NCBI GenBank assembly: GCA_963924555.1 | Contig: OZ004591.1 | Span: 1,922,001-1,986,000 of the forward strand | DNA length: 64,000 bases | Source: Crambe crambe | Lineage: Eukaryota > Porifera > Demospongiae > Poecilosclerida > Crambeidae | Direction: 5' to 3' | Shown: one piece after another, positions 1 to 64,000 of the stretch | Layout: each line of letters begins with the position of its first letter | How positions within the stretch are numbered: the stretch's first letter is position 1 | The notes under the pieces: model-generated | Told to the model about the DNA's origin: nothing | Database searches by the model: none | What the model saw: only the letters and a program-made list of their open reading frames with translations | Made by a program: the position numbers and the translations under genes

Positions 1-129
1 TTGACTCGTTGATAATGATTGGGCTGGTATGCTATTCTTCTTTTATCTGTCCCTGCATACACATAGAAGAATGAACTCTATACATAGCTAAAACCATAAA
101 AGAGAGGAAAAAAGACCGGGAACAAGTAA

Positions 130-425
130 GGAAAAAAGCATTTCATGAAATGAAAAAAGATGTAGGGATGACCACTGCTCAAAAAAGTAAGGAAACAAGA
201 AGGATGGAAATGGGATCAATCTTTGTTCTGTATATCCAGCCAACAATCCCTACATATACGTCGGGTAGCTTCAGATTATAGTGTAGTAATGTACGTATAT
301 GTAGGGATTGTTGGCTGGATATACAGAACAAAGATTGATCCCATTTCCATCCTTCTTGTTTCCCTTACTTTTTTGAGCAGTGGTCATCCCTACATCTTTT
401 TTTCATTTCATGAAATGCTTTTCCC
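130..425. repeat. Near-perfect long inverted repeat (foldback element)
   Basis: The left arm (about 130-261) is repeated in reverse complement at about 293-425 with only a few small indels, around a loop of about 31 bases (262-292). The arms are about 130 bp, so a transcript would form a long hairpin. There is no room for a coding core, so this is a foldback or MITE-like element or a hairpin-RNA locus. The open frame at 223-432 lies inside the palindrome and is not a credible gene. No clear target-site duplication was identified. Confidence 0.85.
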
Positions 426-444
426 CTTATAATAATATGGACAC

Positions 445-665
445 ACTTATTACTGTGTAGCATTCCTGCAGTATTAATATCTCTTTTTGTGGTTATACAA
501 ATACACCATTATGCTAGGAAAATGGATACTCGTTATACACTTAATTACTGTGTAGCATTCCTGCAGTATTAATATCTCACCATTATGCTATGAAAATGGA
601 TACTCATTATGCTGTGTAGTACCTGTGTAGCATTCCTGCAGTATAATAATTATTCCTGCAGTAAA
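445..665. repeat. Short diverged tandem duplications
   Basis: The motif GTGTAGCATTCCTGCAGTAT recurs three times (near 456, 550 and 626), with partial copies of ATTCCTGCAGTA after the last. Intervening text such as CACCATTATGCTA and GAAAATGGATACTC is also duplicated. This is a local degenerate tandem duplication. No gene is visible between 426 and 827. Confidence 0.6.
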
Positions 666-827
666 ATAACATTGTACTTACTAGGTATTGTGTGACAAGC
701 ACACATGCTCAGGTCATGTTGCAGTGTAGAACACACGATACATCATGTAGATCTCCCTAGAGTAGTGTGGGGATCACTAAGTTTGCAATGTTTTGTGTAT
801 TAATTTTCATCAATATTCATTGTACAG

Positions 828-2403
828 AGTTGTTCCATGACCAAGGCTCGCAACGATACGTGGCTACGGATAACTTGGAGTGGGAACATGAGGATCACTG
901 CGTGCATCAACTGCTGCATGAGGTGGTACTTCACTATCAATGGGGAGGAATGCTCTGACCCTGGTAATTAAGGCATTAATTATCACATTTACATGACTTC
1001 ACTATCAATGGGGAGGAATGCTCTGACCCTGGTAATTAATCGTGACATTAACATGTAACTGCTGCATGAGATGGTACTTCACTATCAATGGGGAGGAATG
1101 CTCTGACCCTGGTAATTAATCGTGACATTAACATGTAACTGCTGCATGAGATGGTACTTCACTATCAATGGGGAGGAATGCTCTGACCCTGGTAATTAAG
1201 GCATGATCATGAGGAGGTTATACTACAAATTTTTCTTGTTCAAAAAAATTCAGTCCTGGTAGAAATCATGTGAAATAACCAATGAATTTAAAAAGACCAC
1301 CCTGGCCCCCGACTCTGCTCTTCCATTACAAAATTGATGGATCCTTTGTACCTTCACCTCTGGAATCAGGACACCTCTATAATCAGGTCACATTTTTCTT
1401 TTTTCTAGCCCTTGAGACTCTTTAGAGGTTTACTATTAGGAGTATGGTTTGATCTTCCAGGAATACGACCATGAGATAATGATTGTGGTTGGTTGGTTGG
1501 TTGGTGCAAGTTTCTAAGGGCTAGCTACACCTGGGAGAAGTACATCGAGCAATTACATCCAAAAACTTACTACGGGCTCTTGGTACATGTGTACTAATGG
1601 AAAGATTTTTATTCAGGATGCAATGCAAAAAACCTCCTTATTAGGGAATGGGATCACCATGGCGAATCAGAAGCCACACTCATGGATGGCCATAATTTAT
1701 TTGTGTTATTGTTGTTGTTGTTGTTGTTCAATTGAGGTCCCCTGGATCTTTGCTGGTTGGTCGTCAGAAGATTTAGCACTATAATTATTTGCTGTGTGCT
1801 ATACATGGATTTTGTAAACTACTTTTTGCCAGATAACCAACACTTTAAGTGGCCAAAACACATTAAGAGTCAATGCTGAGTTAATGCCACCACATCTGGT
1901 TTACACATTAAGAGTTAATGCCGCCACATCTGGTTTGTGGTCCCCACATGGCTCCCCACACACTGTCCTGGAACCTGTGTTAATGTGCCCACATTCCCAC
2001 TTCCCCCGTCCCACAAGGACATGACTCATCCACCTGCACTAAAGAATTGAGGCATTTCTTAATCAATCACACTATATACAGTACAGAATTTGATCAACTG
2101 ATAATATGTGCAAGCAAACTGGCCTTTTTTTCCCCTGCATTATTTACAATATATACCCTATTAGCTAGAGTTTCTTTGTGCTCCTTTTTTTATTTGCAAC
2201 TTAAATTCACGCACCTAAAAGAGTAAGCAAAATTAATCATCACAGTGCAAAGTAGAAGCAATTGAGATTGAGGATTGAGTCTATTTGTCCAGGGATTTTG
2301 CTCATTGCAGAGCCAGAGCCAGGTCATTTATAGTGGTACAGCCATTGATCTGGGGAATACCTTCCAGTAAATTCAATATAGGCAGTGCCATGCACTAACT
2401 TAA

Positions 2404-2486
<83 letters not shown>

Positions 2487-2520
2487 ACACACACACATGC
2501 ACACACACACACACATACAC

Positions 2521-2590
<70 letters not shown>

Positions 2591-5500
2591 CACACACACA
2601 CACAAAGAGCTTTGAAAGGTGGTACGGCATGGCCATACCATCGATCCGTAGATTGTGAAATTTGTGGTTATGGCAGCTGCTTATGATTTCATGTGACTAG
2701 TGTACATAATAATTATTAGCTATAATAAAATCATAATAAATTGTCCACTTCCGGGGGTTGGCATAATATGTATGCTATAATTTTAATAAAATGATGAAAT
2801 TGGATCCATTTTTTTTTTTTCGTGCTACGTGCAGCTAGGATCCCCCTCCCCCACCCATCTCCTTACTCACAATCATCAGATTCACACAGCCCCTGATAGG
2901 ATGGGCCAGGGATAAATAGGAAGGTGGTCTCTTTAGGGGAAGGAAGGAAGGTGCTATTGGGGCAAGGCAGCCTCATTGCGTCAGGTTCCACTGTATTTGT
3001 TAATACATTCAAATTCTGTTGCTACTCTTTGTATAATTGAACAGATTGTTGTTGTTGTTGTTGTTGTTGTTGTTCTCTTTGTCATTATTACTATTTTCTC
3101 TGCTAATACTCAGGTCCAATTGATGCTGTAATGTTCCAGAGCCAAAACTACCACATTCTGCGTCATTCAACTATCACTGGCTCCTGCAGAGCCACCAACA
3201 CTTTGGGCAATGACACAGAGATCTTGGCAGGGCCAAAGCGGGTCCAATTCCTCATCATGGAGTGCCCGAGATTTGGTGGCTTTGTTTACAACGCCTTCAC
3301 AGGATTCAATTCCATTTCAAGAATCAGGATTGAGGAAGTCATTCCTCGTAAGTAATTCTTATTAATACTAGCTACAAGTAATAGTTATATCCCCGGGTTT
3401 AAAGCTCGAGGGCCAGGGCCAAGAGCTTTAAATCCGGATACTCCCGAGCACGAGGGATATAAGTATTTTGTGTCTGCCCAGCTGAAGATCAAAGAAGGCG
3501 GCGTGTAAAACACCAGCTCGCTGTTGACCAGCTAGAATGTTCTGTCTTTTATACTAGCCACTCTCAGAAAAACTTGTTGGGTTTGAAACATGGAATTTTA
3601 ATGTTATTCATTGACCACGGTGCACGTTTATAATGATATTCATTGACCACATTCCACGTTCAAACTCAACAAGCCAGCATAAAAGGCAGAATTTCTGGCA
3701 TTTCGCATGCCAGTTTGCTCCTAGCTGCCCTGCTAGGTCACCGCCCAACTAGGGCACTGTGCCCTTGCCATGCATGGGCAAGTTAAAGCACAGTGCGTGG
3801 GTGGGTTGTAGCACACACACAGACAGAGAGAGACTTATTGTAATCTCTGCTACATTACTTAATCTGATGAATTTTTCATTGCTGCTACATTAGTAAAAAC
3901 CCCTGATAAAATGAAAAAGCAATGGAAGCAAGTAGTTTTTCCATGTAGCACTCCTGTGGACATGATAGCTAGCTACATACATACATACAGAAATTATTGG
4001 CTACACTTGCTCAAGCATATTGTTCTCAGGATGCTCAGAGAGCAAGGATAAACCTATGTATCAGGGCTAATGTTTATATCATTTCAGTTGTAGTATCAGC
4101 ATGTTTTATTGCACTCTCTCACCTAACCTGTTCACTTGAATGATTTTGGCTGGCATACTCTTTACTCGTGATGCACTGGACTATTAAATGCATGCATACT
4201 TTCTCCTTTAAATAACTTTCTAAGGATTGTGGTGCTCTCTGCAAACTGTTTGTTTGTTTGTTTGTTTATTTGTTTGTTTGTTTATTTGGTTGGTTGTTAT
4301 TAGGAGCCTATACTTAGGTGGAAAGTGAATGCATTCAGCTACTTACCGCTACAAATATTCATTCAATAGTCTAGCAATAATCATGTATTACACATACTGT
4401 AAACACATATGTAATTATACACAGGTGATGAGACATTCCCCGAAGTGGTTGCTGTCCCTCCAATGGAGTACACTTACACTCCAAACTACTGCCAGTACTT
4501 CTTCCCTCACCTCAGCACCAACAGAGAGAGAAACCTCGGGGTCGTTGCATCGGCTGTTTTCACCAAGAGACACCATCACACGGTCCTCCGCTTGACATGG
4601 GAAGGCAACCTCAGGAAGAAGAGCTGTCGAAACTGCTGCATCCGATGGTGGATCGAGATCGGTGGCTCCCCCTGTTCCAATTACGAGCAAATTGAGACCA
4701 GCATCAGATCCTCCACGGCACAGGATGTTTTTGCACCTACTTCCATCACAGGAATATGCTTTGAGTCTGCAAATCTCACTATTCATGCCGGCAGTCACCA
4801 GATTAGGCTCCTGGTAGGGAACTGTGTTGGTTCCCGGTTCTCTAATGGTGGGGCAGGATTCTTCTCCACCTCCCGTCTCCTAGTAGACGAAATCCCACTA
4901 CGTACGTAAGAACTTAAATCTCTATAGTAAGATGGATGGTTTGAAAAGTGAACTTCAATTTCAATGCAAAAAAATCCGAATTTAATGCGAATATTTTTTA
5001 GCTATCCAAATAATATTTCTGTGGTACAGAAACGAAATAATTTTTAGCGTGCCACTTTATTGTCAGAGTAAGAAACTGTTGAATAAGGTAACATGTTGAA
5101 TGAGAAAAGTGTTTGCATGGATCCAAAAAAAAAAAAAACCCAACAAAAACAACAGCAAAAAAGGATACAAGGCTAAGTTCTTTGCTCAATTTGCTCTTTC
5201 TCAATTTTACACCAGCAGAGAGCTGGTCACCCACTCTATCAGGTGGTTCTTGAAATTTGAAATAATGTGAGAAAGTTATACAAGGACCGAGTGAATGTTT
5301 AATTCTGTAAGCAGGGCCTAGGTTACCATGTGTTATATAGTGATAACTTTATCCCTTCCTTTAGACTCCACCCTAGGATATTTCTTATTCCATCACTCTC
5401 TCCCCCTCCCCCCTGCAGCTCGTGATCCTTTGGTGAGACCTAACTTCTACCATCCCCAGTGGGCACACTGCGCTTTCCCTAGCATCACGGGTGGAAATTT

Positions 5501-8500
5501 AGACGAAGGAGCTCTCAATGCAACCAGCTGTACCCTCAACAAAACCACAAACACCTCCTCCGTTCGTGTAGCCTTCAACGGGAACCTTCGATTGACCAAT
5601 TGCATGAATTGCTGTGCCAGGTGGTTTGTGACGTTGAACGGACAGGAATGCACGAGTCCTGCCCCCATTGAAGCGATTATCTATTCTGCCGATGTCACTC
5701 GAAGCAACATCCATCGTGGATCCACTGTCACTGGTTAGTTAGTTGGATTGGATATCCCACACTACTTGAAATAAAACTGCAGTGCCTCCAACCTGTAAAC
5801 TGATAGTATTTTCAGTAGCTATTTTCTAAGTAATGCTAATATAGAATGTGTGTCATAAATTTACACAGTATGGTTGGAGGCTGTGAGGAATCCTGTTTAA
5901 TATTATATTAGGATGGCCACTCCACCATGCATGTCCCAATAGCACCTATTCTGACCTCCTCCATCTCCCTATTAAGGCCACTCCACCATGCATGTCCCAA
6001 TAGCACCTATTCTGACCTCCTCCATCTCCCTATTAAGGCCACTCCACCATGCATGTCCCAATAGCACCTATTCTGACCTCCTCCATCTCTCTATTAAGGT
6101 CACTCCACCATGCATGTCCCAATAGCACCTATTCTGACCCCTATTAAGGCCACTCCACCATGCATCTATTGTTTTCCTAACCACTTTATTTTGACCTCCT
6201 TAAAGAGACAACCTCCCCCTATTAAGGCTACACTGATGTCCCCCAACAGCACCTAATCCACCTATTTTGACCTCTCTAGGGAGACAACCTTCCTTTCATC
6301 CTAACAGCATTTATTCCATCTATTTTGACCTCCCTATAGAGTCCATCTCCTATTAAGGGCCACTTGTGGTCAAGTATTTTGTCTGGACATTGATAAACAT
6401 TTCAACAGTTAGGCTAGGGATCCGGCAAATACAGAGATAGAGAGGCCAGTGGGGATGGGTAAAGAGGTGCTGTCCTACTCATGTAGTGGTCACAGGAACC
6501 TATTAGTGACATAAATTCCATTGATGATGTAAGTAGTTCAACAAAGTGCTTAACCAATTTTGTTACTTGTGTAGCAATAATTGATTTTTACCCACTCCTC
6601 CTCTTATGGCTCACTATTGATACATCTTCCCCTCATACTGACAGGAATATGTGATATGACTGAAGATGGAGTCATCCCCAAAGGAAACGTGGTGGCCATT
6701 CTTAACGTTGGTCCTTGTGAGGGATTCAATCGGACCTTCGACGCACACACTGGACTTAGTGCCCCTTCGACCTTCACTCTGGAGGAGTTACCACAGCGTA
6801 CGTAAGCAAAACAACTGCCAGTTACAGGGCTGGTACTTACAGGGCTGGTAGTTACAGGGCTGGTAGTTACAGGCTGGTAGTTACAGGCTGGTGGTTACAG
6901 GCTGGTGGTTACAGGCTGGTGGTTACAGGCTGGTGGTTACAGGCTGCTGATTACAGGCTGGTAGCTACAGGGCTGGTAGTTACAGGCTGGTAGTTACAGG
7001 ACTGGTAGTTACAGGCTCGTAGTTACCTGGCTGGTAGTTACAGGCTGGTGGTTACTGGCTGGTAGTTACAGGCTGGTGGTTACAGGCTGGTAGTTACAGG
7101 CTGGTGGTTACAGGCTGGTACTTACAGGGCTGGTAGTTACAGGCTGGTGGTTACAGGCTGGTAGTTACAGGCTGGTGGTTACAGGCTGGTAGTTACAGGG
7201 CTGGTAGTTACAGGGCTGGTAGTTACAGGCTGGTAGTTACAGGCTGGTGGTTACAGGCTGGTGGTTACAGGCTGGTGATTACAGGCTGGTAGCTACAGGG
7301 CTGGTAGTTACAGGCTGGTAGTTACAGGACTGGTAGTTACAGGCTCGTAGTTACCTGGCTGGTAGTTACAGGCTGGTGGTTACTGGCTGGTAGTTACAGG
7401 CTGGTGGTTACAGGCTGGTGGTTACAGGCTGGTAGTTACAGGCTGGTGGTTACAGGCTGGTGGTTACAGGCTGGTAGTTACAGGCTGGTGGTTACAGGCT
7501 GGTAGTTACAGGCTGGTGGTTACAGGCTGGTAGTTACAGGGCTGGTAGTTACAGGCTGGTAGTTACAGGCTGGTAGTTACTGGCTGGTAGTTACAGGCTG
7601 GTGGTTACAGGCTGGTAGTTACAGGCTGGTGGTTACAGGCTGGTAGTTACAGGCTGGTGGTTACAGGCTGGTGGTTACAGGCTGGTAGTTACAGGCTGGT
7701 GGTTACAGGCTGGTGGTTACAGGCTGGTAGTTACAGGCTGGTGGTTACAGGCTGGTAGTTACAGGCTGGTAGTTACAGGCTGGTAGTTACAGGCTGGTGG
7801 TTACAGGCTGGTGGTTACAGGCTGGTAGTTACAGGCTGGTGGTTACAGGCTGGTGGTTACAGGCTGGTAGTTACAGGCTGGTGGTTACAGGCTGGTAGTT
7901 ACAGGCTGGTGATTACAGGCTGGTAGTTACAGGCTGGTAGCTACAGGGCTGGTAGTTACAGGCTCGTAGTTACCAGCTGGTAGTTACAGGCTGGTAGTTA
8001 CAGGCTGGTAGTTACAGGCTGGTGGTTACAGGCTGGTGGTTACAGGCTGGTAGTTACAGGCTGGTGGTTACAGGCTGGTAGTTACAGGCTGGTGGTTACA
8101 GGCTGGTGGTTACAGGCTGGTAGTTACAGGCTGGTGGTTACAGGCTGGTGGTTACAGGCTGGTAGTTACAGGCTGGTGGTTACAGGCTGGTAGTTACAGG
8201 CTGGTGATTACAGGCTGGTAGTTACAGGCTGGTAGCTACAGGGCTGGTAGTTACAGGCTCGTAGTTACCAGCTGGTAGTTACAGGCTGGTAGTTACAGGC
8301 TGGTAGTTACAGGCTGGTGGATTAAAATAGGCTCAGGAGACCAACTAATCAAGTATGGAGTAATTACGCTTGTTCACTTCACATAATACAATACTGAAGT
8401 AGACAGCGTGTACCTATATGCAGTATGACAGTAGAGATGGCTCAGCAGGGTGGGCCATGACCCACCCAAACTTTCCACCTACACAGGGAATGTAAACAAT

Positions 8501-8613
8501 AATAGTCTCATACACTCATAAATATACCTCGTACACTCTAGAATGTTCTGTATTTGGAACGAGGCCTTTTTAGCATTACAAGAGATTAAAGTTTGAAGGA
8601 TTCCGTGTGTGTG

Positions 8614-8685
<72 letters not shown>

Positions 8686-9414
8686 TAGCATAACTTCGCA
8701 CAAAATCGTTATTACAGTGGAACCTCCAAATAGATCCAGCCTGTAGAGAGAGGTTGTCCCTTGTTGAGATGTCTGTCCTTTATTGGAGGTTCCAGCATCC
8801 TCATTATCATCATCTCTATCATCTTATATATAGCTGTTGACCCTGCACCTTCCAGTGGCTACTCCCCCATCTGGACCCAGTGTGTGTCCGACACACCTCT
8901 CAACGACTTCCGAGACATCACCACTCCCAATAACACTGACAACAGCACCACTGAAACTACACCACCAGATCCACCAATCCAGTCATGCAGCTTCAGAAAG
9001 CGAAATGACGACACAGTTCTTCGCATAGCCTGGGATGGAAGCATTGCTGTTCTGAACTGCACGCAATGCTGTATGCGTTGGTTCGTGACCCTTAACGGCA
9101 GGGAGTGCTCTGATCCGGGACCTATCGATGCAGCTCTGGTACAGGACCTGACAGATATTAATCCTGTGAGGCCCAATGATCTGAGACGACCAACATCCAT
9201 CATGGGGATTTGCCGTGGATTTGGAGGGGAGAGGACGAGGAGAGGGAACTACAACGTGGAGCTGATGGTGGGAGCATGTCAGGGAGGGGAAGGGAACAAT
9301 CAGGTAGTGCCTGATCCTTCCAGCACTGTCACTGGATACAATTCCGTGTCTCGTTTCATCGTGGAAGAGATTCCAGATCAGAGTGACAGCGAATGTTTGA
9401 GTCAAATTGGGTAG
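828..9414 (+). CDS. Secreted protein with four tandem CTHRC1-type C-terminal domains (5' end missing)
   Basis: Six exons splice in frame: 828-963, 3114-3347, 4425-4901, 5419-5733, 6645-6797 and 8834-9414 (stop TAG), giving about 631 residues. All introns from the second exon onward are phase 1. The product reads as four copies of the C-terminal domain of collagen triple helix repeat-containing protein 1: exons 1+2, exon 3, exons 4+5, and exon 6. Each copy has a CxxCC-x-RW motif followed by an aromatic/NG/EC segment and (D/G)PIDA or APIEA. Each ends with a variant of SxSRxxxEE(I/L)P, for example FNSISRIRIEEVIP and YNSVSRFIVEEIP; copy 3 has a weaker ending (STFTLEELP). Domain 1 starts at its middle (CSMTKARNDTWLRITW), so an upstream exon and the signal peptide lie outside the window. 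No Gly-X-Y collagen repeat is visible. Human CTHRC1 has one such domain and acts in extracellular matrix and Wnt contexts. Function here is inferred from the fold only. Confidence 0.8.
996..1200 (+). repeat. Three tandem copies of an exon 3' end with its splice donor
   Basis: The last part of the exon ending at 963 and its donor are repeated downstream. Copies begin at about 996, 1076 and 1156 with an 80-bp period. Copies 2 and 3 retain the CTGCTGCATGAG stretch encoding the CC-x-RW motif. Every copy ends in GACCCTG followed by GTAATTAA. The copies lack the acceptor and first half of the exon, so they are decoy donors or pseudo-exon ends rather than full exons. Confidence 0.85.
2407..2604. repeat. 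(CA)n microsatellite
   Basis: About 200 bp of CA dinucleotide repeat with a few interruptions (ATACAC, TGCACAC). It lies in the first visible intron of the CTHRC1-type gene. Open frames here on both strands are artefacts of the repeat. Confidence 0.97.
3385..3463. repeat. Small imperfect inverted-repeat element
   Basis: TTATATCCCC...TTTAAAGCTC on the left matches the reverse complement of GAGCTTTAAA...GAGGGATATAA on the right, with a short GC-rich centre. It lies just after an exon of the CTHRC1-type gene. It is probably a tiny MITE or hairpin. Confidence 0.6.
3538..3692. repeat. Foldback MITE-like element
   Basis: The left text (GTTCTGTCTTTTATACTAGCC ... CTTGTTGGGTTTGAAACATGGAA) is mirrored by the right text (TTCCACGTTCAAACTCAACAAG ... 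CATAAAAGGCAGAAT). The core holds two direct copies of ATATTCATTGACCAC-like text. The arms are about 70 bp, and the element is intronic. Confidence 0.65.
4249..4289. repeat. (TTTG)n microsatellite
   Basis: About 40 bp of TTTG repeat with TTTA interruptions, in the intron between the first and second CTHRC1-type domains. Confidence 0.9.
5915..6165. repeat. 61-bp tandem repeat array
   Basis: Copies start near 5915, 5976, 6037 and 6098, with a shortened copy near 6147. Each begins GGCCACTCCACCATGCATG and contains CTATTCTGACCTCCTCC. Further decayed copies may extend to about 6360. The array lies in the intron splitting the third CTHRC1-type domain. Confidence 0.85.
6806..8320. repeat. 1.5-kb minisatellite of about 14-bp units
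   Basis: On the order of one hundred copies of a GGCTGGTAGTTACA-type unit. Variants are GGTGGTTACA, GGTAGCTACAG and GGTGATTACAG, plus rarer CTCGTAGTTACC. Variant units recur in the same order: the series with GGACTGG, CTCGTAGTTACCTGG appears near 6990 and 7320, and the GATTACAGG/CTCGTAGTTACCAGC series near 7905 and 8210. This shows higher-order duplication of blocks about 300 bp long. The array begins only about 10 bp after the splice donor at 6798. It lies in the intron before the last CTHRC1-type exon. Confidence 0.95.
8616..8675. repeat. (GA)n microsatellite
   Basis: About 60 bp of GA repeat flanked on both sides by GTGTGTG, in the last intron of the CTHRC1-type gene. Confidence 0.95.
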
Positions 9415-9642
9415 ATTACAAACAAGATGAACCTGTTCGATCTTTATAATTTGTGCAAGTTGTAAGTCTACTGTATCATACACACAGTACATGTAAATAT
9501 TCATTACACAAAACCAGAAGTTGCTTAATTGTAATGTACATGTAATTGTCTTCAATACAATGCCAGTTAATGGAATTCCAGAGTTTGCAGGCACTATGAT
9601 ATTATTCTACTAAGTAATCAATGGAAGAACCCTACCTTGTAT

Positions 9643-9648
9643 AATAAA
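9643..9648 (+). terminator. Poly(A) signal of the CTHRC1-type gene
   Basis: An AATAAA hexamer lies 229 bp after the stop codon. This is a plausible 3' end for the transcript. No coding exon of that gene is visible beyond it. Confidence 0.5.
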
Positions 9649-9763
9649 GGAAGCCGTAGTTTCCAGTCACAAAAAGAAGATGGAAAGAAAGAAGTAGAAT
9701 CATATAGCCATTGTCATGGTGATATAGTTGATCAACATGTGAGAAAACCAGAAACTTTTATAG

Positions 9764-10090
9764 GGAATTAATAGCACCCTTGGGTGGGGGTCTCCAACCA
9801 TTATTGGATCATCAAATAGGTCGTCCTTTGGAACTGTTACATTCAGAGGTGATAATCTCCGTCTTCTTTCTGAGTTCAAGTGGAGGCTCCATTTCACCGA
9901 ATATGTATATAATGCAGGGTTTCATATGGACCCTGGGACCCCAGGAATTTCAACACATGGCACTTTTCAGTCACATCTTCAAAAAGAGATTGCAATGTAC
10001 AGTGGTTATGATGCAGCCTGCTTTGTTGCAAGTGTGGTTATGCAAAATCTCCACTCAAGATTGTTTCCTCTCTCCAACACAATAATATGA
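9764..10090 (+). other. Unassigned open frame (108 codons) behind a possible splice acceptor
   Basis: After CTTTTATAG, an open frame of 108 codons runs to TGA at 10088-10090. Its composition looks protein-like (segments such as FGTVTFRGDN, EFKWRLHFTEYVYNAGFHMD and KEIAMYSGYDAACF). It has no ATG at its start and I do not recognise the family. It could be a degraded exon, an old transposon fragment, or chance. It lies between the 3' end of the CTHRC1-type gene and the 3' end of the oppositely oriented C1-domain gene. The rest of 9415-10300 shows only UTR-like sequence. Confidence 0.25.
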
Positions 10091-10300
10091 AGCCCTGTTA
10101 ATGTGGGTTGGTTGGCAAGAGACGGTTCCTAAATGAAAACTCCAGACATTATCTTAATGATGCAAGAACTCAATTACTATAACATAATACAATTATCAGA
10201 AATTAAAATTTAATACAGAAAGTTGAAGAGTAAACCTCAGCTACATATTATTATACAGAACTGTAAGAGTATGCTATGCAGCCTCCTGTACGCTGTTCTT

Positions 10301-13300
10301 CTAAGTTGAGGGTTTGTCTTCATAGGATCTGTAGGGAAGGAAATATACGCGTGATTTTGTAGAAATTCTCCTACATTATTGTAGGCTCATAGTCTGGATA
10401 CAGTGACTGCAGTGCTAGACCTCACAATCAGACTGTATAACAGACTAAAGATCTTAGGAGCACTTGACCACAGGAGGAAAATTTTTGTGATTTGAGAAAC
10501 TCTTTTTTTTTGTGTGTGTGTGTGTCATGAAAACTGCAAAATTTTTAACCCATAGCATATGCTATACGATACATATAGCTCCATCTCATGGGATCACATT
10601 GCTTTAATGAACAGGGGTTGACTCACAAGTTCATGGAGGAGACGGAGGAGGATGGGCAATGGTCTTCCGTCTTGTAGTGACACTGCTTGTGTACTGTCAA
10701 ACCACAGTCTAAAGCGACATAAAACACTAGCTGTAAGTTAGTCAGTCACAAACTGAGCAATCAGCTTAGTGGCATTACAATACATAAGTGTTGCGTTGAC
10801 TTGGCGTGGTTAGCTAGCAACTTTGATGATAAATATGATCTCATTTTCAAGTACTTGGAGCTTGGCTAGCAATTTTGATGACCTTTACCATATTGATAAT
10901 TTGCCATATCACATCAAAATTTATATCAGAACTGGTTAACATGCTATGAATCGATTGTGCACATAGTGAGTTCTAAGTACATACCTTGACAGACATAACC
11001 TTGCTTGCCAAATAACTTGCTAATTTTTTCCTTGCATACTCCACAGTCTACTCGGCTACAAGAATTACATTGATAATAATTCATAAGTCATTGTAATTAA
11101 TATCAAAGATCATTAGGTGAGGCCCATACTTAAGGGGAGTTGGCCCTGAATGATGTTTCTTAGAGCAGGCAAAATCAATTTGGTCAGCCACTTGCACTGA
11201 GTCTCGTAAGTGTCACACACTAGCCCTTGTACCTAATATGCTCTTTCAGGACTCTACTAAGTACAGATTCCTACTTTTTGAGGTGTGAGGCCACAAAGCT
11301 GTGATCGTTGTAGATGTGGAGTTTCTTTGCATTGGTGTAATGTCTGCGGAGTTTGCTGGCATGGGAGGTGTTCAGGGCCACTATGTGTCTCATATAACCT
11401 GACTCCGTCACCTCAAAGATGAGGGTAGATGGGACACGATCATCAGCTCCTATGGAAAATATACACTTTTATTCATCTTGAGGAGTATAACATATTGCAG
11501 TAAACTATACATGTACATCAGTATATCTCTGCATATCACTTGCAGATTGAATTAGGGCATGAGATGAGACACAGAGTAAGTATAATTTCCTTCTCTTTTG
11601 CATGGTGCAGGAATCAAGGCTCAAGAAATTGCTGTATCCAACATTTTTGTTTGCACATGCTCACATCTGTTCGTCAGTACACATATCCCACAATTGAAAT
11701 GATTGCTCGCTTTGCTTACAAATCATGAATGCAGTACATAATGTGTCATGTACAACACACATGTGTTGCATATTCAGGAATTCCAAAAAATAATAATAAA
11801 TTGACATACCATATATAGACTCAGCTTCACTGCCAGCCATACTCAGAGTCATGCCTTTTCCCAGTGGACTTGAGACTGCACGGGTGGGACTAGCCAAGTG
11901 CTCAGAACTGTTGGCCCGTTTCTTCTTGATGAGATTGACAGTGGAAGGAGAAGGAGGATGCTTATCTTTGGGGAATCCCATTGGGATCTCCTGCAGCTGC
12001 TCGTAGGAAGTGTTCCGTTTGAGTCCGGGTGAAATAGGTGAGGAGGGGGTAGTGGTGGTAATGATTGTGGTGGTGTTATTGGCCAGTAGTGGAGGTGGTA
12101 CAGAACTGGTGGAGGCAGAGGAATTGTTCTGAACTTGCTTCTGGGGAGCTATCGATCCTGCAGTTTCCTAACCATGATAAGCATATCAAATGACTTCTAA
12201 ATATGATTCACATCCTTTACTTAATGGACTGCAACAGCATTAAGGCAGAAATCAGCTGTGTGGAACATTATGACACAATAACTTATTCCCTAGATGGATT
12301 CTTACTTCTATGTTTGGTGGAGAGCCATTGGTTAGTTCTGGCTCAGTGGTTGCAGCCTTGATGGATGCCTGGGAGGTTTTAACTTCCTCAGGGATTGGCT
12401 CCACCTCCTCAAGGGTGGGTGTCATGGTGATGACCTCGTCTGCCATTGATATGGGTCCTAGAGAAACAAATCTAACGGTCTGATACTCCCTGATGATGAT
12501 ACCATAATGGTGCTTGACGACCCTTTACCAACTCAGGACAACTCGTATAGTGCATATGTACATACAGGGCAGCCTGACACAGTAATCATGGCCAGGCTAA
12601 ACAAGTTTGGCTGGCCATTTCTCTGTTGGTCGTGAGTACAAATTCAGTATATCAGGTCAACTATGATTTGTAATTACTACATTATGAGTTTCAATGATAC
12701 CTATTGTCTCGTCATTGCTTGGAATTGAGTCAGTGTCAGTGGGAGTGGCTTTATCCTGGTCATGTGATGCAGATGTGGTTTCTTCGGGAGACGAAACAAG
12801 AACCAGAGGTACAGAAGGGGTGTGGCCATAGAGGGAGACGAGGGGCACTCGGTCCAGTTGGAGGTCCATGAGCATTTGTTGGAGGGTGTCAGCCACAGCA
12901 CTGGGAAGGTTCTCGGGATCCTGCAAAAAAAGCAGTCACCACTGATAACCCACTCTTAACCTCACAAGGTTGGTACCATCATTATGGAATTGGGATTGCT
13001 ACAAAAAAGTTGATAAAATATCTATCAACCCAACCCACTGGAGAGGTTGCTGTTCTGTGTTGGACAAATATATCTGCCTTGGACTAGGTTTAGGTAGAGT
13101 TATTCTATTCATAATGCTCCAAAATGCTACCTACTATTCCCTCAAATGCACCAATTATTCCCACAATAAGCATGCTTGCCCAGCACTAGCTAGCCATTGC
13201 CACAAACTGCATATAGTTGTCCATATGTGAGAAAATTCAGGTCCTAGGTAGGTAGCTAGGCACTGTCACAGTGTAGCAAACCACCTCAGGCAATGAACAT

Positions 13301-16300
13301 AAGTAGATTCTCATTTATGCCTTGTGATTCCAGGAAGTCCCAAATTATGCTGGCATAATCAACCTACACCTACCTTGGACTCACAGCTTAGAGACCTTCA
13401 CAATGCAAACTGTGGGTTACAGTGTTTACCCACAGAGAATAGCAAGGCCATACAATATCCTACATATGTTGCATGACTTAGAAGTTGTCTGCATTGATTG
13501 TACACTACTACAAACATAAATCTTGATGGTACATATCACTATTACTATTGCTACCAGCTGCCCTTATTATTATGTACCTTGGCTGAACCGTCAGCTATTG
13601 AGCAAGCCACAGCCATTCTGATGGGCTCAAGGTTCTCATAACTCAGCATCAGAATGCCATTCTTCTCAGTTAATCTAACTCGAATCTATAATAATAAAAA
13701 TAAAAATAATAGTTTATTTATATAGAGACGATTACTACTATTTCTAGCTAATCTGTAATCGTGGTCAGCGTTTGTAATAGTGGGCTGGGTGCTTGAAATC
13801 GTACTCTGTGCTAATGTGCATGCATGCACATGCTCACAATAATAGTTACCTAGGCGCTGCAGTTGCAGTTTAGCAACCATTCATTTTAGCTAGCTTACTG
13901 CTCCAAAATTATGGCACTGTTATTCGGATTTAGAACAGTTTCTGGATGATTTTGAGGTTCCTGATAACGTTATCAAGCATTCCACTTGATTTTGAGTCTC
14001 CAGTTTCATCTGCAGCTGAAAGTACTGAAGCCACTAGCGGTAATGACAGCGAAATACAGCATTTACTCAAGAACAAAAACACTACAAGATCAACCAACAC
14101 CTGATTGGATAAGACGCTTGAATACGTAGTTGGAAATTTGTGCCTATTCTGTAGCAGTACCAGTGAAATGGATGACATACTTAACAGATTTTATGGAAGA
14201 GGATGGAAACCTGACTAATGTTAGCTGCTTTACATAGAAAATGTTAATTTTAGGCAGAGAATTTGAGAGAAGCAGGTTAGTGCTAAATGGGAAGGCCATT
14301 AACTATGAGAGCAAGGCATGGGGAAGAGAAAGGAAAAGGCTGATGCACCGTCAGATGTAGATGAAGTAAAGCTGTGGGAATGGGGTGCTTTGGGTACTGT
14401 CTATTTATATTAAAGGTTTTAGTACAACTATTAGCATGTGATAGGCGTGCTATTTTGGGTAAAATAAATTGTCCTTTGGTTTGTCATATTGTACTCACTT
14501 TACTCGCACAATTTTTGTAACCACGGACAATTTCAGAACCCTATTTTACCCAAATCACCCACCTATAATATTGAATAACGATAACACCATGTGCATGCAC
14601 AGTAAGGTATTAAGGTAAGCTCCTGAGTAATCACTTCACTCCATTATTGCTAGTAACTTGGAATTTGAAGTCTAATGCTACATACAGTTAGCTTCCTTCT
14701 GTACATGCGTACCTGGGCAATCAACCAGTCGATCATGAAGTTGCACTTCACAGCTTGCTCCGCCCCTTTCTCCCAAACGGACACACCCACTCCAGGTAGA
14801 CACATTGGCCACTCAACTTTAGCCCACAGAGTCTAAGGGAAGAAAATGTGTCATGTCTGTTAAGTTCACTGAGAGGAATGGAGTCCCAATTTCCCTTTCA
14901 ATTATGATGGCCACAGAATACCATAATAGCAGAAAAATTTACAACAAAAAATAATCTTGCATAACCACAAAAACTTGGCCCCATGAAAATTCATACTATA
15001 ATGATCTCAGTGTTGCATTCATGTCAACAACTTTGGGAGGAATCCCTAATTAATCTGTGTCACATTGACATATGGGAAGTCAGATCAAACCTTGCATACA
15101 CCATGTGCCAAAACCCCTATCAAATGCCACAGCAGCTGTTTGTTGTACATCTGGTTAAGGACCAGTCTAGAACATGGATGGTTAAACCCCATGGAAGGCT
15201 GGTGCCAGTGGGTTGGTGGACCTCTGCCTGCAGTGCAGGTTGAGACCACCACTCCCACCAGGCAGGATCTACTGGAGTCCACTCAGCTCCACCCCTCAAT
15301 TGAGGAGGTGTCCCTGACACTGCATCCTTCAGAAGGGATGTAAAGCCGTTGGTCCCGGGGGACCTGTTAGTATTAGCCTATGGCTGGTTCAGGTTCCTCA
15401 TCAGCCACTAGGTGGTAATTGATAATGAAAAAATAATTTTAAAAAAGAGACCTTTATGCACGACTGACTGAAACATATTATTTGAGGTATCAGCTGGCAA
15501 GCCAAATTATTTGACATACAATGCATGTTGGTTCAAGGGAGTGCCACATGTAATTACAGTCAATGTGAACACTCTTCAAAAACCATATCCATCCACATTA
15601 AGTATCTAACTGAATCTGATGGTTCAAAGGTCGTATCACTCATTGCATGGTAAGGCCAAGGCTACCTATGGGCCAAAGACTGCTAGGCTGGCGGAGAGAG
15701 CAACAAAAGAGCAACAGTAAGCCTAGACAGCAATGAGCAAGGTGCCAGAAACTGCACAGGGAAAGCCTCAGCTCCATTAGAGGAAGAACAGAGTTAGTTT
15801 GAAGTAGCTTGAAAAAAAAACAAAAAAAAAACTCAAAGCATGCCATTTCATATGCAAAATACAATTGCAGCAATGAGGTGTGGGTGGGCAGAAATACGTA
15901 TGTAGTGTGATGCAAGTAGACAGACCCACAGTACTCAGTAACCATTTTGCTACAGCCATTACTTATTAGCTTTCACTATTTTGTACACAGTAATTAATCT
16001 TCATATTGTTGAACATGATAAGCAAATAATTTACAGTAGCTGTTATTCTCATGTGAGGACTATGTGACCATGCAAGTCATTTTAGAGAAGAGTTTGCTCT
16101 TTAGCAATAGAAAGTGAATAGCAGCTGATATCAATGGCCTACTAGACTTATCCAAGTAGAGATTAGGTCTATTCTACTTGTTGGGGACCGGGAGAGCTGA
16201 AATTGTGAATACAGTGCAATCCTCAATATGGACTCTCTCAATGTCTACACATTTCTATAATCATGTATCAATTCACCCTTAAAATCAGGACAATTTTCCA

Positions 16301-17693
16301 TATCCATGGAAAGTGTATCAATTCACCAGGACACCTCTCTCTCTCTCTCTCTCTCTTCAGGACATTTCTTATTACAGAGTCTCCCCTAGCTGTACTTTCA
16401 AATAGGGTGCTTAAGTATTTTCATGACACTGTTATCAGTCCTAAGATCAAACATCTGCACTGAGTTACGTAGGGGATTCCTTTCCACTCACGATATTTCT
16501 GTTATCTGTGGAAATCTCAACCCTAGAAAGATTAAAAACTGGTAGCTCTGTTCGTGGAAGGAGATTGGTCAGTTCCAGTTTCTCCCATTCCTGCAAAAAA
16601 TTAATAATAAAAAAGTTTCCTTTTTGAAGTCTTCAAGTTTTTCAAACAGATTACACTACACCTATAATACAAACATTATAGTGCGTCATTTCATCCTTCA
16701 AAGAGAACTCGCTCCAGAAGTGAAAAGTTTCATTGTGTATAGAGTGCTTTTTTATTATCAAAGACTTCAGCACAATAGCCTGATTCTCAGCACAGTCATT
16801 CACCGAGACTTTTTGGTGCATCATAGAATATGAGATCAATGTCCAAATTTAGAGAACTTCTTCTTTAACTTTTTCCATCAGAAGTTCAATTGGATATATG
16901 ACCACTTCCAATAGTATCCTCCTAGGGCTAAGGCACAGAAAGTTCCACTGGATATTATGACTACAGTACAGCTCCCAATAGTTGCATGTTTATTAGAAGT
17001 TGGCTAGAGTAGAATTTCTAATTCTTCTCATCATGCATGATTACGTTACGTTACTGCAAAGTTCAGTGCTAAATATAAACTATGACAGAGAATGAGTGGA
17101 GCCATTGGAGGTACATTATGTATCCTTCAGAGCATAATTTTAACAATATTATGGATATCAGATTTCATAGCCACAAGTTTCCCTTAGAAATATATGAACT
17201 GAAATCTGATAACCTAAAATGTCTTTAGTACAAAGGGTAACATGTATTACGAAGGGCACTGAAAATGTTTAGTCTATGTACATGTATGTACAATGAACTT
17301 AAAATAGTACCTAGAATATTTAGGAATTGAAAATCATCAACTATAAAACTGAAATCTGCAAGTCATTTTATTAGTACCAATAAATTCCAGCTCTGGACCA
17401 AAAGAAAAACAGTTTGCTCAAAAAATTGCCAATAGGGGGAAATAAAGTCAGTTCTAATGGCAACACCAACTCACTTTAGATTCAATTTCCTGCAGTCTTC
17501 GGTTGAGGACGGAGAATATACTCTGAGTATCTGGGAGGCTCAATTTATGACTTTCCAGCCACTGAAATAGGAGATTTTTGTTTTCGGAAGGACTCCTGTA
17601 TATGTAGGTCCTGGAGGCTTGCCATTGGTGGAATAAGCCGAGGATGCCAACTAACCCAAGGAACAGCGTGAAGAGAACTATCAGGTCAAACAT
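10301..17693 (-). CDS. Membrane-anchored SMP-like protein with a C1 domain (TMEM24/PDZD8-like)
   Basis: Eleven exons splice in frame on the minus strand to about 543 residues: 17475-17693, 16492-16590, 14713-14832, 13578-13685, 12701-12920, 12306-12457, 11810-12167, 11275-11449, 10985-11055, 10627-10708 and 10301-10328. Residues about 4-21 form one hydrophobic helix. Residues about 30-185 resemble the SMP lipid-transfer region of TMEM24/C2CD2 in order and spacing, including LPxTELPxFNLSRVEIS and a closing helix with LQQMLMDL; this is from memory and tentative. A Ser/Thr/Pro-rich linker follows. A complete C1 zinc finger lies at about 475-524, with all eight ligands in the standard pattern H-x12-C-x2-C-x14-C-x2-C-x4-H-x2-C-x7-C. 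SMP plus C1 in one membrane-tethered protein recalls PDZD8, but no PDZ domain is visible. Likely role: lipid transfer at ER contact sites. If the donor at 10626 is not used, the frame stops at 10623. Confidence 0.6.
15165..15425. repeat. Possible SINE-like retroelement remnant
   Basis: This intronic block contains GCATCCTTCAGAAGGGATGT followed by AAAGCCGTTGGTCCC and ends near an A/T-rich tail. From memory this resembles a conserved 3' domain of SINE-type elements found in several animals. No target-site duplication or intact promoter boxes were confirmed. Open frames on both strands here are not supported as genes. Confidence 0.3.
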
Positions 17694-17734
17694 TGTGGTG
17701 TTTCTGGCTAGGGCTGGTCAGGCTGTTACTGAAA

Positions 17735-18789
17735 CTGCAAAAATATTATATAGATTCAGCTGCAAGCAAAGACCTATAGCTATCACTTAAACACTGAAAT
17801 TTTGCTGGGAAACTACCAGTGACTAGTGGTTACTTCTAACCCTATAATAATCACTGGGCGAGGGAATTCAGTGAATCCTTTTGGTTTTATGTCAAAATCA
17901 CGTTTCAAGAGACTATAGCACACTCCTACATGACAACCAGCAATAGATACACAATACATTCCACCAACACCCTCATAATCCACCATTCTATGAAGCAGAC
18001 CATGTATTGCATATTATGGCCTCATTGTTCTGGTACATGGTGCTACTCTAGGTGCTACGCCAGATGCGCTGGATTAACATATGTCCAATGACACACAATA
18101 ACGTGTGCATGAACATCAACTATTGAATGATAGAGCTTGTTTGAATAATATTGGGAATTGCATACATAACCAGATGTACATGAAAATGATTGGAAGCACA
18201 TATCTAATAACATGTGTACCATAATGTGTGCATGTATTTAATACAGTTTTGTATTCAAATAATTTTGGGGACTTCTAGTATCAATAGGCAAATTTATAAT
18301 CTATACATAGACTTGGGGCTCTCTGGAGAAGAAGCTAAAAAGTTTACTCGTGATTTTCGTGAATTACGTGTGGAGATAAACAGGTAATTTGAATATGTGT
18401 AAAAAAGGAGGGTGAGAATCATGTCTAGCTAATGACATTGTTCAAGATGAGAAAACTGATACGATATCATACACAACCTGGGGGAGGATAAGGCACTAAA
18501 TTACACTTCCTCGAGTGTACTAATAAATGGTTGTTTTGTTGTTTTTGTTGTTGTTGTTTTTAATGTGGTGAGGTAGTCTTATGTCATGTCTAGCTAGAAC
18601 ATATGAGACAATTGTATGAATGCTGCACTGGGAAATGTGAATAGATAGCCAAAACTTTCATTTCACTGAATTACTAGCTAGCTGAAATACGCCTAAATAT
18701 GCTATGCAGCGAACTAGAAAGCTAGAATTTTACTTTGTAATAGCAATGGAGTAGACAAAAATAAACTTGTCTATCGAATGGATGCTTAC
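17735..18789 (-). other. Probable 5' UTR intron of the C1-domain gene
   Basis: The coding exon has 5' UTR up to 17734, preceded in gene sense by TTTTGCAG (acceptor). On the same strand the sequence CAAGGAG/GTAAGCATC at 18781-18796 is a good donor, placing a non-coding first exon from 18790 upward. No coding potential is seen in the roughly 1 kb between. Confidence 0.4.
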
Positions 18790-19079
18790 CTCCTTGTAGA
18801 AATGTTCTAATGCTCTACTTTTACACTGCCCGGCGATACGAGTGACCACACACCACCACCAACTTCGAAATTCCAGCTTCCTTCAAAACAACTTCGTATT
18901 TGAAATAATGCACATCATCATGTTACTTTGACGATCCGTTCATAATCCGTGAACGTCCGAATACTTCTCTCAGCGAACTTTGATCCCCATCCATAAAAGC
19001 TCTAGACGACAACTGAAGTCAAAACTTATTGTAAAGATAGTTAAAGTTGTGAACCATCTAGTTTGCGCACTGCTTGAAG
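18790..19079. promoter_or_regulatory. Divergent promoter interval (C1-domain gene / MAP2K7)
   Basis: Less than 300 bp separates the inferred first non-coding exon of the minus-strand gene from the MAP2K7 start codon. It must hold both transcription start sites. No TATA box or known operator was identified, so the assignment rests on gene orientation only. Confidence 0.45.
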
Positions 19080-22000
19080 ATGTCTACGAATGGAACAACC
19101 AGTAAGCCTTCCCCCAGAGTTATGCTGAAGAACTTTGACTTCGGCAGGCAAAAAAGTGCACCAAGTGAAGGAGGAACTAAAAAGTGAGTGAGTAGCTAGT
19201 TGGGTCTTTTGCCGCTATGAAGAGTTCTGCTTTCATTAGTAAGCAGTCTTGCTTGATAGCTACTAACTAGCTAGGACTAAAGTATGTTAGTGAATTAGCT
19301 GTCCATCTTTCCTCAGCAAATTTCTTTGCACAGATCATTAGGCTAGTTATTAAAGCCGGAAATTTTTTATTCCTGCAGATCTAGATCACCACGAAGGCCA
19401 GCATCCATCCAAACCCGAGGTATAATAATGTTTTTGTAAATTGACATAATACATTTACTACTGAAAGTATAAGCATGAAGTAGCTCTAGACAAACTTCCT
19501 CTGGTAGCCACTCTTCCTAATTTATATCTCGTCTTTGCAATTACCATATGTATTCACCTTCTCCTCCCTCCCTTCCTCTTCCCTTCCTCTCCTCCCCCCT
19601 CCCTTCCTCTCCTCCCCCCCCCTCCCTCTCCTCCCCCTCCTCCCCTCCCCTTTCCTCTCCTCCCCTCCCCCTTCCCTCCCCTCCCCCTTCCTCTCCCTTC
19701 CCTTCCTCTCCCTCCCCTCCCCCTCCCTCTTTCTCTCCTCCCCCTTCCCTATCACTTTTTATAGCAAACAGTACTCCAGAAAGGCCAGCACCAGCACCAG
19801 TATGGTACACACTCTAATTCATAAACACCTCTAAAGGGAGTGAGAGTTCAAGGAATAGGGATTAATTTTTAAGAGTCTTTCCCTGTAATAAGGGCACCTT
19901 GACCTCTAGCACCTTGACCTCTTTTTCTGTGTCCTGGCACCTTGACCTGGTCTCTAATCAGGACACTTCTATGCCCCATTTTCAGTATCAATTCATGCCT
20001 GCAATGCATGAGGACAAAATGTGTCCACATTGAGTAGTTTTATTATTTCAGCGTGTCTCTGGGTTCCTCTCTGTTTTTCCCTCCATCTTTTCTCTCTGGG
20101 GGAATGATAGTGACTCCATCCATGTTGAGTCTTGTGACATGTTGAGTGATCATATTGTGGAACCTCTCTTTAGTGAACTCTGGACGTAATGCAAAAACCT
20201 CCCTATTTCCCATACTGCTAATATAAATGGAATAGAAACCTCTCTAGTAACTAAGGAAAATAGTCAAAGTGTCCACTATAATAGAGGTTCTACTGTACTC
20301 GGACTGTCTGTGTGTGGACTGTGGTGGATTGGAGTATTAAAGATTTTATTTCTGGTAGAGTCCCTTCATTAATTTATGTATGTTGTTGCCATCTCTACAG
20401 TAAACCAGTATCTGAGATGTTTGATGAGTCGATGAAGGGGAAAATGGGCAAGCTAGTGTTTGGAGACAAGGTAATGTGTGGTCACCTCTAACTCATACTT
20501 GCCCATAGCATTCTGTATTATTATATCATGTCCATCCAAAAATGCACATCAAAGGATACCACTCTAATAATTTTTTTTTGTCTCAAAAGTCTACTTGTGA
20601 TTGTCAGTATTTTACTGAAGCTGTAATGATTGTTGAATGATTAAGTGCTAATGGCCCAATTCAGAGCTGCACACTCTTATGTCTTATATTTGGTTGGTCA
20701 GTCGCATGTACTGTAATTATGCGTTGCTAGGTGGGCAGTCAGTAAGTTTATTTTTAATCACTGTGTTGGTTTCTCTATGGCATCTGTATGGCATACATTG
20801 AGTAAGGGAATGATGATGAGAATCATGCTGGAATTCAAATTCAATGTCAACTTCCTGCAACGGTCACCTTTTGCAGCCTCCCTTCTTATCAGGACAACTT
20901 CTTTATAGAGTCAGGACATCCCTTTAATCAGAATGCTTCCCCGAAGAGCCTTAGTTGATCTTTCTATAATCAGGACACCTATAGAGTCAGGACACCTATA
21001 CTTTACCCTTATTTTAGGACACCTCTTATTACGACATCCTATATACAGGACACCTTTACTTTATTCATAGGATGTTCTAATTTGAAGGCTTGAGCATACC
21101 TTCTTCTTTTTTTCAAAGTGTGACGTGAGGTTGATTGTTTACTTCATCTATAACAATGTCCCAGCTCTCCTTGAATTAGAATAATTTATTTCTTTCTATA
21201 ATATATGTATTGTAATAGTAGACTAACAAAATGGCCACAGTTTTGCTGGGATATTATCCTGTATCAGACTGTTACTGATAAATAAAGGGCATGCTGTAAA
21301 ACAGTACTGGTTTATTTCAAGTGGGGCGAGGGGGGGGGCTTCTGCCCCCTCTGAACAATGGCTTGCCCCCCCCCCCCCCCCCCCCCAAGGAATTAGCTAG
21401 CTAGCTTTCGTAATGAGATTATCATCACATACATGTACTGGTTTGTAGTTGCCCCTCCTCAATTTTTTTCACTAGGCATTTGACCAAATTCTGAGTATTT
21501 AGATCAGGAATGAATCCCATCAAAATATCAGGTCAACTGCAGTACGTTATAATTGTCCTGCAGTATACATAAGCTTTCCTGCAGTACATAGGACTTGACT
21601 TTCCATGAAAATTAGTTTTAGTGGAACTTGATCTTTCTGCAGAAACAGCAATAAGAACCAATAAAGACATTAATTGTATGATAAGGTGGTGTTAATTATT
21701 GACATAGACCGTGCACGAGTAGGATGTCAGTGTGTACTTTAGTGGTTCACACTCTGTGACTGCTGTGTGATGACTTCTTCTCAAAAGTCAACAATTCTGG
21801 GAAGTAACTAAATTTTGTCTTCAGTGGTCAATGGAGCTGAGAGTCTTATACCAGACCCAGTGTATCATAATATATATGTATGTGCATCATGCAATGTACA
21901 TGCAGTGTACATGCAAGATATGCAGTGTACATGCAATGTACATGCTATGTACCTACTGCTGCATACTCTATTCCAACCACCTCCAACTAGTATTTGTTAG

Positions 22001-25000
22001 CCATGCCCTCAAAAATTGTAGATCTGCCCCTGCTAATTACTACACCACTGGATTGTCTCCGTCTTGTGCCTGTATTGCATGAAATTCTCAACGGTTGTTG
22101 AACATTTTACTATAGCAACAGTCCTTATGTTTGGTCCTTGGGAAGATGGGTGTTAACCTTATCCTGTCTCTGGGAAGATGCAGAGGTGATGATGAGGTGA
22201 ATTACCAGCATGATCAGGGTATGCAAGTGTGAAAGTGTCATGCAGGCCAAAATTAACACGCAACATGAGAAAACTAAAAGTAGTGCAGTGAGGACATGCA
22301 AAACAAACTGGCTTGAGTTTTTAAAATTGTTACAGGTGCATCAGTTGACTAGAACAGACATAGAGGACAGAGGGAAGATTGGCAATGGAATCACTGGGGA
22401 GGTGTACAGAGTTCTTCACAAACCCAGTGGACAGTTCATGGCTGTCAAGGTACTTGTATAGTCCTGTTATATGGTGCTCATAACTTGAAGTGATCAGCAG
22501 CAATTAGAAAGATTGATAATTAATCGAAGGGGTCTACCCACACCACAGTGGTTGGCATTGCTATAATCACTGCTGATGCAAGGGATCTCCCCATAGTGGT
22601 TCTAGCTGCCTTAGAACACGAGTTAATTAGTATAGGTAATCACATGCTTTGAGTGTAATTTGGGTATAATTGCATGAGAAACTGGCTAGGTAATTGCACA
22701 AGGTGAAGCCGAATGCAATTTTAGACACCCAAATTGCACGAAAAAGCATGTGATTACCTATATTAATTATTAACTCATGTTCTAAGGCAGCTAGAACCAC
22801 CATGGGGAGATCCCCAGTGATTATAGCAATGCCAACCACTGTGGGTAGATCCCTTTGATTGCACGGGATGTATTAACCATATAAATGTCAGTAATCAATT
22901 AAGGGACATGTGGCATCTATTACCATGAGAAAATAATGTGGGAGGGCCAGGGGAAAGAGAGGGAGATTTAGATGGGTAGTGTGGTAATGACTAGGGGTCT
23001 CCCTGCAGTAGTTGGCCCCCCTCAGTCACATTAATGAATGACTCTTATCTAAACATGCTCTGTCCTTTAGCACCACCTACCCCGAATATGCTTCCTCCTT
23101 TAGCCCCGCCTCCTCTAGGTCCCTTAAACATACCCCCTCTCTTCATCCTTTAGCCCCACCCCCTCTGACATGTGATATAATGCAATATCTCTTCTGGTAG
23201 TATCTTGGACAAAAGATGAGCATTGAGCACCAAGTGTTTACTTGGGCTCAGATACATTGTAATGATCTTCTCTGTGTATGTTCATCAATGTAGAAAATGG
23301 TTTGGATGGATGAGACAGAGGAGAGGAAGAGAATCTACATGGATCTTAATGTCATGAGCATCCACAAGAGTCCTCACATTGTCAAATACTATGGCTCTGT
23401 CATCTGGAACGTAAGTCAAAATCAAGCCAATAAGATTCCTGCATTTGAGGTTCCTGGAGAAGCAGTCCTGGAGAGGTTGCTATCCAGTCTTCCTTAGGGT
23501 ATTATGTGTGGACTAACAGGATTGTTGCATTCAAGGTTGATTTGAGATACCAACCTGTTCCTCTGGGTATTAAAATAAGCTATAAGATTGCACGCACTTA
23601 CCAACCTCCTGGAATTTAGAGCTACAATTTATCCTTTTTTGGAAATACCATGGAAGTAATAGTGAGCACTTTTAGAAGTGTCCTGATTAGAGGGGCATCT
23701 TTATTTCAGGGGTACACTCAATAGCAACAAGATGCACTGATTCTATGCATATTTCAGGGAGAGTGGTGCCACTCTCTCTTTGAATCTTTGAGGCTTGACC
23801 TTTTACTGCAGTGCTGTGGTATCCTCGCCATAATGTCATGGGTGCAGTGCAGCACTACAATGACCTTTAAGACCTGAAATACAAAAAAAAAAAAAAAAGA
23901 GCTAGGATCATCCCTTAAATGAGAACACTCTCTAATCAGGACACCTAATCAGGACACCTCTAATCAGGACACCTAATCAGGACACCTCTAATCAGGACAC
24001 CTCTAATCAGAACACCAGGACACTCCAAATATAGATCTCTTGGTTCTTAGGAATATTCTGCTGACTGTATAGCTAAGTAGATGTAATTGGTTTACTATAC
24101 TCAGCATGCACAGAGTGTTGCTGTGTGCTAGTCATTCTGAAAACACAACTATACACCTGACAACAACACTTACTAACATAAATCCAAATATTGACATTTA
24201 GATCATCATCACCTGATCCGAGTAAACATCGTTGCATCATAAGGTCACCCACATTCAGTAGGTACACTTTTCAAAACGCATAACTTCATACATACGGTCC
24301 AGAGTGCTGTCTAGCATTATGTTTATCCTCTTGTGAATCCAGAATGGTGTGTGTAGTTATCCCTTTTACCCTTTTGTGAGTGGATTACTACTGCACCTTA
24401 ACCCTTACTGTGTGATGGTATGATGATGTATACACAATGAAGAATGATATCATTTATTGTGATTAACAATATGAGTGTGTAGTCAAGATTGTATTACTCT
24501 TCTCATTACCCTGTAGTGATTACAGAATTGTGGGTATGATTGTATTACATAACCTTCTCATTACCCTGTAGTGGTTACAGAATGAAGTGTGGGTATGCCC
24601 TTCTCAGAAGTGTGGGTATGATTGTATTACCCTTCTCATTACCCTGTAGTGATTGAAGTGTGGGTATGCCCTTCTCATTACCCTGTAATGATTACAGAAT
24701 GAAGTGTGGGCATGATTGTATTACATAACCTTCTCATTACCCTGTAGTGATTACAGAATGAAGTATTGTATTACATAACCTTCTCATTACCCTATTACAG
24801 AATGAAGTGTGGGTATTTATGGAGCTGATGGCCACTTGTTTACAGAGACTGTTCACCAGGTTGGCCAGTCCCATACCTGAGGACATAGTGTGCAAGATGG
24901 CAGTTTCTGTGAGTACATTCTACATAATCATTGTGTGTTCTTGGGCACTACTGATGGTGGTTTCTCAACCTGCAGATTGTTAAAGCTCTTCACTATTTAA

Positions 25001-26034
25001 AAACACAGCACAAGGTCATCCACAGAGGTCAGTTAGTGCTACTAGTATTTAAGGTACTCCATTACATGTGCCATTCATATCTCCTCCATTTTGGATCCAA
25101 CATTTTTGCTTCCTCCTCTGTAATATCTTCCTTTGAACTTTTTGCCAGGGCATAGTCTATATCTATGTTTGGACAAAAACAAACGAGCAAAACAGCTGGC
25201 CACACCAATTCATGTACATATGTATTTCTTCATTCATCCCTTTGATAAATTTCTCAATCTTCTTCACTCATCCTCTCCCTCTACCACTTCCTATGCAGAT
25301 GTGAAACCATCCAACATGCTGCTGGATAGAGAAGGGAATGTTAAACTCTGTGATTTTGGAATCAGTGGTCGTCTCGTCGACTCTCAAGCCTTCACGAGAA
25401 ATGCAGGCTGTGCTGCCTTCATGGCTGTAAGTCAACAATCGTTGTGTCTTTGTTACATGCAGTGACCTTTTTCTTGCATGCAATGTACATACAGCCTGAG
25501 CGCATCAAGCTGGATATCGGCAATGGTGGCTATGACATCAGAGCAGATATCTGGAGCCTGGGTATCTCATTGGTCCAGTTGGCAACAGGCAACACGCCTT
25601 ATTCAGAGCGGAAATTCAAGACGGAATTCGAGTTGCTCACTTACATTGTCAATGCTCCACCCCCTCTCCCAGAAACGGACAACTTCTCTCCTCAGTTCTA
25701 CGACTTCCTTTCCAAGTGGTAAGTAAGCTTGTATGACTCAGAGAAGAGGTTGGAAGTGGTCACATGAAAAAATATCAAAGCATGCAAAAAGTTTATGGAT
25801 GGCAGTTATAGTTACAGTGGAACCACACTTGGGATCTAGCCTCTATTTGGTATTATGAAGAGAACACTCTGATTGAGGTATATTTATTTATTTCTCTCCA
25901 GTCTGACAAAGGATGTTGAGATCCGACCTCAGTATGGTGAACTCTTGCAGCATCCACTTATTAAGGAGTATGAGAGCAAACCAGTTGATGTTGGGGCATG
26001 GCTAAGAGACATTGAACAAACTGTTGGCCTCTAG
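19080..26034 (+). CDS. MAP2K7: MAP kinase kinase 7 (JNK kinase)
   Basis: Eleven exons (19080-19183, 19379-19419, 19765-19804, 20401-20470, 22336-22449, 23294-23410, 24801-24908, 24976-25027, 25299-25426, 25495-25718, 25902-26034) splice in frame to 376 residues. The basic/proline-rich N-terminus is followed by a dual-specificity kinase domain. Visible elements are the glycine loop GNGITGEVY, catalytic lysine in FMAVK (about K123), HRDVKPSN (about 214-221), and [12 protein letters not shown] with activation residues near S244 and T248 in [18 protein letters not shown] and [15 protein letters not shown] follow. The SxAxT activation spacing and GRLVDS favour MKK7 over MKK4. By family it phosphorylates JNK on Thr and Tyr in cytoplasmic stress signalling. 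The C-terminal CLTKD...RPQY...HPLIKEYE segment matches the MKK7 docking region for upstream kinases. ATTAAA at 26139 is a possible poly(A) signal. Confidence 0.9.
19549..19757 (+). repeat. Pyrimidine (CCCTCCCTT) minisatellite abutting a 3' splice site
   Basis: About 200 bp of almost pure C/T in irregular CCTCCCCTCC/CCTTCCTCT units ends a few bases before the acceptor TATAG and MAP2K7 exon 3 (19765). The complementary strand has repeated GGGAGGGG-type runs capable of G-quadruplex formation. Confidence 0.9.
21366..21387. repeat. Poly(C) tract
   Basis: A run of about 22 C residues, preceded by a run of eight or more G (near 21330-21340), lies in MAP2K7 intron 4. The length is prone to sequencing error. 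Confidence 0.9.
22527..22862. mobile_element. Long-TIR MITE in MAP2K7 intron 5
   Basis: The two ends (about 22527-22652 and 22738-22862) are inverted copies. Both contain CAGTGGTTGGCATTGCTATA, a stretch with GATCTCCCC, GGTTCTAGCTGCCTTAGAAC and TAGGTAATCACATGCTTT in mirrored order. The core of about 85 bp has no coding capacity. This is a non-autonomous foldback DNA transposon. Confidence 0.8.
23933..24020. repeat. Short tandem repeat of CTAATCAGGACAC units
   Basis: Five or six near-identical CTAATCAGGACAC units occur in MAP2K7 intron 6. The same word occurs scattered through the window (for example near 33345 and 33418) as part of a dispersed repeat family. Confidence 0.8.
24497..24800 (+). 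repeat. Tandem duplications of a splice acceptor and exon 5' end
   Basis: Units containing TTCTCATTACCCTGTAGTG, ATTACAG and AATGAAGTGTGGGTATG recur five to six times, immediately before the genuine acceptor and exon at 24801. That exon itself begins AATGAAGTGTGGGTAT. Several copies carry a complete decoy acceptor plus the first five codons. Translation from a decoy would reach a stop (GTA TGA) after five codons in some units. Confidence 0.85.
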
Positions 26035-26321
26035 GTGTAATTATCCTAGTGTACTTACTTACTCTGTTGTTGTCTCTGACTTTCTGCAGGCAGGAATTGC
26101 TTCATTTTATAGTTATTTATTGCACTTTTTTTTTATGGATTAAATATTTTTATGTATTTTTTTATCTCTGTTAAATGTTCCATCTTTACTTTCTTATGAA
26201 TGCCATAGCATTTATATGTGGCGACCTTTACCGAGTTTGATTTTTCGCGCGCGCATATAAGAAGTGACGATCTTTACCTACTCGATGTCGACCCTTACCC
26301 TGTTTATTGACAAAAACAAAA
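26035..26321 (+). promoter_or_regulatory. Compact intergenic interval before the EF-hand gene
   Basis: Only 287 bp separate the MAP2K7 stop from the next ATG. The interval must hold the MAP2K7 3' UTR (ATTAAA at 26139-26144) and the next promoter. A CGCGCGCG run near 26247 is followed by two related words, GACGATCTTTACC and GACCCTTACC (also GCGACCTTTACC at about 26221), which could be repeated regulatory sites. Confidence 0.35.
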
Positions 26322-29184
26322 ATGGGGCAAAGTGAGTCTTCTTTCACGAGAACCTATCAAGAGACAGTGTCTCAACTCTCCAATGTACAATTAGGAGAAA
26401 TAACTACCAGATTTAACGAGCTTTACGCCAGTGCAGGGGGTACCAAGGGTTTGGTCGTGGACAGAGAAGCTTTCTCAAAGTACCTAAACGTCCCAGTAAC
26501 CATAGGAGATCGGTTATTCGACGCCTTTGATACTAAAAAGGTAACTACAGCTACTATACTAGTTAGCCAAAGTTGGCTATTGGTTTTCAGAAGAAACTGT
26601 GGCTATCTGTGACACTATTATACGTGAGTAATGACCTTTTACATTTCCTTTCTTCTAGAATGGAAGCATTTGCTTTGAAGAGTTTGTCTGTGGACTGGCA
26701 CTGGTGCTCCATGGGTCTTTCAAGGAAAGGTGTGGTCTTCTCTTCAGCGTGTTCAACCTGGGCAACGATGAGGGTATAACTCGTGCTGAGTTGCGTACCA
26801 TGCTGACTGCCATTCTCCAATCCACCAATACCATCTTGTACACCGTGGGAGACAAGGATAGTGCAGTGTTGGGCAGTATGGATATGAATGAGACAATTGT
26901 AGCCATGGTGGATGCTGCATTTGAGAACTGTGATATCTCGAAGTCTGGGAAGCTTCTACCGATGGTATGTATGTATGTATATATAGTATGAAAGCTATGT
27001 AAGCATGAGGTGTAGTACACTCTTCGAGATATGAATTACTTGCTAAATTCCTGACCAAGTTCAAGCATGATACATATTACTGCACTTCTGGGGATCATGT
27101 GAGCACAATATAAATATACCCCACCCCTTTTGTGGACAACTCCCAGGGATCATGTGAGCACAATAGCAAGCGTGATACACATTATTACTGCAACTAGCTA
27201 CTCCCAGAGATTATGTGAACACAATATCAAGCATGATATGCATTACTGTAACTAGCTACTCCCAGGGATCATGTGAGCACAATATCAAGCATGATACGCA
27301 TTACTACTCCCAGGGACCATGTGAGCACAATATCAAGCATGATATGCATTACTACTCCCAGGGACCATGTGAGCACAATATCAAGCATGATATGCATACT
27401 GCAACTAGCTACTCCCAGGGACCATGTGAGCACAATATCAAGCATGATATGCATACTGCAACTAGCGGATCATGTGAGCACAATAATTATATAGCCCACC
27501 CCTTTTGTGGAAAAGCATTATACTACAGCCAGGGATCATGTGAGCACAATAATAACCCACCAATTTTTTTATCTGAAGGTACAGGGCATCACATTCCTCC
27601 CCTCCATAACCATAATCACATTCCCTACCATCTCTGTATCCCTCCATTATCCCTTCCTTCTTTGTCCAGGAATTCGAATACTGGTTGAAGCGCAACCCTA
27701 AGATTCTAGACACCATGCTCTCCTTCAAAACCAAGAAAGAAGAGTGCACCCTTGGACCACTCATCATGTCCCCATCAGAACAGAGGCTCAGTGGAATCAC
27801 ACCCCTTCCCCAACAACAAAGTCCCACGACGAGTAGTAGTAACTCACCCCCACAGCAAAAGAAACGATCACCTTTTTCACTCCGAAGAAAAACATCAAAA
27901 GAGAAGTCACCAATTTCCAGTAGGAAATCAAGTGATACATCACAAAAATTATTTGAAATTGGATCATCCAGTGAAAATTCACTTGGTCCTGATAGCAGAC
28001 TAGGGTCCCTTACCACCGATGTTCTGCAGTCTCTTGCAATGAATACCAAGGAATCCCTCACTCAGGTCTCAGGTCAGGATATTGATCCAGGACAGGGTGG
28101 TGGTGGTGGTGGTGGAGTTCCAGGACAGGATATTCATGTTGGTCAGGCTGATCAAAGACAAGATGTGAAGAGTGTGTCTGGTGTGAATATGGTTGATCAG
28201 GATCCAGGAGAGGATGGATTGGTGATGAAAGTCGATGACATTGACGGTCAAGGAGAAGCAGATGAAGCAACTCCTCAAGTCTCCCTGCAACTTGATCGTG
28301 ATTCTGAGGGTGTACATGTGCAGGAGAGAGAGAGTCAAGGAGAGGAAGGAGGAGGAGTACTCGATGCTGTCACGATAGAGGGACTGGATGAAGACACTAA
28401 TGTGGCCATTGTAAGGCCAGATGGGACAGTAGTGGGGGGAAACACTAATGTGTCCATTCAAGAACCAGATGGGACAGTAGTGGGAAGGCTTGATGAGGAC
28501 ACAAATCTGAGAATCGAGGGGTTTGATGAGGCCATGACTGAGAGTGCAGGGGAGGAGAGAGTGGATCTGCTCCAACGGGAAGAAGAGGAGGAGAAAGGGG
28601 AACAGGGTGTATCCAATCAGCAGGTCGGGGTCAAGCTGGAGGAGCAAGTTGAGCAGGTGATTGAAACTGGACAAACGGGTATGACAGGTTCTCCTGTTGT
28701 TGCTCCTGCCAGTGAAGGAGTAGGAAGTGAGGAAGGTGTGGGCATGAACCACATGCCAGAGAATGTCGGCAGTATCATGCATGCTGACTCGGCACTTTCT
28801 ATCGACATGACAAAAGTCCCGCGGGTCCAAAGTCACGATCAACTGGGACCTGCCTCCCCTGTCCTCCCCACCCAGACCTTAGAGGAAGTCCCTATGGGAG
28901 GGTCCATAGCCTCATTCAGGATTGAGGAGGAAAAAGAGGAGGAAGAAGAGGTGGAACAGGAGAGAGAGGAAGAAACGACAAAGGAAGTCAAGGAAATGAG
29001 TTTAGCTGTAGGAGTGGCACTTACTGAGACCAGGAATTTAACCAAGGACAAGGACACAGGTGAGCTGTGTGAGATGTTTACAGTTCAGTTTTGTATTGGA
29101 CTCCACTCCACTGTGGAGACCCCAGAGTGTGGGCTACAAGTCAACCGTGACCAGAATAATTCATCACAGGTCACTGAGCTCTAG
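26322..29184 (+). CDS. Myristoylation-type EF-hand protein with long acidic disordered tail
   Basis: Exons 26322-26540, 26659-26964 and 27670 onward read in phase 0. The N-terminus MGQSESS fits an N-myristoylation signal (Gly2, Ser6). Three EF-hand loops are visible: DTKKNGSICFEE (canonical), a degenerate NLGNDEGITRAE, and DISKSGKLLPME, which spans the second splice. This is the layout of NCS, calcineurin-B or CIB-like calcium sensors. The third exon continues into about 450 residues of Ser/Pro-, Gly- and Glu-rich low-complexity sequence, including the repeats TNVAIVRPDGTVVGG and TNVSIQEPDGTVVGR. If the frame is read through, it stops at 29182-29184 (679 residues), with AATAAA at 29272. If the donor at 29060 is used, it joins TRAPPC12 in frame. 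Exact family is not recognised. It could act as a membrane-attached Ca2+ sensor. Confidence 0.7.
27090..27560. repeat. Degenerate tandem repeat around GGGA(T/C)CATGTGAGCACAATA
   Basis: About eight copies of a unit of roughly 45-65 bp contain ATCATGTGAGCACAATATC, AAGCATGATATGCATTACT and ACTAGCTACTCCC in varying combinations. They fill the second intron of the EF-hand gene. Repetitive open frames on both strands here come from the array and are not genes. Confidence 0.85.
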
Positions 29185-29271
29185 TAGGTCACTGAGCTCT
29201 AGTAGGTCATGTCACAGGGAAATTAGGACGTCAAGTAATATATAAGTGACTTGTACTCTGAGTAGTCCATT

Positions 29272-29277
29272 AATAAA
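29272..29277 (+). terminator. Possible poly(A) signal between EF-hand and TRAPPC12 coding regions
   Basis: AATAAA lies 88 bp after the in-frame stop at 29184 and inside the interval 29060-29373 that would otherwise be an intron. It could end a separate EF-hand transcript or a short isoform of a joint gene. Confidence 0.4.
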
Positions 29278-29373
29278 AAAGAATCTTATTATTAGTCTTG
29301 CACAGAGCTATCCATTTGCTGAAATCTGGTAAAGGGTTGTAATGAATGTTAGATGTTGTATTTACATACGTAG

Positions 29374-32300
29374 GTCAACTGGCCTCACCATCCACCCCCT
29401 CCCAGATGGCTCCACCCCTCTTCTTACCTGAGCCCCCCAAGGTCCCCTCCCGTGGAGTTAGCCCCTTCTTGGAGGAGAGCGAGGGTTCAGAGGTCGATGA
29501 GGACATCTATCAGGCATGGGTCTTAAATCCATGGACGCAGGGACTTCTGGAAAACCCTCAGCTTGGAGCTCACCTCACCTGTCCTGCACTTATGACCGAC
29601 ATTCAACCAGTACGTAGGTACCATAAGCAAATAACAACAATCAAGCAACAAGTAAACAAGCAAGCAAATAACAAACAATCAAGCAACAAGTAAACAAGCA
29701 AGCAAGCAAACAAACAAACAGTATAATACCCACCCCCTGGCTCCATAATTCTTCATTTGATTGTGCTGATTTGTTTGTACATATATAGGCTGATGGTATC
29801 AGTGATCTTCTGGCAACCAATTATCCTGATAGGCCAAGGAAAACCCTGTTATCAGTGGAGCATGTTTCCATGGATGCACATGGCCTTCGGAGATTAATAG
29901 TAAGACCAAGTTTTACGTGTATGTATAGATATCGTCTCGAGTCTTAATTGCACTGGTCACATCTATGTCTGTTTGTGAAAGGAGCTAGCTAAGTAGTTTA
30001 GTGTGATTATGATGAAAGGAGTACTGGCACATTGTTCACTTACAAGAGAGAGTGTATCAGGGTTTGAATTTTACCTACTGGTACATGTACGTACATGAGT
30101 ACATACTTTTCATGGACTCTCTGAACCCCCCCCCCCCCCACACACACACACGCACACACACACATCCACATACACACATATACACACAGTCTTCAGGTAG
30201 CCTACATGCAGCACTGGAGCTGACCGGGAGATTCCTCTCTGCCCACGGACAAGGCCTGGGACAAGCGGGTCAGCCCACTATCCATACCCACAAGACCCTC
30301 CAGATGTGGTGTGCTCGCATCGCTCTCATGGTACACCTTAAACTCTACAAGGAGGCAGAGCTGGAACTCCATGCCTTTGGCGAGATCTTGAACCCTGACC
30401 TTTACTATCAGTACCACACTCATTCCTACCCTGGGAAAAAAGGTTAGCAAGTTAACTACACTTACATACATAGACAGACACATCCTTTCCTTATCAGCAA
30501 GTGTTCTTTAGCAAGTTTCATGTAAATGGATTGGATGTGTTATGTGTACAGCCTGGTTCATACCCTGTCCTGACTCAGTTGGTTGGTTTATTTCAATGTC
30601 TAGGTAGCCTTGTGCCTTTTACCCTGAGGCTGCTGCATGCTAACTTGCCACGTTACACTGGCAAATTCCAGCTGGCATTGGACCGTCTCTGTTCACTACA
30701 GTGTGTCTGTGAACAGGTAAGGTGTGGTCAGCTACAAATACTGCATCTTGGTTGAGCAGTTGGTATTTCTATATAGATAGTGAATGAAGTCAGGAGGGGG
30801 CGATTACCTGGACTGGAGGAACCATTATCAAAATCTAACCTTGAAGGTTGGTATATGCATGTGCAACTATTGTTTACTAAATTACTTTGCTTACTGCTAG
30901 CTGTAACCGACTTAGTTCAATTCTTGACCAAATTCCCCTCCACTCTCTCTGCTAATGTCCTAAGCATGCAGCATGCTTAGGACATTGAATTATTCTGGTA
31001 TTTGAACACTGTGGCAGTTGCATTCAAGGTGTAAAGTGAACAGAGTGCCTTATCAATCTTAATTGGGTAGTGTTACACATAAGAATTGTTATACCGTGTA
31101 GTCTGATTTCAACCATGTACTCATCATGTTCACATCTCTTCCATACACAGTCATGGTGAACTTTGTTACAGAAAGTAGTTGTGCCCTTCAGTAGTTATTA
31201 TCCAGCTTTGGCTATGTCCTAATGTGATACATGATGTCCTCACCCTTTAAATAAGGATGCTAACACTTGTCCTGGTTCCATGATCACTATGTCAGAGAGT
31301 GAAGTTTACCCAAGTGTTTAAGAAAGGAGCATTTCACACGCTGACATACATATTTTTGCATTATTCCTATGGATACTAATTCTTGCTCAGCAGATTGTTT
31401 TGAAGCCTTGCTCCAATTATGAACGAATGGTTAACTAGCGATGAGACCACACCACTCCACCTTGAAGCTTTGCTCCTTATGAATGTAGAACTAGTTATAC
31501 TGTAGTATATACCCTGTAATGAGACCACCCCACCACCTTGATGGCTTGCTCCTTATGAATGTAGTGTAGTATACCCTGTAATGAGATCAATGTCCCAACA
31601 CTAACCTCCACCTCCCTATTAGGGGCCAGCAGTTAGCACATGCTGGATTGAATGGCTGTGTAAACTATGTGGTATGCAGAGATGCAGCCATATTTCTTGT
31701 TGATTGGCACTTAGCAGACAGCATTACTAAGCTTTTTACACACATTTTTGATACGGTTGTTCCACAGTGATGATAATTGGGGTGAGCCTGAGCAAGCCCC
31801 ACACTAGCGAGTGTGCTGAGAGATTTCTACTATATTGTATGTTCTAAGATTAATACTTTCTCCGCAACGATCATCTGGTAACATTACATTGTGCATGCAC
31901 AAACTTTTACAAAACGAAATTAAATAGTACAGCTAAAAGTTGTATCATCCTACACAGTAAAAAAAAACAACAGCAATAACTGAATCCTGTTATACAGTTG
32001 CTGAGAATATTTGGAGAGAGAGGCTATCCAGAGTCAAATGCAGCCTTGCCAACACTCTAATTGCCATGCAGGTTAGTATATCACATGATAATCATGTGAC
32101 TCAAAGGGGTATATTCATGTGATATATATACCCCTCACATTGCAGGAGTATGGCATGGCGGCAAAGCTGTATGAGCAGCTGGCAGAAGAATGTCCTGAGG
32201 CTAAGGCAGAACTTTATTCTGTAATAGGACGACTCTATCTCCAGGTCACTGGCTAAATGAATGAATCACCTAGGAAGGCTAAGGCCGGGTATATGTAGCA

Positions 32301-33728
32301 AGGTTCCATGCATAGATAGTTGATGAGATGGGTATTATACTAGGACCTATTGCTAATACATGTGCAAAGATATCTTTTGAAAGTATGATAATTTTGACAT
32401 ATAGTTGGGAGATCTACAGACTGCAAAGTTCTACTTTGACAAAGTATTGCAAGACCTGGGGAGTGAAACCCTAATCACAAAGTTAAATGAGTAAGCCCCT
32501 TTAATTGTTATGGGCCTATTAACAAAAAAGAGGTGTTGATGTGATGAGTGGTAGCTGTGTGAACAAGGGAGCCTATACCTATATGAAACCCAACCACATT
32601 TGTTATTTCTAGCCACCAGAAGAGGATAATACACCTCTGGTTGGAACTAAGAGAGAGAAAAGAAACCAATCTGAAAGAGAACAAATCTGTCTACAAAGGG
32701 CAATCTAAGCATACAATTGTATATACGCTCTTTTAGCTATACAAATAGCAGACAACCTCTCTACAAAAGAGGATGGTTCCCAAGTGTGTCCATCATTCAG
32801 ACTGTACAGTAGTTTGTTCTATGGCAGTATCCATAATAATATGTAAACTATTTAGGGGTTATATGAATGTCTTTCTATCACGCTGGCAAACAGCGAGTGA
32901 CTGTTTTGAAGGAGCACTGGCCTTGGATCCCTCCGACATGGTCATTCAGAGTAACATTGCCGTCTGCACTTTCTACATGGGAAGGCTCAAGGAGGTGTGT
33001 ATGTACGTACGAACAATTTCCAAGGTCCCTGTATGGGGTCAGCCTTGAAAACTGACCAATCAAGGTAGATGATATCATTATAAGCTGTTTACATGGTCAG
33101 AATGACAGGAGATTTATAATTCGATGTACGTAACTGTAGTGAATCAAACCACCTTGTAATGAGACCACCTCCGTAAAGCCAGGACTATTCTTGAGCTTGA
33201 GCACATTAGTGCTGAAAGCACAGTGGCGGAAATTCCAGGATTATTAATTATCATGAGCAGAAATTCTGGAAGTAGAATGTGCTTAAGCTTATATACTATA
33301 GTGGAACCCCTAAATGTGGACTCCCTGAAATGCAAAAACCTCTCTAATCAGGACACTTTTTCTTGTCCCAACTCAATATAAATGTGTATAATTTAACCCC
33401 TGAAATAGGGACACTTCTCTAATCAGGACACTTTTCACTGGTCCCAAAGGTGTCCGCATTTAGAGGTTCCACTGTACTGACACATCATTTTCTGGCCATC
33501 TTTGAAATTTGTGCATACATTTCTCTTTTATAGTCAATTATTTCCATGGAGAAGATGTTGATCTCTAACCCACCTTCATCTCTCCAACCTTCCCTCTTTG
33601 CTAACCTGGCCACTGCATACGAACTCGAGTCGGGGAGCAGCTCTCTGAAGAAGTTGGCATTTATACCACTGCTGGCTGAGCACATTGGACAGGGCTATCC
33701 ACACCTTAACCAGCTAAACATCAGGTGA
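29374..33728 (+). CDS. TRAPPC12: TRAPP complex subunit 12 (TPR protein), possibly fused to the upstream EF-hand protein
   Basis: Ten exons splice in frame: 29374-29609, 29789-29899, 30190-30442, 30604-30716, 30777-30846, 31998-32071, 32146-32244, 32405-32490, 32856-32994 and 33534-33728 (TGA). They give about 458 residues, with landmarks LATNYPDRP, RFLSAHGQGLGQAG, DLYYQYHTHSYPGKKGSLVP and NIAVCTFYMGRLKE. The C-terminal half consists of TPR helices and ends in a LATAYELES-type segment, as in human TRAPPC12. By family it belongs to TRAPPIII, acting in ER-Golgi traffic and autophagy. Start: an in-frame ATG at 29346 would give MLDVVFTYVG then the exon. Alternatively the acceptor at 29373 joins the phase-1 donor at 29060, making a protein of about 1096 residues with the EF-hands and acidic tail at its N-terminus. 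Human TRAPPC12 also has a long disordered acidic N-terminus, which mildly favours joining. The last stop overlaps a potential donor (AG/GTGA). Confidence 0.85.
30128..30189 (+). repeat. Poly(C)/(CA)n tract abutting a 3' splice site
   Basis: A C homopolymer of about 12 nt is followed by CA repeats, which run directly into the acceptor (ATATACACACAG) of the TRAPPC12 exon at 30190. Confidence 0.9.
33297..33478. mobile_element. MITE with ACAGTGGAACC-type terminal inverted repeats
   Basis: The left end TATAGTGGAACCCCTAAATG is mirrored by the right end CATTTAGAGGTTCCACTGTA. The core contains two copies of CTCTAATCAGGACACTTTT. It lies in the last TRAPPC12 intron. Related single ends occur elsewhere in the window. 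Confidence 0.7.
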
Positions 33729-34084
33729 CCATGCGAATAACTTTTCTCACTTTGTGCTTTCCTTTTTTTTGTTGTTGTTGTTTTTTGTTAAACTGTTTTT
33801 TTTTTGTTTTTTTTTTGTTTGTTTTTTCTAGTCAATAACTATTTGAGTAATAGTGTATCAGCAACTAAAGAGAATAGAGTCAAGCACCAAATGTATGTAG
33901 ACAGTGGAGATTCTTAATGTGAATATTAGTCCTAATTGAAGGGTCAGAGGTGAATTTGACCTTCTTTTTGGCACATCTACTTTTATTAGCACAGTATTAT
34001 TATACTCAAGGTGTCTCAGCTAGCTGAAGTGGAGTCTACTCGGACAGTCTATATAGCTTGATTCTAGTGTGCGGCAATACATTT
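33729..34084. other. Convergent 3' ends of TRAPPC12 and the single-pass membrane protein gene
   Basis: There is no coding sequence. A T-rich stretch (33763-33825, TTTTTTTGTT units) follows the TRAPPC12 stop. TTTATT at 33982-33987 is an AATAAA on the minus strand, about 100 bp past the stop of the opposing gene. Confidence 0.5.
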
Positions 34085-36187
34085 TTAGTCAGTTTCTTCA
34101 TCAGTAATGATAATAGATATGGCATTTGAATTTCGCTTCATGTCTGCTCCCTCCATTTCAAAATATTCATCTAGATCTATTGTCTCTTCTTTCTTTAAAA
34201 CCTCCTCTTTCTCCAGCTTTTCTTTTACTGCCTCCTCTTCTTTTACTTCCTCCTCTGTCACATCTTTCCTTTCTCTTTCTATTGCCACTTCGTTCATTCC
34301 TGACACTTTCTCTCTAGATCTGTCTAGGCTAGATTTACAAGAGGATGTCTTCAAGTCTGTCAAAGATGATGCAGTAGTTGATAACGTGAAGACACGTAAA
34401 AGCTCTTCTTTGATTCTATCTCTCCCTTCCATCTCTCCGTCCTCCCCTCGACGTACAACAAAAGTTCGAGGTGCGGAATTCCTCTTTCCTCCAGTCAGCA
34501 TGGTGATGGAAGAAATAGAACCAGTATTCACAAACGAACTCATATTTGACATAGTCTGTGCACGTCGCATACCTCTCCCTCTCTCCATCACATCCAAAAG
34601 GAAGCCTTTTTGCAGTCGTAGGCTGAGTTTCCTGTCCAAACATTCTGGGTTCTTGATATCGTTTATATTCTGCGCTGATGCACTGTGAAAGCACCCAGGG
34701 TGATGCACTCTTAGGTATTGCTGTTCTGGGTTTCTGTATTTATCCAAGAGTGCTGGGTCTGTGTTGGTTAGTCTTGCCAGTAGGTCCATATCTATCCTTG
34801 CTCGGATGTTGGGACTCAGTTTGTCTAGTGCTTCAAAGTTGATCTTTGCTTCGTATTCTTCCTGGATGCTGTATTCAACAGCATCCAGGTCATTAACTGC
34901 AATGTTATGTATAACAATAGATCATAGGGATTCATTAATAGCCAGCTACTGTTGATAACTGTTTTCAGATACAGTGGAATCCATGCTTGGGACCCAGCCT
35001 TTTGTCTTTTGTAAGAGAGGTTATCTTCTTTAGGAGGTTATATTTATGGAGAGGGTTTCGGAGTGCCACTACCTATAGCACTATGAAAAATAGGAGATAT
35101 CCTAGCCTGAAACCTGTAGGAAGCTTGGTAAAGAAATTCATAGAACACACAAGGGCACGGCATGCTTCTGTGTTTCCTATTCAAAATCTTATGAAATATG
35201 CCGTGCCCCTTGTGTATCTTATGAAAAAACACTGCATTTCCTTCAAGTTTCTCTTGGAAACACAAAGGAAATCTCTAATTTTTCATAGTGTAGATGACAT
35301 TTAAGTTGTAGCTACTATATAGAAAGAAATTTCTCTGCTCTACGTACCTATAGCTACCAAAAAAGGACTGATATTTTAGTTCATAAAATGCTTGTTCATT
35401 AGAAAGTTTCTCTCATGTCCTGACCCACTGCTATGCATGTTACACACAATGACATGGATAAGAATGGCAAGTGTTTTATCCCTTAGCTCACACACAATGA
35501 TATGATAGGTGTTTTATCCCTTAGCTAGAAAAATGAAAATTTTTCTTTGTCCCAGTGCAGTTAAGGCTTGGTAGCTATAACTATTATTTGCTTCACCCTT
35601 CAAACATGGACACCTTTCAAAAAGAAAAAAAAATGTTTCCCAAGCCTTTACTACTCCCCAGGCTTCCATATAGATCTAGTTGGCTGGAGATCTGAGGTCA
35701 TGTCATTACTCAGCTATATTTTACCTTGATCCTTCCTCATGAAGCAGTAAGCTACAGCAGATATGCACAGGACCACCATTACAACAGCCCCACATGCCCC
35801 TATGACACTCCCAACCACAACACTTATCAGTGAAGGAGACTGTTGTTGCAGATCAAGACTTTCTGTTGTAGCATCAAAGTGATTCATAGAGGAACTTGCA
35901 GAATCTGCAATTAAACTACAATTTACTGTTGTGTTGTTGCAATCATACAGGCATAGCCATCTAGCCAGTCACCACGGGCCTCGGTATAATGACAGGCAAA
36001 AATGAGCTTACGTGCCAGTAAAAATGAAAAGTGAAACGGAAAGAAAAAAAAAGACTTAAAAAAAAAAAAAATTGGGATAAAAAGCAATACTCCCTCCAGC
36101 TACTGCAACAAACCTACCCGATTTTATGATCAGATGAAGCAAGATAAATATTTCAAGAAGTCCCAGCATTATCTTCGTGACAGGCAT
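34085..36187 (-). CDS. Single-pass type I membrane protein, tiny ectodomain and 270-residue cytoplasmic tail
   Basis: Three exons splice in frame on the minus strand: 36118-36187 (ATG), 35725-35904 and 34085-34896 (TAA), giving 353 residues. Exon 1 encodes a hydrophobic signal peptide (LLEIFILLHLIIKS). Exon 2 gives about 30 Ser/Gln-rich extracellular residues, then a transmembrane helix (SVVVGSVIGACGAVVMVVLC...) stopped by MRKDQ. Exon 3 is a charged tail containing a helical start (DAVEYSIQEEYEAKINFEAL), two Arg/Ser-rich stretches, a Glu/Lys-rich segment likely to be helical or coiled, and the acidic end IIITDEETD. I do not recognise a family. The layout, with a short ectodomain next to a large signalling-like tail, suggests an adaptor or sheddase-stump type protein, but that is speculation. 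It lies head-to-tail behind the Ig/FN3 receptor on the same strand. Confidence 0.7.
35079..35290. mobile_element. Foldback MITE
   Basis: The left end CACTATGAAAAATAGGAGAT mirrors the right end ending in TTTTTCATAGTG. An inner pair, CACAAGGGCACGGCAT and ATGCCGTGCCCCTTGTG, is also inverted. There is no coding core. It lies in the intron between the transmembrane and cytoplasmic exons of the small membrane protein gene. Confidence 0.75.
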
Positions 36188-36468
36188 GAACGTGTTTCAG
36201 CAACTCGGCACAGCAACTTTGTTTTCAACACCTCATCCACATATTCTGCGCACGCTCAGTACATGTAAGAACATTTTTAAAAAGAAGGGAGGGTGATTCT
36301 AACGTGTGTAAATTATGTGTGCAAGACAGAATAACAATAGAGTCTACTCATTAAAAGAACACAGTAAGAGTTAGGCACCTTTTCAATTTTTTATTTTTTA
36401 TTTTTGTAATAATGTTTAGTTGTACAGCCTAGCTAGCTAGTTTACAAAAAACATTTTCTATAATCACA

Positions 36469-39400
36469 TCATAACATGGTGCCATCAGTGGTGGGAGGCA
36501 TGTCCTGGTAGCCACCACTGGGAGGGATGCTAGAATCTCCTCCCATCATTCCTTCCTTGCTTGATCTTTTGCCACCAAAGGAAGTTGGCTCGGCTAGCTC
36601 AGGTGACTCAGATTTGCTTGGCTTATCAAGGGTGTTGAAGGATGAGTGAGCTTGATAAGACTCTGGCATGTTGAATGTTACACCCGATTCCTAGAATAAA
36701 ATATTTATGAAAAGTTTATTGGAGGTACCCCATCCCCACTAAAGAGTAGAAGAACTTAATTGAGGCTTTAGGGAATTTAAAATAGCAGAGAAGCCTCATT
36801 ACTGACAGGGCTGTCTGATTCCAGGCCACCTCACTATAAATATAGTCTTCAGCCATTAATAATTTTAAATCACAGCAGACTTTCAACTTACTGCAGCAGT
36901 AGTATCACCCTCCTTATTTCGAGACAGTGGAACGTATGTGTTTGAGACTTCGAATAGATCATTGGTTCTGCGTGAAAAATAAAACAATGTAATAAAAGCA
37001 TGGTAGAAGAATTATAGAGCATGTCTCTATAAAGATGGATACTCCTAAAGAGGACAAACATCTCAACAAAGCCATACTCCATGGTCATAAAAGACGAAAG
37101 GCTGGAAATGCCACTACCTACCCAAAATTATCTCTATACCTAACTTACCTCTTGTCCACTCTCATAGCACCTGAGCATCAGATACAGCAGAACATGAAAA
37201 GAGCAGAACAGTTATGCATAAATTCATTATCATACTACATCTCTAGTAGTACCCCAAGCTAATCTTGCTGGTCTACCCTTTACCAAATCAAGGGAGGGTT
37301 TGAAAGTAGGTACAGGGTCTATGCACAAAGAACAGGCAAGTGAAAGGTCCTCACAGAAGCACATTTGGCTCTTATCTTAGTTTGAAAGTAGGTAGGCCTG
37401 ATGCAGAAAGAACAAACTCACAGGTTAAATAATGCTACAGCGTGGTGCAGCAAGTGGAAGGATTATATTAGCAACTATGACTAAGTTGAACTCACTTGTT
37501 TTTCGTGGCTTGTATTTTCCCCTATCGTCATTTTTTCTATAGCAGCAGCAGCACACGCCGATTAGGATGATCAAGATGATGATAATGAGCCCTCCTCCAC
37601 CACCCACAGCAGCTGCGATGATGATTGTGGTTTGGCTGATTCCACCTGGAGGACCACAAAGAGGGCAGAATGGGAGGGGAGAGAGGAAGGAGAGGAGGAG
37701 GAAGGAAGGAGAGGAAGGGGAGGAGGAGGAGGAAGGAAGGAGGGGAGGGAGGGATGAAAGGAAGGAGAGGAAGGGGAGGAGGAAGGAAGGAGAGGAGGGA
37801 GGAGAGGAAGGAGAGGAGGGAGGAGAGGAAGGGGAGGAGGAAGAGGAGGAGGGATGAGAGGAGTAGGGATGAAAGAAACATGTATGTATTGCTACCTGGT
37901 AAAGGGTCATCGATTATGTCAACGAAACACGAGGACACTCGTACTCATTGGACCAAGATTCAAGATTACGGACTAACCTGGTACGTTGTTACGAGATCGC
38001 ACATCCAAAAAGAAGCTCTTTGTAGTTCCTTCAATTGTGCAGTTGTAGAATCCCTCGTGCTCTAGCCTCACATTACTGATAATCAAGTTATTCTCGCTCA
38101 CGTTAAAGGATGGTGGGAGATTGCTACTACCATTGAAAAACCAAGTGATATTACTACCAAGGGCCATGAGGGGGGAGAAGCATGTTAGGACTGCTTCCTC
38201 ACCCTCTGTAACAGGAGGAGGAGGACCTTCGATCACAGGGTTAGGGGGGTCTGGAGAAGAGAGGAAGTGAACATGATAACAAATGCTGCAAAACTAGCAC
38301 AGCCAAGTTCATAGCTAATTAACAGTTGGTAAGGATTGTCACAGTCAACAAGACAGGCAATGGTGGTTGATCACCACACAGAGCCATTTCCATCAGCCTC
38401 ACGTTTTTGATATTAATTTTTGATAGTACTTGAGAAAAGGGGGTCTTATGGACCGAAAATTCAAAACGTAGTTATTGGCTAAAGCTCTTAATCTGGAGAT
38501 TTAAAATCGAATTCATACACCATTTCGTTCCAGAGTTATACTTAATTGTATATGTAAGCGTTTAACAGCTTTTAATGTTTTGCAAGATAAAGTACCATCA
38601 CATTGAAAAGGAATATTGTGACTCGATTGAATGAGACTTTTTCAAGGTTCATGAAAGCTACTCATCCAAATTAATATTGTGATGTTCATTGACAGAATAT
38701 GTACGTATGTACGCTGAGTGATACTCAAGGGTATCTGTGGACCACTTTCACAAAATGTAAAGTCTAACATTCATAAAGTAACTACCAAAACTATTGAGTT
38801 TTATCATTCCAGAAGAGAGGATTATCCTCAATTTCAATTTTCTGCTCAAGTGGTTCCTTTTCCATAGATCCTATCACATTACTTAGTTATGGTGGAAAGC
38901 AGCCTGTGCTATAGCAGCTCTGCCTGCATGCTGTCTTGATTCACTTACTATGAGTACGGATGCGAAGCTGGGGACTTGCAGGTGAAGTTCCATTGTCATT
39001 GACAGTGAGGACTTCCACCACATAACTGGTGGCGGGTCTAAGGTTGTCCAGTTGCACCATCTGCTGTGTTCCATTGATAGTCCTGTTGGAGACATTTACC
39101 TCTGTGGACCCATCACTCCCAAGCTGTCTGTATCGGACCACATATTCGTTCACAGTACCACCCGGGTTTACCCAGGTCACTATTGCACTGATATTTTGGA
39201 CATATAGGAGCATTGGCTCATCCAGAATGGGCTGAGGCAGCTCTGCATCAAGAGAGAAAAATGGATCCAACATTTTCATAAACTTACCCCACCCACTGGT
39301 AAGAAATCGCAAACGAAATTCTCAGTGCTTAAAAGTGATTGAGCATCCAAGCATCTATTTTTAGGAAACTAGAAATCTCTGTCCACTTATCACGGCATCC

Positions 39401-39504
39401 AGTTAAATATTCCATGCTATCCACTCACCAATTGAGAGTGTAGTGCCAGTGTCACTCGCAGGACGACCGAAATCTGCTTCATTTCCAGCTGCCACATTCA
39501 CTCT

Positions 39505-39543
<39 letters not shown>

Positions 39544-42500
39544 AAAAACAAACAAAAACAAAACAAAAACAACAACACCAAGTCAAAAGGAGACCCTACC
39601 ACACCCTCCAGCCACACCCACGAGTGATTGCTATGAATTAATAGAGTAATAGGATTTCTAATTCAGAATCAGTGCATCTATTTATTACTCGAATCTTAAA
39701 GTGTGGGAGATCAGATCAGCCCTTTTGCAATTATGGAACATACACATAAGTGGTACTCCCCATTAAGACAGTCATATTCGTATCTCTGATAAGAAAACTT
39801 CTGTTATTTGCAGAAACATTTGCTGAGAAAATGGCAGCAGAATCATCGAAAACCTCGAAAACTGTAATTTGATAGGCTGACACTGGCCGCCCTCCATTCT
39901 CCAAAGGAGGCATCCATGATACCATCAGAGAAAAGGATGTCATCCCATCAGTGACACTCACTGCCAGTGGTTCACTAGGGGCTGTGAGGCAAGGAAACAA
40001 TCAGAATATAAGTCACTGCACATGAGGAATCATGATTTTGGGTTTGTGTAATGGTAATGACCGATATGAGATAGGGATTAGGAAAAAGCATCTGGAATCT
40101 GTCTTGGGTTTGGAAGAGATAGCATGCCTGACAAAGCAATGAATACCCAAGGGGTTATCAAAGGTGTGTGGAATCTATCCTGGGTTTGGAAGAGATAGGG
40201 ATTGGAGCATGCCTGGCAAAGCAATGAAGACCCAAGGGGTTATCAAAGGTGTGAACAGCAATGTCTTGGGTTTGGGTAATGACTAATGAGATAGGGATTG
40301 GAGCATGCCTGGTAAAGCAATGAAGATCCAAGGGGTTATCAAAGGCGTGAATACTGCAAGTTTCACTTCTGTTTGAACATTGAGTTCTTGCGTATGACCT
40401 TTGACCCCCACTGTATATACTAAGGTGCAACAGCTCACACAATTTTCAAAGGCAGGTGAAATCAACCCAAGAGGCAATACCATAAGTGAATGTAAATTCA
40501 ATCAGCTCAAAGGATATGATGACATGATCTGTCTGCATATACAAAAATAGAAGTCTAATGATGCTCTTCCTTGAGGGGAAACCTAACACCCATGCAACTT
40601 GGTTAATAATATCACATTTCCAGTTCTGATGATCCACGTGCTAATCACCTTTCACAGTAGCTTCCTCAATTTCTATTGTGAACACTCTGGGATGAAATTT
40701 TTTTTTGAATTTTCCTACCTCAATCAATACTTTTTTTTCTTCCCACAATTATTTTTTTAAACAAGAAATAGACCCTTGGAAACTTTACTTTTTGTAAGAT
40801 ACTTAATTAACTTTATATACTCACGATCCACATCAGTCTGGGTAGAACTCATTATTGAGAAATCTCCCGTTCCCCTGACATTGATTCCAGCAACTCTTGC
40901 GCGATACATAGTACCCTTCTCCAGTCCTCCATACCTTATCTGCGTCGTTGCAGCTTCTGTCATGTTTGCCATGATTGGTGTCATTGCATCTTCTAAAAAA
41001 AACTCGATTTTCCACATGATCGGAGCATCTGTGGTGGCCAATGGAGCAGGAGGCTAGAGGGCAGATACAGCTGCGTTACAATACATTTTCTATTAGGCTG
41101 ATAAGCAGTATGACCATACAAAGAAATGATTATGTGTATGCATTGGAGATTTTGAATAGATGCCCCACTTGGAGCTAAAATTGATGTCTCAATCATTGGT
41201 CATCGGGTGTTACAGCTTGGTACCCAGTATCTTGTGTGTGTGATAAAGCACCACAAGAAAATGCTCAAAACAAAAACAAACTTTGCAGGCAGGAATGATA
41301 CATCTTAGCACTATCAATTCACGAAAAATCAAATCCCCAATTCGTTGGGAACTGATTGTCTACACAGGCACTAGGAGCCTCAGTGTGATGTAAAATTCTT
41401 AGTGTTTTTTCACAAAAAATAAATTTGTTACATCATTGCAAGACCCCCACCATGGAAAGATTACTACAACATTTGATCTCTCCCCTGAACCCTGATTCAT
41501 ATGATATATTTCTACAGACTCAACTACTTGACAACAGCTGATGTATAATTAACACACACTGTGGCAGCAAAGAATTTTGTGATGGTCATGCATACACACA
41601 CACTTTATTGGAACGAGTTTGATTTTTGATATATGATTTGTAAGACTATGAACATCTATTGAGTCAATGCATGTCTTGCACTGAACCTGGGAACTGGTTT
41701 TTGAGCATTTTAATCAGCCATTTTTTAAACAAAACTAGCTCTTCATATCTTACGAACAAAAAGGATGGAAGCAAGTGAGCGCAAAAAGGTTAAGTAGGAA
41801 TGGCTAGTTGGGCTGCTACATTTACAACTGCCATTAGCTTTAGGCTATCCTAGTTGGGCTGCTACATTTACAACTGCCATTAGCTTTAGGCTATCCTAGT
41901 TGGGCTGCTACATTTACAACTGCCATTAGCTTTAGGCTGTCCTAGTTGGGCTGCTACATTTACAACTGCCATTAGCTTTAGGCTATCTCTACCTAACCTT
42001 TTTATTTAGAAGAATTATTATTTTTTTGCACTCACTTGTGGTTTATGAGACAAAGGGGTCAGGTTTCGTAAACCACTATCTATTTCTTATTCCTTATGGA
42101 CAACCATCCTGAAATCTGTCAACGTGATTGTTTCAGTTCATTGGCAGCAGGTGCTGCACCACTAAACAAGGATACTGGATGGTTTAAAATAGCACCAGTA
42201 GCTATGTGTGCATGTGGCATGTGGCACACATGCATACTTGGTCCATTTGACATAATTCTAAGGTTTCTAACAGATAAAAAACATGAAGGAAACCACCTAA
42301 ATGTATAACCAGAGGCTAGTAAAGCTCAGTGGATCAAACAGTACGGTAGGTATGTTGACGATGTTGTCAAATGGCATACATAGGGACATGAATACACGGA
42401 AAGTGAAACCTCAGGATTAGCATGCCTTGTTCGGTACAGCAGATAGTGATCTTGCAACAGAACAGCAAAACTAAAATTTATATAGACTCCTTTCAAGTAG

Positions 42501-43094
42501 CTGCCTGAGCTGTTTAACGCCAATAGATGGATTGAAACAGATTAGAGATTTTAGAAGTGGAGACCTGATTAGTTAAAAGAGTGTAGTACAACTTTCAAAT
42601 GGCTGGTGAATATCTCTGCCATACTTAGTTTGAATACTGAAGTTGACATGTACATCACTGGTAGGATGAACACCACATCCACTGGATAATATTGTCTACT
42701 AGTGGATTCAGCATCATCACATCTCACAATTCCAGATAAAAAGGCCATGGGTAGGTTGACACAGAGATGCATCGCACATAGATTTTCAACAGTTATAGCA
42801 ACAGGCCCAAATCTTTCCTTATCTGATTCTCTGCACTCTTTAATTACTCGTGTTTGGGTAGATGCTGAATCAGAAGTTGAGGAAACCAACAGAGTCCAAT
42901 GGATTTGGCATATTTAAAGCACGTGTTGTTTTTCTTAACTCCCTTGATACATCTGCAATGGCTGTGCCAGTTACATGAGGAAAGAAGAATTGAAAACCAT
43001 TAGCAGTGCTCATAAGGCAACGGTTCTATGTGAGCATGTAACGGATTTCACATAAACATAGATGGGACTACAAAAGGCTGAAAAAAGAAAAAAG

Positions 43095-43137
<43 letters not shown>

Positions 43138-43396
43138 GAAAAGAAAGGAGTAGCCACCAACGATATGGTTGTGTCTCTGAATGAACTTCCTGATGGAACC
43201 CAACTCCAAAGAGGAGGCTATGTTCATTGCAAGATCAATGCAATCTGCTGCACAACAACGAAGAGATGCAGGCAGTGGCTAGCTGGCTAATGAAGAATGT
43301 CATGTCATGTTCTGCCTTCTACAGATCCATCATTATAGGATACCACCATTGTCAATGCCACACTTTTTTTTTTTTTTTGGGGGGGGGGGGGGGGGA

Positions 43397-43484
<88 letters not shown>

Positions 43485-46400
43485 AGGATGCTACCCTATT
43501 AGGTACTGTTGCTCAATGAAGGGATTGCTCAATGAAGGGATATATATATACAAGTTCCTTTAATCCTAAGCAAGTATAGGTAGTTGAAAACACTCACAGC
43601 CCATGTTAAATCCAGTACAGTAGAAGAGACTGCTGTAAAGTTAGTGATCATGGGAGGTCCCAATCCTGTATGGGATAGAAAGAAAAAAATGTGAGTAAGC
43701 GTACATCAAGTTAGTGCGAGTCATTGACTACTAACATGAAATTTGTAGATCAAGTTATGGTGGGTCATTGACTACTAACTTGATTAGCACCCCAGATGCT
43801 CTCAGGACCTTGGCATGTACCCTAGGATACCACACCCTTACTCAGCCTAGTTTTAGATGTTGCTATTAATAGTAACATTGCTGTGATTAACATTTCATCC
43901 TATAAATAGATGTGGTTGCCAGGTGCTGATAAGCTTTATATTGATCACCTATTCACTTATTACCCACAGGGAGAGACTAATTGGAATTCCTTGACAACAT
44001 GAAGCCTCACTCCCCATGATACAAATATCTGTAGCCAAACAGTTAGTGTGTCAAAGGTAATGCAACTCCCATTCATTGTGATGTATCCATTACTATTCAA
44101 ATAGAAACTATAAGAGCTTAAACAATTTCTTTTGGTGGAAAGTAAACTGATCATCTAGAGGGAGTGGAGGATTATATTTCAGAAGGCTTGGTCTCCCACA
44201 ACGATATTATGGCCTAGTTTCCCCAATAACTCTTTCCAGTTCGTTTGTAGAAATTTTAACAGTAGACTAATCATGTGATCCACCTCATGGCAGCCCTCAC
44301 TTTATCCCCAAACTAAATCGGGCTAGGTTCGTAAGTGCACTGTGGCCAGTTATTTCCCATTACGCTTGTTTAAATAGTATCTTCCGAGGTTGGGGCACAT
44401 GCTTTGTTAGTTTGGATCCACAAGAGGGTATTCCAGGGGATGTCCAAATAGTATCTTCCGAGGTTGGGGCACATGCTTTGTTAGTTTGGATCCACAAGAG
44501 GGTATTCCAGGGGATGTCCAAATAGTATCTTCCGAGGTTGGGGCACATGCTTTGTTAGTTTGGATCCACAAGAGGGTATTCCAGGGGATGTCCAAATAGT
44601 ATCTTCCGAGGTTGGGGCACATGCTTTGTTAGTTTGGATCCACAAGAGGGTATTCCAGGGGATGTCCAAATAGTATCTTTCGAGGTTGGGGCACATATTT
44701 TGTTAGTTTGGATCCACAAGAGGGTATTCCAGGGGATGTCCCTCCTGTCCCTGAACTAAATTAAATCTCGTAGACTTAGAAAGCTAAGCTAACTTGGATT
44801 TTGGCCAACCGAGTGTGCATTCCAAGTTTAGATTAATCATGCATCATATCGTTCCAGGCCATTTAAAGTTGAGGGGCATCATACATGTAGTTGCCTTATA
44901 CAAACAATACACCACAAAAATGTCATTTATCACTCATAAAGTACAATTGTGTTCTATTTTAGCATTTGGTTTATGAAAACGGTTTCCCTAATAGGCAAAA
45001 TGTGCTACGTATCTCACACACCATTTGTCATGCATGAGTGATTTAGGGAACCACAAGCAAACATTATATCAATCTCAAAACACTCTGAGGACATTATGGA
45101 GAGGGTAGGTCCTTTCAATATACTATAAAGTTACTGTAGTATGTATGGGCCAGGATCTCAATTACTGGCAGGTGGTCTCCTTAAGAACAATGTATTTGGA
45201 TCCTAGTTATTCAGTGAGTCCACGCTGAAGGGCTCCACTGTACATTCCAGAGCTTATCATAACAGCCCGACATCTGACACTTTCTGGCCAATATTGGCAT
45301 GTGTCTGATCATTTATCAGGACAAAAGGGCTTGTCAAAAATATAAAATCCACACTGATGCAATGTCCAGTTAAAATGTTAGGACGAACTACACTTTGTGG
45401 GGACATCAACATTATCAATTTCTTATCATAAGCATTGCTAAGTTATCTGTAACTATTATTGCACTGCATATATCTAGGACTTACTGAGGGACAATGTCTG
45501 AGCAATGATAGAGGTAGAATTACTCATGCCCACTATATTCCTCAGGATGACTCTGATGGTGTAATTGGTGAAGGGCATCAATCCCATGAGGGTGACACCA
45601 GTGGGAGTAGTGGTAGTCCTGTTCTCTCTGTCTATAGAATCCTCCATTCCCACTGGAAAGTACTCCACAATGAAACCAGTGAAGGGAGTGTTTCCATTAA
45701 AGTTTGTGTCGAATGTGACAGTCATACGTGTTTCATTGCTCATGACATTGAGATTTGAGGCCGGATCAGGAGGAACTGCAGGAGGTGCAGGTACAGACGT
45801 GAGTGAAATCATTATGTAGTAATTAGGTATGTACAATGAAGTCTGTTGGTCCCAGACTTTCAGGTGTCTGAAGTTATAAGAGGTGTCTGAAATCAGTGCA
45901 AATGTAGTGCTCTGTCAATAAATGTCAGGTTGTATTTGGCCCTGCTATATAGCTTCCAGGTTAAAATTTGAACTGCCTGCATCCATTCTAATTCCACCAC
46001 CTAATATCCTGAGAGGGTCCAATGAGCAAGAACAAACCCTTTATTTTTGAACTGTCTGCCTCTATTCTAACCTGAGGTCAACAACGAACCCATTATTTTT
46101 TGAACTTGTCTGCATTTCACCACCTTATAGCCCGAGGTCCTACGAACAATAACATAAGCTTAGTTCTGCTGCCTCTACCAGGGCTGAGTCGAGGGGGAAG
46201 CTTTCCACCCCCTTAACATTAAAAATGCAGCCCAGCACAGTGCAGCCTACATACTACATTGACTGTACATGATTTTTGAGTTGCACTGTACCACCTACTG
46301 ATGCAGCTGCCTGTCAGTCTCACCAATAAAATAACAAAGCCTACAAGTTACCTACACTCTAAAATGCCCCAGGTAGGTACATACTGCACCATGTGGTGCG

Positions 46401-49400
46401 GCATTACTCTTTACCTAATAATTAGCTAAGTGGATTGTAGGCTCTAGGCTTATCCCAACTTCTTTGTGGTAAACATTACAGCTTTTTATGTATGCAGCTG
46501 CCTGCCATATACTAAGGAATTGAAGCAGGAATGAACATCAGCTCCACAATGTTGCACATTGCCCTAGTAGTGCCAACCATAGTAAAGCAGAAACCGCCTT
46601 TGAAAACATTTGCCTATGAAAAAATTTCTCAACGGTCAATAGGGTGTAAATAATTCACTCCATTAGGTCATCACTTGTGCAAACATGTAGTGGTCGCACA
46701 CAAACTCCTTGGCAAGTAGTTGGTGCTGATCTATCATAACCACCACAGTATTGGGCAAACATGAAGCTCATGTGGTATGATCAGGTGACACCGGTTCATT
46801 ATCCGCTTTGGGACAAAAGTACTACATTATGATATGAAATCTGAAGGGTGAATTAGTACACATCAATATGCAAATAGGACATAGACGGTGCGAGTATTTT
46901 GGATTTCAGAGTGTATAAACTACGACTGTATGTTTGAGCAGCCTCAATTTTTAGAGAGAAGGTCTAGAAACAAGATACTACAGTACAATGGAACAGTAAT
47001 GCTTCAGACGTTTGTGATAAATCATCATATACACCTGAGCATTATTCTAAACCCTCACCTATGCCATGTATTATTGCATGGAGAGGAAATAGTACTGTTA
47101 CACATACTCTGTGCTAAAACTTACATAGTACTAATCGGGAGACATTAGCTGTTGCAGAACCAAGCAGATTTGAAGTGATACATCCATATATGCCCCCTCC
47201 ATTTCCGTTAATGTTAGTCCTCACTAACTGTGAAGTAGTGTCAGTGGTAGTGATTGATATCTCGAGATCACTGGCACTGAGAACCAAGTTATTGTGCATC
47301 CATGTTACCATAGGAATAGGGACCCCGACAAAAATGCATGATAAGTTCAGAGTGCCACCAAGAAATACAGTATTGTTGGCCATGCTTGAAGAATTAACTT
47401 CGGGTGGATCTGAATAGCAAATTAATAACAATAACACCAACAACAACAAATGTGATGTTGATAAAAATGACTGCTGTAATATGCTTAGTTGACTTACACT
47501 GGACTATGACTTCAATGGAGGTATTAAAAAATGTTTTGCTCCTGTCCCTCGTAAAACAGGTGTAATTCCCTGCTTGATTTCTGTTGATATTTGGTAGTCG
47601 AAGATTACGACGTACAGTATTTCCAAACGAATTTCCATTTATATCAAACCATCCCTGCGGTGGCTCAGGATTAGACTCAAGGGCTCCTGGGTTATTTTCT
47701 TCACACTCTAATAAAACTGAATCACTCTCATTCACTATCAGTGGTGATGATTGCAATATCTGTCCTGGGAGGAAAACTATGGAAGGAATAATAATATTAT
47801 TGACGATCACATCAGTTTAATGGTAGATATCTCAAGCATGCATGACTTACAATCAGAAATGATTTGAGAGTCATCAAATCGTATGGTGTCGTCCCCACAT
47901 GTCACCCGCAGTTCATCGTCAATCCCATCCTGAATGAACAGCATGGGCTCCACAAACACTAGAATACCATTCACATATTCCAATCCAGCTTGAGTATCAT
48001 CTTGTGTTAGTAGGAAGTTATCCTGAGGTCCTCCTTGTCCTGTCCAAGTGACTGCTCCAGCTAAGGGAACACCATTATTCAGACACTGAACGCACAGTCG
48101 TGACTGTCTGGTGTTCACAATGATAATGTCACTAGACCTGGTAATATTTTTCAATTCACTGCACATCTGAGCATCACCTATAAGAAAATAATTATTTAAC
48201 TGTATTGCATTTGGGCTTGTTCAGTCTTGTATGTGATGGCACCTCAGTCCATATAATATGGTAGTATGGCCCTATGCCCAAGTACTGATCCCCTCTTTGG
48301 GCCAGAACTCAAGCGGAATGTCTGTGATGGCCCTTAAAACCACACCCACATTTGAAACCCACACATGAAATTAATGATGTCATATTTGGGTGTGTCTGTG
48401 GTTCTGGTACTATTCTTACATTCCAGGTAGAAATGGGAAATCTCAAACAGACATGTTCACTACATTTTGTCATTGTTCACTGTTCATCCTCCAATCAGAT
48501 AGGCCCTAGAGTGGATTGATTCTCAATCAGATAGGCCCTAGTGGACTAATTCTATTGGTCAGACTCTTTTTAGTATGAATAGCTAAAGCAAGCCTGTGTC
48601 ATGGTCTCTCTCTCACTCTTGCTACAGATTGAAGGCTGATAAAAAATTGTACATGCTTAGTCGGAATTCCATAACATTAAAAAGAAGAAAAAGAGTTGCT
48701 CGTTAGACTAGGCTTATTTTAGTGGGGGAGGTGGAGGGGGTGGGTGAGATCTTCAGCCCGTAATCTAACTCTTTTACGAATAAGCTAATAAGTAACACGC
48801 AATTGGTCACTTTACGACTAAAGTACTACACATCAGATAATTCCAATGGGGCATCCGTGCCATCTCTACTTAGAAAGTACTATAGTACTCTCTGATTCTG
48901 ATTCTTCAATCCAATTGGTAACTAGTGGGTTAAGCAATTGGTAACTAGTGGGTTAAAGCACTTTTTGAGTAAACTTTTGTGTTGATTACCAAAGTAAAAA
49001 TCTCACAGATAGCTAATGCCTAGGTACAAGACCGATTCAGTTTCAGATGCTCAGTTTCAATCTCTGAGTCGTCACAATACAGAAAGAGTTATTCAACAAT
49101 GCTTGCAGTGATTACTGGAATTGAAGCACCTGATTGGCTCCAAAGGCAAGCCATAGCTTGTTTCTTCCTTGTTCTTCTTAAAGACATAGCAAATAACTGG
49201 GCGAGAATTACTTAGAGAGTGTCCCATACTAATGTAGTGTGTTACTTCCAGCAGGTATACAGTGTAATGAACTTACTGTCCAGGAATTTAACACAATGGC
49301 TGGGTTCCAAGTTGAGCCAGAAAGCTAATTAGAAAGTCTTTGATGAAACTGCGAAAATTTCTAGGCTATTAGCTATTTCTTTTTTTACATAGCAGCCATT

Positions 49401-49902
49401 CCCTATCACCCTCCCCCACATGCTATAGTGCCTACAGCTGCTTTGAAAAAAAAACTCCTTACATCTCAAAGCCATACACATCATATAGCTAAAATAATTC
49501 CTCAGTGTACTTTTACATGAAATAGCTACATCTTTTGAGTCTATGTTGGCCATAGCTTTGTGACTTGCCAGATGTATGAACATGACTGGATGTACGTAGA
49601 GTTTATACAGGTAGACATTTAATTAGCACTTTAATAACTAGTGCACAATCCACTAACTGCTAAACGCATGCAGTAAGCTAGCTAGCCTAGTACAGGCAGT
49701 AACTGATACAAACTGCACAGTGTTGGGATGCCTGGTGATATTTACCAGTAAACTACACCCGTCTATTAAAGTTAGCTAGCTAGCTAACTAGCTCTGGCTT
49801 GCAGGGCCTCAGGCCATACAATAATATCAGCTCAAACTTACTTTTGGTGACGAAAAGCACGCCTATCAGAAAGGCGCATGCTAAAAAATCTCTGGGTGCC
49901 AT
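36469..49902 (-). CDS. Ig/FN3 adhesion-type receptor, single transmembrane helix
   Basis: Fifteen exons on the minus strand splice in frame to about 962 residues: 49842-49902, 47851-48177, 47498-47776, 47125-47409, 45485-45775, 43598-43665, 40825-41053, 39744-39981, 39429-39502, 38949-39242, 37978-38250, 37496-37645, 37149-37170, 36892-36967 and 36469-36690. The order is: signal peptide (FLACAFLIGVLFV), Cys-rich Ig-like domain, two Ig domains (NYTCFTRD; LNLSC...YGCITSN), four FN3 domains, a membrane-proximal Ig (AVLTC...FYNCTIEG), TM (AAAVGGGGGLIIIILIILIG), then CCCCYRK and the tail. Extracellular exons are mostly phase 1, as expected for shuffled modules. The tail has TYVPL (YxxPhi), GGYQDMPP (YxxM, the SH2-binding type of PI3K) and ends DGTML, a class I PDZ ligand. 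It resembles IgCAM or receptor-phosphatase ectodomains but has no catalytic domain. AATAAA (minus) lies near 36398. Confidence 0.8.
37664..37862 (-). repeat. Purine (GAGGAAGG)n tract, pyrimidine-rich in gene sense, next to a 3' splice site
   Basis: About 200 bp of G/A repeats on the plus strand is C/T in the sense of the Ig/FN3 gene. It ends about 20 bp before the acceptor of the transmembrane exon (37496-37645). Long open frames on both strands here are repeat artefacts. Confidence 0.9.
39505..39545 (-). repeat. (AAAG)n tract forming the polypyrimidine stretch of a 3' splice site
   Basis: In gene sense this is (CTTT)n running directly into CTAG, the acceptor of the exon 39429-39502 of the Ig/FN3 receptor. 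Confidence 0.9.
40035..40350. repeat. Tandem repeat with AAGGGGTTATCAAAGG
   Basis: Three diverged copies share GATAGGGATTGGAGCATGCC, AAAGCAATGAAGA and CCAAGGGGTTATCAAAGG. The unit is about 70-120 bp. It is intronic in the Ig/FN3 gene. Confidence 0.8.
41805..41988. repeat. 46-bp tandem repeat, four copies
   Basis: Almost identical units start at 41805, 41851, 41897 and 41943 (TAGTTGGGCTGCTACATTTA ... TTAGGCTATCC). They lie in the 2.5-kb intron of the Ig/FN3 gene that splits an FN3 domain. Confidence 0.95.
42975..43310 (+). mobile_element. Frameshifted remnant of a transposon-type protein
   Basis: In plus-strand frames not belonging to the host gene, the sequence reads MRKEELKTISSAHKATVLCE then HVTDFT. 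After a frame change it reads NIDGTTKG, then, past an A-rich insertion (43084-43140), KGVATNDMVVSLNELPDGTQ. A further frame change gives SKEEAMFIARSMQSAAQQRR. From memory, the DGTT ... VSLNE(L/V)PDG pattern recurs in uncharacterised transposon-derived proteins of cnidarians and sponges. It is broken by stops and frameshifts, so it is dead. It sits antisense inside an Ig/FN3 gene intron. Confidence 0.4.
43362..43483. repeat. Homopolymer T/G run followed by (GA)n
   Basis: About 14 T, then about 17 G, then roughly 90 bp of GA repeat. Together with the A-rich block at 43084-43155 this makes the intron highly low-complexity. Open frames rich in Arg-Glu here are artefacts. Confidence 0.95.
44372..44741. 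repeat. 74-bp tandem repeat, five copies
   Basis: Units start at 44372, 44446, 44520, 44594 and 44668, each containing AATAGTATCTTCCGAGGTTG and GGATCCACAAGAGGGTATTC. The period is not a multiple of three and the minus strand lacks stops in the unit, so overlapping repetitive open frames appear. They are not genes. The array is intronic in the Ig/FN3 receptor. Confidence 0.97.
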
Positions 49903-50137
49903 AACTCAACAGCCCGTCAGCTTGTCAACGTTATCTATATTCGAGCTGCTGGCTTTGCAAACCACTTCAAAAACTTCATGGCCACATATACATATGGGTG
50001 TGGTAAATTTTTAATATTGAATTTTTTTCGCAGTACCCGGCCCCCCGGGGGTGGGTCCATTATAATATATAATTAACGTGTTTAACTAGCCCCGCCCATC
50101 TGTCTAAAAGTTGACCTCCACAAGTTAACAATTCAGT
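49903..50137. promoter_or_regulatory. Divergent promoter interval (Ig/FN3 receptor / SGK3)
   Basis: Only 235 bp separate the two start codons of oppositely transcribed genes. The interval includes a CCGGCCCCCCGGGGG run near 50037 and an AT-rich TATAATATATAATTAA stretch near 50060. Both promoters must lie here or in the first exons. No specific factor site was recognised. Confidence 0.5.
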
Positions 50138-57407
<7,270 letters not shown>

Positions 57408-57757
57408 TTCAACTAATAGACAATTCTTGTGTATTTTTCCGTGCATATAAAGTTGGTTTGCTATTGCACCATAATTTTATTTATCCGAATTTCAGCAATT
57501 TATAAAGGAGCGCGCGTGGAACTTAGAAATTTTAGAAAGATATTAGCAGCTCGGGTACCAGTATGGCATGCAGGATGCACCATGTTACTTAGCAATCGAA
57601 TAACAAAGAAGGATATGTAATATCAGGTTTCTCCGGTAGATCACTTATACGATGTTTCGAGTGAGTCACACCCAGCGTAGGAATTGAAATAGTAGGAAAG
57701 AAAGATTTTAATGCACACACAGATTGCTTCCATCAGCTGACTGGCTCGAGATTCAAT
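57408..57757 (+). promoter_or_regulatory. Interval between SGK3 stop and MGAT5 start
   Basis: These 350 bp contain the SGK3 3' UTR and the MGAT5 promoter/5' UTR. A GGAGCGCGCGTGG CpG-rich word occurs near 57508. The open frame at 57429-57620 has no recognisable similarity and is not called. Confidence 0.35.
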
Positions 57758-60700
57758 ATGGCACGCGCCGTGATTAAAGAACTGAAGTGGATGGTGTTGG
57801 CTGGTAAGTAATCTCATAAAAATAAAAAAAAATCACAATTCCGGTATCTACAGTTGCTCCAACAATAATAATTATCATTATTGTGATGTTATTAGCTAGT
57901 GTCTCCATGTATGCAGACATGGAATAGTGTAGAGGTTGTGTGCCTATGTACTGCTGTGTAAGCTTACACATGCCAGATGGGGGGGGGGGGGGGGGGGGGG
58001 GGGGTAGATTAATATTTTAAAATTACATGCAGTTCTCAGAAGCATTAGTGGCTTGTTCACTTTGGAGGGGGAAAAAGTCTATAGTAGTATTGTTTTGAAG
58101 TGTCCCTTTGACTCCTTCATGGTGTGATAGTATGGACTCTGAGTGACTCTCTATGGTATGATGCCACAGGCTTTCATTTTAGAAATGGTGTGAAAGGGTG
58201 AAAATTTAGTATTCAATAATTTAGGACGGCAATAACGTGTACCAAGTCATCATGTGCAGGATAGCAACCACCTCTATAAAATCGGGACACTTTTTCTGTG
58301 TCTTAATAATGATGTCCACTTTTAGAGTCTCCAGTAAAAGTTCTTTCTTTTGGCTTGGAAGCTTCAGCCTTCTTGTTTAGTCTCATGTTCAGCAAGTAAA
58401 CAAGATGTGGTTGAAGAGAAAGATCTTGTTCTCCTTGGCAGCTGATTCTAGTGGAGGGGGTGTATCCATAGTTGATCATGTCTGTGTCTTGTCTATTAAC
58501 ACACATTTGCTCTTGTACTCACACAAGACTGTTCAGTTAACCAAACTGCAAATTATGTGACCATACCTCTAAATCACTGCTGAATACTGTTACTGATCGT
58601 AAGTTTTGGCACAGGTCTATGTAATGTGCAACCTGCAACATGCTGTTTTGTGTTGTTGTCCACAATGCCAACTATCAGATCATTAGAGCTTAAGTGGGGG
58701 GTCTCCTCTTTTTACTGTACCTCACACACATGCACACACTATGGGGGAGAAGCTCCTGTTCTTTGAAAACAGTAACATGATATGGTGCACAAGTATACAC
58801 TCATTTCCTCTTGGAAGACTGTTTGATAGCCGTTGCAGATATGAGGACCTACATAATGTACCTATATCTGCAAAGAATAGCCTGAGAATTTAAGTTGAAA
58901 GCAATTCCAATTCTGTGTGAGGGATATTTTCAAAACTAGGAAAATTTCCTTGATTATGACGATAGACTATGTATATTCTTAGCTCAAATCCCTGTGATTT
59001 CAATAACGGAATTGCTATTCAGAAACCAAACTTCCATTACCACCTCCATTTGGTGGCCCAGAAGGGATCGAATTCCACTGTATAAAAAAATGTCATAGTT
59101 CTGTAGAGATGACAGGTCTGTAGCTCATGTGGAGTTAATTTTAAAGTGGCTGCAGTGTTAGAAATGCATACAAGTGGCTGTGTTATCAATATAATGTCTC
59201 TAGTGACTATGCAGTTTTTCTCAGGTGTGCCTGTGGTACTTTGTCTGTGTGGGTTCTATTTTCCATATCAGTTTCACCACTTCTCCTTTATCTTTCCCTT
59301 ACTCCTTTCCCCTTTTCCCTATTCCCTTTGCTTCCCTACCCTCTTCCCTTATCTACAACCTTCTCCCTCTTCCCTTCTCTACAACCTTCTCCATCTACAA
59401 CCTTGTTCCTCCCTTATTTACAACCTTCTCCCTTCCGTACAACTTCTCCCTTTTCCCTTCCCTACAACTTTCTCCCTCTTCCCTTACCTACAACCTTCCC
59501 CCTCTTCCCTTAATCACAACCTTCTCCCTCTTCCCTTCTCTACAACCTTCTCCCTCTTCCCCTAATTTGACCTCTTTACCTTCCTTCCCCTCCCTCCCTC
59601 CATACCTTCACAAATACCTTCCCTTGTCCCCCCTTTCTGTGTAGGTGTGTTGTACATCCTTCTCTGCATCCTTCTGCTTCTCTCCAACATGCCTTCAACC
59701 CTCATAGAACCAATCGATCAAAAAAACCAAAAATCTGAGTCTCATGTTATGGGGCGAGGTCCAAAGGGAGCCCTGTTATCTGATGGCGATTTGACGGCGG
59801 AACTCAGTGATATGATGACGCTGCTTCACTCCAGTATGTTCATCGATCAGGGAATCAAGTTGAAGTGGATTAAGGAAAGGATCACCAGGTAGGTATATGG
59901 AATGAATGGTCCACAACTCTTGATATGATGCAGTAAGCACTCTTGAATTCGGGGGCACTGTCTGTTCTCTGTAGGGCATGCAATAACACTCTCTATCAGT
60001 GTCCAGATACGATTATCTAATAGCACTTTTGAATGTATAGCTATTGGAGATCTAAGTGCATTGTGGGGTCAAAAAAGACAGGGCAAATGAAGAAATTGAC
60101 TCCTGTGTCACACTGTTATTAATTGTGAGGCCTGGTTCTGTGCCCCCCTAGCTTACTGTATCAAAAAAAAAAAAAAATTGTTGATCTGGCAAAATATCTA
60201 AGAAATGAGATTTGTCTGCTTGGGGTGTTAGTTCCTTTCAGTCATTTATGTCAGTTGACAACCTTAGATGTCTTCCTTACATCAAATTAGTTCATTAGGC
60301 ATGGAGAATCAGGTTTCTATGTAGTTTGACATTATTTCTACATGTGAGCTATTTGGAGAAAAAAATTGTTTGCCTATTTTTGTAGCCACACCTACTTTTT
60401 ACCATAGCTAGGCTTGTTGCTTCTTTTGTGTGATGTTGAGGGGGGAGGAAGCTTCACCCCCTGAGCTAGTAGATGAAACCTTACCTGTTAATCATGGTAT
60501 AGGATGAGTCCTTCGTGGGAAGAAGCCCAGAGAGCTGTTGCTAAGGAGAAAAGTTTCCTTTTCACTGATCGTAAAAAAATACTCTTATTTCCTGGACTGG
60601 TAAGCCTGCTGTCAGTTCCTCACTCCTTCTCCCTCTTCCTCTCTCCCATTCTGCACTCCCTCTCTTTACCTTTTAAACTCCTTCTCTCTTCTACATACCT

Positions 60701-63228
60701 CCATCTACCCTCCACCTTCTCTACACTCCCTCTCTCTACCCTCCACCTTTTCTACACTCCCTCTCTCTACCCTCCACCTTCTGCACTCCCTCCTTCTACC
60801 CTCCACCTTCTGCACTCCCTCCTTTCTACCCTCTACCTTCTGCACTTCCTCCTTCTACCCTCCACCTTCTGCACTCCCTCCTTTCTACCCTCTACCTTCT
60901 GCACTTCCTCCTTCTACCCTCCACCTTCTGCACTCTCTCCTTTCTACCTGCACTATCCTCCTCCCTCCTTCTACGTACGTACCTCTCCCTCACTCCACTA
61001 TCCTACACCTTTTCCATTCCCTCTCCATCATGCATGGTGATCTTTGCAATATCTCTATTGCAGCTCTCAGAGTACAGTGCTTATGATTTTGCTAACAATG
61101 CTTTCAAGGTCAGTCAGAAGTGGAAGTCTTTACCATAATGCTGTTCATATATATACATTAAGATTCCTATCTCTACCACCACATTATAGGGTGGCTATAT
61201 GGGAGAGCTGGTGCAGTGGAGTGACCTCATCTCTGTGAGTTACATAATAGTGCTAGATGCTCCTCAGGCCAGTGTAACATTTTAAAAATGTGAGGGCGAA
61301 TCACAAAAAGTGTTGGGCCAATGTCAATACAGCAAGTTTCCTCACCTTTGCCTTGAGGTCTTAAAACCACAGTTGACACAAACCTTTTGTTCTACTGAGT
61401 CACAGTGTACATCGACCTTTGAGCACAGAATGCTTGGTCTAAAGGCACTACAGTACAGTAGTAGTAAAGACCAGACAAAGTCACCATGATAAGGACACTT
61501 AATTCAGCCTGTGGTTTGGACATTTAGCAGTTGATTGGAGACTGGCTTTTATATTGAGCCCTGCTCCTGCTTTTTGTGTATGTAGCTACTTCGCACACCC
61601 CACCCTCTCCTTCCCCACCCCCAATGCGTTATAATTGTTGTTCTGCATTTTTTGATTTGCACAGACGCTGCATATGTTGGGGCACTACATAGTCATCCTC
61701 ACTTCACGCCAGCAACTGACGGAGAGAGTGCCTCTTGACAGTAAGTCCTTATGGTGGAGTCCATCTTATTAAAGGTGGAATCTTTAAAATAACATCATCT
61801 TGTGGTGGATTAAATATCAGACCAAACACTCATGACACCAGTTTTTGCTGAATTGGTTTCTCCTTTAATATCCTGTCAATGACAGCATGACACACATTGA
61901 ATATTAGAGTGTATCATATTTGAAGAGTGGAACACACTCTATCATACTATCCATCTTTCCTATCATCACCACCTTGAGAATAGTACGTTCATGTGCATTA
62001 TCACTTGATCACTGTACAGAGACCGTATATGACCTCATCTTCACTGACTACATCGGCCTCTTTGCTCTGCGAGACTCTCAGCACTTCTACATGTATAAGG
62101 TACTAACAAACTTTGAAGCTGCTAAAAGAAGTCCTCCAGGGTGGTTAGATTGGTTGCTAAGGATATAATCCCTGGCTTCAATGTGAATGGATCCCATGAA
62201 ATACAGAACTCACAATGACTGCTTTTTGCAGATGAAATAAACTCTACTCAACAAACTCTCTCCCAAAAGTGTCCCTATCGAAGTTCTGCTGTAATAATCA
62301 CAGTGTCCCCCACTTATAAATGCAGGGCGGGCCATCCTGTTTTGGATATAGAAACTACACTAATAATATTATAAGCATCCTGTTGAAAGTACAGTTAGGG
62401 AAGATCACATGTAATATGTTAGGATCTGAGTGCTAGTAATTTCATAATTATGTCTCGTGTGTTATGCATACAGTGTAGGATCCGAGTGCTGGATTCTTTT
62501 GGGACTGAACCGATATGTAAGTCTTTCATTTCAGAAATACACAGCACTAAAGTTCTAACCCTTACGTACGTAGCACTGCACACATGCATGTGCCAGTAGC
62601 TTCACATTAAATGAAGGTGATGCTTCCACTGGCATTAATTTGCTATTGAATATCCATGTACGCCATGCCACCAGTCAACCCAGCTGAAAATAGGTTCGTA
62701 CCTGGAATTTCCAGGGTAGAAATCAAACTCTCCAATATCAGTTGTGGTCCAGGTTGGACTTCGGGGTGCCCACTTGCTGCGAGGAGATAGTCAGTCCTCC
62801 TGTGAGTTCCTAGCCCGGGCTCCAGGTGATTGCCAGCAAGTGCACAGGCATCCTGGTGCATGTGACTCTCAGCTGGCAGCTAGCTAGCTAGTGTTACGAT
62901 TATATGTCCCCTCCCCAAGTTATAACAATATTGAGGTCATTCTTCTCTTCCAGACAACTTTCGGACTAAGAACTTCCAAGTGAATGATGCCATGGGGATG
63001 TTTAGTAACTGGAACTTTGAGGAACCCCGACAGTTCTGGACCCTCTTCCCTCACACCCCTGACAATTCCTTCCTGGGTTTCGTGGTGGAGGTCCCTTCCC
63101 TTTCCCCCTCCAACCAGACAAGAGAGAACCAGGGAGTCGTGTACGGGAAAGAGGCGTGGTACACATTCGGAAAAGAGGACTACCTCAATACGATTGGAGA
63201 AGTGATACAGCTCCATGCCACCTTTAGG
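57758..63228 (+). CDS. MGAT5: Alpha-1,6-mannosylglycoprotein 6-beta-N-acetylglucosaminyltransferase (GnT-V), N-terminal part
   Basis: Nine exons (57758-57803, 59645-59888, 60503-60599, 61064-61108, 61190-61234, 61665-61740, 62020-62099, 62474-62516, 62954-63228) join in frame to 317 residues. The gene continues past the window. Residues about 10-31 (KWMVLAGVLYILLCILLLLS) form the signal anchor of a type II Golgi protein. Family landmarks are GGYMGELVQWSDLI, YDLIFTDYIGL, CRIRVLDSFGTEP and FPHTPDNSFLGFVVE, which match MGAT5. The enzyme adds beta-1,6-GlcNAc to the alpha-1,6 mannose arm of N-glycans, initiating tri- and tetra-antennary branching. The stem region is much shorter than I recall for vertebrate MGAT5. 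MGAT5 versus MGAT5B cannot be separated from this part. No further exon is visible from 63229 to 64000. The intron at 62517-62953 holds a non-coding block (62640-62890) that may be an old retroelement. Confidence 0.9.
57979..58004. repeat. Poly(G) tract
   Basis: 26 consecutive G residues in MGAT5 intron 1. This is a potential G-quadruplex and a likely site of length error. Confidence 0.95.
59277..59640 (+). repeat. Pyrimidine-rich CTTCCCT(A)CAACCTTCTCC repeats before a 3' splice site
   Basis: About 360 bp of units such as CTACAACCTTCTCCCTCTTC run up to the acceptor GTGTAG of MGAT5 exon 2 (59645). Long open frames in all plus-strand frames are repeat artefacts. Confidence 0.9.
60603..61030 (+). 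repeat. Pyrimidine-rich CTACCCTCCACCTTCTGCACTCC minisatellite before a 3' splice site
   Basis: About ten to twelve units of roughly 27-30 bp (core ACCCTCCACCTTCTGCACT) follow the exon 3 donor and end about 35 bp before the acceptor of MGAT5 exon 4 (61064), nearly filling this 464-bp intron. The open frame reading through exon 3 into it is an artefact. Confidence 0.9.
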
Positions 63229-64000
63229 GTATGTCGTTTGTAATAAAATTGATTACCCACGCATGTACAAACAGGCTAGGCTGTAACGATTATAATGATG
63301 AAATTGTAAACACAGTTTTCTCCAAATAAAGTCTATTCGCGTTTTAATATGATTATTCATTACCAAATTTCAAATTTGGTTGGTCAGCTCTCTGCTAATA
63401 TTTAAATATGGAAAGTCAGAGCATGCAGATTATTATAGTGGGATCACATGACTGCAAATACATTATTCAGTCGTGATTATAACCATGTATGTACAAACTG
63501 GAATCTATTCTAAATTTTTTACAAGTGAGATGAGATGCATTACTGTAGCACAGAAAAATAAAGTATAGCTTGCTGATTTATTATCATAGGCCCTTCCAGG
63601 GTTCTCCCCACGGTGCTTGAATACCACCATTTATTGGCTATTAATTTAAATACAGTTTTAACCACATGAAAGAAAAATGGGCCCCTCTAACACCCTTTGG
63701 GGAGAACCTAGCCTCGTACCCAGGCCCGCTTTTCCACCGCCCCGCGAAAAAAGCGGGCCTGGGTACAAGGCTAGGGAGAACCTTCCCTTCTTGGTTGAAG
63801 TTTGACTATAAAAGGACTAGTCTACTGTTGCCTTAACACTTTATGACAAAACATTATTTTGTCATCCCAACAATATTTTTGTTATTATGTTATTATTGTT
63901 GATATTATTGTTATTTTGTTAACTATAATTATATTATCGTTGATATTATTGTTATTATTATTGTTATTATTGTTGATATTATTGTTGTTTGATGTTATTT
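63229..64000 (+). other. MGAT5 intron, right edge of window
   Basis: A donor GTATGT at 63229 starts an intron that does not end in the window. Apart from the small MITE below, it holds only AT-rich sequence. A degenerate (TTATTG)n stretch runs from about 63885 to the end. Confidence 0.6.
63701..63781. mobile_element. 67-bp MITE with target-site duplication
   Basis: The element 63708-63774 starts CTAGCCTCGTACCCAGGCCC and ends with its imperfect mirror GGGCCTGGGTACAAGGCTAG. It is flanked by identical GGAGAAC copies at 63701-63707 and 63775-63781, a 7-bp target-site duplication. The central CCACCGCCCCGCG loop is GC-rich. The intact TIRs and TSD suggest a fairly recent insertion. Confidence 0.85.

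What the first reader, a model, noticed from the sequence alone, without database searches (positions are those of the whole stretch)
26322..33728. Possible EF-hand/TRAPPC12 fusion with a competing intronic stop and poly(A) signal
A good donor at 29060 (ACACAG/GTGAGC, phase 1) and an acceptor at 29373 (phase 1) would join a myristoylation-type EF-hand protein to TRAPPC12 in frame (about 1096 residues). If not spliced, the frame stops at 29184 with AATAAA 88 bp later, and an in-frame ATG (29346) could start TRAPPC12 alone. So the locus is a novel fusion, a splice/polyadenylation switch making two products, or two genes 161 bp apart. A calcium-sensing, membrane-anchored TRAPPIII subunit is not known to me.
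Basis: partly seen in the sequence, partly recalled or inferred. Interest (0 to 1): 0.75.

Follow-up and report, generated by a model that had tools for sequence, protein, structure and literature searches.

The report
Likely EF-hand/TRAPPC12 fusion gene
In this animal genome, a subunit of a membrane-traffic complex (TRAPPC12) is most likely made as one long protein with an extra front end that looks like a lipid-anchored calcium-binding module, an arrangement not found in the papers searched and still awaiting a transcript to prove it.

Summary
Thirteen exons from 26322 to 33728 give one open 1,096-residue frame: myristoylation-type start, degenerate EF-hands, basic cluster, acidic stretch, TRAPPC12 (36% over 436 residues to my recalled human TRAPPC12). 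Each half has one close copy in the genome. A gene finder trained on 264 kb without this gene used junction 29059^29374 in 8 of 8 printed decodes. Donor 29060 is the strongest of the gene's 12 (28 of 14,720 GTs score as high, itself included); the acceptor is average. A chance in-frame pair this good is about 0.2-0.6%. Fusion beats split by 1.7, 6.3 or 9.6 nats depending on model order. Against: the read-through tail is mildly coding-like, and the simplest model is not decisive. The poly(A) signal is weak evidence: 18 of 54 similar introns carry AATAAA. Separate TRAPPC12 starts score poorly. Calcium binding is unproven: no loop fits the recalled pattern. No transcripts or related genomes were available, so fusion is favoured, not shown.

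The parts
26322..26540 (+). exon 1: start, MGQSESS (myristoylation-type N-terminus), first part of the EF-hand module
   Evidence: recalled pattern match
26659..26964 (+). exon 2: EF-hand loop 2 (residues 106-117) and most of loops 1 (70-81, spans exons 1-2) and 3 (165-176, last residue in exon 3)
27670..29059 (+). exon 3: end of the EF-hand module, basic cluster, long low-complexity acidic stretch (residues about 211-638; disorder judged by composition only)
27853..27933 (+). basic cluster, residues 237-263 (25-residue windows with net charge +9), inside exon 3
29060..29373 (+). the disputed intron, 314 nt, GTGAGC...CGTAG, phase 1; joins the EF-hand part to TRAPPC12
29060..29184 (+). read-through of exon 3 if the intron is kept: 41 residues (the first, Gly, shared with the spliced form), then stop TAG 29182-29184
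29168..29209 (+). 18-bp tandem duplication that contains the in-frame stop
29272..29277 (+). AATAAA, possible intronic poly(A) signal
29346..29348 (+). in-frame ATG, possible independent TRAPPC12 start; out-of-frame ATG at 29342 just upstream scores higher
29374..29609 (+). exon 4: start of the TRAPPC12-like part; alignment to recalled human TRAPPC12 begins here; alternative in-frame ATG 29406
29789..29899 (+). exon 5, TRAPPC12
30190..30442 (+). exon 6, TRAPPC12
30604..30716 (+). exon 7, TRAPPC12
30777..30846 (+). exon 8, TRAPPC12
31998..32071 (+). exon 9, TRAPPC12
32146..32244 (+). exon 10, TRAPPC12 TPR region
32405..32490 (+). exon 11, TRAPPC12 TPR region
32856..32994 (+). exon 12, TRAPPC12
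33534..33728 (+). exon 13, TRAPPC12 C-terminus and stop

Best explanation
One gene, transcribed from upstream of 26322, whose main product is spliced at 29059^29374 into a 1,096-residue fusion. An EF-hand module with a myristoylation-type N-terminus and a following basic cluster (residues 1 to about 263) is tethered by a long acidic, disordered-looking linker to a complete TRAPPC12 TPR region. Inferred mechanism: the front module acts as a lipid-plus-charge membrane anchor for TRAPPIII at the vertex where TRAPPC12 sits, placing the Rab1 exchange factor on early Golgi or autophagy membranes, with phosphorylation of the basic cluster or weak calcium binding as possible modulators. Shown here: frame, domains, splice-site strength, one close copy of each half. 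Inferred: that the junction is used in cells, myristoylation, the membrane role, any calcium effect.
For: Open 13-exon frame of 1,096 aa. A gene finder trained without this gene uses 29059^29374 in 8 of 8 printed decodes: 1, 6, 1. Fused-minus-split log-odds +1.7 (sd 1.0), +6.3 (1.4), +9.6 (2.5) nats for order 2, 3, 4 models over 200 bootstraps each. Donor 29060 is the strongest of the gene's 12 and at the 84th percentile of 223 predicted donors; acceptor at the 46th. Only 0.24% of 4,160 random pairings and 0 of 39 predicted tandem neighbours (highest 11.82 against 12.09) reach the same summed score in frame; simple product 0.56%. Composition changes at the donor: Cys 0 of 428 in the preceding stretch, 3 of 40 in the read-through tail (p = 0.0006), 0 of 48 after the acceptor. 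Independent start codons are poor: 29346 and 29406 lie at the 5th and 2nd percentile of predicted starts, with a better out-of-frame ATG at 29342.
Against: No transcript or second species seen. The order-2 model is only slightly in favour (95.5% of 200 bootstraps above 0). The read-through tail scores as ambiguous to mildly coding: ln likelihood ratio coding:intron 2.0, 0.4, 0.0 for orders 2, 3, 4; only 3%, 11%, 14% of 37 intron read-throughs score as high. Cys plus aromatics are also raised after the acceptor (3 of 48 against 4 of 428, p = 0.025), so that measure does not separate tail from exon 4. AATAAA at 88 bp after the stop is where a 3' end could be (two of four tubulin loci inspected have one about 107 nt after the stop). 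The accepted start 26322 is itself only at the 17th percentile. Predicted tandem genes under 200 bp apart are common (11 of 39). TRAPPC12 from 29346 or 29406 would still hold the whole region matching human TRAPPC12. The finder made errors in this gene: exons missed at orders 3-4 and a false split near exon 11.
Confidence: 0.7

Rival explanations
1. Two separate, closely spaced genes: an EF-hand protein of 679 residues ending at 29184 with its own poly(A) signal, and TRAPPC12 of about 467 (ATG 29346) or 447 residues (ATG 29406) with its own promoter in the 161-bp gap.
For: Stop, AATAAA and in-frame ATG are all present; ambiguous to mildly coding character of the 41-codon tail; 11 of 39 predicted tandem pairs under 200 bp apart; PMC4432959 (passages seen) reports a median intergenic distance of 587 bp in Amphimedon, so compact spacing is normal if this is a sponge.
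Against: Needs a very strong donor and an average acceptor in matching phase by coincidence (about 0.2-0.6%); poor start codons with an out-of-frame ATG 4 bp upstream of 29346; Cys enrichment of the tail against the preceding stretch.
Confidence: 0.15
2. A regulated switch: splicing gives the fusion, failure to splice plus cleavage near 29290 gives an EF-hand-only protein that could compete for membrane or partners without TRAPPC12.
For: A retained intron gives a stop at 29184 with AATAAA 88 bp on; tail ambiguous to mildly coding; the PMC4432959 abstract (seen) says most alternatively spliced Amphimedon genes undergo intron retention.
Against: AATAAA is present in 18 of 54 predicted introns of 200-500 nt, and predicted introns carry it as often on the sense as on the antisense strand (85 and 87), so it is not distinctive. 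[quoted passage not shown] this intron is of ordinary length and has the gene's strongest donor. No structure signal in the intron (z -1.14).
Confidence: 0.1
3. Operon: one pre-mRNA cut at AATAAA 29272 and the downstream TRAPPC12 mRNA capped by spliced-leader trans-splicing at acceptor 29373; first in-frame ATG 29406.
For: A poly(A) signal 96 nt upstream of an acceptor resembles operon spacing (about 100 bp in C. elegans, PMC7986045 passages); PMC10282587 passages report predicted leader sequences on 4% of long reads in a glass sponge.
Against: Leaves the top-ranked donor at 29060 and its matching phase unexplained; 29406 is a poor start; no leader RNA was sought in this genome.
Confidence: 0.03

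Closest known systems
TRAPPC12 (TTC15, TRAMM), TRAPPIII-specific subunit
   Same: C-terminal 447 residues align over 436 positions at 36% identity to human TRAPPC12 as I recall it; TPR matches within residues 914-973; preceded by an acidic, low-complexity region, as in the recalled human protein.
   Different: An EF-hand module with a myristoylation-type N-terminus lies in front. The low-complexity part shows no detectable alignment to the recalled human one (99% of 300 shuffles score at least as well).
Neuronal calcium sensor / KChIP / CBL type EF-hand proteins
   Same: Best solved relatives are KChIP4, KChIP2, calsenilin and CBL4 (E 3.5e-12 to 7.2e-10, residues 58-198 between them); N-terminal MGxxxS.
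   Different: Loop 1 has Lys at position 3, loop 2 begins with Asn, loop 3 has Leu at position 9; none fits the recalled PROSITE pattern. Carries over 400 low-complexity residues and, if fused, TRAPPC12.
USP32 N-terminal EF-hand region
   Same: Weak Pfam match PF25265, residues 53-102 (E 0.0032, 17.7 bits, below the 27-bit cut-off).
   Different: No ubiquitin protease domain among the Pfam matches of the whole protein at E up to 1.
Composite terminal exon (intronic poly(A)) genes such as IgM and CSTF3
   Same: A retained intron would carry stop and AATAAA.
   Different: Ordinary intron length with a strong donor; human sites of this type are typically in large introns with weak donors (PMC3708835 passages).

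Membership tests
TRAPPC12 | sequence homology through the pre-TPR and TPR region | tested here: met
   (158 of 436 identical to the recalled human sequence, E 3e-82)
TRAPPC12 | single-copy orthologue in the genome | tested here: met
   10 of 10 matches at E <= 0.001 lie in this gene
TRAPPC12 | incorporation in TRAPPIII with TRAPPC8, C11, C13 | not testable with these tools
   biochemistry needed; the other subunits were not searched for
Calcium-binding EF-hand (NCS-like) | EF-hand sequence homology | tested here: met
Calcium-binding EF-hand (NCS-like) | at least one loop fitting the canonical calcium-binding pattern (PROSITE PS00018, recalled) | tested here: not met
   0 matches in 1,096 aa; loop 3 keeps D1, S3, S5, E12
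Calcium-binding EF-hand (NCS-like) | N-terminal myristoylation motif | tested here: met
   recalled pattern; the modification itself is not shown
Gene fusion | in-frame join with credible splice sites | tested here: met
Gene fusion | spliced transcript | not testable with these tools
   no transcripts held
Gene fusion | same join in relatives | tested here: inconclusive
   no relatives held for this genome; no match to the TRAPPC12 part in the prokaryote or viral collections, as expected for an animal gene
Intronic poly(A) switch | weak donor and large intron (typical, not obligatory) | tested here: not met
Intronic poly(A) switch | poly(A) signal beyond chance | tested here: not met
   18 of 54 comparable predicted introns have AATAAA
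Spliced-leader operon | leader on downstream mRNA | not testable with these tools
   no transcripts held

The most novel reading that the evidence does not exclude
The lineage evolved a membrane-anchored TRAPPIII in which TRAPPC12 carries its own myristoylated EF-hand switch, and the fusion intron is a regulated splice/poly(A) switch that releases the same module as a free EF-hand protein competing with the fused one.
Probability: 0.08. Interest if true: 0.78.

Novelty: new variant of a known kind. Interest (0 to 1): 0.42.

Why it matters
How TRAPPIII is held on its membranes in animals is, to my knowledge, open; a figure legend of the Drosophila structure paper calls the drawn membrane placement hypothetical (PMC8204870 passages). 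A natural fusion that puts a lipid-anchor-type module on the subunit at the joint of the two arms would give a direct, testable hint that this vertex faces the membrane. It would also be a new domain combination for Rab1 activation. My paper searches for TRAPPC12 with EF-hand (2 papers), TRAPPC12 with calcium (39 papers, 8 listed), TRAPP complex with calcium-binding and Rab1 (2) and TRAPPIII with myristoyl (6) listed nothing that looks like a description of such a subunit, judged from titles and abstract starts only.

Tried and rejected
Homologues in other genomes: one scan each of genome contigs and viral contigs with the TRAPPC12 part gave none (the EF-hand part was not scanned there). Homology between the low-complexity stretch and the recalled human TRAPPC12 N-terminus: none. 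RNA structure in the intron: not significant. Rfam: no match in the window at gathering score. Calibrating poly(A) signals from predicted gene ends gave 3 of 65 with AATAAA within 150 nt, below the 8.3% of random 150-mers; predicted ends are unreliable, so I give that number little weight. The four tubulin loci are too few: L032 has AATAAA 107 nt after the stop, L034 about 107 nt after a stop read by eye, L035 none in 400 nt, and L033 was not informative because the longest frame did not end like a tubulin. Solved TRAPPC12 structures by sequence: only generic TPR proteins matched (21 hits). The Ras-family table brought no DNA and was not used. Passages of PMC7090148 said nothing on the TRAPPC12 N-terminus. 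The log-odds printed (1.4 to 13.0) used a wrong second start, 29404, which is not an ATG; with 29406 the values are those.

Structure prediction was not used, because the spliced protein is not a contiguous translation of the window and the question did not need it.
Full report
WHAT IS THERE. The window lies at bases 1922001-1986000 of contig C14 in a 143-Mb genome of 119 contigs with no relatives held. The donor at 29060, the acceptor ending at 29373, the read-through stop at 29182-29184, AATAAA at 29272 and the ATG at 29346 are all present.

THE TWO HALVES. The front half has EF-hands (Pfam EF-hand_6, E 8.9e-11 for residues 1-194) and its nearest solved relatives are KChIP and calcineurin-B-like proteins. 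The CBL4 match runs across residues 60-198, so it also supports the exon 2-exon 3 join. The start MGQSESS fits the myristoylation pattern as I recall it; residues 239-263 carry net charge +9; then follow about 375 low-complexity, largely acidic residues up to 638. I call this stretch disordered from its composition; no disorder predictor was run. The three EF loops are DTKKNGSICFEE, NLGNDEGITRAE and DISKSGKLLPME; none fits the recalled PROSITE calcium-binding pattern, although the third keeps the side chains at positions 1, 3, 5 and 12. The back half is TRAPPC12: 36% identity over 436 residues to the human protein as I recall it, with the match beginning inside exon 4. In this genome 3 of 6 matches to the EF-hand part are its own exons and 3 are faint (25% identity); 10 of 10 matches to the TRAPPC12 part are its own exons.

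IS THE JUNCTION REAL? I wrote a small unsupervised gene finder (codon-phase Markov chains, splice and start matrices begun from recalled consensus), trained it on 264 kb of this contig and left genes overlapping 26000-34500 out of the coding and splice training; the non-coding background was not so restricted. In 8 of 8 printed decodes the junction 29059^29374 was used. Both order-2 runs recovered the 13 exons of the hand-made model except that the exon 5 end and exon 6 start were shifted (29918 and 30197 instead of 29899 and 30190). Orders 3 and 4 missed many TRAPPC12 exons and one of these runs ended the gene at 29693; the longer order-2 training wrongly split TRAPPC12 near exon 11. So the finder is far from perfect. 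In this gene its errors were missed exons, early ends and a false split; whether it falsely joins genes elsewhere was not tested.

Direct comparison of the two readings at this spot gave fused-minus-split log-odds of 1.7 (sd 1.0), 6.3 (1.4) and 9.6 (2.5) nats for Markov orders 2, 3 and 4 over 200 bootstraps each; 95.5% of the order-2 bootstraps and all of the others were above zero. The donor scores 7.24, the highest of the gene's 12; 28 of 14,720 GTs score as high, itself included. The acceptor scores 4.85; 555 of 17,866 AGs score as high, itself included, and it is at the 46th percentile of predicted acceptors. The 314-nt length is ordinary (predicted median 225).

COULD IT BE CHANCE? The coding part of exon 3 with its read-through has 97 GTs, of which 0.18 would be expected to score this high; with three open-frame acceptors and phase matching the joint chance is about 0.56%. 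Pairing last and first exons of 65 predicted genes at random, 0.24% of 4,160 pairings reach the same sum in frame, 0.43% for the 11 last exons of 600 nt or more, and 0 of 39 predicted tandem neighbours, the highest of which reaches 11.82 against 12.09. These pairings are biased low because the finder will already have spliced at strong donors.

OTHER SIGNS. The read-through tail differs from the stretch before it: Cys 3 of 40 against 0 of 428 (p 0.0006), order-promoting residues 17 of 40 against 99 of 428 (p 0.012); the 48 residues after the acceptor are like the stretch before on both (0 of 48 and 11 of 48). Cys plus aromatics, however, are raised both in the tail (5 of 40, p 0.0004) and after the acceptor (3 of 48, p 0.025). 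The Cys comparison was chosen after seeing the tail. On codon statistics, with leave-one-gene-out calibration, the tail is ambiguous or mildly coding: ln ratio 2.0, 0.4, 0.0 for orders 2, 3, 4, with 3%, 11% and 14% of 37 intron read-throughs scoring as high and 46%, 17% and 18% of 540 coding stretches scoring as low. This is the main sequence evidence against the fusion. If TRAPPC12 stood alone it would start at 29346 or 29406, at the 5th and 2nd percentile of predicted starts, and ATG 29342, better scoring and out of frame, would come first; the start at 26322 is itself only at the 17th percentile. Predicted starts are chosen by the model, so this is supportive, not decisive.

THE POLY(A) SIGNAL. 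The gene has one sense AATAAA (and two on the antisense strand) where about five per strand would be expected from the regional rate, and the one is in this intron. But 18 of 54 predicted introns of 200-500 nt contain AATAAA, and predicted introns carry it equally on both strands (85 sense, 87 antisense), so its presence is weak evidence for a 3' end. Human intronic poly(A) sites of this type are typically in large introns with weak donors (PMC3708835, passages), the opposite of this one. U1 is said to protect transcripts from such signals in human, mouse and Drosophila (PMC5499120, abstract start in the listing). A minor short product cannot be excluded; in Amphimedon most alternatively spliced genes undergo intron retention (PMC4432959, abstract and passages).

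MECHANISM. In Drosophila TRAPPIII, TRAPPC12 and TRAPPC13 sit at the joint of the TRAPPC8 and TRAPPC11 arms (PMC8204870 abstract and passages), and mammalian TRAPPC12 is in the cytosol and on ER exit sites (PMC5327430 passages). An N-terminal module with a myristoylation-type start and a basic cluster, on a long acidic tether, would most simply add a membrane hold at that joint. This is inference from parts. The EF-hands may now serve as a fold for protein binding rather than as calcium sensors.

VERDICT. Observation confirmed; interpretation partly supported. A fusion gene is the best reading (0.70), ahead of two genes (0.15), a functional splice/poly(A) switch (0.10) and an operon (0.03). In my prior, domain fusions are rare, which is why I stay below the odds that the gene finder alone would give. 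No transcript and no second species were available, so the case rests on sequence signals. It is a new variant of a known protein, not a new kind of system.

Noticed in passing
window 27139-27485: Minisatellite in intron 2, unit about 48-58 bp, about six copies.
   Followed up: no
window 29168-29209: 18-bp perfect tandem duplication (2.3 copies) carrying the in-frame stop TAG and a copy of it.
   Followed up: partly
window 28370-28530: Imperfect internal repeat in the low-complexity part (LDEDTN and PDGTVVG, twice each), seen by eye in the translation.
   Followed up: no
window 24801-26034: Predicted protein kinase exons (Pkinase E 5.2e-37), same strand, stop at 26034, 287 bp before the EF-hand start; looks MAP2K-like by eye.
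   Followed up: partly
window 34085-37165, minus strand: Convergent predicted gene with a hydrophobic stretch and no Pfam match at E 0.001, its end 356 bp after the TRAPPC12 stop.
   Followed up: no
window 37973-40984, minus strand: Predicted fibronectin type III / immunoglobulin domain protein.
   Followed up: no
window 56757-57407, plus strand: Kinase exon with Pkinase and Pkinase_C, AGC type; the predicted exon 51098-51328 looks like its N-terminal part by eye.
   Followed up: no
window 59689-63228, plus strand: Predicted glycosyltransferase family 18 gene (PF15024, E 1.2e-56).
   Followed up: no
G000:C14:185850-194238: Five tandem tubulin matches, each with an upstream first-part match, on the minus strand.
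   Followed up: no
264-kb training region: Predicted 3' ends show no enrichment of AATAAA (3 of 65 within 150 nt against 8.3% of random 150-mers); either the ends are wrong or the species often uses other signals. TRAPPC12 itself has neither AATAAA nor ATTAAA on its strand between its stop and 34200.
   Followed up: partly
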